Shown one piece after another: positions 1-64,000 of a stretch of 64,000 bases of DNA. The DNA lies in contig JABAQZ010000010.1 of the NCBI GenBank assembly GCA_019187405.1, positions 1 to 64,000 of the forward strand, read 5' to 3'. The DNA comes from Ignavibacteria bacterium (GTDB lineage: Bacteria; Bacteroidota; Ignavibacteria; Tepidaquicellales; Tepidaquicellaceae). The stretch's first letter is position 1, and every line of letters starts with the position of its first letter. The notes beneath the pieces are model-generated. The model made no database searches and had not been told where the DNA came from. It saw only the letters and a program-made list of their open reading frames with translations. The position numbers and the translations under genes were made by a program.

Positions 1-24
1 TTCGTTTTTTGATTTTTTGCTCAT
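1..24 (-). CDS. Possible 5' tip of a gene running off the left edge
   Basis: On the minus strand an ATG at position 24 opens a frame of eight codons (MSKKSKNE) that reaches the window edge without a stop. The Lys/Ser-rich start resembles many real N-termini, and the gene would be divergent from the one starting at 220. Nothing more can be seen, no ribosome binding site is evident, and chance is quite possible. Confidence 0.2.
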
Positions 25-219
25 AATTCAACCGGGTTTTTATTTTTATAACACGGTTACATTTATTATGAGTAAACGAACTATATTTTCAACATAGATG
101 GGTTACATTTAATTTGATTAAATGCGATTTAGAAGACTTCATCAATGTTTGAATTGAATATCTTAAACTGCATTAGTAATTTAATTTTAAATTTTACACA
201 AATCTGATAGTTTCCGTTC

Positions 220-1638
220 ATGAAACAACGTGAATCAAAATTTGAAAGAATTTACCGATTTCTTTCAGTTAAAGAAAAAAAAGAATTCCGTGAACTAACA
301 AAGAATACTTTACTTAAACGCGGAAGGAATTACATTAAGATTCTTGATGAAATTGATAATGGCAGTATAATATTCAAAAGTAAAATTAAATCAAGGAGTA
401 AATGGAACCGTTTATCAGAACTTTATTTGCTTTCGGAGAAGTACCTTGCTTTTAAACAGCTTGAGCAGAATAAGCATTGGCTCGAATATTTTGCCGTTAA
501 AGAAATGCTGAATCGTGATGCTCATAACATTATGGAAATGAAAGTTAGATATTGGCGAAAGAAGAATCTCAAGCATAAAGCCTCTCTTGAAGAATTCAAA
601 TTGGTTAAATATCAGATGGAACTTGATTTAAGTTATTTGAGTAAGATTGGCGACGGAGAAAGTTATGGATCTGTCTTTACAGAATATGCAAGGCTTTGCT
701 TTTTAATTAACATGATCGAAATTTCCGGAAATCTGATTGATGACTGGAAGTTAGCCATTACAAAGACTATCCCAGAATATTCATGCATGAGAAATTTATT
801 TGCTTTTTTTAATTTTGAAGAAGCATTGAAATTTATTAAATCTGATTTTCCGGAATCTTATCATCCCGTCGAATTCAATTATCTTGTGTTCCTATCCCTA
901 TGTAACCCGTTAGATTCGGATTCATTCTTCAAAGCTATGAGTTTACTTAACAATGAACTTTCAAAGATTAAAGACAGCAGAAGACTTGATTGGTATCTGA
1001 ACTTGCTTAATGCCTCAATCAATCGTGTTAATCATGGTATCAAAGGCGCAGTTGAAGATCAGTTTAATTTAATAAAAAGTAAAGTTAACGAAGCACTAAT
1101 TGATGATTTGAAAAACAAGTACATTCTGGGAAATCATTTCAGAGACTATATTCTTACAGCATGTAAGTTGTATAAATTTGACTGGGCAGAAAATTTCATT
1201 CTCAGCTATTCGGATTATCTTCCGGAAGATGGAAGGAAAGAAATAACCTTAATATGCAAAGCATGGATAAAATTTTACAAAGGCAACTTTGAAAACTGCC
1301 TTTGTATTCTCGAAGATTTTTGCTTCACAAACCCATTATTGTATGTTGATGCTGCGAGAATGAAGTTGATTTGTTTTTATGAATCAGAAAATCTGGACAA
1401 ATGCACATCATTACTGCACAGCTTTATTCAATATTTAAGAAGACCTCACACCGTTCAGGATGAACTCTTAAAGAATTCCAAAAACTTTTGCAGAAATTTT
1501 TCAAGGTTATTAAAATATAGCGATAATCCCGACTGGACCGAAGTTAAATTTCTATTGAGTGAATTGGAAAAGAATTACCCTAACGGCGAAAAATGGCTTA
1601 AGAAAAAAACACGCGAGATTTTACAACAATATTCTTGA
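220..1638 (+). CDS. Unknown helical protein, member 1 of a four-gene family in this window
   Basis: A 472-residue, probably cytoplasmic protein with no signal peptide or membrane segment. It is rich in Lys, Glu, Leu and Phe in helix-like blocks, which suggests an alpha-solenoid, but no catalytic motif was recognised. It matches the layout of the proteins at 27026-28495, 59087-60601 and 61176-62843: an N-terminal block with an LS-KE-K-F pattern (here SVKEKKEFRE near residue 16), a central block with LSEKYLAFK near residue 70, and a C-terminal end of the form W-L-K---E (EKWLKKKTREIL). It is the most divergent of the four because it lacks the SP(F/L) segment after the first helix. Its function is unknown. 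The preceding 219 bases hold no further gene beyond a possible divergent start at 24. Confidence 0.8.
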   Translation: MKQRESKFERIYRFLSVKEKKEFRELTKNTLLKRGRNYIKILDEIDNGSIIFKSKIKSRSKWNRLSELYLLSEKYLAFKQLEQNKHWLEYFAVKEMLNRDAHNIMEMKVRYWRKKNLKHKASLEEFKLVKYQMELDLSYLSKIGDGESYGSVFTEYARLCFLINMIEISGNLIDDWKLAITKTIPEYSCMRNLFAFFNFEEALKFIKSDFPESYHPVEFNYLVFLSLCNPLDSDSFFKAMSLLNNELSKIKDSRRLDWYLNLLNASINRVNHGIKGAVEDQFNLIKSKVNEALIDDLKNKYILGNHFRDYILTACKLYKFDWAENFILSYSDYLPEDGRKEITLICKAWIKFYKGNFENCLCILEDFCFTNPLLYVDAARMKLICFYESENLDKCTSLLHSFIQYLRRPHTVQDELLKNSKNFCRNFSRLLKYSDNPDWTEVKFLLSELEKNYPNGEKWLKKKTREILQQYS

Positions 1639-1908
1639 TACATACTCAGAACTCGTTTTATTCACTTCATGTATTATATTTATTAATAATGTGCTCCATT
1701 CCTCAAATTTTAAAAAGTTTGAATTTCGATTTTTATGAAAACGTAATTTACCTTCAAATTATCTTCTATTTAAATTACTGAACTGCGATTAACATTTTTA
1801 TTATCGGAATATGATTCATTCTCTGTTTGACCAATAGATATAACATTATTTTTCATAAGCAATGAGCATTAAAGATGCAATCGTCGCTTTTATTAACATA
1901 ACACAAAA

Positions 1909-3459
1909 TTAAACTTTTCCTGAATTCAACACTGAGACACTCAAGGCATAGCGGTTAAATAATTTTGCTAAATTTTTCTGCTCGTCTTTTAGTAAAAGTG
2001 TTTTAGTAACTGTTTCTCCACTTATTGGTTCCACAACTCGTATTCTGTAGATTGTCTTTGCTATCTCTATTGCTTTTTCAGGACTAAGTCTTGATTTCTT
2101 TTCTTTCAATTGTCTTTCCAGCTCTTTGTATATTTTGTATGCCACAAATGCAATACAGATATGTGCTTCGATTCTTCGTTTTAATCGATGATAAATAGGT
2201 CTAATTTTTAGATCGGTCTTTGAAATCCTAAATGCTTGTTCAATTTTCCATAATTGATTGTAATTGTTTATAATTTCTTTCTTTGTCAAATTAGTGTTGG
2301 TAATATATCCTTTCAACCCGTCCCATTGAGCATCCTGTTTTATTTTGTTTTCATCTATACTTATGTTAATGTTTCCTTGCAGATTTAAAAATTTATTGTA
2401 ACCACGTTTATTTAATGCTGATTTTGTTAATTTACCTTTGCTGATAAGTTTTTTAAGTCTGCTCAGTCCCTTGTCTCTGTTGTAATTATCTTTTTCTGCT
2501 CTTGATTCGGAATAACTTATTATGAGTTTTATGCCCTCTGCTTTGTCAACAATTTTACTCTGTCCGTTTTTCAATCTTAAAGATAATATAATATCTTTTA
2601 TTTCCTTCGACTCATTTTTAATTCTAGCGCCTATGATGTATTCATATCCTTTTGATTGGAGTTCCTTAATGGTTTCATTCGATAACATCCCTGTGTCTGC
2701 AATTATAACCAGTTTGTCAATTAGGTATTTTTCCCTGAATTTCTCAATGACTGGAAACATTGTATGACCTTCAAACTTATTTCCCTCAAATATTTCGTAT
2801 GCCAGAGGATATCCGTCTTTACTTACTAGAAGCCCTAACAATATCTGTGGATGCTGATGTTTTCCTTCTTTAGAAAATCCTGCCTTACGTATGTCATCTT
2901 CATGATCTATCTCAAAATACAATGTAGTCACATCATAAAAAACAATCCGTATTTCCTCTTGCAGTACTTTCAATGTATGTTCGTAGCTGATCTGCTGGAC
3001 GGTTTCTTTCTGAGTATTATAAAGTTTATCTAAGTATCGGTATACTTTCTGCACTCCTATTTCCAAATAGTCATACTTTGATAAAAGATCAGTTGTCTTG
3101 AGTTTACTTGCAGGAAAACACAGCCGGGCTATTACAAGTTTACGAAATAACAGATCATCTATCTGATTAAAACCTATTTGATCAAATATCTTACCTAAGA
3201 GAAGTTCCGTACCTGCAATAGTTACTTGATCTATATTATTTAATACATCCTGTGCTTTATTAAAAGTGTTAATAAAACCAAGTTCTAATTGACCAATTTG
3301 CTCTTTAATCCATTGGTGAGCTTTTATAACAAGCAATTCTACTTCTTGAGGCTCCGATGAACTTCCTATGGTCTTTGCAACTTTATAATTCCCGTTACTC
3401 TTGTCAATAACTTGAATACTAATAATACCACTTTTATTTTGCTTTTTCCTGACAAACAT
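1909..3459 (-). CDS. IS1634-family transposase (DDE, IS4 superfamily)
   Basis: A cut-and-paste DNA transposase of the RNase H-like DDE type. Visible motifs are the first catalytic Asp in VFYDVTTLYFE, the second in IIADTGMLS, and the Glu in the YNQLWKIEQAFRISK signature typical of IS4/IS1634 enzymes. The frame is open to a start at 3504, but the Met at 3459 (MFVRKK) is preferred because family members begin with MFVR-like residues and because a short hairpin (3482-3497) occupies the upstream part. The frame appears intact, about 516 residues. The final Lys-Val codons and the stop lie at or beyond the left inverted repeat, so the stop is supplied by DNA at the very edge of the element. Confidence 0.9.
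   Translation of the reverse strand: MFVRKKQNKSGIISIQVIDKSNGNYKVAKTIGSSSEPQEVELLVIKAHQWIKEQIGQLELGFINTFNKAQDVLNNIDQVTIAGTELLLGKIFDQIGFNQIDDLLFRKLVIARLCFPASKLKTTDLLSKYDYLEIGVQKVYRYLDKLYNTQKETVQQISYEHTLKVLQEEIRIVFYDVTTLYFEIDHEDDIRKAGFSKEGKHQHPQILLGLLVSKDGYPLAYEIFEGNKFEGHTMFPVIEKFREKYLIDKLVIIADTGMLSNETIKELQSKGYEYIIGARIKNESKEIKDIILSLRLKNGQSKIVDKAEGIKLIISYSESRAEKDNYNRDKGLSRLKKLISKGKLTKSALNKRGYNKFLNLQGNINISIDENKIKQDAQWDGLKGYITNTNLTKKEIINNYNQLWKIEQAFRISKTDLKIRPIYHRLKRRIEAHICIAFVAYKIYKELERQLKEKKSRLSPEKAIEIAKTIYRIRVVEPISGETVTKTLLLKDEQKNLAKLFNRYALSVSVLNSGKV
1918..1933. repeat. IS left terminal inverted repeat
   Basis: TCCTGAATTCAACACT pairs as an inverted repeat with 3551-3566, with two mismatches. 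It lies inside the 3' end of the transposase reading frame. Confidence 0.75.
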
Positions 3460-3481
3460 ACTTATAAGGTTTACATAGGAC

Positions 3482-3497
3482 ACCCTTTTAGAAGGGT
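3482..3497. other. Hairpin at the transposase 5' end
   Basis: ACCCTT and AAGGGT (6 bp) enclose a TTAG loop just upstream of the preferred transposase start. Hairpins at this place often reduce transposase translation from outside transcripts. That role is inferred here. Confidence 0.4.
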
Positions 3498-3550
3498 TTT
3501 CCAATGTTAACTACATTATAAATATAACTATTAATATTTTCAAAGAGAAA

Positions 3551-3566
3551 AGTGTCGAACTCAGGA
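3551..3566. repeat. IS right terminal inverted repeat
   Basis: The complement reads TCCTGAGTTCGACACT and matches the left end at 14 of 16 positions. Confidence 0.75.
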
Positions 3567-3583
3567 GAATTTTTTTTTGCTAA

Positions 3584-6500
3584 TTATTTTAACTTGTCAG
3601 TTGAATTTAAATCCGGGTTTTTTCTTTTTTGGTAAAATTCCATATTCCTTTTTTTCATAATTTCTTTTGCACTCATAGTGTTCAATGCTCCAGGAGTACT
3701 TTTTACTACAAAATTTGATGCATTATTATCTGCAATTGCAAGATCTGCTCCATCCACTATAGCATCTCCGTTAATATCAGTAACAATGTACCCAAACTCA
3801 AAATTTGTTGCATCATTGTCTATCAGGCTAAGGTCAGAACCGTCAATCGAACCATCCTGATTTACATCACCGCTGTACATACACCAGTACGGAGATTTAA
3901 AAACAAGATTGTTACCATATCCTTGAGATTGAGATGAAGTAAAATCATAATTAGACTTAACTCCTTTGGTAAAACTTTCTCCGCCAGATTTACTCCATGT
4001 CTCGAGAGCGTTTCTGTGAAGTATCTGATAATAGTATGTTCCGTTTGGAGCATATTTAAATACAAGCGAGGCAGTTAAATTTATTGAATCAATTACTCCG
4101 TATGATGAATCGACTACAGCAAACGGACTCGATGCATTCCTCAAATAAGTTTTTATTGTATCTTTTAGATTAAGTATTCCTCCGTTTAAAAATCCTTCGG
4201 GTGTAAGTTTCAAAACCACCTGTGTGTAAAAATTAGATGAGTAAACCTTTATGTTATCTAAATAAAAATTATTTCCAAATCCGCTCTTTGCTCTGAATCT
4301 TATTCTGTCAGTTCCGGCAGGCAGACCCCATTTTTTAGTCATCCATTGCGCTGGAGTAGGAATAAACTCAGTACTCGATACTCCGGTAGTATTTAATGCA
4401 TAAATTCCGGAAGCTGAACTGCTTCCATATAATCTGACTAAAGTAGTAAAAGTAGTACCGCCGTTTGTCGAGGTCTCAATTATTATTGAATCAGTACCGC
4501 TTGTGTATGGCGCATAAGCATAATCATAACTTAAAGAATCTCCTGCAATAGTTGGCGTAATTGAAGGTGCATTAAGATACTGGCTCGGAGTACTTACTCC
4601 CGCACTCCAGAAATCGTAAAAAGAAGATCCGGCTCCCGTTCCATAACCGGTAACGGTATTATCATATTTCCAGTACATTGTTCCGCCGCCGCTTAAGCTC
4701 CATCCTGCCGGAGGAAACGCCCCAGAAAACTCCTGATTTAAAACTATTGTTTGCTCGCCTACATAAGGAGTTAAACTACCAGACATTACGTCATTACTGG
4801 GATTTGAATCGTCATTCATGTAAACAGAATCTTTAACAGTATATGTTGTGCCCGAGTTGAATGTCCATTGGTCAAAATCTACATTTGTCATTGATCCGGG
4901 TGCAAGATTCGTAACATTTTTTGTACTGACATAAGTACCCGGAGTTATTCTTCTGGTAACTGTAAATGTAGCCGAACTTATCCCGTTGTTGTTTTTTACA
5001 GTTCCAGAAGGAGTTATCGTCGGTGTCTGATATAATTGTACTCCTGTGCCGCCTAATGAAACGACCTGAACATCAGAAGCAGATGAAACTGTAGAATCGG
5101 TATATACAACTTTAAGCTTAAACAATCCGCTGCATTGCTGAGCAAGCAAATAACTTTTATCCGGGAATATTATTCCTGCACCGCAGCCTCCGCTTATCGA
5201 ACTAGATATAAAAGAAACTCCGGAATTTGTGGATAAGTAATGAGGCGACCCGTATGTCCCTTTTAAAACAGTTGTCGGATCTTCCTTGCAGATATCCGAT
5301 CCCCAACCTGAACCTCCGGTACTTCCTGCCAATGACCAATTAATTCCATAATTTGTTGTTTTGTAAAATCCGCTTCCTCCCCATTCCGTTGAGTAAACAG
5401 TATTTCTGTTAAATACAGAATTGCATAAAGAAGGCGTTTCGCTCGATACCACAGCATACATTTCAGTCCAGTTAACTCCATTGTTAGTTGATTTAAATAT
5501 TTTAGCCTGTCCGCTGCCGGTTACTCCGTCTCCTACATATATCACATCCGAGCTGTCCCATGTTACTATTATGTCGCACGGACTTCTAAATGGATAAGCT
5601 CCGCTGATTTCTGTAAACGTTACTCCGTTATCAGTTGATCTGTAAAAACCACCTCCGTCAGGTGCAAAGTAATAATTGCTGGGATTGTTCTGATCCATTT
5701 CAAGCGGCTGTCCGTAATTGCTGAAATTCATACTTACAACCGTTGTCCATGTAGCACCATAATTTGTAGATCTTGTAACCCGATCGGGTGAACTTGTAAT
5801 TGCGCACATCCAGATATTTGTATCTAAAGGACTGACATAAAAAGAATGTGCAGAACCACCGCCGCTGACTGTTGCTATGTTTGTCCAGTTTTCACCTCTG
5901 TTCCTGCTCACATAAACTGTGCTTCCATAAACTACAAACATTGTGTTTCTATCAAATGGGTGTTGGCAGAGATTATTTCCTATTCCACCTGAAGCTGTCA
6001 ATTTTGATTCCCATGTTCTGGAAATTGATGATCCCTGTGGAAGATTCCAGTTGTCTCCACCATTGGAAGTATATATAATAACACCGTTTAAACTGCTGAC
6101 TGCCCAGCCTTTGTTTTCGTCGGAATAAAAAATATCAACAAGATTTGCAAGCATCGGATTCTGTTCAAAGTTTGTAAAACCGTCTGATGCATTTTTATTA
6201 TTTCTGATAAATCCTCCTCCTCCGCAAATTCTGACATTTCCCATATTTATTCCCGTTAATCCTCTTATATCAGTATTGATTCTCGAGTTTATTGATACCC
6301 ACGCAATCCCTGTGTTAATAATAAGAGTACCATACTCGCCGATTGCAATTACTGTATCCCCGAAATATTTTACTTTTAAAAGGTTTCGCGTAGTTCCAGA
6401 TGATTGTGCACTCCAGCTTGATCCTCCGTCATTCGTTACATAAATGCTTCCATTGTCTCCTGCAACTGTTCCATTGTTTGCATCTTTAAAATATATGCTG

Positions 6501-6943
6501 TTTAACTTAACCGCTGATATTCCTGAGTTTGATATATTCCAGTTTATTCCTCCGTTTACAGTTTTATATACAACGCCTCCGTCTCCGCAAACAAAGCCTG
6601 TGTTTGAATTTATGAAATCAATTGAATTAAGATTTGATACGCCGGCGCTATAGTTTGTTAATCCCGTTGAGGAAAATGTTGATTTGCTGATTACTCCTCC
6701 GTCTGAAGCTATCCATAATTCTGTTCCATAATGTGTAACACTGTTCATATTTACTATACCGTTTGGGAAACTTGAGTATATGACTCCTCCGTTACCTGAT
6801 CTATATAATTTTCCGTTATCACCTACTGCGATAACGTTTATTCCGTCTGATGTAACACTGTTGAAACCCTGTGCAAATACTGACTTAGCGCTGCTTATTA
6901 AAAATATGCATAACAAAGCACAGGCAAAAAAGTAATTTCTCAT
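3584..6943 (-). CDS. Secreted BNR/Ycf48-like propeller protein with dockerin-like C-terminus
   Basis: A 1119-residue exported protein. Residues 1-24 form a signal peptide (hydrophobic core, cleavage near VFA/Q). Residues about 25-610 are repeated Asp-box/Ycf48-like blades with motifs such as GGINWN, GGSSWS, RGENWT and NGVNWT. An Ig-like stretch follows, then a jelly-roll 'choice-of-anchor' domain (FPPAGW, near residues 745-900). After that come the KHRN-type module (ILHRNALETWSKSG) and a two-loop dockerin-like segment (GDVNQDGSIDGSD, then DINGDAIVDGAD, with IDNDA and ADNNA after each loop), near residues 1024-1078. Unlike its relatives it has about 40 extra basic residues at the end and no T9SS sorting domain. 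Likely role: cell-surface or secreted binding. Substrate unknown. Confidence 0.9.
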   Translation of the reverse strand: MRNYFFACALLCIFLISSAKSVFAQGFNSVTSDGINVIAVGDNGKLYRSGNGGVIYSSFPNGIVNMNSVTHYGTELWIASDGGVISKSTFSSTGLTNYSAGVSNLNSIDFINSNTGFVCGDGGVVYKTVNGGINWNISNSGISAVKLNSIYFKDANNGTVAGDNGSIYVTNDGGSSWSAQSSGTTRNLLKVKYFGDTVIAIGEYGTLIINTGIAWVSINSRINTDIRGLTGINMGNVRICGGGGFIRNNKNASDGFTNFEQNPMLANLVDIFYSDENKGWAVSSLNGVIIYTSNGGDNWNLPQGSSISRTWESKLTASGGIGNNLCQHPFDRNTMFVVYGSTVYVSRNRGENWTNIATVSGGGSAHSFYVSPLDTNIWMCAITSSPDRVTRSTNYGATWTTVVSMNFSNYGQPLEMDQNNPSNYYFAPDGGGFYRSTDNGVTFTEISGAYPFRSPCDIIVTWDSSDVIYVGDGVTGSGQAKIFKSTNNGVNWTEMYAVVSSETPSLCNSVFNRNTVYSTEWGGSGFYKTTNYGINWSLAGSTGGSGWGSDICKEDPTTVLKGTYGSPHYLSTNSGVSFISSSISGGCGAGIIFPDKSYLLAQQCSGLFKLKVVYTDSTVSSASDVQVVSLGGTGVQLYQTPTITPSGTVKNNNGISSATFTVTRRITPGTYVSTKNVTNLAPGSMTNVDFDQWTFNSGTTYTVKDSVYMNDDSNPSNDVMSGSLTPYVGEQTIVLNQEFSGAFPPAGWSLSGGGTMYWKYDNTVTGYGTGAGSSFYDFWSAGVSTPSQYLNAPSITPTIAGDSLSYDYAYAPYTSGTDSIIIETSTNGGTTFTTLVRLYGSSSASGIYALNTTGVSSTEFIPTPAQWMTKKWGLPAGTDRIRFRAKSGFGNNFYLDNIKVYSSNFYTQVVLKLTPEGFLNGGILNLKDTIKTYLRNASSPFAVVDSSYGVIDSINLTASLVFKYAPNGTYYYQILHRNALETWSKSGGESFTKGVKSNYDFTSSQSQGYGNNLVFKSPYWCMYSGDVNQDGSIDGSDLSLIDNDATNFEFGYIVTDINGDAIVDGADLAIADNNASNFVVKSTPGALNTMSAKEIMKKRNMEFYQKRKNPDLNSTDKLK

Positions 6944-7072
6944 TTTCCTTTTATTTGTTTAATTATTAAAAATTGGGAATGGGCTAAAATAATTGTATTG
7001 ATTTTGAGTGTCAATAACATACAAAATGTTATTATTGCACTAATGGTTTGATTTTCTATATTTAATTGCGAA

Positions 7073-8815
7073 TTATTTTGTCAATATCATCCGCTTAGTT
7101 AATGATTTTTCACCGGTAATTAATTTATAAAAATATGTTCCGGATGATATATTGTGTTCCCCTGCATTAAAAGTAATTTCATAAATTCCGGAATTCATTT
7201 TCATATCGACCAATGTTGCCTGTTCTTTGCCAGGCATGTTAAATATCTTCAGCTTTACATTGCCTTCTTTTTTAATTTCAAATTTTATCTTTGTCTCAGG
7301 GTTAAATGGATTTGGATAATTCTGATAAAGCTTATAATCTTCAGGCGATTCCGTACTTATTTCAGTGATTCCAATAGGTTTGGTAATTTTGAAATTCAGC
7401 ATCATACCGTCATCTTCATGCTCTAGATTATGACAGTGAAATAAAAATATTCCTCTGTATTCTGTAAATTTAACCAGCAGTCTGACTGTCTCAAATGGAT
7501 TTATAAGTACTGTGTCTTTCCAACCTTTATCTTCGGGCGCTAAATTTGTGCTCCCGTTTCTTGAGTAAACCTGAAATTGCTCCGAATGACTGTGCATTGG
7601 ATGAAGCATGTTTGATGCATTGACGATCTTCCATTCTTCAAGTGAATTCTGAGGCGTCTCCCAGTCAATTCTACTCAGTTCAAACGTTAATCCGTTGATT
7701 AGATGCATATTTGTTCCGCCCATGTTTGTCGTCAAGGTGAAATTTCTGGTTGTCTTGATTTCATTAATGTTAAAATAATTTATAGGAGGCATTGCTGCTG
7801 GCACTATGCCGCCCGAGCTCTGAGTTCCCGTTATATCAAATCTTAAAAGATTCATTTCAATGCCTTGCCGATATGTTCCACCTCCGGGAGCCGTAAATGG
7901 TAGGGATTTCAAAGTTATGCTTTCGCCTACTGAATAAGATGAAAAGTCAAGCAGTATGTCAGTTCTCTCACCCGGCGCTAAAAATAATGAAGTTGCCTGT
8001 ACAGCTTCGTCTTTCAGCCCGCCATCGGTTGCAATTATGTGAAATGGTCTTCCATCCGATAAAGCGATTTTATAAATTCTTGCATTCGAACCATTGAGCA
8101 GTCTGAATCGGTATAGTGTCTTAGAAACTTCAAGAAATGCATCGGGCGTACCATTAATTAAAGGAATATCTCCAAGAAATCCGTGCATGCCATCCATCAT
8201 TGTTGGATTGTATGTAAACTGCGGAATATTTATGCTCCTTCTGTCTTGTATACATAAAGGTATGTCATAATTTCCTCTCGGTAATCCAAGACTGATTTCT
8301 GCAGGGTCGTTAATAATAAAAAATCCGGCAAAACCTTTATACACATGCTCGGCGGTCAGCATGTGCGCATGGGAATGATAAAAGTAAGTACCTCCTCTAT
8401 TGATTATGGGAAATGTGTAAGTATAATTACCTCCCGGCAATACAGCATCTTTTGGATGTCCGTCCATTAATTCCGGCGCATTAATACCGTGCCAGTGAAT
8501 TGTAGCTTCTTCGCTGAAATTATTGACAAAGTTTGCGGTAAAAGTAGCTCCTCTTTCAATTACTACAGATGGTCCCGGAAAAGAGCCATTGATGGAAAGT
8601 ACATTAGTTGTTTGCCCCGGCCATACATTTATGCCGGTTGATGCTAAAGTCATTGTACCTCCGTTTGTAAATACCGGAGGAAATCTCAATGCATTTCCTG
8701 TTCTTTCAATTAATACTGCATTTCTTTTATCGTTGGCAAACATTACAAGCGGTTTTGCCAAAGCAACAACAGTTCCCGCTTGCAATGTCTTTAAAATCAT
8801 TTCCCGTCTATTCAT
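7073..8815 (-). CDS. Multicopper oxidase with T9SS sorting domain (second of tandem pair)
   Basis: A laccase-like, three-cupredoxin copper oxidase of 580 residues. All four copper-binding motifs are present: HWHG (residues 107-110), HSH (147-149), HPMHSH, and HCHNLEHEDDGMM, whose last Met fits an axial type 1 copper ligand. The N-terminus has a twin-arginine-like signal (RREMILK), as expected for a copper enzyme exported folded. The last roughly 85 residues are a T9SS type A sorting domain (YPNPFNPETK, ending in Lys), predicting passage to the cell surface. It lies 17 bp after the paralogue ending at 8833 and is probably cotranscribed with it. The substrate (phenolics, Cu(I), Fe(II) or Mn(II)) cannot be told from sequence. 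Confidence 0.92.
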   Translation of the reverse strand: MNRREMILKTLQAGTVVALAKPLVMFANDKRNAVLIERTGNALRFPPVFTNGGTMTLASTGINVWPGQTTNVLSINGSFPGPSVVIERGATFTANFVNNFSEEATIHWHGINAPELMDGHPKDAVLPGGNYTYTFPIINRGGTYFYHSHAHMLTAEHVYKGFAGFFIINDPAEISLGLPRGNYDIPLCIQDRRSINIPQFTYNPTMMDGMHGFLGDIPLINGTPDAFLEVSKTLYRFRLLNGSNARIYKIALSDGRPFHIIATDGGLKDEAVQATSLFLAPGERTDILLDFSSYSVGESITLKSLPFTAPGGGTYRQGIEMNLLRFDITGTQSSGGIVPAAMPPINYFNINEIKTTRNFTLTTNMGGTNMHLINGLTFELSRIDWETPQNSLEEWKIVNASNMLHPMHSHSEQFQVYSRNGSTNLAPEDKGWKDTVLINPFETVRLLVKFTEYRGIFLFHCHNLEHEDDGMMLNFKITKPIGITEISTESPEDYKLYQNYPNPFNPETKIKFEIKKEGNVKLKIFNMPGKEQATLVDMKMNSGIYEITFNAGEHNISSGTYFYKLITGEKSLTKRMILTK

Positions 8816-8832
8816 AAAGTACCGAGATCAAT

Positions 8833-10863
8833 TTAATTTATCAAAATCATTTTTTTCGAAGTTACGAAACTGCCCGCTTTTAATTGATAAAGATAAACTC
8901 CGCTAGGAAGTTTTCGGCTTGAGTTATGATTTGAAGAATTAAATTCAACTTCATAAAATCCGGCCATCTTATTTTCATTCACAAGCTTGGTCAACTCTTT
9001 ACCGTTTATGTCATATACTGTCAAAGTAACAAAAGAATCATTAGAAATCTCGTATCTTATCTTTGTAGAAGGATTAAAAGGATTAGGATAATTCTGATGA
9101 AGTCTAAAAGAATCCGGTTTACCAACTTCTACTTCACTGCTAAGATTATGATAGCTGATATTTCCATTGAAATCAATCTGCTTTAATCTGTATTTATATT
9201 TTCCTGTAATAAGATTTTTATCTGTAAAAAGATATTCGGATGTCGAGGAAGTTGTCCCATTGCCTTTTACAAATCCTGCATTTATCCAAACATCATTGCT
9301 TATTTGCTCAAGATTAATTCTCTCGATATAAAATCCTTTGTTATTTTTTTCAGAAGACGTAGTCCAGTGCAATACCACAGATGATTTATCGACTGTATGC
9401 GTAAATGAAGACAGCTCCACCGGCATTGCCACATCAATTATCTTGAAATTAAGCATCATACCGTCATCTTCGTGTTCGAGTGTATGACAATGATAAAGAT
9501 AAATTCCCGTATAGTCGCTGAATTTTATCAAAGTTCTTACCGTTTCAAAAGGATTTACAAGAACCGTATCCTTCCAACCTTTGTCACCCGGCGGTAAATC
9601 TGTGCTTCCGTTTCTTGAATACACCTGAAACATCGCCGAATGCGAATGCATCGGATGATAATTGTTTGTTGTATTGATTATTTTCCATTCTTCAAGTGAA
9701 TTTAAAGGAGTCTCCCAGTCTATTCTGTTAATATCAAATGTAAGTCCGTTCATTCTGTGCATATTCATTCCTGCAGAAGTCATGCTCAAAACAAATTCTC
9801 TTACTGTTTGTACATCCGAAGGATTATAATAATTAATCGGAGGCATTACTGCAGGTATGACACCGCCAGATGAAACGCTGCCGGTTATATCTATTCTCAT
9901 TAAATTCATTTCTACACCCTGTCTATATGTTCCTCCTCCGGGTGCAGGAAATGCAAGGCTCTTTAATGTAATACTGTCTCCAATATTATAATCAGAGAAA
10001 TCAACCAAAATGTCAACTCTTTCTCCCGAAGAAAGGAAAAATGAATTTACTTCCGGTGCAGAATCTTTTAATCCCTGATCAGTAGCGATTATGCGGAATG
10101 GTCTTCCGTCAGAAAATGCGATTTTATAAACTCTTCCGTTTGATCCGTTTAATAATCTGAATCTGTATAAAGTTTTATTTACTTCTAAATATGCATCTGG
10201 TGTTCCATTAACCAAGATAAGATCACCCATCCATCCTCTTATCTTATCATTCAAATCGGTATTATAATTAAATTCCGGTTTGTCGGCAAGTCTCCTATCC
10301 TGAATACAAAGTGGAATGTCGAATGCGCCTGTCGGCAATCCGAGTGATATTTCGGCAGGATCAACCACTATAAAAAATCCTGCAAATCCTTTAAAAACAT
10401 GTTTAGCTGTAAGCATATCTGCATGAGCATGATAGAGATAAGTACCGGCTCTGTTTAATACGGGATAAGTATAAACCCTGCTTTCACCGGGCAGTATCGG
10501 ATCTTTTGGATGACCGTCCATTAACTCGGGAACGCTGATCCCGTGCCAGTGACATGTTGCCGGTTCGTTCAGGTTGTTTACAAAATTTACAGAGAATGTA
10601 TCTCCTTTTTGCATTACAACCGACGGTCCGGGATAAGATCCGTTAACAGCAATTACATGAGTGTCCATTCCGGGCCACACATTAACTACTGAATTTGAAA
10701 GTGTCATCGTTCCCCCATTTGTAAATACCGGAGGAAATCGTAAAGGATTTCCGGTTAATGCATTTTCCTTGAAATTATTTTCCGAAAATAACTTTGCGGG
10801 ATTTAACAATGAAATTGCTGCGCCCGCCTGCAGCGATTTGAGTAGCATTTCCCTTCTCTTCAT
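8833..10863 (-). CDS. Multicopper oxidase with FN3-like linker and T9SS sorting domain (first of tandem pair)
   Basis: A 676-residue paralogue of the downstream oxidase with the same copper sites (HWHG, YLYHAHAD, HPMHSH, HCHTLEHEDDGMM) and a twin-arginine-like leader (RREMLLK). It differs by an inserted domain of about 100 residues before the tail. That domain starts with PVELSSF and contains SSEKNNKGFYIER and KYRLKQIDFNG, a fibronectin-like linker common in Bacteroidota surface proteins. The same linker occurs in the propeller protein at 28793-31213. The tail is a T9SS type A domain (YPNPFNPSTK) ending in Asn rather than the usual Lys. It is the first gene of the oxidase pair. A perfect 16-bp palindrome lies about 85 bp upstream and may be its operator. 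Confidence 0.92.
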   Translation of the reverse strand: MKRREMLLKSLQAGAAISLLNPAKLFSENNFKENALTGNPLRFPPVFTNGGTMTLSNSVVNVWPGMDTHVIAVNGSYPGPSVVMQKGDTFSVNFVNNLNEPATCHWHGISVPELMDGHPKDPILPGESRVYTYPVLNRAGTYLYHAHADMLTAKHVFKGFAGFFIVVDPAEISLGLPTGAFDIPLCIQDRRLADKPEFNYNTDLNDKIRGWMGDLILVNGTPDAYLEVNKTLYRFRLLNGSNGRVYKIAFSDGRPFRIIATDQGLKDSAPEVNSFFLSSGERVDILVDFSDYNIGDSITLKSLAFPAPGGGTYRQGVEMNLMRIDITGSVSSGGVIPAVMPPINYYNPSDVQTVREFVLSMTSAGMNMHRMNGLTFDINRIDWETPLNSLEEWKIINTTNNYHPMHSHSAMFQVYSRNGSTDLPPGDKGWKDTVLVNPFETVRTLIKFSDYTGIYLYHCHTLEHEDDGMMLNFKIIDVAMPVELSSFTHTVDKSSVVLHWTTSSEKNNKGFYIERINLEQISNDVWINAGFVKGNGTTSSTSEYLFTDKNLITGKYKYRLKQIDFNGNISYHNLSSEVEVGKPDSFRLHQNYPNPFNPSTKIRYEISNDSFVTLTVYDINGKELTKLVNENKMAGFYEVEFNSSNHNSSRKLPSGVYLYQLKAGSFVTSKKMILIN

Positions 10864-11470
10864 ACAATAAAATTTAGTTTATTTGGAATTTTCTTTTAAT
10901 CTCATAAATTTATTTTGTTTTTTCTATTCTAATTATCAAAAAATCAATATGATATATATCATAGTTTTTCCAGTATTTTTTCTAAAGTTAAATACCATAT
11001 TATTTTTTAAAAAATTGTATATTATGCCGGACTTAATGATATTCTTCAATAATAAATTTTAGTTTCAAACTTATTTTGAATTAACAAATGAGTACAGCAG
11101 CATTAAGATCCGCATAATAAAAGTCATTATGCAAATGAAATTTTATCTTTTGCAATATTGATATAAAATAAATATTTATTTTAAAAAGGCTAATTATACT
11201 GATGGAAGTATTCTGAAGAATGTGATTAAAAAATAATTTTTGTTTCCGAGGAAATAAATAATATAGAGATTTCAATAAATATTTTTACAATTTCAATTTA
11301 GCAAATAAATTCCTTCTATAGTAATTATGTTTTTACAGCTGAAATAATTTACTGTTAATAATAAAGTCAGAATTCAATGAAAAACAGTTATATCTTAATT
11401 AACAAATTAAAAGAAGCAAAATAAAAATTACTATACAAACAGAAAATCTAAATATTTTTATTTTTTTATT
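10864..11470. other. Non-coding spacer upstream of the oxidase pair
   Basis: About 600 bp of very AT-rich DNA without a credible gene. Apart from the palindrome at 10948-10963 no structured element was seen. A 64-codon minus frame here has a composition like random AT-rich DNA. The length suggests the oxidases have their own promoter and do not rely on the upstream cupin gene. Confidence 0.6.
10948..10963. promoter_or_regulatory. Palindromic operator candidate, CRP/FNR-like
   Basis: TATGATATATATCATA is a perfect 16-bp palindrome. Its TGAT-N4-ATCA core resembles the binding site of FNR/NNR-type regulators (TTGAT-N4-ATCAA). It is about 85 bp upstream of the first multicopper oxidase. In such AT-rich DNA a chance match is possible, and no regulator gene is in the window. 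Confidence 0.4.
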
Positions 11471-11824
11471 TTAAGTAGCTTTCTTTGCGTAAGTCTTACC
11501 TGCAATAACATCTATTGCCACGCAAGACTCATTGCCTACTACCCATGCATCATGACCGGGCGGTATGTAAGCAGCATCGCCGGCTGCCATTTCCTTTTCC
11601 GTACCGTCATCCATACGGATCATCATTTTTCCAGAGATGATATAATTTAAATGAGGAGCTTCACAGCTTTTTGTACCAACTAAAGGCTTTATACATTCAG
11701 ACCATTTCCAGCCCGGCTCAAATGTAGCTCTCATAATTGTCGAATCGCCTACGGTTACAACTTCAATTTTTGTCTTAGGCGGAGTACGAACTTCATCAGG
11801 CGTACTTAAATTTTTAACTTCCAT
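11471..11824 (-). CDS. Small cupin-domain protein
   Basis: A single-domain cupin of about 117 residues, probably cytoplasmic. The beta-barrel motifs are visible as EPGWKWSE, then HLNYIISGKM, then a turn DGTEKEMAAGDAAYIPPGHDA. One metal-ligand His is at HLNY and another at PPGHDA. The start at 11824 is chosen over an upstream GTG because AAAGGA sits about 8 nt before this ATG. Small cupins of this kind have varied roles (metal binding, sensing, small isomerases), so no reaction is assigned. It lies between the oxidase spacer and a DUF202 gene on the same strand. Confidence 0.85.
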   Translation of the reverse strand: MEVKNLSTPDEVRTPPKTKIEVVTVGDSTIMRATFEPGWKWSECIKPLVGTKSCEAPHLNYIISGKMMIRMDDGTEKEMAAGDAAYIPPGHDAWVVGNESCVAIDVIAGKTYAKKAT

Positions 11825-11931
11825 AATTTTTCCTTTCACTTTTTAATTTTTTTTTAATGTAAAACTTTTCATAATTTTTTAAAACCCATATTTTCATTTT
11901 CCAAAAAAAAACCTGCCCAGAATCTGAAATT

Positions 11932-12333
11932 TCATTGTCTGAACAACGCAGCAAGAAACAGCAGCAATGCAAGTAACAGCATTAACAAAGCTAGAAAAGG
12001 AGTAAATGAATACTTCAGTTCAGGATATGATGATTTAAGTCTTTTCATATCTGCTCTATACTGCAGCAGTCCGAAAAACAATCCAGCAAATCCGAAAAAA
12101 ATTAGAATCATACCCAGGTCTCTTGAAGAAAGCAACGTGTTAACATGCTCAAGGGCTTGTGATTTTCTTAATTCAGCGAAAAATTTATAAATAGTAAAGC
12201 CGAAAGAGGTCAGTGATGTAGAGGTTCTTACCCATGCCATTAACGTTCTGTCATTTGCCAATGCCGTTCTCTCATAAGCCAAATTGGTTCTGTCAAGAGC
12301 AAGTTCATTAGCATCTTTTTTAATTTCTGCCAT
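11932..12333 (-). CDS. DUF202 (YidH-like) inner-membrane protein
   Basis: A 133-residue membrane protein with the DUF202 signature: an N-terminal soluble part containing NLAYERTALANDRTLMAWVR, followed by three hydrophobic segments (near residues 38-52, 74-92 and 111-130). The family is widespread and its function is unknown. It is in the same orientation as the cupin gene with a gap of about 107 bp. No export signal other than the membrane segments is seen. Confidence 0.88.
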   Translation of the reverse strand: MAEIKKDANELALDRTNLAYERTALANDRTLMAWVRTSTSLTSFGFTIYKFFAELRKSQALEHVNTLLSSRDLGMILIFFGFAGLFFGLLQYRADMKRLKSSYPELKYSFTPFLALLMLLLALLLFLAALFRQ

Positions 12334-12491
12334 TGATTTGATAAAATAGTTATGTAATTTATATTAATTTGATTTCAACTTAATAAATAGTGATTCAATT
12401 ATAAATAGACTTAATTAAAATTGAATTGTAAAAAAAAGTGTTTTTTTTCTTGACACGGTTATAAATTTTTTTCCGATTATTTGGATAAAAT

Positions 12492-13811
12492 TTATTTTTT
12501 GCCGTGGCAATTTTTAAATTTGATTCCGCTGCCGCAGGGACAAGGATCGTTTCTTTCGGCATTTTTATATTGCTCGATCAGATGTTCTTCTTGTTGTTTT
12601 AGATATTTTACAATGTCTGAAGGTGCTTGATTTTGTTTGAGCTTTTGAACCATATATTTCATTGAATCATCAATATGTCTAAAAAACTTCATATATCCTG
12701 AGCAAAGATAATTAAGTCCGGGTTCACCGTCTGGCGTATTGATGAATCTGTTTTTCGGACATTCTCCGTGACATGCAAAAAGCACATCGCATTTCCTGCA
12801 GTATTGCGGAAGCGTATCAAATTTGTCATTGCCAAATTTAATCTGTTTCTCTGAAGCAATCATTTCAGTCATTTCTTTTTCCATTATATTTCCGAGAAAA
12901 TACTTTGGTTCGACAAAATGATCACAGCTGTAAAAATCACCGTTATGCTCAAGAGCGGCAGCCATCCCGCATTTTTCCAGAAAAATGCACATTGACGGCT
13001 GAACTTCATACCAGGAAGCTAATGCAGCGTCAAACATTTGTACAAAAACTTCACCGACATCTTTTCTCACCCATTCGTCAAAAATAGTAATAAGAAAGTT
13101 TCCCCACTGTTCTGAGCTAACAGACCTTTCGGTAACTTCATTTCCTTCCTGAAATCCCGTATCATTTTTCCTTTCAACAATCGGTATGAATTGTATGAAT
13201 TTGATATTAAGTTCATCTCTGAAGAAACGATATATTTCAAGGGGATAATCGGCATTTGCAGCATGTACAGTAGTAAGTAAATTAACGTCAACATCATGCT
13301 TCTGCATCAGTCTTAATGCAATTACAACTTTTTCAAATGTTCCATGTCCGCCTTTATCCACCCTATAGAAATCATGATGCTCTTTCAGCCCATCTAAGCT
13401 TAATCCAATCAGAAAATTGTTAACTTTAAAGAAATTACACCATTCATCGTTTATTAATATTCCGTTTGTCTGCATTGTATTAAAGATTCTCATCCCGGGC
13501 TTCCTGTACTTGTTCTGAAGATCTATTGCTCTTTTAAAAAAATCAATTCCCATAAGCGTAGGTTCGCCTCCCTGCCAGGAAACAGTAACTTCATTAATTT
13601 TTTGAGAAAGTATTAATTGCTTTATATACTCCTCAAGAAGCTCATCAGCCATTCTGAATCTGCTCCCGGGATAAAGCATTTCTTTTGATAAAAAGAAACA
13701 ATACTTACAATCAAGATTACACACTGCTCCTGTCGGTTTTGCAAGTACATGAAAATAATGTATATCTTCTTTATTCATTCTATATTTAAAAATTTTTTCA
13801 TCAAGATACAC
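12492..13811 (-). CDS. Radical SAM/SPASM enzyme of the anaerobic sulfatase-maturase type with SEC-C tail
   Basis: A cytoplasmic [4Fe-4S] enzyme of 439 residues. Cys31, Cys35 and Cys38 form the CNLDCKYC radical SAM motif, with KPTGA before it as in sulfatase maturases. Further Cys residues typical of the SPASM domain appear in CGMAA, YSCDH, YCRKCDVLFACHGEC and LCSG. Family members oxidise a Cys or Ser of a sulfatase to formylglycine. The last 20 residues are a SEC-C zinc motif (DPCPCGSGIKFKNCHGKK), an unusual addition. The start is uncertain: GTG at 13811 is taken here, but ATG at 13778 is equally possible. No sulfatase is in the window, so a different peptide substrate cannot be excluded. Confidence 0.88.
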   Translation of the reverse strand: MYLDEKIFKYRMNKEDIHYFHVLAKPTGAVCNLDCKYCFFLSKEMLYPGSRFRMADELLEEYIKQLILSQKINEVTVSWQGGEPTLMGIDFFKRAIDLQNKYRKPGMRIFNTMQTNGILINDEWCNFFKVNNFLIGLSLDGLKEHHDFYRVDKGGHGTFEKVVIALRLMQKHDVDVNLLTTVHAANADYPLEIYRFFRDELNIKFIQFIPIVERKNDTGFQEGNEVTERSVSSEQWGNFLITIFDEWVRKDVGEVFVQMFDAALASWYEVQPSMCIFLEKCGMAAALEHNGDFYSCDHFVEPKYFLGNIMEKEMTEMIASEKQIKFGNDKFDTLPQYCRKCDVLFACHGECPKNRFINTPDGEPGLNYLCSGYMKFFRHIDDSMKYMVQKLKQNQAPSDIVKYLKQQEEHLIEQYKNAERNDPCPCGSGIKFKNCHGKK

Positions 13812-13994
13812 TTATGATTTATGATTAAACATGCAATTAAGATTTTATTTAAAATTTAAACGAAAATATTTTTGTGAATGCAAATTTAATAAAATAAAAT
13901 TTTAGTTAATATGAAGTTGAATTTTGTTTAAAAAATCTGATGTAGTAGAGCTGTAGTTTGGAAGTGTCTTAAATATAGATTTTATTTTTAAAAA

Positions 13995-14026
13995 ACAGAG
14001 CGTCAGATAATTTTCCGACGCTCTGT
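13995..14026 (-). terminator. Rho-independent terminator
   Basis: ACAGAGCGTC and GACGCTCTGT form a perfect 10-bp stem with a 12-nt loop. On the minus strand it is followed by a T-run. It lies 12 bp after the stop of the propeller gene at 14039. Confidence 0.8.
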
Positions 14027-14038
14027 ATTATACTAATA

Positions 14039-16531
14039 TTACGGAGGGGTCATTACAGAAATATACATGGATGAATTATTATCAGCAATAGTAACATCAG
14101 AGCCATCAACGATGTTGTTTCCGTCAAGATCAGTTACCTGATATCCTGTTAATCCGGCTGCTGCATCATTGTCAACATACGCAAAATCAAGAGCGTCAAT
14201 CGTTCCGTCTTGATTTACATCACCGCTGTAGTTGCAATACCTTCCGCTTTTAAGCACGGTATTGTTTCCATAAGCCTGTGAAGACGAAGATGTAAAATTG
14301 TAGTTATAATTTCCGCCTGATATCATTGACAAAGACAAAGTGCTCCATGTCTCAAGCGAATTTCGGTGCTTTACTACAATATAATAATCTCCAGCTGGAG
14401 CTGTAAGAAATTCAAATGATCCATATCCGGTACCCGAAGTAAGCATTGTGCTTGCCACATCAATGGTGTTATAAGGAGGTGTTGATGATCTTAACTCCGC
14501 TGTTACAGTATCGGAAACTTGCGTAGTTCCATTCCAGAACCCTTCAATTCCTATATATAGATTTACTGATATGCTTGTAATGTTATCAGTGTTTCTTGCA
14601 ATCGGAAAGTTTGTGCCTGTATTGCTTACTGCATACCATAAATTTTTATTTGAAAATGCAACATCAGAAATATTGGAAACACCAAAATTTGAAATAACCC
14701 AATTAGTTCCACCATTTGAAGTCTTGGCAACAAGACCATTTGAAAAACCGGCAATTCCGTCATTAAGATTTAACCATCTTGTTCTGTTAACGGTAACTGA
14801 ATCCGGTAAGTCACCTGTGACATTTATCCAGTTTCCTCCACCATCTGTGGTTTTGTAAATTAATGGATTTCCGTTAAATGAAGCCGTTGCACCGTTTATA
14901 AAAATTACGTCATTGTTAATGACATACATATTCAACCAACTTCCTGATGGTATTGATATGGATGTCCAGTTTACCCCACCGTTTGTTGTTTTATTAAGAG
15001 TAGTAGTTAAAGCATATCCTAAATTCAGGTCGATCATCTTAACACTGTAAACAGATCCGCTTACCCCTGTCTGCTGAGTTATCCAGGTTATACCGCCGTC
15101 AGTGGTTTTATAAATGTTTGAGGGTAAACCGGAACCGCCACCTCCGACATATCCTGTGCTTCCGTTAAGAAAATCCAAAGTCATGTATGTGTGATTTGCT
15201 GCAGGATTGGAAAGCAATGACCAGTTTAATCCGCCGTTTACGGATTTTGCTATCTGCCCAATACTCCCGGCAACATTACCTGCACACGAATATACAGTAT
15301 CATTTTCTGTAAAATCCAGTTGAAATATTGCAACATTATGTGCAGATGGTATTTGTGTCCAGTTTGCACCTGCATTAGTTGTATGAAGTAATGAACCCAC
15401 TCCTCCGGTTGAAGAAAGCCAGATGTCATCCGGTGATTTCATATTTATGCTGTTATAATAATTTGAACCTGAATTTACAGAATAGTTTCTGTTTGTCCAG
15501 CTGCTTCCTCCGTCAGAGCTTGAAGTAACATGACCTCCTGAACCTACAATTATCATATCGTTTCCTCTTACAGAAACATTGTTGAATGTAGGACCAATGG
15601 GCTGGTTCACATTACTGCTGTCATAAAATTTAATGGAGTCCCATGTAGCGCCATCATTTGTAGATTTAAATAAATATGCCCGCGAACCTCCAACCATATA
15701 CAATATGCTGTTATAATAATTTAAATCTCTTTGACCAAGAGTTGACGGAATTGAAGGATTATTCTGAGTCCAGTTTACACCTGCATTTGTGGTATAAGCA
15801 AAATAATTAGGACTGCCGCATGCATATCCCGTATTTGCATCCTTGAAAAATACATCTGTTATTGATGTTCCACCTGATGTTCCCGGCAGTGAAATTAATG
15901 ACCAGTTAGTTCCTCCGTTTGAAGTATAATAGAGCCTCCTTGTAGAATATGCCAGATAAATATTATTCTCATCTAAAGCAAAGACTGCATTGTAAGTATT
16001 TGTTCCTGACAGACCGCTTGAAATGTCTGTCCAAGTCATTCCGCCGTCAACGGTTTTGTGTACTCTTACTCTTGTACCACCGCAAATAAATCCGGTAGTT
16101 GAGTTTATAAAGTACATTCCATTTACCGAACCACTTGTATCATTATACTGGTAATTTGTCCATGTTGCTCCTCCGTCAACAGTCTTTGAGACAACACCCT
16201 GAACATTATTGATAATTGCACTTCCGGCAGCAAACCCGGTATTTGCATCAAAAAAGAATCCTGTTTTTAAATCTCTGTAAGACAGAGCTGCATCAGGTAA
16301 TCCAATACTGCTTTTTAAAGTCCATTGCATTCCTCCGTTAGTGGATTTTGCAAACAGACCTTTTGCTCCTATAGCATAATGTGAGCCCGTTTCTGTTATA
16401 TACACCCAATTGAGATTGTTTCCCGTAGGTTGTCCGTTTAACCAGTACCAGCCGTTTATATCCTGCTGTGAGTACAATTGAGTCAAACCGAAACTAATAA
16501 GAAATGCGCAAAGTACTAAGATTTTTTTCAT
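14039..16531 (-). CDS. Secreted Ycf48/BNR-like propeller protein with dockerin-like C-terminus
   Basis: An 830-residue exported protein. A signal peptide (residues 1-21, ending LYSQ) is followed by about 640 residues of Asp-box/Ycf48-type repeats (GGMQWT, GGATWT, GGTNWS, GGLNWS and so on). The C-terminal region has the KHRN-type module (VKHRNSLETWS, then FTSSSSQAYGNN) and a dockerin-like pair of calcium-type loops (GDVNQDGTIDALD and DLDGNNIVDGSD). In the second loop GNN replaces the usual GD acidic pair. It stops a few residues later (VMTPP) without a T9SS domain. A terminator follows, and a Bacteroidota-type promoter is seen at 16720-16749. Likely surface-associated or released; ligand unknown. 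Confidence 0.9.
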   Translation of the reverse strand: MKKILVLCAFLISFGLTQLYSQQDINGWYWLNGQPTGNNLNWVYITETGSHYAIGAKGLFAKSTNGGMQWTLKSSIGLPDAALSYRDLKTGFFFDANTGFAAGSAIINNVQGVVSKTVDGGATWTNYQYNDTSGSVNGMYFINSTTGFICGGTRVRVHKTVDGGMTWTDISSGLSGTNTYNAVFALDENNIYLAYSTRRLYYTSNGGTNWSLISLPGTSGGTSITDVFFKDANTGYACGSPNYFAYTTNAGVNWTQNNPSIPSTLGQRDLNYYNSILYMVGGSRAYLFKSTNDGATWDSIKFYDSSNVNQPIGPTFNNVSVRGNDMIIVGSGGHVTSSSDGGSSWTNRNYSVNSGSNYYNSINMKSPDDIWLSSTGGVGSLLHTTNAGANWTQIPSAHNVAIFQLDFTENDTVYSCAGNVAGSIGQIAKSVNGGLNWSLLSNPAANHTYMTLDFLNGSTGYVGGGGSGLPSNIYKTTDGGITWITQQTGVSGSVYSVKMIDLNLGYALTTTLNKTTNGGVNWTSISIPSGSWLNMYVINNDVIFINGATASFNGNPLIYKTTDGGGNWINVTGDLPDSVTVNRTRWLNLNDGIAGFSNGLVAKTSNGGTNWVISNFGVSNISDVAFSNKNLWYAVSNTGTNFPIARNTDNITSISVNLYIGIEGFWNGTTQVSDTVTAELRSSTPPYNTIDVASTMLTSGTGYGSFEFLTAPAGDYYIVVKHRNSLETWSTLSLSMISGGNYNYNFTSSSSQAYGNNTVLKSGRYCNYSGDVNQDGTIDALDFAYVDNDAAAGLTGYQVTDLDGNNIVDGSDVTIADNNSSMYISVMTPP

Positions 16532-16719
16532 TACTTTATTTTTTAGTTAATAAATATATAAATCCGTGGAAATATATTTATTTATCTTAAAAACTTCAAA
16601 GAAGGATTCTTCTTAAAATACCCAGTATTTTGAATAGCTTTTCTATATGTGATGATGAATCAAACGAAAGGTCAGTTCCTTATTTTTTTTAAAAAAATTT
16701 AAAACTAAAATGTGTATAA

Positions 16720-16749
16720 CAAATTTATACTGTCAAAACTATGTTACAA
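16720..16749 (-). promoter_or_regulatory. Bacteroidota-type promoter for the gene starting at 16531
   Basis: On the minus strand TTG (16747-16749), a 19-nt spacer and TAAATTTG (16720-16727) match the TTG-N19-TAnnTTTG consensus. The predicted 5' leader is about 180 nt. Confidence 0.45.
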
Positions 16750-16778
16750 TTCTCATGCACAATCTTAGTTTACAAAAT

Positions 16779-17395
16779 CTATAGATTCTGTATAATGTTA
16801 ATCTTTTCATTAGTATCAACTATAATATCCATCGATATATAATATTGATTAAAAAGACCATTATAACTGCTTACCCAAACCGAATCACAGTTTAGCGGAT
16901 TATATTTTAATAATCCTGTAAATTGGAAGGATCGATTCCACCGGTAATAAAAAGATTTTCGCTTTGGCTTAACATATTTGCTTTACCGATATCATTTTGA
17001 AAACCGTAATTATAAATTTTTGATCACTGCAGTACGCCATTATTATTAAATTTAAATATTATAATGTCATCTTGAGATATGTTTTCGTTATTTATTTTCC
17101 CGTTTCTTAAATGTTTCGTGAAGTATCCATAGTAATATCTTTAATTAGGCAATGTGCATAGCCCTATGGAACCTGAAGATGCTCAATCCAAAGTGTATCA
17201 CCGTTGGTATTTAATTTCATCAGAAATACATCAGTTGCTGTTTCTCCGGCTGTATAAATATTTCCTGCCGTATCTGAATTAATTACTGAGATTTAAGATC
17301 TCCAACCGGAAGAACAGTTTTTATTTCAGAGCAAATTACCGCTGGTATCATATTAGAAATCCCGGCATAATTTCCATATCCGATTATTGATACTT
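16779..17395 (-). pseudogene. Decayed SBBP-type beta-propeller gene
   Basis: The minus strand holds fragments of a beta-propeller reading frame broken by stops and frameshifts. One intact blade reads SDTAGNIYTAGET then KLNTNGDTLWIEHLQ, the classic SBBP pattern. Other pieces are IGYGNYAGISN, DIIIFKFNNNG and YNPLNCDSVWVSSYNG. The last piece ends at a stop at 16779-16781. Neither a signal peptide nor a T9SS tail is recognisable, so both ends are gone. It resembles the intact proteins at 22085-23830 and 53032-54651 in type. Confidence 0.7.
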
Positions 17396-18070
17396 ACTTG
17401 AAATATAAAAAAAATGCTGTCATCTTTTTTTATTTTTGTAATACTTTATAAAATGTCATAATAATTTTCATTTTCTCTATCATAGCTTCATGCTGATCTG
17501 GAATCTCCATTTGCTTTAGAATTGATTATTCATACAACATAGTCTCAATATCAGTTTCCTGATTAGTAATAATGAAATCACAATTCAGATATTTTCACAG
17601 GATTAGTTATTTAAATTTTAAGTTGAGATGACTATGATTTGTCTGATAAAATGAATACAAAATTTATGTGATTTTATTTTTTCTAATTCTTTATTTCAAT
17701 AAAAATCATGAGTTCATTTTAATAGATAAGAATTAAATAATCAAAACGATCAGGGTTTTGAAAGTATTAGTGATTGACCTTCCAATATTCTCTCAAAAAT
17801 CAAGATTGGCAGGCAGTTTTAGATTATTTATGTTTATATTCGAATTTTCTAGGTAGATTAAATGTAAGAAAAAATTATTGAAATACAATTTTCAAATAAG
17901 TTTTATTTAAAATTTCGGTTAAGTTTTGAAAAAGGTTATTCCATACCTAATAATTTCTTAATCGGAATTTATATTTTAAAACCACTTCTAAAAGTCATTA
18001 GTAAATTCATTAGCAATTCAATAGTTTTCATTAGATATTATGTCTTATCTCACTCAACTAAAATAAATAA
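17396..18070. other. AT-rich spacer with no recognisable gene
   Basis: No sustained reading frame, RNA gene or repeat was seen. It may be further decayed sequence beyond the propeller pseudogene. Confidence 0.6.
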
Positions 18071-18105
18071 AAAACCCTTGTAAAGCTAATGTTTACAAGG
18101 GTTTT
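18071..18105 (-). terminator. Terminator after tRNA-Lys
   Basis: AAAACCCTTGTAAA and TTTACAAGGGTTTT form a perfect 14-bp stem with a 7-nt loop. It begins 6 nt beyond the tRNA 3' end and is followed by T-rich DNA on the minus strand. Confidence 0.85.
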
Positions 18106-18110
18106 AAATG

Positions 18111-18182
18111 TGAGACCGGGTGGGATCGAACCACCGACCCTCTGCTTAAAAGGCAGATGCTCTACCCCTGAGCTACGGTCCC
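18111..18182 (-). tRNA. trnK: tRNA-Lys (anticodon TTT)
   Basis: The minus strand folds as a complete 72-nt cloverleaf. The acceptor stem is GGGACCG with CGGTCTC (one G-T pair) and the discriminator is A. The D arm is GCTC/GAGC. The anticodon loop CTTTTAA, on stem TCTGC/GCAGA, gives anticodon TTT. The T arm is GGTGG-TTCGATC-CCACC. CCA is not encoded. It starts only 8 bp after the atpC stop and shares the terminator at 18071-18105. Confidence 0.97.
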
Positions 18183-18190
18183 TGCCAATA

Positions 18191-18592
18191 TTATTTATTT
18201 TCGATTATTCTTATTCTGTTTACTGCTCTATGCAGAGTTTCTCTTGCATCTTCGAGCTGAACATGCGTTGCTTTAGGATCTTTTAAAACTGCTTCAGCTC
18301 TTTCTTTAGATAGTTTTGCTCTTCTTAAATCAATGTCAGCTTTTGATTCTACCGATTGCGCAATAATTACTGCATCATTTTTTTTAACTTCAAAGACACC
18401 ACCTCCGGTTGAATACTCATTCAAACCAGATTCAGTTTCAATTTTAATCATACCAACCGAAAAATTTGAAATCAACGGAGCATGATTTTGCAATACTTGA
18501 AAACTGCCCTCAGTGCCAGGAATTGTAACAGATTTTACAGAACCTTTGAAAACTACTTTTAAGGGTGTAAATATTTCAAGATTAAAACTCAT
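18191..18592 (-). CDS. atpC: ATP synthase F1 epsilon subunit
   Basis: The 133-residue epsilon subunit of the F1 rotor stalk, which links gamma to the c-ring and can inhibit ATP hydrolysis. The N-terminal beta-sandwich shows the family pattern (FTPLKVVFKG, then VTIPGTEGSFQVLQNHAPLI, then GGGVFEV). The C-terminal two-helix part is Arg/Glu-rich (LRRAKLSKERAEAVL). It lies 8 bp after atpD and is cotranscribed with it. No other ATP synthase gene adjoins the pair. Confidence 0.97.
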   Translation of the reverse strand: MSFNLEIFTPLKVVFKGSVKSVTIPGTEGSFQVLQNHAPLISNFSVGMIKIETESGLNEYSTGGGVFEVKKNDAVIIAQSVESKADIDLRRAKLSKERAEAVLKDPKATHVQLEDARETLHRAVNRIRIIENK

Positions 18593-18600
18593 GGCAATTT

Positions 18601-20040
<1,440 letters not shown>

Positions 20041-20055
20041 TTATTAGATATTTTA

Positions 20056-20085
20056 CAAATATACTAATTTTGCAGGTATATTCAA
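20056..20085 (-). promoter_or_regulatory. atpD promoter, Bacteroidota type
   Basis: On the minus strand TTG (20083-20085), an exact 19-nt spacer and TATATTTG (20056-20063) fit the TTG-N19-TAnnTTTG consensus, 37 bp before the atpD start. Confidence 0.65.
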
Positions 20086-20504
20086 ATGAATATAGCTATA
20101 CCAGGTGTATCTTCTATAAAGAGGATAAAACTTTTTTATAAAATCAGACTTGAAGATTTTATTAATTATAAAAATTAAAGTTGTTGTGCGAAGGACTAAT
20201 CATTCACTAAAACGCACTTTAATCATATAACATCATTTTTTAATCTGAAATACATTGTGATTACAAACTAAGAGTTGGTTGAAAATTCCCATTAAAATAC
20301 AAATGCAAGTAGCACAAATAAATATAATATTCAGCATCTCAATTTAAGCTTTATGGTATATTTTCGAATCATTTGTTTTCATACTGTTTTAGGAATTTTC
20401 TTTCGTTTAAGTTTATAAATAATCAGAGATACCATTCGACTTGAAACAGTACACTTGCAAGATTACATCAACATTTTTTGTGTTCGCAGAGGCATGAATT
20501 AGGA
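20086..20504. other. Spacer upstream of atpD with no recognised gene
   Basis: AT-rich DNA without a sustained frame or structured element. It leads into the REPIN-like hairpins. Confidence 0.55.
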
Positions 20505-20566
20505 AACCCTGACAGCGTTTTAAGAGTCGGGAGGGAATGGGGTGAGTGTGAAACGCTGTCAGGGTT
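20505..20566. repeat. REP-like hairpin 1
   Basis: The arms AACCCTGACAGCGTTT (20505-20520) and AAACGCTGTCAGGGTT (20551-20566) are perfect 16-bp complements around a 30-nt G-rich loop. Confidence 0.85.
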
Positions 20567-20603
20567 GTAGCTTCGGCAGAAGAAATCCCAGCAAAAAGAA
20601 AGC

Positions 20604-20667
20604 AACCCTGACAGCGTTTCACGACCTTCATAATACAAAAAAAAAATCATCAAACGCTGTCAGGGTT
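20604..20667. repeat. REP-like hairpin 2
   Basis: The same 16-bp arms recur at 20604-20619 and 20652-20667 around a different 32-nt loop. With hairpin 1 this gives four copies of one arm in alternating orientation, a REPIN-like doublet. Confidence 0.85.
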
Positions 20668-20756
20668 CCCCCCTCCCCTACCTACTCCCCCTACCCAAAA
20701 TCTTTTTTTATTTTTAATTCCCTTTTAATTAAATTGTACATGAAATTCTTTTATCC

Positions 20757-21080
20757 ATGTCACAGAATAAAAAAATTAACATTTATGCGATTATTTTTAC
20801 TGGAATTTTTTTAATAGCAATTTCAGCTGCAATTTACTCACTTGCTGTTTTCTTCATGGGAATTCTCGTTTTCGGCTGTTTAAATTCTCCGCCCGATTGG
20901 ATATATCTGATTGTAATTGTCGGAATCCCGATACCTCTGCTTATTTCAGATTTGTTTTCGGTTTATCTGTTATATAAACAACAAAATTATCTTTGGATTG
21001 TATTGACGGTTGTTTCGGGAATTTTTATCAGCGCTGTTGTTTATCTTTTATGGTTTATTATTATGTCTAGATACTGCTGA
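20757..21080 (+). CDS. Small integral membrane protein, unknown
   Basis: A 107-residue protein with three clear hydrophobic segments (near residues 10-37, 47-70 and 78-103). It has a short basic N-terminus (MSQNKKINI) and a Pro-rich turn (NSPPDW) between the first two. No catalytic or binding motif is recognised. The hydrophobic pattern and use of the full frame suggest a real gene. It stands alone in the repeat-rich spacer between the REPIN-like hairpins and the 48-bp tandem repeats. No clear ribosome binding site is seen, which is common in this group. Confidence 0.7.
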   Translation: MSQNKKINIYAIIFTGIFLIAISAAIYSLAVFFMGILVFGCLNSPPDWIYLIVIVGIPIPLLISDLFSVYLLYKQQNYLWIVLTVVSGIFISAVVYLLWFIIMSRYC

Positions 21081-21177
21081 TTGAATTTATCTTTTTTATG
21101 CTAATGTCGTGTATCTTCACTTAATATATTCAATCAAATTCTTTTGTTAAAATTGTATTCTTTGAATATTTAACATT

Positions 21178-21365
21178 AACAGTTTTTTAAAAATCATATT
21201 TCAGTCATGCTGAATTTTAAACGAAAACAGTTTTTTAAAAATCATATTTCAGTCATGCTGAATTTTAGACGTAAACAGTTTTTTAAAAATCATATTTCAG
21301 TCATGCTGAATTTTAAACGTAAACAGTTTTTAAAAAACTTATTTCAGTCATGCTGAATTTTAATT
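21178..21365. repeat. 48-bp tandem repeat, about four copies
   Basis: The units start at 21178, 21226, 21274 and 21322, a constant 48-bp period. Each contains AACAGTTTTTTAAAAATCA and the short palindrome TTCAGTCATGCTGAA. Copies 1-3 differ at only one to three positions; copy 4 is slightly diverged. Confidence 0.9.
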
Positions 21366-21977
21366 AATCTCAAAATTTATTTTATTTTGTACTTATTTAT
21401 TTGTATCTCTTCCGCTTAAAACAATTTAAAAGTGTAGAATTAAGCAAAAGTTTTAGGATTATATTTTATTTGAATTTTAATGCAAGGGTGAGGTTGTTTA
21501 AAGATTAGGACGAGCTTACAAATAATCTATTCTTAAAAATAGTTTTTGTTTAATTGAAAAAATATTTTAACTTCAAATACACTAATTATTAACAATAAAA
21601 ATTTTTTCCATGACAGAGTAAAATAAACTTTAAAACCATGTTAAAATAATTACAGCAGTAACGAATTAGAAGAATAGATTTAAGTAATGTTGCCAGATTA
21701 TCTGTAAAAAAGAAAAAATGATAATTTCCTTCTCCTGAAAATCCAATACCTTATTCCCCAGTCCTAATATTTCATCCCTTGACTGGCTATTTATAATATC
21801 AATTATTTTTTTATTTTATCCTGGCTGTATATGCTCATTTTAACTTTCCAAAACCTAAAAAATTCTAAAACAAGTGAAATCGCAAAATTCCTTAATTACA
21901 ACCATTTTCATAACATTTAATACGTCTGCATCTTGAAAAGTATTAAGAAAAGATGAAACAATTAGAAAATTTTCTAA
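21366..21977. other. Spacer with no recognised gene
   Basis: About 600 bp of AT-rich DNA after the tandem repeat. No sustained coding frame was seen. The downstream end contains the promoter of the next gene. Confidence 0.55.
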
Positions 21978-22009
21978 TTGACTAAAACTAACAATCTAAA
22001 TTATGTTTG
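21978..22009 (+). promoter_or_regulatory. Bacteroidota-type promoter for the gene at 22085
   Basis: TTG (21978-21980), a 21-nt spacer and TATGTTTG (22002-22009) fit the consensus. A strong Shine-Dalgarno AGGAGGG (22072-22078) follows, 6 nt before the ATG. Confidence 0.6.
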
Positions 22010-22084
22010 TATAGAAAAAGAAAGGTTAACCTAACAAAAAAAATTAAAATATTATTTTAAAATAAATTCTTAGGAGGGAAAGAA

Positions 22085-23830
22085 ATGAGAAACAAATATT
22101 TTAATATCACATTTGTAAAAACTATTTTGATTTTATTTATGATAGTTTTTAATCTTAAAGATTCCAAAAGTCAATATCAAATTGTTGACTATGAATTAAA
22201 ATGTGTAGCGGTTACAAACGGTCTTGATTACGGAAGATCTATAATTAACAGACTGGAAAATGGATATGCTATCTCAGGATACACTTATCAAAGAACTTCC
22301 TGTATCGGAAACTGGGAATGGTTTTTGCTTAAATTAAAACCAAACGGAATGGTAGATTGTGCAAATATGGTCGGAATGCCTCGCGATGACCGGTGTTATT
22401 CTCTTGTACAATTCTATCAGGATTCTGGGTATGTACTTGCCGGATATTTTACAAACTACAATTCTCCTTACAGAAAAAGAGCTTCTTTGGTAAAGTATAA
22501 TAAGGTATGTACACCAATGGTATCGAGAGCTGTTTATGACTCTCTCAATAGTTCATATTATCAAGTTGTAATTGATCCTTCAAATACAACTGCCTATACG
22601 GGCTACATTCAGACACATATAACCGTCGGACAGAAAAGAAATAAAATATTAGCCTCACAGTATTCATTTGCAGGAGCTCCGAATTGGTTATTCAGATATA
22701 ATTCTTTTGGATTATCTACGGAAGAGGCTTTATCCATGTGCTTTCAGCCGACTGACGGGAGTTACGGTCTTGCCGCTAAAACAAATTATTTTTCCGGAAG
22801 CTCAAACGTATTTGACCTAATGATTTTAAAATTGTCTTATGCAGGTTCCATAATCTGGAAAGGAGTTTATAAAATATTGATACCGTCAAGTTATCCGAAT
22901 ACCGAACCCAGAAAAATAATTGCAATGCCTGATGGTGGATTTGTAGTCGTTGGTTTTACAAATGCATACGGAAGCACGCAAAGAGACATAGTCGTATTAA
23001 GAGTTTCAGCCTCCGGAACTATAATGTGGTACAATACTTATGGGAGCACAGGTTTATATGAGCAGGGTGAATCTATTACTCTCGACGGGGTAAATTTGGT
23101 GATTACAGGCTCAGAAAGAACCGTATCTCCCGCAGGACCATCAAATGTTTTAACAATGAAAATTCCTTCTGGTGGCGGTCCGCCTTTATGGACCAAAAGA
23201 TGGGAGTCGTCAAATCCATCAGAGGTAGGATATGACATCATTAAATCAAATATCGGAGCAACAGGCGGTGGGTATGCAGTAACGGGTTTCACTAATCGGG
23301 GTACTGATCTAAATAATGTACTTTTATACAGAGTAAATGTGGATGGTATCGTTCCCGGAGCCGTGTGCAATGATCCAATTAATACTCCCTGGAGACCAAA
23401 TTCTTTCGAGCAGGATTCGTTCCTTTTAGTAAAACAGTCTCTTAATGAGATTACTAATCCATATACTCAGGTTAATCCTATTGTTGATCCGGATACTTTG
23501 TGTATTGCTCCAGCTGATAATCCCAAAAGAGAAGATACTGAATCAGACTTATATGATAATAAACTTCCGGAAAATAAACTTAATCAAAATTCTCCAAATC
23601 CATTCAATCCAACTACGGTTATAAATTATGAATTGTCTTCTCCCGGTTTTGTAACAGTGAAAATATTTGATATTTCGGGTAAACTTGTATCGACTGTTGT
23701 AAATGATTTTAGGGAAACCGGCAGACACCAAGTAACATTTGACGGAAGCAGTTTGTCATCCGGGATTTACTACTGCAAGATTGAAACAAGAGATTTTGTG
23801 GATGTAAAGAAAATGATTTTGATAAAATGA
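22085..23830 (+). CDS. Secreted beta-propeller protein with T9SS sorting domain
   Basis: A 581-residue surface protein. Residues 1-30 are a signal peptide ending in SKSQ. Residues about 40-430 hold propeller-like repeats of the form GGFVVVGFTN-DIVVLRVSASGTIMW (SBBP-like), with several Cys in the first blade. The last roughly 85 residues are a T9SS type A sorting domain (SPNPFNPTT, FDISGKLVSTVV, SSGIYYCKIE, ending MILIK). The start is supported by an excellent ribosome binding site and an upstream promoter. The ligand is unknown. It is the first of two secreted genes in tandem, with a terminator-like hairpin between them. Confidence 0.9.
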   Translation: MRNKYFNITFVKTILILFMIVFNLKDSKSQYQIVDYELKCVAVTNGLDYGRSIINRLENGYAISGYTYQRTSCIGNWEWFLLKLKPNGMVDCANMVGMPRDDRCYSLVQFYQDSGYVLAGYFTNYNSPYRKRASLVKYNKVCTPMVSRAVYDSLNSSYYQVVIDPSNTTAYTGYIQTHITVGQKRNKILASQYSFAGAPNWLFRYNSFGLSTEEALSMCFQPTDGSYGLAAKTNYFSGSSNVFDLMILKLSYAGSIIWKGVYKILIPSSYPNTEPRKIIAMPDGGFVVVGFTNAYGSTQRDIVVLRVSASGTIMWYNTYGSTGLYEQGESITLDGVNLVITGSERTVSPAGPSNVLTMKIPSGGGPPLWTKRWESSNPSEVGYDIIKSNIGATGGGYAVTGFTNRGTDLNNVLLYRVNVDGIVPGAVCNDPINTPWRPNSFEQDSFLLVKQSLNEITNPYTQVNPIVDPDTLCIAPADNPKREDTESDLYDNKLPENKLNQNSPNPFNPTTVINYELSSPGFVTVKIFDISGKLVSTVVNDFRETGRHQVTFDGSSLSSGIYYCKIETRDFVDVKKMILIK

Positions 23831-23852
23831 TACCTACAGTTTTTTAATCAAT

Positions 23853-23887
23853 ACTCCCGGTGTTTCCGGAAAAGGAAGCCCGGGAGT
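23853..23887 (+). terminator. Terminator-like hairpin
   Basis: TACTCCCGG pairs with CCGGGAGTA, with a second inner stem (TTTCC/GGAA), about 22 bp after the stop of the preceding gene. A T-rich stretch follows a few bases later. Confidence 0.6.
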
Positions 23888-23995
23888 AAATATTTGTTTT
23901 TAAAAACTTTATTTTAATTTAATGATTACTAAAGTATTAAGATTATTTATAAAATATTTATATAAATAAAATCAATAAACTTAAAGGAGAGAGAA

Positions 23996-26770
23996 ATGAA
24001 AAAGTATATTACCAAATTGATTATCATTACTTTATTAATAATGATATACACAAAAAATTATGCCTCTGCGCAAATGTTTTGGAATAACGCATGCTCATTT
24101 GCGGGGACTCAAAGCAGTTATATCAGCCGCGGAAACTCTTCAGACCTAAATATTACAGGAAGTTTTACTCTGGAAGCATGGGTAAATCCATCTACGATTA
24201 GCGGTAATAAAATTGTTCTTCAGAAAAGAGAATCAGCTAATCCGGTCGGATATACTTTATATATTTCCAACGGTAAAGTTTGTATTAGAACTAACTCAGT
24301 AACCCGACTTGTCGGAAATACAACTCTGCCGGTAAACAACTGGTCCCACATTGCAGGAAGATACAATGCTTCCACTGAATTGTTTACCATTTTTGTAAAC
24401 GGAGTATTTGATGACACAGCAACTATTACCGGCGCTGCTCCTGCCTCAAATACCGATTCTCTTTTTATCGGAAAAGGTTTTAACGATCCTTTTGAAGGAC
24501 AAATGGATGAAATCAGAATATGGAACATAGCCCTTAGCGCAGGAGATATCTCCCAACACTGGAGGTTATCACTTGGAACAAGCAGCGGAATTTATGATAA
24601 TCTTGTTATGTCGCTGACATTTCAGGACAATGACGCCAATGGAACGGCATTTACTTTAACCGATCAAACAGGTAATGGTAACAGCGGAGTAAACCGCGGT
24701 GTAACGGCTGTTGATTTATCAAACCGACCTTACCAAACAATAAACATTAACGATTGCATTGAGTTAGACGGAAATAATGATTATCTCGCTGCTCCTGATG
24801 CAACTACCTTTTCTCCATCCGATATGCTTACACTCGAAGCATGGATTTATCCAGAATCTATTGACAAAGAAAATTTAATTATTCATAAAGGAACTGATGA
24901 CGGAAGTACAGCGGATTATGCCCTTAAGCTTTATCAAGGCCGCCTTCAAGCTATTGTGAATAATATTATTGTTCTGCAATCAGATGACGATATTCCTTTA
25001 AACAGATGGTCTCATATTGCTTTTACTTATGACGGGCCTAATGGAATTCTCACATTTTACATTAATGGAAAAACCGCCGATGCTGACATTAATGATAAAG
25101 GATTTATTGTTGACGGTACCGATTCATTGTATATCGGCGGAACACTGCTACAATCGGATTTTGATGGGTATATAGATGAAGTCAGAATTACACAACGAGT
25201 AAAATCAGTAAATGAAATTAACCAATTTTTATTTAAATCTATAGATGAATCTAATGACTTGAGTGGTACAGAAGCGGTTTATAATTTCGACGGTTATACC
25301 GTCTCTAATGTCGGGACAGCCAACAGAATGTTTTTTAGGAATAATTCAGAATTTTCAAGTTCCGGATCTTTAAACGATAAACCTGTTACTCCTCTTGACA
25401 GAGCAGATAATGATTCTTTTCATGATGGATACTATATGAAGACTTCAGACAGGAGGATTCCCGATGTAGGAACAAGCGGAATGATGTTAGACGACACCCT
25501 AAATGTATTGTTGAATGAAACCATAAATGACATAAATGTTTTTGTTGCTGTAAACCATGAATTCGAGCAACAATTGTCGATATCTTTGGTCTCTCCGGGA
25601 GGAATTACTGTATCTCTTCTCAGTTCAAATAATCTTGTTCTAAACGCCGATAATATAGTAACAATATTTGACGATAATGCCGACAGTTCAATTGTAAATG
25701 GCAGGTATGTATCATTTGCGCCGAAGATAAGACCCGTTAGTGCATTAAACGCATCATACGTCGGGAGCAACTCATTTGGAAAATGGCGGCTTGTAATAAA
25801 TGATATGGTTGCAATTGATACAGGCAGACTTTATGGCTGGGGTATTCAGTTTAATAATAGTAATTCAAAGTCCACTCTTCTAAGTTCTCGTGCTTTAATA
25901 CAAGGCTTTTATGATTCATCAACCGATCTTATGACCCGCGATACTATGAGATTTTATATGAGATATACTTATTCCCCTTATGAAATTCAGGATTCTGCAA
26001 AAGCACATTTACTTCCAAACGGATCGGCTGTACTCACATTTAACAATATTGTGAATGGTATTTTTTATTATATCCATCTTAAACATAGAAATTCTATAGA
26101 AACATGGAGCTCAACAGGAATTTCGTTCGATCCACTGACTTCGCAGGCTGTCTATGATTTTACATCTTCAATCACTCAGGCATACGGTGAAAATATGATA
26201 CTTGCAGATAATTCACCCGTTTTATATGCAATTTATGGAGGTGACGTAGATCAAAATGGAAGCGTTGAAGCTTTTGACTTAAGTTCCATTGATAACGATG
26301 CAGCAAACTTTGTCACCGGATATGTAATCAATGATGTAACGGGAGATGATATTGTTGACGCTGTCGATGCTGCACTTACCGATAACAACGCATCAAATTT
26401 TGTTTCTGCATCTCTTCCTCCTGTTCTCGATGAAAACGGAAATGTCATACCTTCAAGGAATATCTTAAATAAAAAGTCTGATAATTCTGAGAAAACTGCC
26501 TTAATAAATGAATATGCTTTGGAACATAATTTCCCTAATCCATTCAACCCGGTTACCCGCATTATCTATAAATTACCGGAAGATAATTTTGTTTCAATCA
26601 AAGTATTCGATGTTAATGGCAAGGAAGTGATGACTTTGGTAAATGAAAAACAAACTAAAGGAATACATTCTGTCAATTTTGACGGGAGTAATCTTGCATC
26701 AGGGGTTTATTATTACAAAATGACTTCCGGTAACTTTAATGATGCAAAAACAATGACTTTAATAAAATAG
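23996..26770 (+). CDS. Secreted LamG x2 / P-domain protein with both dockerin-like module and T9SS tail
   Basis: A 924-residue multidomain surface protein. The order is: signal peptide (1-26, ending SAQ); LamG/concanavalin-like domain (about 30-200, FTLEAWVNP and MDEIRIWN); a second LamG (about 255-415, LTLEAWIYP and IDEVRI); a proprotein-convertase P-domain (about 480-625, SISLVSPGG, FGKWRLVINDM, GWGIQFN); the KHRN-type module (LKHRNSIETWSSTG); a dockerin-like segment (GDVDQNGSVEAFD and DVTGDDIVDAVD); and finally a T9SS type A domain (FPNPFNPVTR, ending MTLIK). It is the only protein here with both C-terminal modules complete. AAAGGAGA precedes the ATG. LamG and P-domains suggest carbohydrate or protein binding. 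No enzyme domain is seen. Confidence 0.92.
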   Translation: MKKYITKLIIITLLIMIYTKNYASAQMFWNNACSFAGTQSSYISRGNSSDLNITGSFTLEAWVNPSTISGNKIVLQKRESANPVGYTLYISNGKVCIRTNSVTRLVGNTTLPVNNWSHIAGRYNASTELFTIFVNGVFDDTATITGAAPASNTDSLFIGKGFNDPFEGQMDEIRIWNIALSAGDISQHWRLSLGTSSGIYDNLVMSLTFQDNDANGTAFTLTDQTGNGNSGVNRGVTAVDLSNRPYQTININDCIELDGNNDYLAAPDATTFSPSDMLTLEAWIYPESIDKENLIIHKGTDDGSTADYALKLYQGRLQAIVNNIIVLQSDDDIPLNRWSHIAFTYDGPNGILTFYINGKTADADINDKGFIVDGTDSLYIGGTLLQSDFDGYIDEVRITQRVKSVNEINQFLFKSIDESNDLSGTEAVYNFDGYTVSNVGTANRMFFRNNSEFSSSGSLNDKPVTPLDRADNDSFHDGYYMKTSDRRIPDVGTSGMMLDDTLNVLLNETINDINVFVAVNHEFEQQLSISLVSPGGITVSLLSSNNLVLNADNIVTIFDDNADSSIVNGRYVSFAPKIRPVSALNASYVGSNSFGKWRLVINDMVAIDTGRLYGWGIQFNNSNSKSTLLSSRALIQGFYDSSTDLMTRDTMRFYMRYTYSPYEIQDSAKAHLLPNGSAVLTFNNIVNGIFYYIHLKHRNSIETWSSTGISFDPLTSQAVYDFTSSITQAYGENMILADNSPVLYAIYGGDVDQNGSVEAFDLSSIDNDAANFVTGYVINDVTGDDIVDAVDAALTDNNASNFVSASLPPVLDENGNVIPSRNILNKKSDNSEKTALINEYALEHNFPNPFNPVTRIIYKLPEDNFVSIKVFDVNGKEVMTLVNEKQTKGIHSVNFDGSNLASGVYYYKMTSGNFNDAKTMTLIK

Positions 26771-26872
26771 CCATTTGCTCAGTAAGATATATTTAAAGTA
26801 TAAATAGTATTTTTATCAAATCAGAAAAGTAAATTACTTAACTATAAAAAACATTCGATTAAAGATTCGTTT

Positions 26873-26920
26873 AATAGAGAGCTCGCATAAAAAAGTATCA
26901 AAAAAACCGAGCTCTCTATT
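26873..26920. terminator. Bidirectional terminator between convergent genes
   Basis: AATAGAGAGCTCG and CGAGCTCTCTATT form a perfect 13-bp stem around a 22-nt A-rich loop, between the stop at 26770 (+) and the stop at 27026 (-). Confidence 0.75.
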
Positions 26921-27025
26921 CATATTAAAAAAAATTATCTTATCGGCGAAGCAATTGTTAATTATACTTAATTAAATACTTGTAAGATAATTTTTTCACA
27001 TAATTAAATTACGGAACCGGAAATA

Positions 27026-28495
27026 TTAACATGGATTGAGTTCATTTAATTTATCAATGATCCATTTTTTTCCCGCAAACGATTTTTCACTTATAAAAAT
27101 GTTAAGCTTATCCAAATATTTCTTATCCTTTTCACATTTATACTTAACAAGCAGGTCAAGTGATTTAATAAAATTGGAAAATGCGGCTTTGTAATTTTCT
27201 GATACCATTTTATTCTTTGATAGAAAATGGGCGAATGAATCAGCGATGTAATAAAGAGTTTCGTAATCCGATAATTCAAATAAGGATTTAAGCATAATTA
27301 TCTTCAGATGATACTTAAAATTTGTAAACTCAACGTTTGTAAGACTGACATACTCCAGGGTTTTGGAGAATTGTTTCCGGTTAAAGCTTATAAGCGCTTT
27401 TGAATAATTTAATGCATCATTTTTATGAAGAGGATTCAATTTCCCGGAATACTCGAACGTAAATTTTTCAACTTCCTCATATTCTCCGGATTCTATTCCT
27501 GTTTTTACTATTGCTGTAAAAGTAGTCATTGAAAAAAATCCGGGATAACTATCGAATAATTTCTTTTCGAGAATGATTTTATATACTTTAAAACACTCCG
27601 CATGAAAATTATACCTGCCTCTGTCAATCTTTTGAATACAGCAGTTTGTCAGGCAAACATACAATCCATACTGCTCCAGCGGCGGAAAGAGAAAATCATA
27701 TTTGGTTAGATTATTTTTAAATTCAAAATAATAACTGTCATTATCCGGATTTTTTAAAGAGTAAAACATGCTGAAATAAACTGATAAAATCTGATAATCT
27801 CTTTCTGATTTCTCTTTGACTTTATTTAAAACATCATTGGCGTTTATTTCATTAATAATTATTTCTGCAATGGTAATCTCACTCTTTATATTATACTGTT
27901 TTTGAAATTCAAGAAAATTAATCATCTTGAATATTCTGATGAGGTAAAAATATGTTAGATAATCCGAAGCTTTCAATATATGATCTGATTTATAAAACTT
28001 TAGATTATCAAAAAACTGACTGCTCGAAGACTTCAATTCTTCCAATACAAACTTGTTTAAATAATCCTCTTCATCATGAAAGCTTGATTTAATATACAAA
28101 TCTTCGGCAGATTTTAAATTCTTATCAAATAAAGCAGGCAATTTTCTTTCGGCAAGCTCAACCAATAATTTTTCGGAAAATTGAAATTTACGTTTTTCAA
28201 AATTTAAGTATGCAAGAAATTTTTCAGACAATATCAGCAAATCCGAAAAAAGATTTCTTAATGATGCATCGTTATATTCAGGATTTTCTTTATTATCGGA
28301 ATAGATCAATTTAAAAATATATTCCTTGGTAAGTTTTTTACTGTTATAGTCAGGATGAAATTGAGATAAAATATTAAATAGAATGACGGCTTTTTTGTTT
28401 TTATTGTGAAAGGGAGAATTTAAAAATTCAGAGAATCTGTTTATTTCACGATAGGAAAAACTTTTCAGAATATCTATTAATTTTGATTTTAACAT
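27026..28495 (-). CDS. Unknown helical protein, member 2 of the four-gene family
   Basis: A 489-residue protein without signal peptide or transmembrane segment. The N-terminus (MLKSKLIDILKSFSYREI, then NSPFHNKNKKAVILF) aligns by eye with the proteins at 61176-62843 and 59087-60601. The next block (LILSEKFLAYLNFE) also has counterparts in the other members. The C-terminus ends in KKWIIDKLNEL, again the shared W-(I/L)-K-EL pattern. The whole protein looks like paired helices of TPR/solenoid type. It is divergent from the secreted propeller gene at 28793, about 300 bp away. Function unknown; an intracellular adaptor or regulator would be a guess. Confidence 0.85.
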   Translation of the reverse strand: MLKSKLIDILKSFSYREINRFSEFLNSPFHNKNKKAVILFNILSQFHPDYNSKKLTKEYIFKLIYSDNKENPEYNDASLRNLFSDLLILSEKFLAYLNFEKRKFQFSEKLLVELAERKLPALFDKNLKSAEDLYIKSSFHDEEDYLNKFVLEELKSSSSQFFDNLKFYKSDHILKASDYLTYFYLIRIFKMINFLEFQKQYNIKSEITIAEIIINEINANDVLNKVKEKSERDYQILSVYFSMFYSLKNPDNDSYYFEFKNNLTKYDFLFPPLEQYGLYVCLTNCCIQKIDRGRYNFHAECFKVYKIILEKKLFDSYPGFFSMTTFTAIVKTGIESGEYEEVEKFTFEYSGKLNPLHKNDALNYSKALISFNRKQFSKTLEYVSLTNVEFTNFKYHLKIIMLKSLFELSDYETLYYIADSFAHFLSKNKMVSENYKAAFSNFIKSLDLLVKYKCEKDKKYLDKLNIFISEKSFAGKKWIIDKLNELNPC

Positions 28496-28792
28496 GAAAA
28501 ATTTTCGCTTGCTTTTTCTACAATGAAAAAGATTTAGTTAAACGAAAATACCTCTTTTGTGTAATAATTGCAATTTTCTTACAAATTAATCACTGACTGT
28601 CAGGCATTTCCATTTTACAAACAAGAAATTGTTTCTTTGAAAGAAAATTTCAAACTGCTTAAGTTTGAAGCAAGTTTAATTAAAGGACAGCGTAACTCGA
28701 TGTACAGATATGGGATCCGGACCCGGTTTGAAACATTAGATATGCAGTTTGCAGCTGCAAGTTACGCGTCCAAAATTTTAAAGAAAAAAGCC

Positions 28793-31213
28793 ATGAAAAA
28801 ATTTAATTTAATTATCATCGTAATTTGTTTCTTTGGACATTTTTTCCCGTCGTCAGAAATACTATCTCAGCCTGGGTGGATAATAAGAAGTACTGCGCTT
28901 AACATTAACTCGGTTTATTTTATAAATCCGTCAAAAGGATGGATAGTTGGAGATTCGGGACTTGCTTTTGCAACTTATGACGGAGGAATAAACTGGTCCG
29001 GACTCGATAGTAAAACAACAAATAAACTAATCTCCGTATTCTTCATTGACGAATACACGGGGTGGGCTGCCGGTCATGCCGGCACAATTATAAGAACAAC
29101 CGATGGAGGAAACAATTGGAGCATTTCTTCATCAGGAGTTGCTTGGAACATAACATCAATACAATTTACAGATTATGATACCGGTTATGCAACAGGCGCG
29201 GCAAACCTTAAATCTACCGACGGCGGGTTAAGCTGGACGGAAATAAGTTTGTCCTTATCTTCAAACTTTGCATTCTATGTTTCAGGACTTAATGGATTTT
29301 TTGTAAACTCTTCAAATATTTTTAAAACGACTACCGGAGGTTTTAGTTGGTTTACAACCATATTCAGCGGATCTTATAATTCCGTATTTTTTACAAATAC
29401 AACAACCGGATGGGTATCCGGAAGCGGAATAAGATATACGACCAATGCGGGAGTAAACTGGACAGTACAGACTACCGGAGCAGGATTCAGCACGCTTTAC
29501 GGAATTAATTTCTCCGATGCATCGACAGGCTGGAGTGTCGGAAGTATCGGCGTTTCAGGTGGGAATTCAGAGATAAGAAGAACCATAAATTCCGGAACGA
29601 ATTGGACCGGTCAGTCAAGCGGAACAACAAATATACTTCGTTCCGTTTCAGCTGTTACTTCTTCCAATGGTGTTACAGTCGGTGATGCAGGCACTATTCT
29701 TTTAACATCTAACGGCGGAAGTAATTGGAGCAACATGCTGCATGCTTATACTTTTCCTTCCAGTCCAGTATATACTTTGTCTTCTGTATTTTTTGCTGAT
29801 GATAACACCGGCTGGAGCGGTGGACAATTGGGAATTATAAATAAGACTACCAACGCAGGCAGTACATGGAATTCTTTTTCTTCGGCATCTTTCAATCACA
29901 TAAATTCGATTCATTTTCTCGATAAAGATACTGGTTGGATAGCTGGAGCTGGAGGCATGATTCAGATTTCAGGCAACGGTGGAGTAAACTGGAGTTCGCA
30001 ATCACTCTCAACATCTGAATCCGTAAATGACATTCACATTGGAAAATATACATTAACAGGATACTTTGGACTTCACAGAATTGGCTGGTGTGTAACCAAT
30101 AATGGAGGAATATATAAAACCACAAACGGAGGAGGTAATTGGATTGGACAAACATCACCAACGACAGCACATATATATTCAGTCGTTGGATTTTCTGAAA
30201 ATGACGCTATCGCCTGCAGTGACAGCGGTAAAATCTTGAAAACAACTGATGGAGGAACAGTCTGGAGCGTTTATGTTTCAGGCGCTGTCGGCGGGGCTTT
30301 ACGAGCGCTTTCTTTTGCAGATAGTAATAACGGCATTTGTGTCGGAGACAGCGCAACCGTCTTATATACCACCAATCAGGGAAGCTCTTGGACTCTTGAT
30401 ATAACAGGTCCGCGATCCATTACATCAAAAAATCTTTACGGTGTATCTTCAAGAATGAAAGTGATGGCTGAATATACTGCCGTTGGAGAAGAGGGCATAA
30501 TTCTAAAAACGGAAGATGAAGGAAGCAGCTGGACAAAACTTTCAAGCGGTATTAAAACAAGATTATTTGGAATCACTTCTCCTTCGGATGATGCAGCTTT
30601 TGTTTCTGGCTCAAGAGGAACAATACTGAAAACCGTTGACGGCGGAGCATTGCCTGTGGAGCTGCTGTCATTTACTTTCCGGCAAGATGAGAATGATGTA
30701 ACTCTTTCTTGGATAACATCATCTGAAATTAACAATAAAGGATTTTTTGTAGAAAGGAATAAAAACAACGAAAAGTGGGACAGAGTAGGGTTTGTTCAAG
30801 GCATTGGAAATACAAATAATCAATCGATATATGATTATTCGGATTTCAATCTTGAAAATGGATTATATAAATACAGATTAAAGCAAATAGATTACAACGG
30901 AAATTTTGAATATTATAATCTCAATTCTGAAATAATTATCGGTCAACCGGAAGAATATATTTTATATCAGAATTACCCAAATCCGTTTAATCCTGTAACT
31001 ACAATAAGATATGATATTCCCAAAAGAAGCCGTGTTGTTATTAAAGTTTATGATATACTTGGAAAAGAAGTCATGACTTTATTAAACGAATTTAAAGAAG
31101 CCGGAAGTTATAAATTGACTGTTAACGGCGATAAGCTGTCAAGCGGAATTTATTTTTATTCTCTTCAGAGCGCGGATATCAAGATAGTAAAAAAATTCTG
31201 TTTAATTAAATAA
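28793..31213 (+). CDS. Secreted Ycf48/BNR-like propeller protein with T9SS sorting domain
   Basis: About 806 residues. The frame is open from 28568, but the start at 28793 (MKKFNLIIIVICFF) is chosen because it begins a signal peptide; the 75 upstream residues do not look like a protein domain. Residues about 27-620 are Ycf48/Asp-box repeats (GGINWS, GGNNWS, GGLSWT, AGVNWT, DEGSSWT). Next comes the fibronectin-like linker (LPVELLSF, SSEINNKGFFVER, KYRLKQIDYNG) also found in the oxidase at 8833-10863. The end is a T9SS type A domain (YPNPFNPVTT, YDILGKEVMTLL, ending FCLIK). Cell surface or released; ligand unknown. Confidence 0.9.
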   Translation: MKKFNLIIIVICFFGHFFPSSEILSQPGWIIRSTALNINSVYFINPSKGWIVGDSGLAFATYDGGINWSGLDSKTTNKLISVFFIDEYTGWAAGHAGTIIRTTDGGNNWSISSSGVAWNITSIQFTDYDTGYATGAANLKSTDGGLSWTEISLSLSSNFAFYVSGLNGFFVNSSNIFKTTTGGFSWFTTIFSGSYNSVFFTNTTTGWVSGSGIRYTTNAGVNWTVQTTGAGFSTLYGINFSDASTGWSVGSIGVSGGNSEIRRTINSGTNWTGQSSGTTNILRSVSAVTSSNGVTVGDAGTILLTSNGGSNWSNMLHAYTFPSSPVYTLSSVFFADDNTGWSGGQLGIINKTTNAGSTWNSFSSASFNHINSIHFLDKDTGWIAGAGGMIQISGNGGVNWSSQSLSTSESVNDIHIGKYTLTGYFGLHRIGWCVTNNGGIYKTTNGGGNWIGQTSPTTAHIYSVVGFSENDAIACSDSGKILKTTDGGTVWSVYVSGAVGGALRALSFADSNNGICVGDSATVLYTTNQGSSWTLDITGPRSITSKNLYGVSSRMKVMAEYTAVGEEGIILKTEDEGSSWTKLSSGIKTRLFGITSPSDDAAFVSGSRGTILKTVDGGALPVELLSFTFRQDENDVTLSWITSSEINNKGFFVERNKNNEKWDRVGFVQGIGNTNNQSIYDYSDFNLENGLYKYRLKQIDYNGNFEYYNLNSEIIIGQPEEYILYQNYPNPFNPVTTIRYDIPKRSRVVIKVYDILGKEVMTLLNEFKEAGSYKLTVNGDKLSSGIYFYSLQSADIKIVKKFCLIK

Positions 31214-31818
31214 TCAGGAATTATAATCCATGAACAATCAGCTTACTGAATTCAATGATAAATTGAAATTTATTTTATCCTAATCACGAATGCTTGGATT
31301 AAAACCTAACAATATCAAGATTTAATTTTTCCCGTTGCGAGTCTTCAGATTGGCAGCGGGAAAGTATTTTAATATTTAATTTGTTCAAAATATTTTAATT
31401 GTTGCAAATAATAAATATTAATTTCTAAAGCTATGTAATTCTGATAGTCTCCTTAGAATAGGTTAAATATAAATCGCGTGATTTCAGATATTAAGAGTCG
31501 GATTTAAATAACGATAAATATTAAATTAGAAATTAATAATTCCTTACTTTTTGTGCAGACATAAATAATACTTTATTGAATTATATAAATGAACTTTCTA
31601 TCTTATTATCAAGTAAGCGTGATTTAAGATACATTACTATTTGAAAATATTCTGTTTATTATCGAACAATTGATTTCATTATTAAAAGTAAAATATCAAT
31701 TTATTAAAAATAAATGACCTGTAATATGTCGTTTAAAATTCAAATTAATAATTATTTGTAAATATCCAGTTACTAATTTTTTAAAACATTTTAACATTAA
31801 ATCTAATAGATTTTAATC
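31214..31818. other. Spacer containing a terminator
   Basis: Apart from the hairpin at 31328-31363 no gene, RNA or repeat was seen in about 600 bp of AT-rich DNA. Confidence 0.55.
31328..31363 (+). terminator. Terminator hairpin
   Basis: TTTCCCGTTGC and GCAGCGGGAAA form an 11-bp stem with one G-T pair, about 115 bp after the propeller gene. A T-rich run follows within a few bases. Confidence 0.6.
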
Positions 31819-32682
31819 ATGTCAAAAGATCCAATGAAAGATCTTCATAGACTTTTAGAAAAACAGAATTTCAATAATGAAGAAGAGATTAATGAATTTT
31901 TGAATTCTATGAAAATGAAATCATTCCCTGAACTGGGAGATGATGAATTAAGCAATGAGGAAAAAGCCCAGGATCTTGCCGATGAAGCTTATTACCTTCC
32001 TCCCAAGGAAGCTTTTAAAAACATAAGCAGAGCTTTTGAGTTGGACCCGGAATGTATCAGCGCTTACGAATATCTTGGAACTGCTGCAAATGATCCTGAA
32101 GAAGCATTAAAACATTTTGAAAAAGGAATCAGCATTGGCAGGAATAAATTCGGTGGAAATTTTTTAAAGGAGCATAAAGGGAGATTCTGGGGAATTTATG
32201 AAACACGTCCTTTCATGAAGATTTTAGAAAAATACGCAGAATGCTTATACATTTTGAGAAGAAAAAAAGAATGCATTTCGATCTTTGAGGAAATGATAGA
32301 ACTTAATCCAAACGATAATCAGGGGGTAAGGGATTATCTAATGCTTTATCTTATTGAGGTAGATGATTTTGACAAGTTTGATCATTACTTCAAAATCTAT
32401 GCTGAAGATGTAACTGCATTTTATAATTTCAATAAAGCTCTTTGTGCATTTAAGAGAGAAGGAGAAAGTAATAATTCTAATGAGTGTTTGAAATCTGCAA
32501 TCAAGAATAATAAATTTGTTCTTCCATTACTTATCTCATCCAAACAGCAAACAGAAATTTTATATTCATACACAATTGGCAGCAAAGAAGAAGCAAAATT
32601 CTATGCATACTATGCTCAATTAATATGGCAAAGAACTCCCGGTGCAATAAAATGGCTGATGAAATTCAGACATTTTGCTTGA
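31819..32682 (+). CDS. Cytoplasmic TPR-type protein
   Basis: A 287-residue soluble protein with no signal peptide. Helical repeats of TPR type are evident: AFKNISRAFELDPECISAYEYLG, then ALKHFEKGISIG, then a block GRFWGIYETRPFMKILEKYAE, then ISIFEEMIELNPNDNQGVRD. The ETRPFM and NDNQGVRDYL segments are typical of a TPR family that often accompanies SEC-C or ST7-like proteins. It has no enzymatic motif; such proteins are usually adaptors. It stands alone between two long spacers, so the context gives no further clue. Confidence 0.8.
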   Translation: MSKDPMKDLHRLLEKQNFNNEEEINEFLNSMKMKSFPELGDDELSNEEKAQDLADEAYYLPPKEAFKNISRAFELDPECISAYEYLGTAANDPEEALKHFEKGISIGRNKFGGNFLKEHKGRFWGIYETRPFMKILEKYAECLYILRRKKECISIFEEMIELNPNDNQGVRDYLMLYLIEVDDFDKFDHYFKIYAEDVTAFYNFNKALCAFKREGESNNSNECLKSAIKNNKFVLPLLISSKQQTEILYSYTIGSKEEAKFYAYYAQLIWQRTPGAIKWLMKFRHFA

Positions 32683-32866
32683 GAATATATTGTTAACTGA
32701 CTTTTGCATTTAACAAATCAGCTCATACAGCAAATATTGACTTTCTAATTGTAGATATTAAAAAACATGGAGCGAAGCAACTCCGATTATCGTTTGTTTA
32801 GTTTTAAGAGTTAACAATAACTGATAATAAAGATTTAATTCTACATGTTGTATTTTTCTTGTATTA

Positions 32867-35800
32867 TTAAGGAACAACTGCGCTAACAAAATTTGCCGCA
32901 TTGTTTTCTGCTAAGGAGGCATCGCTTGCGTCAATCACTTCATCACCGTTTAAGTCTGTTGCTAAATATCCGGCTGAAAAAATTGCTGCATCATTGTCAA
33001 TCGCCAAATTATCCGATGCCTCAACCACTCCGTCCTGATTTACATCGCCTGAGAGAGATGCAAATGAAACCGGGGATGTGTCAACCAGCTTTAAATTATC
33101 TCCGTATGCTTTTGTAATACTGTCCGAGAAATTATACTGCTTATCACAAACATTAAATTTTTCAGGTGAACTGTGACTCCATGACTCAATGTGATTTTTA
33201 TGATGTATGACAAAATAATATTCCGAAAAATTATTTATATTTGAAAAATAAAAATTACCGATTCCAGATGAATTAAGTACTGATGTATCCGCATCAATTA
33301 ATCCGTATGGAAAATTATAGTCGTGAATCTCTATTCTTACTGTATCTTCTATCATGATATTTGTAATTGGATCATAGTACCCTTCGAGTATTGCTTTCAT
33401 CCATAAAGAAATATTTGTTTTTGGAGCAATATCAAGCCGGAAATTTTTTGAAGAACCCGCAAAGTCATACCATACATTACCGGTATCCGATAGACCGAAA
33501 AAGAATGAATTCTCACGAACAGGAACTTCATTCTGATATGATACTCGAATATTAGTTGAAGAAGTTTGAATGAATCCGACATAAAATCTTGAATTAGGAG
33601 CTATGTTAACGGGCGGGTTAATTATAAGTGTATCTCTTTTTACAGTTCCAGAACCTGAAGGTGAAGTTAGTAAGGATGATGTATAAATTGCTGCGCCGGG
33701 TTTTCCGGATCCATTATCTGAATATATTGCAATTTTATATGGAGCATTGCCTATGCTTGAGTCAAGGAAACTGTATGCAATGGATTGAATTGGAAATATT
33801 TCAGTAGCATTAAGATTAGCAAAAGCAACAGCAAATCTCCCACTTGACCCAGAGAAACCCGTTCCGCCATCCATAGAATCACAAGGCTCGGTATATCTAT
33901 AAGCATCGCATACTAAATCAAAACAGTAAGAGTTAATATCATATCCGTTTATTGGATCTAATTCATCAGGAATCGGCTGAACAATTACCCTGTGCCTTCC
34001 CGGATGAGTTATTAAAGGCATTCTTAAAAATACCAGAGTATCTTCAGCATAGAAGTAAGGAATAGTTAATAATGTATCATAAATTATTTCGTAAGTATCC
34101 CTGTTCTTTATATAAAAATTAATTTTAGTTGAATCATTGTTTGGTTCTTGAGATTTTAAAATCTTAACTCCCAAAGTATCTAGCGAACCCCAAGTGATTG
34201 GAATCGAACCTTTAAAATATATTTCACCAGGCAAAGAAGAACCAGAAATTGAAAATAAACTATCTCTTGCAGCTGTCCATAGAGAAAATGATTGAACAAA
34301 ATCTAGTTTAATCTGATTATTCAGAGTATCAACATTGCCATGCTCTGCAGAAAAATCCGAACCACCATTTGTAGATCGGTATAAACCGAGAAAAGACTCT
34401 GATAGAGAATCCAGCTCAGACTCATCGTATGTAAAAAGTATTTTAGCATTCAAAGAATTATTATTTTCAGGTGATATCGCATAATTTCTTCGAATACTTG
34501 ACCTGCCAGAGAAAACATTATGGACATTATGAGATCTTATTACAGTTGTAAGACCTAGATAATCATACGATGTTAGGATAACTCCCAAGCCGCCAATATT
34601 TAACGAATCAGGTCGATTAATATACCTTGAAGTTTTAATTGAACCGGAATTTCCAGTAATAGAATTACCGTAAGATTCATGTAATCTGGCAGTATCTAAT
34701 AATGTTATTGTTTTGCCATTCAAATTCAAATCACCACTAAGAATTGACAACAAACCAGTTATCGAGAAATTTGAATCCAACGAAACACCGGCAGGATTGT
34801 TTACTATCAGATTAGAGTATAGAACATTTTTGGTAATCAATGTTTGCGGTGAAGATCCGTTATATTCAATTGTGCAGTTTGAATTAATCGGAGTTCCGTT
34901 ATTTACAAGTGCCGTTCCGGGAGCAGACAATTTAAGAGTGTAGGTTGAAGCATTGAATTTCCCACCGCTGTTTATTAACAATGAAGTGAACTGATAATCA
35001 CTGCCCAGAGTTAATACACTTCCGGATATAAGATTCACAGCCGGTCCGGAAATACTTCCCGACCCCATTATGAGAGACGTATCACTAAATCTTAATAAAG
35101 CATTACCTGAGATTATACCGTTATTAGTTAAATCATTTTTTATAGTTATAAAAGAACTGTTAAATACGGTATTTAAGACAGCACCAGAATCTACAATCAA
35201 TTTTTTATGAAAAACAAACTCGGAATTCTCAATTATATTTGTTATGCCTGAATTAATTCTGCAATTAACAGTAAAACCTGTATCGTTGTGAATAGATAAA
35301 CTTGCATTTCCTTTGACCAGCAATATTCCTTTACCTTTTATTAAACCACCATTATTCAGTGTCAAACCAGATCCGCCAACACCATTCACAATAAGAGTTT
35401 TTAATGTATCAATAGATATCTGTCCGCCGTTTTGAATTATTAATTCGTCAACATTAACATTGAAAGTTATATTAATTATATGGGAATTTTGTATTGAAAT
35501 AGAAGAACTGGAATTATCAGGAGAGCAATCAGCAGAAATCCATGTACCGCCGCTGTTGGTTGACATTTGCCAGCTCAAAGGATTATTCCAATTACCTGAA
35601 GTTCGAGATCTGAAAGATTTATTTGCAGGAGAATTAATAGCAGACGCTAAAATAATATAAGCTCTCCCCGTTCTTGAATTGTAACCCGGAGCACCGATAA
35701 CAGCATCCGTAAATCCGTCACCATTTATGTCCCCTGCCGAAGAAACTGAAACTCCAAGAAGACTATCATAAGACATTCCGGAAAACGTTATATCAACACT

Positions 35801-38293
35801 ATTATTCATCGGTGAACCGCCGAAGTATATAGATGCTTTACCATTGTTTGAATTAAAATGTTCTATTCCTACAATGACATCTGAATAACCATCACCATTC
35901 ATATCACCAGCAGATGAAACAACTCCTAAAAAAGGATCAATCGGACCTTCATCAATAATGACATCAGCAGTATTATTCATTGCTGCTCCTCCATAATAAA
36001 TATATGCCCTGGCATTTTCAGAACTTAGTGGAAACCCACCAACAATGATATCCGAATAACCGTCAGCATTTATATCGCCTGCTGACGAAACAGAAGCACC
36101 AAAATCATCCGCAATTACTTTTCCGGACATTATGACATCTGCTGATGTATCCATTGATGATCCGCCAAAAAAAACAAATACCTTTCCAGTATCGGCCGGA
36201 TCAAAATCATGTGGTGCACCTATGACAACATCAGAAAAACCATCATTATTAACATCACCTGCAGAAGAAACAGAAGATCCAAAAATACAATAACTATCTT
36301 CTCCTGTCATTCGAATATCAGCAACATCATTCATCGTAGCACCACCGAAATAAATATAAGCTTTGCCGGTACTTGAATTATATCTGTAAGCTCCTACAAT
36401 TACATCAGAATAGTTATCATTATTTACATCACCAGCCGAAGATACCGAAACACCAAAATGACCGCCCTCTCCTTCTAAAGTAACATCAGCAATATTATCC
36501 ATAGACATTCCGCCAAAATAAATATAAGCTCTGCCAATACCTGAACCAAAATGATGAGAAGCACCAACAATAGCATCGGAATATCCGTCATTATTTACAT
36601 CACCAGCGGATGAAACTGAAGTTCCAAAAAAGTTATCTGTTAAAGCTGCATCCAAAGTAATATCTGGAACATTATTTAGCAACAAACCGCCTAAATAAAT
36701 AAATGCCCTGCCTTTGTTTGAATTATATTGAGGAGAGCCCACAATGAAATCAGAGTATCCATCGCCATTTAGATCTCCGGCAGAGGAAACACTGCTACCA
36801 AAGGAATTATTAATTGACTCTCCGGTCAAGATTAAATCACTAATTATTTCTCCGCTCAAAGAATAATCAAACATATAAACACGACCAGTGTTAAAATTAT
36901 AACTAAATGCGCTGACAAGAAAATCAGGATTGTCATCACCAGTTACATCATTACCACCCGTAACCTTAGAAGCAAATCTTTCACCTGGGGTTTCACTGGA
37001 AATAATGATATCGGCTGTGGCATTCATTGCTAAACCACCGAAATAAACATAGACTTTCCCTGTGTCCTGTGCGTATGCCCCAATAATTATATCAGAATAA
37101 CCGTCTTTGTTTATATCTCCAGCTGTTGAGAGATAAGTTCCAAATAAATAATTTGAATTTTCACCAGTCATTATAACATCAGCAGTGGCATTCATTGCAG
37201 CACCACCAAAATAAACATAAACTCTGCCGTAATCACTATTATACCTGTCTGCTCCCACAACAACATCCGAAAATCCGTCTCCGTTAACGTCACCGGCATA
37301 TGAGACTACAACTCCATAATTACCAGCTATCTCACTGAGTACTAAATCATAAGCATTATTCATACTAACGCCGCCATGATATATATAAGCTTTTTGCACT
37401 CCATGAGCTCCTATTATGACATCGTCAAATCCGTCCATATTAACATCGCCAGCAGATGAAACAGCAATACCAAAATGGTGATTACCTCCTTCTCCATCCA
37501 TAGTTACGTCAGGAACATTATTCATTGAAGCTCCTCCTAAATAAATATATACCTTACCAGTATTTGAATTATTTCCGTCTGCGCCAATTATTAGATCGTC
37601 ATATCCGTCATTGTTAACATCACCGGCAGAAGCTATATGTCCAAAGAAATCAGAAGCAGCTTCACCAGTCATAACAACATCTGCAACAGTATCCATAACA
37701 ACACCACCCAAGAATACATAAACTCTGCCCGTGTTAGAATTAAAATGATTAGCTCCAACAATAACATCACAAAAACTGTCTCCGTTCACATTTGCCAATA
37801 CAACATTGTTACCAAATTCACTGCTGTCAGCTTCACCAGTTAAAATTACATCAGCATCATTATCAATAAATGGTCCCCCATAATATATATATACATTACC
37901 TACATTATAATAAGTAGCTCCAATAACAATATCATTGAATCCGTCACTGTTTATATCACCGGACATAGAAATAGCAGTGCCAAAATATTCATTTGGACCA
38001 AATCCTTCAAAAATACTCCGTTGAATAAAATCAGACCCGTTTTCATGATTACTTATCCGACTACCGTTTTCATCCAAAATATTATTAATCCGGATATTGA
38101 TTGCATCTTCCATTAGAGTATCTATTTTTTGATATCCACCAATATACGGCTTACGACTCATATTACCTTCGGGAATTGTCCACCGGGGAACAACTCCAGA
38201 ACTATGCTTATCCCAATTTGCATTTAAATCAAGAAGAAAAGAAAGCGAAAGAATAAAACAAATAATGAAGAAAGAGAAAGAGATTGATTTCAT
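32867..38293 (-). CDS. Giant FG-GAP protein: two seven-bladed propellers, beta-rich stalk, dockerin-like end
   Basis: An 1808-residue exported protein. A signal peptide (1-24) is followed by 14 FG-GAP repeats of about 57 residues, each with an SSAGDVNNDGYSDVIVGA-type calcium loop. The seventh repeat is atypical (DVTGDDNPDF) and is followed by DYSLSGEIISDLIL, marking the end of a first seven-bladed propeller. Repeats 8-14 make a second. A stalk beginning FRSRTSGNWNNPLSW with beta-solenoid-like strands follows, then an Ig-like region, the KHRN-type module (IHHKNHIESWS) and a dockerin-like segment (GDVNQDGVVEASD and DLNGDEVIDASD). It ends at AVVP with no T9SS domain. FG-GAP propellers bind ligands in integrins and in bacterial adhesins; the ligand here is unknown. 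Confidence 0.92.
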   Translation of the reverse strand: MKSISFSFFIICFILSLSFLLDLNANWDKHSSGVVPRWTIPEGNMSRKPYIGGYQKIDTLMEDAINIRINNILDENGSRISNHENGSDFIQRSIFEGFGPNEYFGTAISMSGDINSDGFNDIVIGATYYNVGNVYIYYGGPFIDNDADVILTGEADSSEFGNNVVLANVNGDSFCDVIVGANHFNSNTGRVYVFLGGVVMDTVADVVMTGEAASDFFGHIASAGDVNNDGYDDLIIGADGNNSNTGKVYIYLGGASMNNVPDVTMDGEGGNHHFGIAVSSAGDVNMDGFDDVIIGAHGVQKAYIYHGGVSMNNAYDLVLSEIAGNYGVVVSYAGDVNGDGFSDVVVGADRYNSDYGRVYVYFGGAAMNATADVIMTGENSNYLFGTYLSTAGDINKDGYSDIIIGAYAQDTGKVYVYFGGLAMNATADIIISSETPGERFASKVTGGNDVTGDDNPDFLVSAFSYNFNTGRVYMFDYSLSGEIISDLILTGESINNSFGSSVSSAGDLNGDGYSDFIVGSPQYNSNKGRAFIYLGGLLLNNVPDITLDAALTDNFFGTSVSSAGDVNNDGYSDAIVGASHHFGSGIGRAYIYFGGMSMDNIADVTLEGEGGHFGVSVSSAGDVNNDNYSDVIVGAYRYNSSTGKAYIYFGGATMNDVADIRMTGEDSYCIFGSSVSSAGDVNNDGFSDVVIGAPHDFDPADTGKVFVFFGGSSMDTSADVIMSGKVIADDFGASVSSAGDINADGYSDIIVGGFPLSSENARAYIYYGGAAMNNTADVIIDEGPIDPFLGVVSSAGDMNGDGYSDVIVGIEHFNSNNGKASIYFGGSPMNNSVDITFSGMSYDSLLGVSVSSAGDINGDGFTDAVIGAPGYNSRTGRAYIILASAINSPANKSFRSRTSGNWNNPLSWQMSTNSGGTWISADCSPDNSSSSISIQNSHIINITFNVNVDELIIQNGGQISIDTLKTLIVNGVGGSGLTLNNGGLIKGKGILLVKGNASLSIHNDTGFTVNCRINSGITNIIENSEFVFHKKLIVDSGAVLNTVFNSSFITIKNDLTNNGIISGNALLRFSDTSLIMGSGSISGPAVNLISGSVLTLGSDYQFTSLLINSGGKFNASTYTLKLSAPGTALVNNGTPINSNCTIEYNGSSPQTLITKNVLYSNLIVNNPAGVSLDSNFSITGLLSILSGDLNLNGKTITLLDTARLHESYGNSITGNSGSIKTSRYINRPDSLNIGGLGVILTSYDYLGLTTVIRSHNVHNVFSGRSSIRRNYAISPENNNSLNAKILFTYDESELDSLSESFLGLYRSTNGGSDFSAEHGNVDTLNNQIKLDFVQSFSLWTAARDSLFSISGSSLPGEIYFKGSIPITWGSLDTLGVKILKSQEPNNDSTKINFYIKNRDTYEIIYDTLLTIPYFYAEDTLVFLRMPLITHPGRHRVIVQPIPDELDPINGYDINSYCFDLVCDAYRYTEPCDSMDGGTGFSGSSGRFAVAFANLNATEIFPIQSIAYSFLDSSIGNAPYKIAIYSDNGSGKPGAAIYTSSLLTSPSGSGTVKRDTLIINPPVNIAPNSRFYVGFIQTSSTNIRVSYQNEVPVRENSFFFGLSDTGNVWYDFAGSSKNFRLDIAPKTNISLWMKAILEGYYDPITNIMIEDTVRIEIHDYNFPYGLIDADTSVLNSSGIGNFYFSNINNFSEYYFVIHHKNHIESWSHSSPEKFNVCDKQYNFSDSITKAYGDNLKLVDTSPVSFASLSGDVNQDGVVEASDNLAIDNDAAIFSAGYLATDLNGDEVIDASDASLAENNAANFVSAVVP
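35620..38000 (-). repeat. 14 tandem FG-GAP coding repeats
   Basis: About 170-bp coding units, 14 in number, forming two blocks of seven. The block boundary is near 36830-36890, where the DYSLSGEIISD linker is encoded. Limits are approximate. Confidence 0.8.
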
Positions 38294-38352
38294 TGTCTCA
38301 AATTTATTTCACAGAATTTAATAAGAAAAATTATCAAAATATGGCTTAATAT

Positions 38353-38520
38353 TCAAAACTTTTTTGAAATTGCCTTCTTTGTTTTTTTTGATTTGACATT
38401 TCGCTTTTTCGATTCGCAAAATTCTATCTTTCCAGGAGTTTTTGTATTTCTAAGTTCCATTTCAATTTCCCGAAACAACATCAAATCATAGACAAATCTT
38501 TTTCCAGCAGTTTTTTTCAT
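38353..38520 (-). CDS. Small basic protein, 55 residues, possible
   Basis: An intact frame from ATG at 38520 to TGA at 38353. It begins MKKTAGKRFVYDLMLFREI and ends in a very Lys-rich tail (KSKKTKKAISKKF). It fills most of the gap between the FG-GAP gene and the upstream secreted gene, on the same strand. No ribosome binding site or known family was recognised, and such A-rich frames can be accidental. Confidence 0.4.
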   Translation of the reverse strand: MKKTAGKRFVYDLMLFREIEMELRNTKTPGKIEFCESKKRNVKSKKTKKAISKKF

Positions 38521-38574
38521 TTTTCAAATACGCTATTCGCTAGTTAATACAATTCTAATCTAATCTTTTTAAAA

Positions 38575-39006
38575 TCACCTTATCTTTTCAATCCAAGCTA
38601 AAGAATTTTCCTTAAGAGATTCTGGAATTTCTTCACCCGATAATAAAGGCGGATTAAAATTCTTTCTTACCAAATAACCCCTTATTTTTGAAGCCTGAGG
38701 ATCGATCCCACCGGTCGTTATGTCACAAATAAAATTACTGTTGCAGTCAGGCGCTGTCAATGGGTTATCAAATGTAGGCTTATTCCACCAACCAGAAACA
38801 TAAATATAAATAGCAACACTGAATTCTTCCGGGACGACTCCCTGCACCCTTCCTTTTAAATCATCATTAGAACCAATAGAAGGAACGCTTGTAAACTCAA
38901 GACCGGGCGAAGCAGACAATAAATATGGATCACATTTATCACAATCAAGAGAAAGTGAAAATAATAAACTAAAAAGGATCAATGATAGTTTAATAGCATT
39001 CTTCAT
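38575..39006 (-). CDS. Small secreted protein made of a GWW-type domain
   Basis: A 143-residue exported protein. A signal peptide (about 1-19, LFSLLFSLSLDC) may be lipoprotein-like, because Cys22 and Cys25 follow it. The remainder is a single domain: LEFTSVP, then LKGRVQGVVPEEF, then VSGWWNKPTFDNPLT, then CNSNFICDITTGGID. The same domain is the N-terminal part of the GH16-like protein at 51569-52942 (EFTSVP, LLGRVFNVIP, GSGWWVKPTANSPLT), so this gene is a stand-alone copy. It has no T9SS tail. A carbohydrate-binding role is plausible by association only. Confidence 0.75.
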   Translation of the reverse strand: MKNAIKLSLILFSLLFSLSLDCDKCDPYLLSASPGLEFTSVPSIGSNDDLKGRVQGVVPEEFSVAIYIYVSGWWNKPTFDNPLTAPDCNSNFICDITTGGIDPQASKIRGYLVRKNFNPPLLSGEEIPESLKENSLAWIEKIR

Positions 39007-39317
39007 AAGAAAAAAAATAAACTAAATTTACTAATGAATAATTTTATAAAAGTTAAACAAACAAATAATGAAAAATAGTAAATACTATCAAAGCTTATTA
39101 TCTGTATCAGAGTTGCTTCCGATAAACTTATTTGTCTGATTTTTTTCATTAATTGTTTCGTTTCAAATTTCTTTTCAGCGGCCATGAAAAATATTAATGC
39201 CAATCCTGCAAATACAACCGAGTGAGGCAAGTTTTAAAGTTGCGGATGACCGGATTTCGATATTAAGAAAATAATGTACATTATAATTGCAATAAAAATT
39301 GTTCCAGGGGTAAACAT
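39003..39317 (-). pseudogene. Possible small membrane protein split by one stop
   Basis: A 105-codon minus frame starts at ATG 39317 with a hydrophobic segment (FTPGTIFIAIIMYIIFLI). It is broken by one TAA at codon 28 and then continues open (VVFAGLALIFFMAAEKKFE and a further hydrophobic end). Both halves look like membrane segments, so a recently inactivated gene is plausible. A real shorter protein from a TTG at 39230 is the alternative. Its end overlaps the start of the next gene by 4 bp. Confidence 0.4.
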
Positions 39318-39367
39318 AAATCCACCTTAAATAAAAGTTTTCTAATAAGATATAAAAAGAACCTAAA

Positions 39368-39760
39368 TTATTCTGCTTCATCACCGTATGACAATATTCT
39401 GCATTTAGTAACTTTCATGCTGTTGTTAACGGTTAATTTTACATACCATCCCTTGCATTTCTCAGTTGTAACCAATAATAAGCCCGGAACTAGTTCTTCA
39501 AATAATCCCCATTTCAATCCATCCTTTAAAGAAATTTCAAAATCAATGTCAGGATAAGAGTCTAAATTTAAATAGTAATCTGAAGGATTCAATCCTTGAG
39601 TTGAAACACCATAAGATATATTTATTGCTGTTATTCTTCCTTCATATACAGCTGCATTGGAAGCGTTCAAATTAAAAGCTGAATTGTTTTCAATAACATC
39701 TGCAGATTTTGAAATTGGTGAAACTAAAACACTTAAAATTATTAATATTATTGTCTTCAT
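39368..39760 (-). CDS. Small exported protein, unknown
   Basis: A 130-residue protein with a clear signal peptide (MKTIILIILSVLVSPISKSA). The mature part is beta-rich without recognised motifs (YEGRITAINISYG, DYYLNLDSYPDIDFEISLKDG) and contains two Cys (KCKGWYVKL and KCRILSYG). That pair could form a disulfide in the periplasm or at the surface. It has no T9SS tail. It lies among small genes between the giant FG-GAP gene and the cohesin-like gene, all on the minus strand. Confidence 0.65.
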   Translation of the reverse strand: MKTIILIILSVLVSPISKSADVIENNSAFNLNASNAAVYEGRITAINISYGVSTQGLNPSDYYLNLDSYPDIDFEISLKDGLKWGLFEELVPGLLLVTTEKCKGWYVKLTVNNSMKVTKCRILSYGDEAE

Positions 39761-39857
39761 TATTTTTTATAAATTAAAATTAAAAAATGAAAAAAATAGA
39801 TAAAATAAAGCCTGAAAAACACGATTCATTAAATACACATCTGATGACAGTAGTTTA

Positions 39858-40127
39858 CTATTTTCTGCTCGCTATAGATAAAATTGCCCATGCAATTCCA
39901 TATCCGATTAAGTAACCAATAAAACCACCGATGAAACCACCGGGTACTTTTCCCTTTGTGGATATATTCAATATAAATAAGATAGAACCGCCTATTATTC
40001 CGCACACATTAGCAATTCTATTTGAATCTATCACGGCGGATTTTTTATTTACTGAAGTATCGCTTTCCATGCTTCTTTGATTTAAATCCTCATTTCTTTC
40101 AGAATTGTCAGCTATGATATTTTTCAT
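39858..40127 (-). CDS. Small glycine-zipper membrane protein, unknown
   Basis: An 89-residue protein with a charged, Ser/Asn-rich N-terminal half (about 1-40) and two hydrophobic segments rich in Gly: VCGIIGGSILFILNI and GGFIGGFIGYLIGYGIAWAIL. The Gly-x-x-x-Gly spacing suggests packed transmembrane helices. It ends SIASRK, leaving a basic cytoplasmic tail. No family is recognised. It is in the same direction as the neighbouring small genes. Confidence 0.65.
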   Translation of the reverse strand: MKNIIADNSERNEDLNQRSMESDTSVNKKSAVIDSNRIANVCGIIGGSILFILNISTKGKVPGGFIGGFIGYLIGYGIAWAILSIASRK

Positions 40128-40187
40128 TTTATATTTGCTCCTAATTAAGTTATAAATTAAATTGAAAAAGAGGTTGAGATTTAAAAA

Positions 40188-40214
40188 TGGGGACAGGACT
40201 CTAGCCCTGCCCCA
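40188..40214 (-). terminator. Terminator hairpin
   Basis: TGGGGACAGG pairs with CCTGCCCCA (one bulged A), 11 bp after the stop of the cohesin-like gene. A T-rich run follows on the minus strand. Confidence 0.65.
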
Positions 40215-40225
40215 TTACCGAAATT

Positions 40226-41098
40226 TTATTTTATTAATAACATCTTTCTTACTTGTGTAAAATTTCCAGATTTAGCTTGATTCGCTCCGCTTACCACAAG
40301 TCTGTAAAAATAAACACCGCTGGCAAAAGAGCTTCCATCAAAATTAACAGAGTAGTTTCCAGCGCTCTGCTGATCATTTACCAATGTTGCGATTTCCCTA
40401 CCCGCAACATCGTAAATATTTAATGATACATGACCATTAACAGGTAATACATAATTAATACTTGTTGACGGATTAAATGGATTCGGATAATTCTGGCTTA
40501 ATGAAAATTCATTTGGAAGCGAAGCTGTGCTTTCTTCTCCCGAAATCTTATCGGCTGAAAATTCATCTTTATTTGTTATATCAACTATTTGATTCTCAAT
40601 GAAAGCAAAGATCTTAGTGAATGGATTCTCCGGACCTGATCTTAATTTCAGATTGAGTCCAGCATCGGAAAATGATTTAGAGGAAGTTGCAAGCCTCATT
40701 TTTGCAATCAGTGTTCCGGGTGATTTACTTGATATCAAAGGAAGATTTTCTTTCGGAGGAACTGAATTAACGGCTAATCTCAATTGATTTCCCGAAACGG
40801 TCGGGTTTCTCGGCTGTAAAGATTGAGGCAAATCTGAACCTATTATTGAATATGTCAGTGTTCCACCGTTTGCAATCTCTGAATTAAAGTCAAAGAAAAA
40901 CTGGCCGAGAACATATTCGAATTTAGTTTCACCGGAATTTACATGCTGAAGATAGATATCGAATTCATAAACATTAGAAGAAACGAGTTTAACGTTTTCT
41001 GCAGTTAACTTGTATTTCGGATTGCCGGCTAAACTTATGTTCTGCCCAACTACAGATAGTAGAATTACGAGTGATGATATTAGAATTGAGTTTTTCAT
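40226..41098 (-). CDS. Secreted cohesin-like domain protein with T9SS sorting domain
   Basis: A 290-residue surface protein. A signal peptide (1-24, ending SLAG) precedes a domain of about 140 residues with an alternating beta-strand pattern: VYEFDIYLQHV, FEYVLGQFFFDFN, LTYSIIGSDLP, NQLRLAVN, SPGTLIAKMRLATSS. This order and the FxFxFN strand resemble the cohesin/CBM-like jelly-roll fold, but the assignment is by pattern, not by a database match. After a short linker comes a T9SS type A domain (YPNPFNPSTS, YDVAGREIATLV, SSFASGVYFYRL, ending MLLIK). It lies 85 bp downstream of a gene with a dockerin-like end, so a pairing is possible. Own terminator at 40188. Confidence 0.8.
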   Translation of the reverse strand: MKNSILISSLVILLSVVGQNISLAGNPKYKLTAENVKLVSSNVYEFDIYLQHVNSGETKFEYVLGQFFFDFNSEIANGGTLTYSIIGSDLPQSLQPRNPTVSGNQLRLAVNSVPPKENLPLISSKSPGTLIAKMRLATSSKSFSDAGLNLKLRSGPENPFTKIFAFIENQIVDITNKDEFSADKISGEESTASLPNEFSLSQNYPNPFNPSTSINYVLPVNGHVSLNIYDVAGREIATLVNDQQSAGNYSVNFDGSSFASGVYFYRLVVSGANQAKSGNFTQVRKMLLIK

Positions 41099-41145
41099 TT
41101 TTGGTTATTAGTTAAAATTATATTAAAATTATTTTTAAATATAGA

Positions 41146-41169
41146 GTGGCAGAATTATCTCTCTGCCAC
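41146..41169 (-). terminator. Terminator-like hairpin
   Basis: GTGGCAGA and TCTGCCAC form an 8-bp stem with an 8-nt loop, 14 bp after the stop at 41184 and before the cohesin-like gene. It may only attenuate read-through. Confidence 0.5.
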
Positions 41170-41183
41170 ACTAATGAAGCAAT

Positions 41184-42815
41184 TCACGGGCGCGAAGCTG
41201 TAATAAAGTTGGTAGCATTATTATCGGCAATAGATAAATCCGAACCGTCAACATAGGAATCTCCGGTCAAATCGTTATTTAGATAACCAGTAGCTCCAAT
41301 GGATGCATCATTATCTATCAATCCCACATCAGAGGCATCAACAATTCCATCCTGATTTACGTCGCCGCTGTAAATGCAGTACTTAGTACCTTTTAATATT
41401 TGATTATTGCCGTATGCCTGACTTGCCGAAGTAGTGAAATCATAATTATTAACTGAACCATCACCTTTGACAAGATAAACACCACCGTTCTTGCTCCAGG
41501 TTACTATGGTGTTACGATGATTAACTACAATATAGTAATTTCCAGTGTGAGGTTTATGAAAATAGAACTGCCCGGAAAGAGTAAACGGACTGATTACACC
41601 CTTAGCAGTATCTTTAATAGTATAAGGAGATGCAGCATTTCTCAAAAAGACTGTAACGGTATCTTGTATTGCCATTTCATTAGCTCCAGAATCGAACATT
41701 CCTTCAAAAAGAAGTTTCAGATTTAAGTTTATGTAAGCTGGATTGAAATCATAAATTGAAACATCGTCAAAGGATGCACCATCAGCACTACTTCCGCAAC
41801 CATTATGAGAGCTTATACGATATCTTATCTTAACTTTATCGGATTTATAATTGCTTAAGTCAAATTGCTCAGAAGTCCATGTATTATTTGATCCATGCCA
41901 AGGTGGTTGATTTAGAGGTGGTTGAGGGGGCAAAGCAACCCAAGTGAAGCCACCATTAGTTGATACATCAAGATAAATATAATCATAATATTGTGTATAA
42001 TTACAAATAGGAGATGCTAAACTATAACGATGATAAAATGTCAACACTGGAAAGTTAGTCTTTGATAAATTTAACACCCCTGACATTACGATTATTGGAT
42101 CTGAATTCCATGCATAATTTCCACTTTTGCTATCAGTCAAACAAAACATACCTGAATTAGGATTTACTTTAGAAGTGTCCCAATTGAAACCACCCAAAAA
42201 CCAATTATACTTACCATTTTCAAAATTATCAGAAAATGGAAAAACAAATGTTGGATTCGTAGAGATAAATTCCTGGACTTTAACATCATCAATATACCAG
42301 CCATCAGCAACGGAGCTACAACCATTATGTGAGCTTAGGCGAAACCTGAACTTAACCAAATTATACTTATAATTGCTTAAGGTGAATTGTTCATGAGTCC
42401 ATGCTCTATTACCACCAGTCCAAACTTTGATTTGACTCCAACTGAATCCGCCATTAGATGATATTTCAAGATAAATATAATCATAATACTGTGTATAATT
42501 ACATATAGGATAAGCTAAATCATAGCGATGATAGAATGATAAAACAGGAGAAGTAGTACCGGATAAATTTATCGATTGAGCCAATGTAACTGTTGGATCC
42601 GAATTATAAGTATAATTGCCCGTTCGACTGTCAGTAAGACAATGATTAGATGAAGAGTAAGTTGAACTTAAAGTATCCCAGTTGCCACCACCAATAATCC
42701 ATTTGGCTTTACCATTTTCGAAATCATCACTAAAGTAAGTTTGAGCTCTTAGTGAAGATACACTCAGCAACAGAAGAACTATGCCAAAAGCATAGATTGA
42801 ATTTTTGATTTTCAT
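41184..42815 (-). CDS. Secreted two-jelly-roll protein with dockerin-like C-terminus
   Basis: A 543-residue exported protein. A signal peptide (1-25, ending LRAQ) is followed by two similar domains (about 26-190 and 190-365) with the pattern DDFENGKAKWIIGGGNWDT, SDPTV, FYHRY, YDYIYLE(I/V)S-NGGFSW and DGWYIDDV. These resemble the MAM/immune-inhibitor-A VEG-type jelly rolls. Then come the KHRN-type module (VNHRNTIVTWSKNG) and a dockerin-like segment (GDVNQDGIVDASD and DLTGDSYVDGSD), ending ITASRP. Its two ectodomains are also found in the T9SS-tailed protein at 57317-58666, which shows exchange of C-terminal modules. AAGGAG lies just before the ATG. Confidence 0.9.
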   Translation of the reverse strand: MKIKNSIYAFGIVLLLLSVSSLRAQTYFSDDFENGKAKWIIGGGNWDTLSSTYSSSNHCLTDSRTGNYTYNSDPTVTLAQSINLSGTTSPVLSFYHRYDLAYPICNYTQYYDYIYLEISSNGGFSWSQIKVWTGGNRAWTHEQFTLSNYKYNLVKFRFRLSSHNGCSSVADGWYIDDVKVQEFISTNPTFVFPFSDNFENGKYNWFLGGFNWDTSKVNPNSGMFCLTDSKSGNYAWNSDPIIVMSGVLNLSKTNFPVLTFYHRYSLASPICNYTQYYDYIYLDVSTNGGFTWVALPPQPPLNQPPWHGSNNTWTSEQFDLSNYKSDKVKIRYRISSHNGCGSSADGASFDDVSIYDFNPAYINLNLKLLFEGMFDSGANEMAIQDTVTVFLRNAASPYTIKDTAKGVISPFTLSGQFYFHKPHTGNYYIVVNHRNTIVTWSKNGGVYLVKGDGSVNNYDFTTSASQAYGNNQILKGTKYCIYSGDVNQDGIVDASDVGLIDNDASIGATGYLNNDLTGDSYVDGSDLSIADNNATNFITASRP

Positions 42816-43080
42816 TTCTCTCTCCTTGATGATTAATTTTTGAAAAAAAGTTAATTAATAAAGAACATATTCAAATTTATTCCAATTGAAGAATTGAAGC
42901 ATAAAAAATTACCGAATTATCACAATACATTTTTTGAATAAAAAGTATTTAAATACAATAATTAAAGGTTTCAGTTTCATTTTCTCTCGAAAAAATCGAG
43001 AGAAATAAAATGAAGATTTATTATATGGAAATGAAAAAGCGGGAATTATATAATCGACAAATAAAAAATCAAAGCTAACC
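42816..43080. other. Upstream region of the 41184-42815 gene
   Basis: It contains TAAATTTG on the minus strand (42872-42879), a candidate -7 element 57 bp before the start, but no well-spaced TTG. No gene is seen. Confidence 0.4.
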
Positions 43081-43385
43081 ATCCCCAAAGAAAGGTCAGC
43101 TCCGGAATTAAAGCCGGAGCCAGAGGTAAAATTCCTTGAAGACTTTGCGGAAAGCAGCTCATGATTTGATTTGAGATTAGTCATTAAGTTTATGTTTTCT
43201 ATTTTGACTGTGATTGAGACTTTAATAGACTCATTCAAAAATTCATTTGCAAAATGCCGGAAATAAAAAAATCATTCCACAAGAATAATTTCGGGTTCTC
43301 TCAGAAGAAATTTTCAGAATTTATCAAAAAAGGCTGATTATTGATTAAATTTGAAGGTTTTAAAGGAGATTTCTCTCAGAAATTC
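43081..43385. repeat. 305-bp dispersed element, copy 1
   Basis: This aligns without length change with 60764-61068. The left part is moderately conserved and holds a 7-bp hairpin (GCTCCGG at 43099-43105 with CCGGAGC at 43114-43120). The right part from 43216 is nearly identical and includes TTCTCTCAGAA twice. It lies about 270 bp upstream of the minus-strand gene at 42815. No transposase or open gene is inside. Confidence 0.85.
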
Positions 43386-43748
43386 TTATGTTTTTCCCAA
43401 AGATTTTAAGATTTAAAATCCAATGCTGTAAGAATTATTTCTGTTTGAAATTCTTGCAATGTCTTTTTAGCAGACATTTAATTAAGAAATGTCTGAAGAA
43501 TGGAGTTTGAAAGGTGTGAGATTAAAATTATGTGAGCTGATGAATTTTAATGCATTTTACTAAAGCAGTTATTTCATTTATGAGATGTTATTAATGGTAA
43601 CATTGATGGTGATTAGGACAAAAATCTTGATATTAAATCATTAATTATTTTTTTAATAATACATTTAAAATTCTGTTATATATAGATAAGAAATATAGAG
43701 CTTATAGAAATGTTAAGGTAATGTTCATTACATCTGTTTATTCAAAGC
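43386..43748. other. Spacer with one short hairpin
   Basis: AATGTCT and AGACATT (43458-43478) form a 7-bp hairpin. Otherwise there is AT-rich DNA without a gene. Confidence 0.45.
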
Positions 43749-43792
43749 AACTGCAATAGAAAGGAATCTCTAAAATCATTTCTATTGCAGTT
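43749..43792 (-). terminator. Terminator hairpin after the 2141-residue FG-GAP gene
   Basis: AACTGCAATAGAAA and TTTCTATTGCAGTT form a perfect 14-bp stem. It is about 95 bp beyond the stop at 43887, and the T-run is weak. Confidence 0.55.
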
Positions 43793-43886
43793 TACTTTAG
43801 TGAATTGACAAAAACCTGTCAAACAGTTGGAGATTTTAAATATTATTATAAGAAACTATTATTTTATAATCACAGATAAATACAAA

Positions 43887-46800
43887 TTAAGGAGAAATTG
43901 TCGAAATAAATGCAGCAGCATTATTATCTGCTATAATTGCATCTGCACCGTCAATAATTTCATCTCCGTTTAAATCCGAATCTAAATAACCTGTCTTAAA
44001 CATTGCAGCATCATTGTCTATTAATAATAAATCCGAGCCGTCAACTGCATCATCCTGATTTACATCCCCCGAATAAATTGCGAATTTGTCTCCAACAGCG
44101 GTCATATTATTCCCGAATGCTTTTGTTATGTTATCCGTAAAATTAAAAATTTTCTTACAGACATCAAATTTTTCGGGGTAATTATTACTCCAGGTTTCTA
44201 AATGATTTCTATGCTGTATTACAAATCTATAACTTGAATCCTGTCGGACATTTGTAAAATATAAATTCCCTATTCCGTTAGAATCTAAATAACATGTATC
44301 TTCATCTATCAAATCATAAGGTGGATAAAAACTTTTGACTTGAAGTCTAATAGTATCCCCAATCATGTATCCTAAAGATGAATTGAAAAATCCCTGAAGT
44401 AAAGCATTCAAGGTCATACTTGTAACTGTTTTCGGAGAAATATCGAGACGATAATTTTTTGAAGAATCGGCAAAATCATACCATTCATCATTCGAATCAG
44501 AATTACTAAAGAAGAATGAATTTATTCTGACTGGTATTTCATTTTGATAAGAAGCTTTAATGTTTGTTCCCGAAGTCTGAATATAGCCAACATAAAATCT
44601 CTTACCAGGAGGTATTTTGACTGGAGGCACTATATCATGCGTAAGTGAAACTTTCCCTCCCGGTGAATATAATAGTGGAGATATATACAGCGCTTCTCCC
44701 GGTTTACCGCTTCCATTGTCAAGGTAAACTGCAAGTTTATACTGAGAGCTTACATAACTCGAATCATTGAAGCTGTAGTCCAATGCATAAATTGGATAAT
44801 CTTCCGTAGGGCTTAGATTTGTAAAACCTACAGCCATTCTGCCAAGGCTGCCGTCAAAACCAGTTCCGCCATCCATTGTATCACAAGGCTCTGTATAAGA
44901 AAATTCATTGCATGTAACATCAAAACAGTAAGTTTGCAAGTCATACCCGTTAATTGGATCAAGCTCATCAATAATTGCCTGAACAATTACTGAATGAGGC
45001 GCTGGATTTACTATATTAGGCATCCTCAAATAAACAAGCGTATCAGACTGTTGGAATTCGGGAATTGTAATTAATGTATCAAAAATAATTTCGAAAGTTT
45101 CCATGTTTTTTATCATATAATTTACCTTAACTGAGTCATCCACCATTAAGATATTTTTGTTAATTCTAGCAGAAATATTATCCATAGATCCCCACCTTAT
45201 ACACACTTTTCCTTTTGCATAAATATTTCCGACAGAAATCGAATCCTCAAGATCAACCCCGCTTAATCTTCTTGCTGCCGTTAATCTTGAAAAAGAATGA
45301 ATATGATTTAAAAATATCATATTGTTTGATGTATCAACAACCCCTCCTTCATAGACATAACTGGTACCCCCATCTGTGGAAGAGTAAAGACCCAGTGAAG
45401 ACTCCTGAAGCGTATCAATCTCAGAATTATCATATCTGAAAATAAGATTAGCGTTTAATGCCGAATTATTACTTGGAGAAATATCAAAAAATCTGCTAAC
45501 ACTTGCTTTTCCAGTATCAACAAACTGCACACCGTGTTTACGAGAGATAGTTGTCATCCCAAAATTAGCATAAGAAGTTATTATAATTCCCAACCCTCCA
45601 ATATCTGATAAATACGGACTATTAATAAATCGAGTCGTAGAAATGGAACCTGAATCTCCCATCAAAGTATTGCCTGGCGATTCTTGTAATCGGGCAGAAT
45701 CCAAAAGAGTTATGTCATAACCATTTAGATTCAGATCACCATTACTGATTGATAGTAATCCTGAAATGGAAAAATCAGTATTCATAATAACGCCTGCAGC
45801 ATTATTAATTTTAAGATTAGCATAGTTTATATTTACAGCTGAAATAATCTGAGGAGAAGTACCGTTATACTCTATTGAGCCATTTAAAATAAGAAAAGAA
45901 CCGGCATTAGAAAGAGATGAACCTGAACCAGATAGTTTGAGTGTATATGATAAAATATTAAATATAGCGCCGCTATTAATCTGTAATCTGCCGAATTGAT
46001 GATTGCTTCCCAATGTTGCATTTCCATTCACGGAAATTATATTAGTACTGTCAAAACTTCCTAATCCTGAAATAGAAGTAGTATTATTAAGATTAACTTC
46101 ACGGACAGAAACCAGCCCATTGTTTAAAAATGAAATACCGTTGATAAAGATTGAACCTTTTCCTGAAATCACACCTCCGGTATTCAAAGTCAGACCTATT
46201 CCTCCTATACCTTTTATATTGAGGGATTTCAAAGAATCAATAGCAATACTTGATCCGGATTCAAGAATTAAGTTATAAGCACTGTCGCTTTCTGTTATGG
46301 AAATTATGTGGGAATTTTGAATTGTAATTTCATCGCTTGTATTATCGGGAGAACTTGGAGCTGAAATCCAATTGCTACCACCATTGGTTGACATTTCCCA
46401 TGTTAAAGGTGAATTCCAGTTGCCGGAAGTTCTTGTTCTGAATTCTTTATTGGAAGGTGAGCCGATAGCGGAAGCGAGGTACAAATAAGATTTTCCAGTG
46501 AACGAATTATATCCTTGAGCCCCGACAATTACATCAGGAAATCCATCGCTGTTCACATCACCTGCAGATGAGACTGCCAAACCAAAGTCATCACCGGGTG
46601 CTTCTCCAACCAGCGTAATGTCAGCAACATTATTCATCTGGGCTCCTCCAAAGAATATGTTTGCCATCCCTCTGTCCGATTCAAAATGCTCGCTCCCGAC
46701 AATTAAATCAGAATACCCGTCATTGTTCATATCTCCAAGTGAAGCAACAATACCTCCAAAAACATCAGTTGGTGATGCTCCGGTCATAAGCACATCTGCA

Positions 46801-49800
46801 GTTGTATCCATTAATGTCCCGCCGAAATAAATGAATGCTTTCCCTTTGCCTCCGTTAAATTCCGATGCACCGACTGCAACATCAGAAAAACCATCTCCAT
46901 TAACATCACCCGCTGTCGAAACAGAAAATCCGAAGTTGTCAGCTAATTGTTCTCCAACCATTTTCACATCTGCAACGTTATCCATTGATGCTCCTCCAAA
47001 AAATATATGTGCTTTTCCTTTACTTGGTTCTGAAAAGTCATGAGCAGAACCGACAATGACATCCGAGAAACCATCTCCGTTCACATCGCCGGCAGTTGAA
47101 ACTGACATTCCAAAAAGATCATTTGATGCTTCACCGTTCATTACAACATCTGCAGTATTATTCATCGATGCTCCGCCATAAAAAATGTACGCTCTTCCGG
47201 TACTTGACCCATACCTGTAAGCCCCTACAATAACATCTGAATATAGGTCTCCATTCACATTCCCGGCAGAAGAAACCCAAACTCCAAAGTGTCCTCCTTC
47301 ACCAGTCATTACTACATCAGGAGAATTATCCATATTCGCTCCGCCAAGAAATATGTATGCTCTGCCAACATTTGTACTGTACCAACCTGCTCCAACAATT
47401 ACGTCTGAATATCCGTCATTATTTACATCTCCTGCAGATGAAACTGAACAGCCAAAATTGTTATTTATTCCCTCTCCGGTCATTGTTACATCAGCAACAT
47501 TATCCAGCAATGCTCCTCCGTAATAAATGTATGCTCTTCCGTAATCTGTAGTTGTAGTATACTCCGGCGAACCAACAATGAAATCATCATATCCATCATT
47601 ATTTACATCACCAGCAGATGAAACTGCAGCACCAAATGAGACCAGTGTCTCCTCACCATTCAAAACTAAATCGGAAATAATCTCACCATTCGCTCTGTAA
47701 TCATAAACATAAACTTTCCCGGTGTATGAATTATAAAACAGCGTTCCAATAATGAATTCGAGATGACCGTCTCCGTTAATATCACCTCCAGCTGAAACTG
47801 CTACAAGGTTCTCACCCGGAGTCTCCTCATACTTAATTATATCCGGAATAATATCCATCGAAGCACCGCCAAAATAAACATACGCTTTACCGCTAAACGG
47901 TTCAGCCATTATAATATCAGAGAATCCGTCTTTGTTCAGATCACCTGCACTAGCAAGCGTATTTGCATTACCTAGAAACGCACCTGATTCTGAGCCAATA
48001 AATGTATAGTCTGCTGAATTGTTCATAGAACTTCCTCCATAAAACAAATATACTTTTCCCTTATTTGAATCAAAACGGTAAGCTCCTACGAGTACATCTG
48101 AAAATCCATCACCGTTCACATCTCCGGCAGATGAGACACTTTCTCCGAAATAACCAACTTCTCCAACCAAAGGAATATCAGCAGTAGCATCCATCGATGG
48201 CTCTCCATAAAAAATATATGCTTTTCCAACATTGCTCAAATAACCCCTTGCACCGACAATTACATCAGAATAGCCGTCTTTGTTCACATCGCCTGCTGAT
48301 GAAACGGCAGTACCAAAGTAATTATTTGCTGATTCGCCATCCATAATGACATCCGGAATGGTATCCATGGGTGACCCACCATAATAAATATACGCTCTAC
48401 CCTTATTTGAACTGAATTGACTTGCTCCGACAATTACATCAGGATAACCATCTTTATTAACATCACCTGCTGAGGAAACTGACATTCCAAACATACTATT
48501 TGGCTCACCGGTCATAATTCTATCCGGGACATTATCCATAGATGGTCCTCCAAATAAAATATAAACTCTGCCTGAGTCTGAATTGTACCTTCCAGCTCCG
48601 AAAATTGCATCGGAGTATCCGTCTTTATTCACATCGGCTGATGAAACGCTGATTCCAAGTTCGCTATCCGGTTCTCCAAGCATAACTATATCAGGAATAG
48701 TATCCCAAATAGCTCCGCCAAAAAAGATATAAGCTTTGCCTGTATCATGACCGTCCCCGGAACCGATAACTACGTCATTATAACCGTCACCATTCATATC
48801 ACCGGAACTAACGCAGCTTCCGAAATATTCAAATGTATTGGGTCCGGTTAGTACTCTGCTTGATGAATTTGAAGTAATATTTCCACTCACGCTATAATCA
48901 TATAAATACACTCTTCCTCTGTTTGAATTACATCTAAAGGCACCGACAAGAAAATCAGTATTACCATCACCGGTTACATCACTTCCGCCTGCAACTTCCG
49001 AGGCAAAAGTAGCATCATTGATAATTATATCGGCAGTGTTATTCATTGTTGAATTTCCAAAATACACATATACTTTTCCTATACCTCCTATATAGGCCAC
49101 AACAACTACGTCAGAATAACCATCTTTGTTTATATCTCCAGCAGATGAGATTGCACATCCAAAAAAATCATTTGAACTTTCACCTGTCATTGTAACATCG
49201 GCAGAACCATCCATTAACGAACCTCCATAAAAAACATATGTTCTTCCCATATTACCATTGTACCTGTCAGCCGATACGATTACATCTGAAAATCCGTCAC
49301 CGTTGAAGTCGCCGGCATTGGAAACAAATATTCCAAAAAGACCCGGTTCACCTGATTGCAAAGTAACATCTGCGGATGCATCCACTGATGCTCCACCAAA
49401 AAATATATATGCTTTTCCGGCATAATGAGCTCCGACTATCACGTCATCAAATCCATCCTTGTTAACATCGCCTGCTGATGATACCGAGATTCCAAAATGG
49501 TCATTATTTCCTTGACCATTCACAATTACATCCGGGACATTGTTCATTGGGGCTCCGCCAAAGTAAATATAAGCCTTGCCTTTGTTTGAACTATTGCCAT
49601 CTGCTCCAATGATTATATCATCGTATCCGTCATTATTCATATCTGCGGCTCTACATATACCAAAAAGATCACCAGTGTTTTCTCCTGTCATTGTAACATC
49701 CGCAATTGTATCCAAAGGAGCTCCGCCGTAGAAGACATAGACTCTTCCTGTGTTGGAATTATAATGACTTGCTCCAACAATGAGATCGCCATAGCTGTCT

Positions 49801-50312
49801 CCATTCACGTTTGCCAATGAAAGATGGTACCCAAACTCACTGCTGTCGGTTTCTCCGTTTAATATTACATCAGGCTCGGAATCCACATTAGGGCCTCCAA
49901 AATATAAATATACGCGACCCGGATTATTGTATGTAGCTCCAATAGCTATGTCATTGAACCCATCCCCATTTACATCAGCTGACATACTAACCTCACACCC
50001 AAAATATTCATTTGAACTGAATCCATCAAAAATTCTTCTTTGTATAAAATCAGGCTCATACTCTCCCTGCATTATCTTTGCCCCGTTTTCATCACGAAGA
50101 CTCTCAAGCCAGGCCTGTGTAACTCCTTTCGGAAGTGAATCCTTTCTTTGACTTGCTGATTGGAAATTGCTCATTTGTCCGGCAGACATTAGCTGCGGAC
50201 TTTGAGGTAAGTGGGGATAATTCTTTTCAATCCAGTTTGCATTTGAATTGATTGCAGTTAAAAGGGATGTGGAAAAAATTAAAAGGAAAATGTGGTAAAT
50301 GACTGCTTTCAT
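43887..50312 (-). CDS. Giant FG-GAP protein: three seven-bladed propellers, beta-rich stalk, dockerin-like end
   Basis: A 2141-residue exported protein and paralogue of the 1808-residue one. After a signal peptide (about 1-25, ending NANW) come 21 FG-GAP repeats of about 56 residues. Repeats 7 and 14 are atypical (DVTGDGNTDF; DINGDGHLEF) and are followed by DYSVSGN and DYRANGEIISDLVL, so the array divides into three blocks of seven. After repeat 21 the same stalk begins (FRTRTSGNWNSPLTW). The stalk is shorter than in the paralogue and is followed by an Ig-like region, the KHRN-type module (IQHRNHLETWS) and a dockerin-like segment (GDVNQDDAVDGSD and DLNGDEIIDGAD). The first loop has D instead of G at the usual Gly position. 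There is no T9SS tail. Probably a large surface adhesin or scaffold. Confidence 0.92.
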   Translation of the reverse strand: MKAVIYHIFLLIFSTSLLTAINSNANWIEKNYPHLPQSPQLMSAGQMSNFQSASQRKDSLPKGVTQAWLESLRDENGAKIMQGEYEPDFIQRRIFDGFSSNEYFGCEVSMSADVNGDGFNDIAIGATYNNPGRVYLYFGGPNVDSEPDVILNGETDSSEFGYHLSLANVNGDSYGDLIVGASHYNSNTGRVYVFYGGAPLDTIADVTMTGENTGDLFGICRAADMNNDGYDDIIIGADGNSSNKGKAYIYFGGAPMNNVPDVIVNGQGNNDHFGISVSSAGDVNKDGFDDVIVGAHYAGKAYIFFGGASVDASADVTLQSGEPGLFGIFVSNAGDFNGDGFSDVIVSADRYNGNMGRTYVFYGGSLMDGSADVTMTGESSNDFFGCAISSAGDINKDGYSDVVVVAYIGGIGKVYVYFGNSTMNNTADIIINDATFASEVAGGSDVTGDGNTDFLVGAFRCNSNRGRVYLYDYSVSGNITSNSSSRVLTGPNTFEYFGSCVSSGDMNGDGYNDVVIGSGDGHDTGKAYIFFGGAIWDTIPDIVMLGEPDSELGISVSSADVNKDGYSDAIFGAGRYNSDSGRVYILFGGPSMDNVPDRIMTGEPNSMFGMSVSSAGDVNKDGYPDVIVGASQFSSNKGRAYIYYGGSPMDTIPDVIMDGESANNYFGTAVSSAGDVNKDGYSDVIVGARGYLSNVGKAYIFYGEPSMDATADIPLVGEVGYFGESVSSAGDVNGDGFSDVLVGAYRFDSNKGKVYLFYGGSSMNNSADYTFIGSESGAFLGNANTLASAGDLNKDGFSDIIMAEPFSGKAYVYFGGASMDIIPDIIKYEETPGENLVAVSAGGDINGDGHLEFIIGTLFYNSYTGKVYVYDYRANGEIISDLVLNGEETLVSFGAAVSSAGDVNNDGYDDFIVGSPEYTTTTDYGRAYIYYGGALLDNVADVTMTGEGINNNFGCSVSSAGDVNNDGYSDVIVGAGWYSTNVGRAYIFLGGANMDNSPDVVMTGEGGHFGVWVSSAGNVNGDLYSDVIVGAYRYGSSTGRAYIFYGGASMNNTADVVMNGEASNDLFGMSVSTAGDVNGDGFSDVIVGSAHDFSEPSKGKAHIFFGGASMDNVADVKMVGEQLADNFGFSVSTAGDVNGDGFSDVAVGASEFNGGKGKAFIYFGGTLMDTTADVLMTGASPTDVFGGIVASLGDMNNDGYSDLIVGSEHFESDRGMANIFFGGAQMNNVADITLVGEAPGDDFGLAVSSAGDVNSDGFPDVIVGAQGYNSFTGKSYLYLASAIGSPSNKEFRTRTSGNWNSPLTWEMSTNGGSNWISAPSSPDNTSDEITIQNSHIISITESDSAYNLILESGSSIAIDSLKSLNIKGIGGIGLTLNTGGVISGKGSIFINGISFLNNGLVSVREVNLNNTTSISGLGSFDSTNIISVNGNATLGSNHQFGRLQINSGAIFNILSYTLKLSGSGSSLSNAGSFLILNGSIEYNGTSPQIISAVNINYANLKINNAAGVIMNTDFSISGLLSISNGDLNLNGYDITLLDSARLQESPGNTLMGDSGSISTTRFINSPYLSDIGGLGIIITSYANFGMTTISRKHGVQFVDTGKASVSRFFDISPSNNSALNANLIFRYDNSEIDTLQESSLGLYSSTDGGTSYVYEGGVVDTSNNMIFLNHIHSFSRLTAARRLSGVDLEDSISVGNIYAKGKVCIRWGSMDNISARINKNILMVDDSVKVNYMIKNMETFEIIFDTLITIPEFQQSDTLVYLRMPNIVNPAPHSVIVQAIIDELDPINGYDLQTYCFDVTCNEFSYTEPCDTMDGGTGFDGSLGRMAVGFTNLSPTEDYPIYALDYSFNDSSYVSSQYKLAVYLDNGSGKPGEALYISPLLYSPGGKVSLTHDIVPPVKIPPGKRFYVGYIQTSGTNIKASYQNEIPVRINSFFFSNSDSNDEWYDFADSSKNYRLDISPKTVTSMTLNALLQGFFNSSLGYMIGDTIRLQVKSFYPPYDLIDEDTCYLDSNGIGNLYFTNVRQDSSYRFVIQHRNHLETWSNNYPEKFDVCKKIFNFTDNITKAFGNNMTAVGDKFAIYSGDVNQDDAVDGSDLLLIDNDAAMFKTGYLDSDLNGDEIIDGADAIIADNNAAAFISTISP
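46450..50010 (-). repeat. 21 tandem FG-GAP coding repeats
   Basis: Units of about 170 bp in three blocks of seven. Block ends are near 48850-48920 and 47660-47725, where the DY-S/A-G linkers are encoded. Limits are approximate. Confidence 0.8.
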
Positions 50313-50762
50313 AGTTCTTAATTTAGTGGGTTTGAAAAACTCCTTAATACAAATTTATTAAATATAGATATTAAATACTAAAAAATTTTATTATTCAGCT
50401 TTTATGGCATCAGCAGTAAGCCGGATCCTTAAATTAGCAAATCCCGCGCGGCAACAATGCACGACACACACTGAATTCGGGGTGCTCTTAATGTGCATCC
50501 TATATCCAAAACATTTAACTGCCTGATTATTCATTCATTATCACTTTCTAAAATTGATTTAATCATTTTCCTGTTTAAAGAACTTTCAACAAACTTATCC
50601 CAACTTACACTTTATTGCAAAAATAATTATCGGGGTTTTTCTCAAAACTTTTGCAATGAAAAACTTTAATAACGCACTGATTTAAAAGAACTTGACCCAA
50701 ATATCTCTCAGGAAATCAGCAAAAAAAGAAAGAAATAATCACAATGAAAAATATAAACTCAG
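50313..50762. other. Spacer with candidate -7 element, no gene
   Basis: TAAATTTG on the minus strand (50350-50357) lies 37 bp before the start of the 2141-residue gene; no TTG at the right distance is seen. A less AT-rich patch near 50420-50500 has no recognised identity. Confidence 0.4.
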
Positions 50763-51503
50763 TCAGAAGTGCACGTTAAGTAAGATGCTCATAATACCGG
50801 TTCCGAAAGAATTCATTTTCGGATATTTAATTGTTCTTGGTGAACTTGATCCGGTAATTATCTCTTCTAAACCTCCCGATCCAAGCCAGCCAAAAGTATA
50901 TTTACCTCCAAGAGACATCCCTGGAATAAAGTACCAGTCGAAACCAAAGTTTGCTCCAAAGCCAAAAGTATTACCAGATATTTCATCACTGAAAGTTGAC
51001 CCGGAAATGGTTTTAATTTCAGAATTGAGTACTGAATAGTTAACATTTGCTCCAATATATGGAGATATATTATAAAGAGACCTTAATCTGTAATTTCCAT
51101 CAAATGAAACCCCAAAAGTAAATACATTAAACTTATTCACAGGAGTAGAGCTGCTTTGAGAGGAACGCTGTTCTTCAAGTGTCACATTGCCAAGATTGAA
51201 AGCAAGATTTAAATCTATCTTAGGAGAGACAAAATATTTTACACCTATACCAAATAAATTAAGAATTTGAAAATTTGTAATCGTAGATGGTGTGATAGAT
51301 GTATCCGGTATCAGACTCAAATTACCAGCAAAAGCGGAACCTAAGTTACTACTTACAAAAGGAGAATAGAAAAACACAAAAGCCTTTGAATTTTCATAAA
51401 TTTCTGGTTTAGTTCCGTCCCAATTTTTATTAGCAGGGATTTGAGAAAAGGAATTGTTGGAAATCAGTAATGATGTTAAAAACAGCAATAAAAAGTTTTT
51501 CAT
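50763..51503 (-). CDS. Outer-membrane beta-barrel protein
   Basis: A 246-residue protein with a signal peptide (1-20, ending SFSQ). It has regular amphipathic strands (FGIGVKYFVSPKIDLNLAFN, FTFGVSFDGNYRL, ISPYIGANVNYSV, FGFGANFGFDWYFIPG, LGGKYTFGWLG) typical of small eight- to ten-stranded barrels of the OmpA/OprF-like superfamily. The final residue is Phe (NVHF), as expected for insertion by BamA. There is no OmpA peptidoglycan-binding domain. Role: structural barrel or small channel. It lies at the downstream end of the minus-strand run of T9SS genes, 65 bp after the GH16-like gene. Confidence 0.85.
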   Translation of the reverse strand: MKNFLLLFLTSLLISNNSFSQIPANKNWDGTKPEIYENSKAFVFFYSPFVSSNLGSAFAGNLSLIPDTSITPSTITNFQILNLFGIGVKYFVSPKIDLNLAFNLGNVTLEEQRSSQSSSTPVNKFNVFTFGVSFDGNYRLRSLYNISPYIGANVNYSVLNSEIKTISGSTFSDEISGNTFGFGANFGFDWYFIPGMSLGGKYTFGWLGSGGLEEIITGSSSPRTIKYPKMNSFGTGIMSILLNVHF

Positions 51504-51568
51504 TTGAATTTAAAGTTTAAGATTTATAAAAATAGTTTAAGAAAAAATAAAAATTAAATTTGATTAGA

Positions 51569-52942
51569 TTATTTTAAAAAAAACATATTTTTAGTTTCAT
51601 TAAAATCTTCAGCTTTTAACTGATAATAATACACCCCGCTCGGAAATCCGCTCGCATCCCAATCCGCCTGATAACTTCCGGCATCCAATTCCTGATTCAC
51701 CAACATCGCAACTTCCTTTCCCAATGAATTATAAATCATGAGCTTCACAATAGAATACTTAGGGATGTCGAATTTGATGTTGGTTTTTGGATTAAACGGA
51801 TTCGGATAATTTTGGTAAAGAGAATATCCATTCGGTCGAACTGTTGAAATAGTATTTATTCCAATAGAATTGGAAGCAAAGCTAAAATCATAAACAATAA
51901 CTTCAGCTTCCTGAGAATTTGAGGGAGCATTGCCTTGAAATAGCCAGAGATTTATCCTGACATTCTCTCGATTGTGGTTGGGAACACTGCTTCCGGAAAA
52001 TGTCCACGACTGATAAACCGTATCATAAGGAGGACTGCTATTAAACCCGCTTACGCTGCTGAAATTAACTGAATTATGTTTCCATTCAAAAATATGAGAT
52101 GAATTTATCACAGAAACGGGAAAAATCCAAGAATGTAAATGACCGGGTGAATTAAATGGCTGGACCACATATTGAGAGTTTATAGATTGATTCATACTCC
52201 ATTTAGAAAACTCTATGTCAATTTCCCTGTGGCTCTCAACTGGCGACATGTCCCACGTAAATAAACCCAGAACTATATTGCGATCCATATTTCCGACAGG
52301 ACTTGAAATTTTAAAAACGTATTTTCCGTAATTCAGAGTATCATTACAGATAATTTCCGGACAGTACCAAATGTCATTTCTTTTAGATATTTTCAAATGA
52401 AGGCGATTATTTTCTACCCAGACGTTACGGGTATCATCTGAGAAAAAGTTAGGACCCGGACCAGCAGAGAGAATTGTATTTTTAACCCACCAGTTTCTTG
52501 AAGCAAAATTTATTGTTCGTCTGTATCTCAAACTATAAATATGTACATAATTGGTAAACATGTAGTCAGGAATTTCCGGACTTCCAAGAAGTATTGGCGG
52601 ACTTACACCGTTTGGAAGAAGGAAAGCAGCAAAACAGGTTGCATATTTATCATTTGATCCAGAATTTACATTACAGGAGAAAGTGGAATTGCTTTGAATT
52701 ACTGTCAAAGGAGAATTAGCTGTCGGCTTAACCCACCATCCGCTGCCTTCAAGTAATAAATAGACCACAATTTTATAATCCGCGGGAATCACATTGAAAA
52801 CTCTTCCCAATAACGGAGAAGTAGTTTCATAAGCAGGAACAGAAGTAAACTCAATTGAAGCTACTTCCGGATTTTTAGAAAAGGCTGAATTGAAATTTGT
52901 AAAAGATAGAAAAAACAAGAAACAAAACGTAGGAGAAAGCAT
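51569..52942 (-). CDS. Secreted GH16-like protein with N-terminal GWW domain and T9SS tail
   Basis: About 457 residues. The ATG at 52942 is preferred to an upstream GTG because it directly begins the signal peptide (MLSPTFCFLFFLSF) and GGAG lies 6 nt before it. An N-terminal domain (EFTSVP, LLGRVFNVIP, GSGWWVKPTANSPLT) is shared with the small protein at 38575-39006. A concanavalin-like domain of about 220 residues follows. It has the GH16 active-site pattern REIDIEF (E-x-D-x-E) and strands such as NNRLHLKISKRND and GKYVFKISSP, so a beta-glucanase-type or related activity on a surface polysaccharide is likely but not specific. The tail is T9SS type A (YPNPFNPKTN, ending MFFLK). Confidence 0.85.
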   Translation of the reverse strand: MLSPTFCFLFFLSFTNFNSAFSKNPEVASIEFTSVPAYETTSPLLGRVFNVIPADYKIVVYLLLEGSGWWVKPTANSPLTVIQSNSTFSCNVNSGSNDKYATCFAAFLLPNGVSPPILLGSPEIPDYMFTNYVHIYSLRYRRTINFASRNWWVKNTILSAGPGPNFFSDDTRNVWVENNRLHLKISKRNDIWYCPEIICNDTLNYGKYVFKISSPVGNMDRNIVLGLFTWDMSPVESHREIDIEFSKWSMNQSINSQYVVQPFNSPGHLHSWIFPVSVINSSHIFEWKHNSVNFSSVSGFNSSPPYDTVYQSWTFSGSSVPNHNRENVRINLWLFQGNAPSNSQEAEVIVYDFSFASNSIGINTISTVRPNGYSLYQNYPNPFNPKTNIKFDIPKYSIVKLMIYNSLGKEVAMLVNQELDAGSYQADWDASGFPSGVYYYQLKAEDFNETKNMFFLK

Positions 52943-53031
52943 TGAACTCCATATAAAAATACTTAATTTTATCACGACTATTTCCCTCCGAGAAAAATTC
53001 TCTATTATGAAAATTGATTAGTTAATTGATG

Positions 53032-54651
53032 TTATTTCACAAGCACCATACTCCTAGTCTCCACAAAATCATCCGTCTGAAGTGGATTCGCTCCGCTCAC
53101 CACAAGCCTATAAAAATACACTCCGCTCGGAAACTCACTCGCATTCCAGTCTGCATAATAACTTCCCGCATTCAATTCCTCATTGACTAATACTGCAACT
53201 TCTTTACCTAATAAATCATAAATCACAAGTTTCACAAACGATTTCTTGGGAATGTCGAATTTGATGTTAGTTATTGGGTTGAAAGGGTTTGGGAAGTTTT
53301 GTGATAAAGAAAATTGTTCGGGGATTTGAGTTGAAATATATTGTATACCAATTGTCTGTGAATACTTTATTGTAACGTAACCGTCACTACTATTATATCC
53401 TGTTACATAAAGATTTCCGGAAGTGTCAATTGCAATAGAAGTTGCAATGTCCATATTCCCAAGCCTGTGATATCTTTCCACCCATTGTTCAACACCGGAA
53501 GAGTTATATTTTATCGTTGCATAATCAGGACCGGTACCAATTCCAATGCTGGATCCCGTCACATAAACATTTCCGGAATTATCAACAGCAATTGAGTAGG
53601 CATATTCTAAATCGTTGCCTGGTCCATTATATCTCTGCACCCACTGTTCAACACCGGATGAATTGTATTTAAGTGTTGCATAGTCACGGCTTGTTCCAAT
53701 TCCATAGCTGTATCCGGTTACATAAACATTTCCCTCATTATCAACTTTGACTGATGTAGCATTGTCTCTCCCATTAGTTGGCGGTCCGTTATATCTTTGC
53801 AACCACTGCTGGATTCCTGATGAATTGTACTTAATCGTCGCATAGTCATCAGATGTACCGCTTCCAACACTTGAACCAGTCACATAAACATATCCTGAAC
53901 TATCTACAAAGATTGATTGTACATTATCCCAACTATTGCCTGGCCCGTTATATCTTTGCACCCATTGATGGACCCCGGATGAATTATATTTTATTATCGC
54001 ATAATCATAATTGCTTGTTCCTGCCACGAAAACATTTCCGAATTTATCAATAGCAAGTGAGTAAGCTTCATCCATTCCATTACCTGCTGCATTATACCTC
54101 TGATTCCACTGCTCAATGCCTGAAGAATTATACTTAATAGTCGTATAATCAAGCCCAGTGCCGCTTCCGGTACTGCCTCCTGTTACATAAACATTCCCTG
54201 AATCATCAACAGCGACTGACCATGCCTCATCCAAACCATTTGACGGACCGTTATATCTCTGTATCCATTGCTCAATCCCGGAAGAATTGTATTTAATTGT
54301 TAAATAATCACGACCTGAACCACTTCCCTCACTGGCTCCAGTCACATAAACATTCCCGGAATTATCAACTGCCATAGACCATGCTTCGTCCGTTCCGTCA
54401 GTTGGACCATTATATATCTTAACCCACTGCTGAATCCCCGAAGAATTGTATTTGATTGTTGCATAATCATAATATGTGCTTCTGATGTATCCCGTCACGT
54501 AAACATTCCCGGAATTATCAACTAAGATTAACCAGGGATAATCAGTACTCCCATTCGGTCCGCCATATATCTGCACCCACTGCTGCGTAACCTGCGCTAA
54601 AACAAAAATTGGGAAGCAAAGCAGAATGAAAAAAAGTAATTTAGATTGCAT
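53032..54651 (-). CDS. Secreted SBBP beta-propeller protein with T9SS sorting domain
   Basis: A 539-residue surface protein. A signal peptide (1-20, ending LAQ) is followed by eight near-identical SBBP units with core SGNVYVTG and TIKYNSSGIEQWVQRYNGP, spaced about 55 residues, between residues 25 and 440. The N-terminal strand (QQWVQIYGG) and the last partial unit (YVTIKYS) could close the ring. The tail is a T9SS type A domain (FPNPFNPITN, YDLLGKEVAVLV, ending MVLVK). AAGGAG lies 8 nt before the start. The repeats are similar at DNA level too, so unit number could change by recombination. It lies in a tight run of five T9SS-tailed genes (gaps 33-90 bp), probably one operon. Confidence 0.9.
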   Translation of the reverse strand: MQSKLLFFILLCFPIFVLAQVTQQWVQIYGGPNGSTDYPWLILVDNSGNVYVTGYIRSTYYDYATIKYNSSGIQQWVKIYNGPTDGTDEAWSMAVDNSGNVYVTGASEGSGSGRDYLTIKYNSSGIEQWIQRYNGPSNGLDEAWSVAVDDSGNVYVTGGSTGSGTGLDYTTIKYNSSGIEQWNQRYNAAGNGMDEAYSLAIDKFGNVFVAGTSNYDYAIIKYNSSGVHQWVQRYNGPGNSWDNVQSIFVDSSGYVYVTGSSVGSGTSDDYATIKYNSSGIQQWLQRYNGPPTNGRDNATSVKVDNEGNVYVTGYSYGIGTSRDYATLKYNSSGVEQWVQRYNGPGNDLEYAYSIAVDNSGNVYVTGSSIGIGTGPDYATIKYNSSGVEQWVERYHRLGNMDIATSIAIDTSGNLYVTGYNSSDGYVTIKYSQTIGIQYISTQIPEQFSLSQNFPNPFNPITNIKFDIPKKSFVKLVIYDLLGKEVAVLVNEELNAGSYYADWNASEFPSGVYFYRLVVSGANPLQTDDFVETRSMVLVK

Positions 54652-54684
54652 GTTGTTTTACTCCTTAAATAAATTATAGAAAGT

Positions 54685-55884
54685 TTACTTTAGCAGCACC
54701 ATACTCTTAGTCTGCACAAAATCCTCCGCTTGTAGCCTATAAAAATATACCCCGCTCGGAAACTCACCTGCATTCCAATCTGCCTGATAACTTCCAGCAT
54801 TCAAATTCTCGTTTACTAAGGTTGCAACTTCTTTACCCAGCAAATCATAAATTACAAGATTTACAAATGATTTCTTTGATATGTCGAATTTGATGTTGGT
54901 TGTTGGGTTGAAGGGGTTGGGGTAATTTTGAGATAACCCAAAACCTTTAGGAATCTCTGATGAGATATTTTGTATCCCGATGATTTCAGATATAGAGCGG
55001 CGCCAAACGGATAAATTAAAAAGCCCGGCAAAAATGTAATTATTGTAAATGAAAAGTGCAGTAATGTCTGGTTCATTTGAAAGTCCTTGATTTTTTAAAA
55101 TCCAGCTTCCCCCATTGTTTGTACTTAGAAATACTCCGCCGCGGGTTCCAGCAAATATGTTATTTCCGGAAAAAACAATGGCAGTTACATAAAGGTCGGT
55201 CAGACCATTGTTGACAGCTGTCCAACTTCCTCCGTTATCCGAACTTAAAAATACTCCATCTTCTGTTCCTGCAAAGACGTTGCTGCTAATTATAGCAAAT
55301 GAATGGATGTCCATATCACCTGTAATTCCGTTGTTTGCCAAAGCCCAGTTCCCTCCACTATTTGTACTTAAGTATATTCCATAATCATCTGTTCCTGCAA
55401 AAACATTGTTCCCTGAAGCAGCAAGAGCCATGATATTTCTGTTTTCCAGACCAACTAACATCAAGGCTCCGCCGTTTGCACTTAGATAAACTCCTTCATG
55501 ATATGTCCCTACAAACATATTATTACCCGAAATGGCAATCGTTGTCACATTGGTAGGTCCGTTAATTGTATTCCAGCTATTACCATTATTAGTACTTATA
55601 AATACACCGCCACGTGTCCCTGCAAAAATATTATTACCGGAAATTCCAAGAGCTCTTACATGACCATCTGTCAATCCATTGTTGGCAGCAGTCCAATTAC
55701 CTCCGTTGTTAATGCTTTCATAAACTCCATTACTGTCAGTTCCCGCAAAGAGATTGCTCCCTGATTCTAAAAAGCAATCAATGTTCAGAATATCCTGTAC
55801 CGGAGCGGGCTGCCACTGCGAATAAGAAAAGATAGTTTTTGACATAAAAAATGAGATGAGAAGAATTTTATACAAATGTTTCAT
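54685..55884 (-). CDS. Secreted Ycf48/BNR-like protein with T9SS sorting domain
   Basis: A 399-residue surface protein. A signal peptide (1-23, ending SYSQ) is followed by about six repeats of about 40 residues with the core SGNNIFAGT-GGVFLSTNNGGSW, an Asp-box-like pattern, spanning residues 28-300. The T9SS type A tail (YPNPFNPTTN, YDLLGKEVATLV, SGVYFYRL, ending MVLLK) is almost the same as in the neighbours. Compared with the 428-residue gene just upstream it is a close paralogue that probably arose by tandem duplication. The gap to the next gene downstream is 33 bp. Ligand unknown. Confidence 0.88.
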   Translation of the reverse strand: MKHLYKILLISFFMSKTIFSYSQWQPAPVQDILNIDCFLESGSNLFAGTDSNGVYESINNGGNWTAANNGLTDGHVRALGISGNNIFAGTRGGVFISTNNGNSWNTINGPTNVTTIAISGNNMFVGTYHEGVYLSANGGALMLVGLENRNIMALAASGNNVFAGTDDYGIYLSTNSGGNWALANNGITGDMDIHSFAIISSNVFAGTEDGVFLSSDNGGSWTAVNNGLTDLYVTAIVFSGNNIFAGTRGGVFLSTNNGGSWILKNQGLSNEPDITALFIYNNYIFAGLFNLSVWRRSISEIIGIQNISSEIPKGFGLSQNYPNPFNPTTNIKFDISKKSFVNLVIYDLLGKEVATLVNENLNAGSYQADWNAGEFPSGVYFYRLQAEDFVQTKSMVLLK

Positions 55885-55974
55885 GGTTTTTTTTCTTAAA
55901 TTATTTTTTAAAATGAATTTTAGTTTAGGTTTATTTTTAATTAAGTTTAAAAAATCTTAATAAGACAATTTTTA

Positions 55975-57261
55975 TTATTTTGTCAGTAGCATTTTCTTTA
56001 CTGCCGTATACCCTTCAGTCTCCGATGAATTCGTTCCGTTCATCACCAGCTTATAAAAATAAACCCCACTCGAATAACCCGACCCGTCAAAGTCAACTTT
56101 ATATTTCCCCGCATTCAAACGCTTATTTAATAATGAAATCACTTCTTTCCCTTGTGAATCGTAAACAGTGATTTTTACATTCGAATGTTTTGGGATTGCG
56201 AATTCTATGTTCGTTGTGGGATTGAAGGGGTTTGGATAATTTTGATGTAGCGCAAAATTCGACGGCACTTCAGTAGAAAGATTTTGTACTGAAATTATTT
56301 CCGATAATGGACGTCGCCATGCACCGTCACCATAGCTTCCCGCAAAGATATAGTTATCATAAACATAAAATGTAAGAGCAGAAGTTTGGGAATACCCGGT
56401 GCCAATTGATGTCCAATTTGAACCCTGATTTGTAGAAAGAAAAATATCGCTGTCAAAAGAAGTTCCTGCTATAATATTCGAACCGTGAGATATAAGAGCA
56501 CCAATCCGGGTTTCGGAAATTTCATTATTTACTGATATCCAGTTCATCCCCGAATCTGTAGAGCGATAGAGCGAGCCTAATCCATTGTACTCAAGCCCAA
56601 CAAAGAGATTCGATCCTGAAGCAATAAAGGAATAAACATCCAAATTTGATAAACCGTTATTAACTGCCGTCCAGCTTGAACCATTGTTTGACGAACGATA
56701 AACACCGCTGCCATAGGTACCTGCAAAGAGGTCTGAACCAATCTTGACAAAGTCATAAACACCTGCACCTGTACTGCCAATTTGTGTCCAGCTTAGACCA
56801 TTGTTAGTAGAGCGAAAGTTGAGTGATGGGAAAACAGTTCCTGCAAATACATCATTTCCGAATACAGCAAGTGTTGTAACTTCTAAGTTTGTTAAACCAC
56901 TATTGGATGGAGTCCAGCTTGTACCGTTGTTTGTAGTCCGGTATACTCCTCCTGATGCACCTCCCAGAACTATACCTGCCAGAAGGTTCGGTCCGGAAAA
57001 TACAAGTCCATAAACACGCTCAGCAGGCAATCCGTTATTGACGGCTGTCCAGCTTGAGCCAATATTAGTCGAAAGATAAACCCCGCTATAAGTGCCAGCA
57101 AAGAGCTTGTTTCCTGAACTTGCAAAGCAATAAACTATAAGGTCATTACCGGGTCCATTACAATATACCCATTGAGACTTTAATGTATTAGCATATAAAA
57201 CAATGCAAAGGCCGAAAGCGATGAATTGGATTGAATGAAAAAAAGTAAATACATTTTTCAT
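55975..57261 (-). CDS. Secreted Ycf48/BNR-like protein with T9SS sorting domain
   Basis: A 428-residue surface protein. The signal peptide is 1-30, ending LKSQ. About seven repeats follow with SGNKLFAGTYSGVYLSTN- and NNGTSWT-type motifs (residues about 35-320). The linker WRRPLSEIISVQNLS closely matches that of the gene downstream (WRRSISEIIGIQNIS), confirming common origin. The T9SS type A tail (YPNPFNPTTN, YDSQGKEVISLL, ending MLLTK) completes it. AAAAGGAA precedes the ATG. Its position suggests it is the second gene of the five-gene run 58666 to 51569. Confidence 0.88.
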   Translation of the reverse strand: MKNVFTFFHSIQFIAFGLCIVLYANTLKSQWVYCNGPGNDLIVYCFASSGNKLFAGTYSGVYLSTNIGSSWTAVNNGLPAERVYGLVFSGPNLLAGIVLGGASGGVYRTTNNGTSWTPSNSGLTNLEVTTLAVFGNDVFAGTVFPSLNFRSTNNGLSWTQIGSTGAGVYDFVKIGSDLFAGTYGSGVYRSSNNGSSWTAVNNGLSNLDVYSFIASGSNLFVGLEYNGLGSLYRSTDSGMNWISVNNEISETRIGALISHGSNIIAGTSFDSDIFLSTNQGSNWTSIGTGYSQTSALTFYVYDNYIFAGSYGDGAWRRPLSEIISVQNLSTEVPSNFALHQNYPNPFNPTTNIEFAIPKHSNVKITVYDSQGKEVISLLNKRLNAGKYKVDFDGSGYSSGVYFYKLVMNGTNSSETEGYTAVKKMLLTK

Positions 57262-57316
57262 AATTAATTCCTTTTTTAATTTCTAAAAGTCATTCATATT
57301 AAATAGATATATGTTT

Positions 57317-58666
57317 TTATTTCACAAGCACCATACTCCGCGTCTGCACAAAGTCATCTTCCTGAATTCTATAAAAATATACCCCGCTCGGATACCCACT
57401 TGCATTCCAGTCCGCCTGATAACTTCCGGCATTCAATTCTTCATTAACTAACGTCGCAACTTCTTTTCCCAGCAAATCATAAATCAAAAGTCTCACAAAT
57501 GATTTCTTTGGAATGGCGAATTTGATGTTGGTTGTTGGATTAAAGGGATTAGGATAGTTTTGATTGAGTGCGTATTTGTCCGGTGTTGAACTATTGATAA
57601 TTGTTACTCCTGTCATGAATTCTCGAATGGTTACGTCATCAATGAACCACCCATCGGCAGTTGCGCCACATACATTATAAGAACTTAAGTGAAAGCGAAT
57701 CTTAACGCTGTCTGTTCTATAATTGCTCAAATTAAATTGCTCGTGAAACCAGGCGTTATTTGTCCCTTGCCATGGAGGAGTAATCTGATTCCAATTGAAC
57801 CCTCCGTCAGTTGATATCTGAAGATAAACGTAATCATACGTAGTACCTGTACCGCAACTTGTAACAACTAGATTCCGACGATGAGAAAATGTCAATACAG
57901 GAAACGATGTGCCAGATAAGTTTAGAACGCCATATAATGTCAATGTCGGCCCTGAAGAGTGTAAGTAATTTCCAGTTCTACTTTCAGTTACAGAACGAAG
58001 ACCTGAAGAACTTGTTGTAGACGTTGTATCCCAGTTGAATCCGCCTACAATCCATTTACTTAAGCCATTTTCAAAATTATCGTTAAATGGAAAATTGATA
58101 TGCGGATTCAATGTATTGTATTCAACTACTTTAACATCGTCTATATACCAACCATCTGCTATGGAACTACAGGCATTATGAGAACTCAATCTAAATCTAA
58201 ATTTAACTAAGTTGGACCTATAGCTTTTCAAATTGACCTGCTCGTAATACCACGCTCGATTTGTTCCATTCCAAACTTTTAACTGACTCCAGTTAAAACC
58301 ACCATTGGTAGACACTTCAAGATAAATATAATCATATGTTGTACCAGTTCCACAACTAGTAACAACTAAATTGTAACGATGGAAAAATGTTAATACAGGA
58401 TAAGAAGCATTGCTTAAATTTAATGATGGCGACATCACAATAGTCGGATCAGAATTATAAGAATAATTCCCAACCCGACTATCCGTCACACAATGATTCG
58501 ACGACGTATAAGTTGTACTCAACGTATCCCAATTATTTCCCCCGACTATCCAATTACTCAAACCATTTTCAAAATCATCAGAAAAATAAGTTTGTGCATT
58601 TAAAATTGTAAAAGTCATTGCAAAGATTGAAATTCCCAATGCCAAAGTTGTAATTGTTTTTTTCAT
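57317..58666 (-). CDS. Secreted two-jelly-roll protein with T9SS sorting domain
   Basis: A 449-residue surface protein. A signal peptide (1-25, ending LNAQ) is followed by two jelly-roll domains (about 26-195 and 195-360) with DDFENGLSNWIVGGNNWDT, SDPTI, FFHRYNL, CGTGTTYDYIYLEVS and DGWYIDDVKV motifs. They are clearly homologous, and in the same order, to those of the dockerin-ended protein at 41184-42815. Here the C-terminus is instead a T9SS type A domain (YPNPFNPTTN, YDLLGKEVATLV, ending MVLVK). It is the first gene of the five-gene minus-strand run. Jelly rolls of this sort often bind glycans or proteins. Confidence 0.9.
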   Translation of the reverse strand: MKKTITTLALGISIFAMTFTILNAQTYFSDDFENGLSNWIVGGNNWDTLSTTYTSSNHCVTDSRVGNYSYNSDPTIVMSPSLNLSNASYPVLTFFHRYNLVVTSCGTGTTYDYIYLEVSTNGGFNWSQLKVWNGTNRAWYYEQVNLKSYRSNLVKFRFRLSSHNACSSIADGWYIDDVKVVEYNTLNPHINFPFNDNFENGLSKWIVGGFNWDTTSTTSSSGLRSVTESRTGNYLHSSGPTLTLYGVLNLSGTSFPVLTFSHRRNLVVTSCGTGTTYDYVYLQISTDGGFNWNQITPPWQGTNNAWFHEQFNLSNYRTDSVKIRFHLSSYNVCGATADGWFIDDVTIREFMTGVTIINSSTPDKYALNQNYPNPFNPTTNIKFAIPKKSFVRLLIYDLLGKEVATLVNEELNAGSYQADWNASGYPSGVYFYRIQEDDFVQTRSMVLVK

Positions 58667-58684
58667 GATTAAATAAATTTAGTA

Positions 58685-58867
58685 TTAAAAAATATTAGTT
58701 ACCGATAAATCTCCAAAAGGAATAGCACCATCACAAAATAATACAGTGTTCGGTTTTTTAGTAACATAGCTTTTTTGATAATTTCCCTTATCTTGAGTAA
58801 CTGCATATGAGAAATAAATGAATGACTGAGCAAAAATGAGTGAAAGAGTTAGAGAAGAGAGTCTCAT
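58685..58867 (-). CDS. Small putative exported peptide, unknown
   Basis: A 60-codon frame on the same strand, 18 bp upstream of the jelly-roll gene. It begins with a signal-peptide-like stretch (MRLSSLTLSLIFAQSFIYFS) and then a short polar part with one Cys (VLFCDGAIPFG). It could be a small secreted peptide, or the remains of a larger gene. No family recognised. Confidence 0.4.
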   Translation of the reverse strand: MRLSSLTLSLIFAQSFIYFSYAVTQDKGNYQKSYVTKKPNTVLFCDGAIPFGDLSVTNIF

Positions 58868-59086
58868 AATATTTAGGATTAAATTTGAAATATAAGTTAA
58901 TTAATAAATGGGATTAGCAATTTTAATCTAAAACTATCATTCCAAAAAAGTATTCTTCTATCAAAAATATTTGCAATCAACATACAACACAAAGAATTTT
59001 TTTCACAAATCTCATAAAAGAAAAAAATATTATTCTTGATTTCTTCAATTCCTGAACAATATGGCAATATACGATTTCCATCATAC

Positions 59087-60601
59087 TCAAAACTTTGAAT
59101 TATTTTTTGAAGATTTAACTTCAAGTTCAGCCACTTTGGCAAGTAACCAGGATTTAAAACCGGGATGAGCAGTTTCGATAATGCTTTTCTTTATATCCCA
59201 TAAGGAATTTTTTCTATAGCCAGACTTTAGCCTGAGAAGCTCATGACAATGCTCAACAAAATTCCGGAAAGCTATTTTAAAGACATTATTGATATCATCA
59301 GTCTTTGAGAGATAACTTTTATATGAATCGATTAAAGAATATGCTTGTTCAAAGTATGACAGCTCATAATAACATTTAAGCTGGAGATGCTTTATATCAG
59401 ATTTGAGCATTGGGATTGAATAGTTCTTAATCATAGATAAATGCTCAAGCGAGTTTTCAAATTGATTTCTGATAAATTCCATCCTGGCAAAACCTGCATG
59501 CCTCATATCTTCCCTAAAAGCAGGATGCAGACATATAATGAATTTATCAAGCAGATCAATTAGAAATTTATTATCGGTTTGCGAATTGCACAAAATTATT
59601 ATGTTAATGAACGCAGCAACATTTATATACTCGCCAGCTTCTGAAGAGAAAGAATCCGATTCAAGCATTTTTTTGAATAAATTCAGCAGTTCAGACTTAT
59701 ACTTTTTTTCATCATTTGATAGCTGAGTGATGCAGTAATTTATCATGAACAAAAAGAATAAATTTCTCTCTTCCCTGTTTAAATAGTCCTTATCCTTATC
59801 AGACAGATTTAGAATACTGAAAAAGAATTTTTGCAGATCAATGAAATTCCCAAAATTATCCCTGTCTAAAATTAATTTAAATCTGAGGTAATGAAGTTTG
59901 AGATAGTTGTTTTGCTCGCCATTAGATTTTAAAAGATTCAGCAACAGGTTAGGACTCACAAGCTGTCTGAAGTTTTGAATTAGATTTCGATGGTTCCCGG
60001 CTGAGAGTAACTGATTGTATGGATTTTCGGTATTGTCTATGAAATTCATATAATCAAAAATAAAGAGCAGTATTGAAGCTTCGAATATATCTTCAAGAGA
60101 CTTTTCGGCCTCTGCGAGATTTCTGATGGAATTATAATGAACAAACTTCAGATTGTTCAGACGCTTTAGTTTTGAAAAATAATCCGTAAAAGGGAAAAAA
60201 GAAGACTTAAGTTTTTTTTCAATCAAAAGGTTTACTCTGTGTGATTCATCAGAAAGATTTTTTCTCATGAATGCTTTACTAAGATTAAGCATAAACTCCA
60301 ATTCATCTTCTAAAAGAGTACTTAATGATAAATAATCTTCAGCAGAGTTTGTAAGATCGAAAATTAAATTCTGTATTTGTTTTTCGTCATAAGTTTTTAT
60401 ACCATAAATATAATTGAATGCATCCTCTTTACTCATTTTATCCAAATCATAATCCTTACTAAATTGATAAATGTAGCTGAACAGATTGAGAGTGTTTTTT
60501 CTTGACGGTTTAAGAAAAGGAGAATTTACAAAATGACCAAAGTATTTTAATTCTTTCGAAGATAAGCGTTTCAATATTTTAATTAACCTCGTGTCTTTCA
60601 T
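59087..60601 (-). CDS. Unknown helical protein, member 3 of the four-gene family
   Basis: A 504-residue soluble protein without a signal peptide. The N-terminus (MKDTRLIKILKRLSSKELK, then NSPFLKPSRKN) aligns with the proteins at 61176-62843 and 27026-28495. The following block (FDLTNSAEDYLSLSTLLE, then EFMLNLSKAFM) matches YDLTKAAETYLVFKELLE and EFLLNLSKVYL of the 61176 protein. C-terminal counterparts include LHPAFREDM and LQLKCYYEL, with the usual end KSWLLAKVAELE. It is head to head with the 61176 gene across a 574-bp spacer that carries the 305-bp element. Function unknown; TPR-like solenoid suspected. Confidence 0.85.
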   Translation of the reverse strand: MKDTRLIKILKRLSSKELKYFGHFVNSPFLKPSRKNTLNLFSYIYQFSKDYDLDKMSKEDAFNYIYGIKTYDEKQIQNLIFDLTNSAEDYLSLSTLLEDELEFMLNLSKAFMRKNLSDESHRVNLLIEKKLKSSFFPFTDYFSKLKRLNNLKFVHYNSIRNLAEAEKSLEDIFEASILLFIFDYMNFIDNTENPYNQLLSAGNHRNLIQNFRQLVSPNLLLNLLKSNGEQNNYLKLHYLRFKLILDRDNFGNFIDLQKFFFSILNLSDKDKDYLNREERNLFFLFMINYCITQLSNDEKKYKSELLNLFKKMLESDSFSSEAGEYINVAAFINIIILCNSQTDNKFLIDLLDKFIICLHPAFREDMRHAGFARMEFIRNQFENSLEHLSMIKNYSIPMLKSDIKHLQLKCYYELSYFEQAYSLIDSYKSYLSKTDDINNVFKIAFRNFVEHCHELLRLKSGYRKNSLWDIKKSIIETAHPGFKSWLLAKVAELEVKSSKNNSKF

Positions 60602-61175
60602 CGTTTAATTCATTTCATTTTTTGCCATGCTAAACTATCACTAATAGCATAACAGAATTTAAGTAAATCCTTTACACAAAATGCAGAAAACAAAAAAAAG
60701 TATTTTCGCAGCCGAATTCCATCAATTAAAACATAACAGAGAGAAAAACTAAAATCATTGTCAATCCCCAAAGAAAGGACAGCTCCGGAATAAACACCGG
60801 AGCAAATGCAGAATAACCTAGAAGACTTTACGAGCAGATGTTGATGATTTGATTTGTGATTTGACATTAAGCTTATGATTTCTATAATTACTGAGACTGA
60901 GACTTTAATAGACTCAGTCAAAAATTCATTTGCAAAATGCCGGAAATAAAAAAATCATTCCACAAGAATAATTTCGGGTTCTCTCAGAAGATATTTTCAG
61001 AATTTATCAAAAAAGCCTGATTATTGAATATATTTGAAGGTTTTAGAGGAGATTTCTCTCAGAAATTCCATTATTTTTTTTTACTTTATCATTGAAATAT
61101 TTCTAATCTTTTTTAAAATTATAACTTACTTATAGGATTAACTTTAATTTTAGCTTTAAATCTAAAACCCGCATT
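60602..61175. other. Divergent spacer between helical family genes
   Basis: It holds copy 2 of the 305-bp element. Beyond that only AT-rich DNA. A 103-codon minus frame (from 60921) overlaps the element and is not accepted as a gene. Confidence 0.55.
60764..61068. repeat. 305-bp dispersed element, copy 2
   Basis: The same length and orientation as 43081-43385. The hairpin GCTCCGG (60782-60788) with CCGGAGC (60797-60803) is kept although its loop differs. The right part from 60899 is nearly identical to copy 1. It is about 160 bp upstream of the minus gene at 60601 and 107 bp upstream of the plus gene at 61176. Confidence 0.85.
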
Positions 61176-62843
61176 ATGCTAAACAGCAAGTTAATAGAAT
61201 TACTGAGGACATTTTCTGGCAAGGAACTGACTTCTTTTGAGAAATATCTCGAATCACCGTTAATAAAACCCCAAAGGAACGTTTTAGAATTTTTTAAATA
61301 TCTGAATAAATATTCACCGGATTTCAATTCTATAAAATTAGAAAAGGAAAAAGTGTATCAACATTTATATCCTAATCAAAAATATAATGAAAACAATTTG
61401 GCAAATCAGATGTATGATCTCACAAAAGCTGCTGAGACTTATTTGGTTTTCAAGGAGCTTTTGGAGAATGAAGCTGAGTTTCTACTGAATCTAAGCAAGG
61501 TATATCTCGATAACAAACTAACACGACATTCCGAAACAGTTAATAAATCTCTCGACGATATTCTTGTTCCTGGCTTTTCAATTACAAAAGATTTTATTTC
61601 CAAATACAGACGACTTGCTCAATTAAAAAATATATATTACACTGAAATCATTGACATTGGGAATCTAATTAAAAGTAAAACTGATTATTTCATTGAGTCC
61701 GCAATACAATTTGTCGGAGATTATCTCGATATTTACGGAAGCAGAATACCAGCTCAAAGTCATGGAAAAAATTTCGATGATCCCTTTCTCGATGATATTT
61801 CTAAATGTATCGATATAGATAAACTTGGTGAAGTATTTAAAATGGAAGAAATTAGAAGGAGAAAAAAATGGGAACAGTATGAAATGATGAAAATAAATTC
61901 AGAAGCAATTTTAGATAAAAAAATTAAAAAAAATAAAAAGCTTACAAAGGTAGAATTAATTGAAAAGGAAAAATTAAGAAAGAAAGAAGAAAAAAGAAAA
62001 AAAGAAGAAGAAAAGAGGGAAAAAGAGTTGAAAAGAAAAGAATATGCGCAGATATTTTTTATGAAGCTTTATTATCATTTACTTAAAATGCTTAAAGAGC
62101 ATGACAATTCAATTCATTATTTTGAAATAAAAATAATCTTGTATCAAAGTCTTTCAGAAGAGCAGTCATTATTAGACAGAGAAGAAAAATTTACAATGTT
62201 TAATTATCTTACGAATTATTGCACACAAAAAGATAGTCTAGAATTTATGGAGGAATCATTTGACCTATATAAAAATATGATAGAAAATAATCTTTTTGCA
62301 GAATCAGAGAATGAATATATGCAGCTTCATATTTTCAGAAACATTGTAAAAGTTTGTGCTTCATTACATAAGACAGATTGGTTCGAAAATTTTATAAAAG
62401 CTCATTTGAATAAATTGAGTCCTGAATTCAGAGAAAACATGGAGGCAATTTCTTATGCTCATTTACATTTTTTGAAAGACGAATTTGGAGAATCTTTAAA
62501 GAGCATTTCGAAGATTAAAGATAAATTTGAATTAAGTAAAACTGACATTAGAAATTTACAGTTAAAACTACATTACGAGTTGAATAACACAGAGACCGCA
62601 TTTTCACTCGTTACTGCTTATAGAATATTTTTAGCAAATAAAACTGAAATACCAAAAGATACTTTAAATAAATTCAATTCTTTTCTTAATTTGTACAACA
62701 GGCTTCTTAGATTAAAGTCCAAAGATTCTAAGGAAGAACCAGTTGATATAATAGCCGATATTAAGAAAACTAAAAGACTTATTAATGGGCAGTGGCTGGT
62801 AAAAAAAGCTGAAGAGTTATTGGATCAAAACAAAACCCTTTAA
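61176..62843 (+). CDS. Unknown helical protein, member 4, with Lys/Glu-rich insertion
   Basis: A 555-residue soluble protein, the longest of the family. The N-terminus (MLNSKLIELLRTFSGKEL, then ESPLIKPQRN) and the C-terminus (LSPEFRENM, LQLKLHYEL, GQWLVKKAEELL) match the member encoded divergently at 59087-60601. Between them, at residues about 222-291, is a highly charged stretch of Lys, Glu and Arg (RKKEEKRKKEEEKREKELKR) predicted to form a long single helix or coiled coil. The other members lack this. It is encoded by an almost pure A/G tract at 61841-62048. Function unknown. Confidence 0.85.
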   Translation: MLNSKLIELLRTFSGKELTSFEKYLESPLIKPQRNVLEFFKYLNKYSPDFNSIKLEKEKVYQHLYPNQKYNENNLANQMYDLTKAAETYLVFKELLENEAEFLLNLSKVYLDNKLTRHSETVNKSLDDILVPGFSITKDFISKYRRLAQLKNIYYTEIIDIGNLIKSKTDYFIESAIQFVGDYLDIYGSRIPAQSHGKNFDDPFLDDISKCIDIDKLGEVFKMEEIRRRKKWEQYEMMKINSEAILDKKIKKNKKLTKVELIEKEKLRKKEEKRKKEEEKREKELKRKEYAQIFFMKLYYHLLKMLKEHDNSIHYFEIKIILYQSLSEEQSLLDREEKFTMFNYLTNYCTQKDSLEFMEESFDLYKNMIENNLFAESENEYMQLHIFRNIVKVCASLHKTDWFENFIKAHLNKLSPEFRENMEAISYAHLHFLKDEFGESLKSISKIKDKFELSKTDIRNLQLKLHYELNNTETAFSLVTAYRIFLANKTEIPKDTLNKFNSFLNLYNRLLRLKSKDSKEEPVDIIADIKKTKRLINGQWLVKKAEELLDQNKTL

Positions 62844-62969
62844 TAATTTACCACTCTAAGTATTTCATACTAAACTTAAAAAGATTCATTCACTTTTTTC
62901 GATACTTAACAGATGATGGATATATCTTGATTAAAATTTGCCTTGTAAGGATGTACTTGAAAGGAGAAA

Positions 62970-63154
62970 ATGAACATTAAACCATTCGGAGCGAATTAGC
63001 AGCTTTACATCATAAAAGAAAATTACAAAAAGAGCAAAACTCAATTCCCACTTCAACGAGCCAAATAGATGGATTAAATGAAGAGGGAATAAGCAAACTC
63101 TCAGATCAAATTACCTCTGAATCTTTACGACTATTGCAAATAACGCTTAAATAA
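62970..63154 (+). pseudogene. Small gene with a frameshift, possible
   Basis: AAGGAG (62961-62966) precedes ATG at 62970, which reads MNIKPFGAN and stops. A frame shifted by one base, open from 62981 to TAA at 63152-63154, continues for 57 codons (ELAALHHKRKLQKEQNS, then GISKLSDQITSESLRLL). Joined, they give a hydrophilic protein of about 65 residues. No slippery heptamer is seen at the junction, so decay or a sequencing error is more likely than programmed frameshifting. It ends 2 bp before the stop of the convergent gene at 63157. Confidence 0.4.
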
Positions 63155-63156
63155 AA

Positions 63157-64000
63157 CTATGGTGTAATTTTAAGAACAAATGCCGCTGCATTGTTATCTG
63201 CAATTGAAGCATCACTGGCATCCGTTATATAATCACCAGTCAAATCAGAATTTAAATAACCAATGTAAAAGGCAGATGCATCATTGTCAATTATGCCATT
63301 ATCGGTAGCGTCAATAATACCGTCGCCATTTGAGTCACCGCTGAAAAAGCAGTATTTAGAATCTTTAAGTGTCATGTTACTGCCGTATGCCTGGGTTATA
63401 GCTGTCGTAAAATTATAACTTAATGCAGATCCTCTTGAATAAGATTCTCCTCCTGATTTACTCCATGTCTCAAGGGCATTTCTGTGTTTAACCTGAATAT
63501 AATACGTTCCGCTAATTGCATTTGCAAATGTTACACTTCCGCTCAATGAAACCGAATCAATTACTGTCTTACCCGAATCAGCAATTGAATACGGAGCAGA
63601 TAATGTCCTTAAATATACTCTAACTGTATCTTTCATGTTCAGTTTTAAGGTTGATGTATTGTAAAAACCTTCAGGTGCAAGCGTAATTGTTGCCGCAACA
63701 GGCGACGAACTGTTCACAACACAAATCGAATCAAGATAAAGATTATTACCATAACCGCTACGTGCTCGGAATCTGATTTGGTTTGTGCCAACAGGTAAAG
63801 CATATTTTTTGGTAGCCCATTCACCACTGGAAGGAGTATAAGAAGTTCCCAAAACTGATCTTGTATTTAATGTACCACCGGAATTATTTCCCCATAATCT
63901 AATTAAAGTAGTATAAGTAGATCCTGAATTTGTAGAAGTAAGTATCTCAAGTGAATCAGTAGATCCGTCTGGATAAGGTGCATAGGCATTATGGAATCTC
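63157..64000 (-). CDS. Secreted protein with dockerin-like C-terminus (5' end beyond the window)
   Basis: Only the C-terminal 280 residues or so are in the window. The frame stays open on the minus strand to the right edge, beyond the Met at 63852. The first visible part (AYAPYPDGSTDSLEILTSTN, then YALPVGTNQIRFRARSGYGNN) matches the jelly-roll 'choice-of-anchor' domain of the 3584-6943 protein (AYAPYTSGTDSIIIETSTN). Then come the KHRN-type module (VKHRNALETWSKSG) and a dockerin-like segment (GDSNGDGIIDATD and DLTGDYITDASD, with IDNDA and ADNNA). It stops at VLKITP without a T9SS tail. Confidence 0.88.
   Translation of the reverse strand, partial: RFHNAYAPYPDGSTDSLEILTSTNSGSTYTTLIRLWGNNSGGTLNTRSVLGTSYTPSSGEWATKKYALPVGTNQIRFRARSGYGNNLYLDSICVVNSSSPVAATITLAPEGFYNTSTLKLNMKDTVRVYLRTLSAPYSIADSGKTVIDSVSLSGSVTFANAISGTYYIQVKHRNALETWSKSGGESYSRGSALSYNFTTAITQAYGSNMTLKDSKYCFFSGDSNGDGIIDATDNGIIDNDASAFYIGYLNSDLTGDYITDASDASIADNNAAAFVLKITP

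Follow-up and report, generated by a model that had tools for sequence, protein, structure and literature searches.

The 64,000-nucleotide stretch of an Ignavibacteria bacterium genome analyzed here (the window) raises the question of whether a short protein that appears to be anchored to the cell surface serves as a receptor for proteins that carry a dockerin-like end. A first-pass annotation had described the protein at 40226-41098 as a cohesin-like domain joined to a type IX secretion system (T9SS) sorting tail, next to an upstream gene whose product ends in a dockerin-like module without such a tail, and had suggested that the two form a surface assembly pair. In this study, we find that the described architecture of both proteins is correct. 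The 290-aa protein, encoded on the minus strand, consists of a signal peptide (residues 1-25, 41024-41098, assigned heuristically from the sequence), a cohesin-like (COH) domain (residues 27-176, 40571-41020) and a type A T9SS sorting domain (residues 202-290, 40229-40495), which scores 37.3 bits against TIGR04183 (cut-off 23) and 33.2 bits against Pfam PF18962 (cut-off 27). A search for the T9SS translocon protein SprA found it in this genome with 903.7 bits, and the 290-aa protein thus combines a TIGR04183 tail with a T9SS in the genome, as type A cargo does. The neighboring 543-aa open reading frame (41184-42815, minus strand) is transcribed ahead of it across a gap of 85 bp. Its product contains a signal peptide, two MAM/reelin-like modules (residues 25-358, 41742-42743; PF20773 54.5 bits, PF21471 43.9 bits), an X-like module of about 90-105 aa (41412-41732), found in the same placement in the proteins examined, and a C-terminal dockerin-like module (residues 469-538, 41187-41411), with no T9SS tail. 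The pair is flanked by two giant FG-GAP proteins (32867-38293 and 43887-50312) that are 53% identical and both dockerin-like-ended. Between the first of these and the pair lies a 143-aa protein (38575-39006) that matches, at 33% identity, the N-terminal region of a T9SS-tailed protein of 468 aa (51569-52975), of which it is perhaps a shortened copy.

The window holds seven dockerin-like modules, as had been counted from its open reading frames. Besides that of the 543-aa protein, they lie at 3707-3916 (minus strand; gene 3584-6943, a BNR/sortilin-like protein), 14057-14269 (minus; gene 14039-16531, YCF48/BNR-like), 26186-26407 (plus; gene 23996-26770, LamG and P-domain), 32882-33103 and 43902-44114 (both minus; the two FG-GAP genes), and 63175-63384 (minus; a gene that crosses the window end, 63157-63852 in the window). 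The product of gene 23996-26770 has a T9SS tail after its dockerin-like module and is the single such case in the window. All Pfam Dockerin type I (PF00404) scores in the window stay below the cut-off of 22.9 bits, the best being 22.0 and that of the 543-aa protein 17.0. A profile built from 23 of the dockerin-like modules matches solved dockerins in the PDB, with a best E-value of 1.6e-4 (2vn6_B), and the modules have a pair of 12-residue calcium loops with a helix after each, as dockerins do. In a co-fold model of the orthologous pair L112, the dockerin-like part adopts a predicted loop-helix-loop-helix arrangement with helices at 38-49 and 68-77, each following a loop. Among 58 modules of the two-loop pattern, taken from this genome and its relatives, D/N at loop position 5 and D at position 9 are mostly kept, D1 and D12 having been demanded by the search pattern itself. 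Asn18 is kept in 98% of first and 95% of second repeats; at position 19, 89% of first repeats have Asp/Asn and 95% of second repeats have Asn. The helix residues at positions 18 and 19 are where dockerins contact cohesins, and type I dockerins have symmetric recognition helices; the modules described here carry like residues in both repeats, a two-fold symmetry that resembles theirs. By a loose motif, 52 of 64 proteins have the X-like module (about 90 aa) ahead of the dockerin-like module, and in the other 12 a similar stretch is visible by eye.

This 3.78-Mb genome (98% complete) encodes 16 COH domains and about 98 dockerin-like modules, nearly all of the latter on proteins that have the X-like and dockerin-like end instead of a T9SS tail. 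From the genome-wide match lists we computed that 11 of the 16 COH genes lie within 300 bp of a dockerin-like gene on the same strand, versus 9 of the 126 remaining genes with a T9SS tail (Fisher p 7e-8), so that the adjacency noticed in the window exceeds chance across the genome. Counted by clusters, 7 of 10 COH clusters have a dockerin-like neighbor (binomial P 3e-7 for an assumed total of about 3200 genes); no dockerin-like gene is near four of the 16 copies, two of them on contig C11, one on C5 and one on C7. The usual order, dockerin gene and then COH gene, recurs in other genomes of the family, and L112, a close relative of the window pair, has the same order, with a COH domain 70% identical and a dockerin protein of 533 aa. 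Moreover, two genomes of another family (G069 and G136) each have, by profile, one COH domain and one dockerin-like module, encoded by adjacent genes.

The copy numbers across the order point the same way. Nine of its 44 genomes carry COH domains, with 6-16 copies each, and these nine have 44, 62, 79, 79, 91, 99, 109, 110 and at least 123 dockerin-like modules; the other 35 have zero COH and 0-10 dockerin-like modules. Every genome with 44 or more dockerin-like modules therefore has 6-16 COH domains, and among the 44 genomes none rich in dockerin-like ends is without the cohesin-like protein, an outcome that could have gone against the earlier proposal and instead agrees with it. The nine genomes may be one clade, and the link in copy number therefore does not amount to nine independent events.

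A further connection is provided by proteins that bear both modules. In this genome a COH domain and a dockerin-like module occur in one protein at C30:3037-4422 and C30:4437-5708, and elsewhere in L092, L094 and L095. Two COH domains per protein are found only in L118 and L120, with the layout COH-COH-dockerin-like, and in L126, with COH, COH and dockerin-like module; by analogy, such two-module layouts are those of adaptor scaffoldins. The cluster on contig C30 (L059:3040-12905), which resembles a small scaffoldin operon, encodes two COH-dockerin-like proteins, two COH proteins with T9SS tails (about 800 aa, one with a Pfam PKD domain) and one dockerin-like protein.

It has to be considered that the X-like and dockerin-like end is not a docking module but a second kind of sorting signal, recognized by the T9SS or by some other machine of the outer membrane, and that the cohesin-like protein, though also at the surface, has no relation to it. 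The placement of the end is in keeping with this explanation: it lies close to the extreme C-terminus, with a median of 5 residues beyond the module, and it replaces the T9SS tail, the two occurring together in only one of 65 distinct dockerin-like proteins. The protein encoded at 57317-58666 is 57% identical to the 543-aa protein over residues 1-357, and it ends in a T9SS tail where the other has the dockerin-like end. Because such similar bodies end differently, the two ends look interchangeable, a sequence-based impression that speaks for docking on a receptor and that a sorting signal would also fit. However, a sorting signal leaves the gene adjacency, the joint expansion of the two families and the two-module proteins unexplained, and in the rest of the order such ends number 0-10 per genome and COH domains are absent. 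We consider this explanation unlikely, though it is the most serious of the alternatives.

Sequence alone cannot place the COH domain, since searches of Pfam, NCBIfam and PDB sequences with its 150 aa gave no convincing match. Pfam Cohesin (PF00963) has no match in the 290-aa protein and none over the cut-off in the genome, and against canonical cohesins hhalign gave a collinear alignment with weak support (probability 9.6%, P 0.003; P 0.35 for a T9SS-tail control). The AlphaFold2 model, made from an alignment of 63 relatives, is of high confidence (mean pLDDT 94.8, pTM 0.89) and predicts a nine-strand jelly-roll sandwich closest to solved cohesins. Its top Foldseek match in the PDB is 5lxv_A, the cohesin of Ruminococcus flavefaciens scaffoldin C (E 3.2e-4, probability 1.00, TM 0.57/0.53), followed by many type I and II cohesins, with CBM3 modules close behind. 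On the Foldseek cohesin match and the weak sequence and profile comparisons, the COH domain is cohesin-like in its predicted fold and outside the known cohesin family in sequence, and the cohesin-like character proposed for it from its strand pattern is supported, with CBM3, of the same superfamily, ranking second. The 16 copies in this genome are best read as an undescribed, divergent cohesin family, predicted by structure and missed by current domain models. Canonical Pfam cohesins score over the cut-off in 84 of 149 genomes of the wider class, and they are absent from this genome and from the COH-rich relatives searched in the family (G070, G097, G103 and G132).

The proximity of CBM3 modules suggests another explanation, that the COH domain works as a CBM3-superfamily carbohydrate-binding module and holds a polysaccharide, its neighbors being simply other surface genes. 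The fold is common to CBM3 modules, which come right after the cohesins in the Foldseek ranking, and for the ortholog COH model Foldseek lists a CBM3c-bearing enzyme first and a cohesin second. For the window domain, in contrast, the best E-value and the highest TM-scores go to cohesins: Foldseek TM-scores to cohesins are moderate, at 0.40-0.58 (highest pair 0.58/0.56); CBM3b/c modules alone reach 0.39-0.44, and CelQ reaches 0.49-0.52 when normalized by the query. Nor would a carbohydrate-binding function account for the link to dockerin-like genes, which the other T9SS-tailed genes, at 9 of 126, do not share, and we regard it as quite improbable. Least probable of all, by a small step, is that the dockerin-like modules are partnerless structural calcium-binding ends, the parallel growth of the two families reflecting nothing more than an abundance of surface proteins in these genomes. 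In its favor, each family occurs many times in this genome and the nine COH genomes may share one ancestry. Against it are the single-copy pairs lying side by side in G069 and G136, the near-invariant Asn18 and Asn/Asp19 on the helices and the existence of COH-COH-dockerin-like proteins.

We consider it probable that these genes encode a non-cellulosomal, T9SS-anchored cohesin-dockerin display system built on a divergent cohesin family, with the cohesin-dockerin binding inferred; the earlier suggestion of a surface assembly pair is in this sense supported by the predicted fold and the genome counts. The 290-aa protein would be one of a family of surface receptors, which the T9SS would export and fix to the outer membrane surface. 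The COH domain of each receptor would then bind cargo proteins, which include enzymes, adhesins and the product of the neighboring gene, by their calcium-loaded dockerin-like ends. Proteins that bear both modules would serve as adaptors linking one receptor to the next. It is possible that dockerin-tailed cargo crosses the outer membrane through the T9SS while bound to its receptor. The broader proposition that a few T9SS-exported cohesin-like receptors carry or capture about 100 dockerin-tailed proteins, with tail-less cargo reaching the surface receptor-bound and adaptors chaining the receptors, is more speculative, and we put it forward tentatively as less probable than the display system itself. 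The co-fold model was made with the L112 pair because the window pair is out of frame. In the model of L112, read through in frame with stops read as Ser and with about three misplaced residues in many rows of the alignment, the COH domain is well folded and the dockerin-like domain is partly confident. The pTM is 0.59, at which the model does not fix the orientation of the domains and agrees both with docking and with its absence.

The likeness to the cellulosomes of Clostridium and Ruminococcus, with their type I and II cohesin-dockerin and X-dockerin modules, is considerable: a cohesin-like fold, a two-loop C-terminal dockerin-like module, an X-like module ahead of it that recalls the X-dockerin pairs, anchored receptors and adaptor-like proteins bearing both modules. 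The differences are that the receptor here lies outside Pfam Cohesin, that its anchor is a T9SS tail and its host a Gram-negative organism, that the scanned cargo has no glycoside hydrolase, and that in this genome there is a single COH domain per protein and therefore no classic multi-cohesin scaffoldin. Pfam matches in 22 of the about 98 dockerin-like proteins included FG-GAP repeats, MAM, LamG, BNR/sortilin repeats, endonuclease I, endonuclease/exonuclease/phosphatase, lipase-like hydrolase and sugar dehydrogenase, and no glycoside hydrolase was found in these 22. An ordinary cellulosome was set aside, with no cellulase in the 22 scanned cargo proteins and no multi-COH scaffoldin in the genome. 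On this cargo, the proposed system is, as far as seen, one for general display rather than a cellulosome.

The nearest precedent that we found is a proposed cellulosome-like system in Ca. Stygibacter of the Cloacimonadota, in which cohesin, dockerin and a T9SS-type C-terminal domain occur together, the last on the scaffoldin, and the cargo includes peptidases (PMC8542988). In Ca. Stygibacter, domain annotation located the cohesins in a single CBM-containing scaffoldin of 3,755 aa (PMC8542988), whereas here there are many short receptors of an unrecognized cohesin family. Non-cellulosomal cohesins such as the cohesin-like modules of Clostridium perfringens (2jh2 and 2vo8), which are among the Foldseek matches, show that the same fold occurs outside the cellulosome; they belong to another sequence family and are part of secreted enzymes, in contrast to the T9SS-anchored receptors described here. 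Compared with T9SS type A sorting domain proteins (TIGR04183), the receptor has the tail above the cut-off, and its putative cargo ends in a dockerin-like module instead. In the related Melioribacter roseus, dockerin/scaffoldin domains were found in no cellulase gene (PMC3534657). In the literature searched, which took in few subscription papers, no such system was found for this lineage.

The COH domain is a candidate partner for many dockerin-like ends in this order. If our reading is right, plug-and-socket assembly would operate at a large scale, with about 100 cargo proteins per genome, in T9SS bacteria for which there is so far no sign of a role in cellulose use, and a receptor family would have been missed by current domain models. 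It would also raise the question of how tail-less proteins get across the outer membrane of these bacteria, and it would offer a new and possibly orthogonal binding pair for protein engineering.
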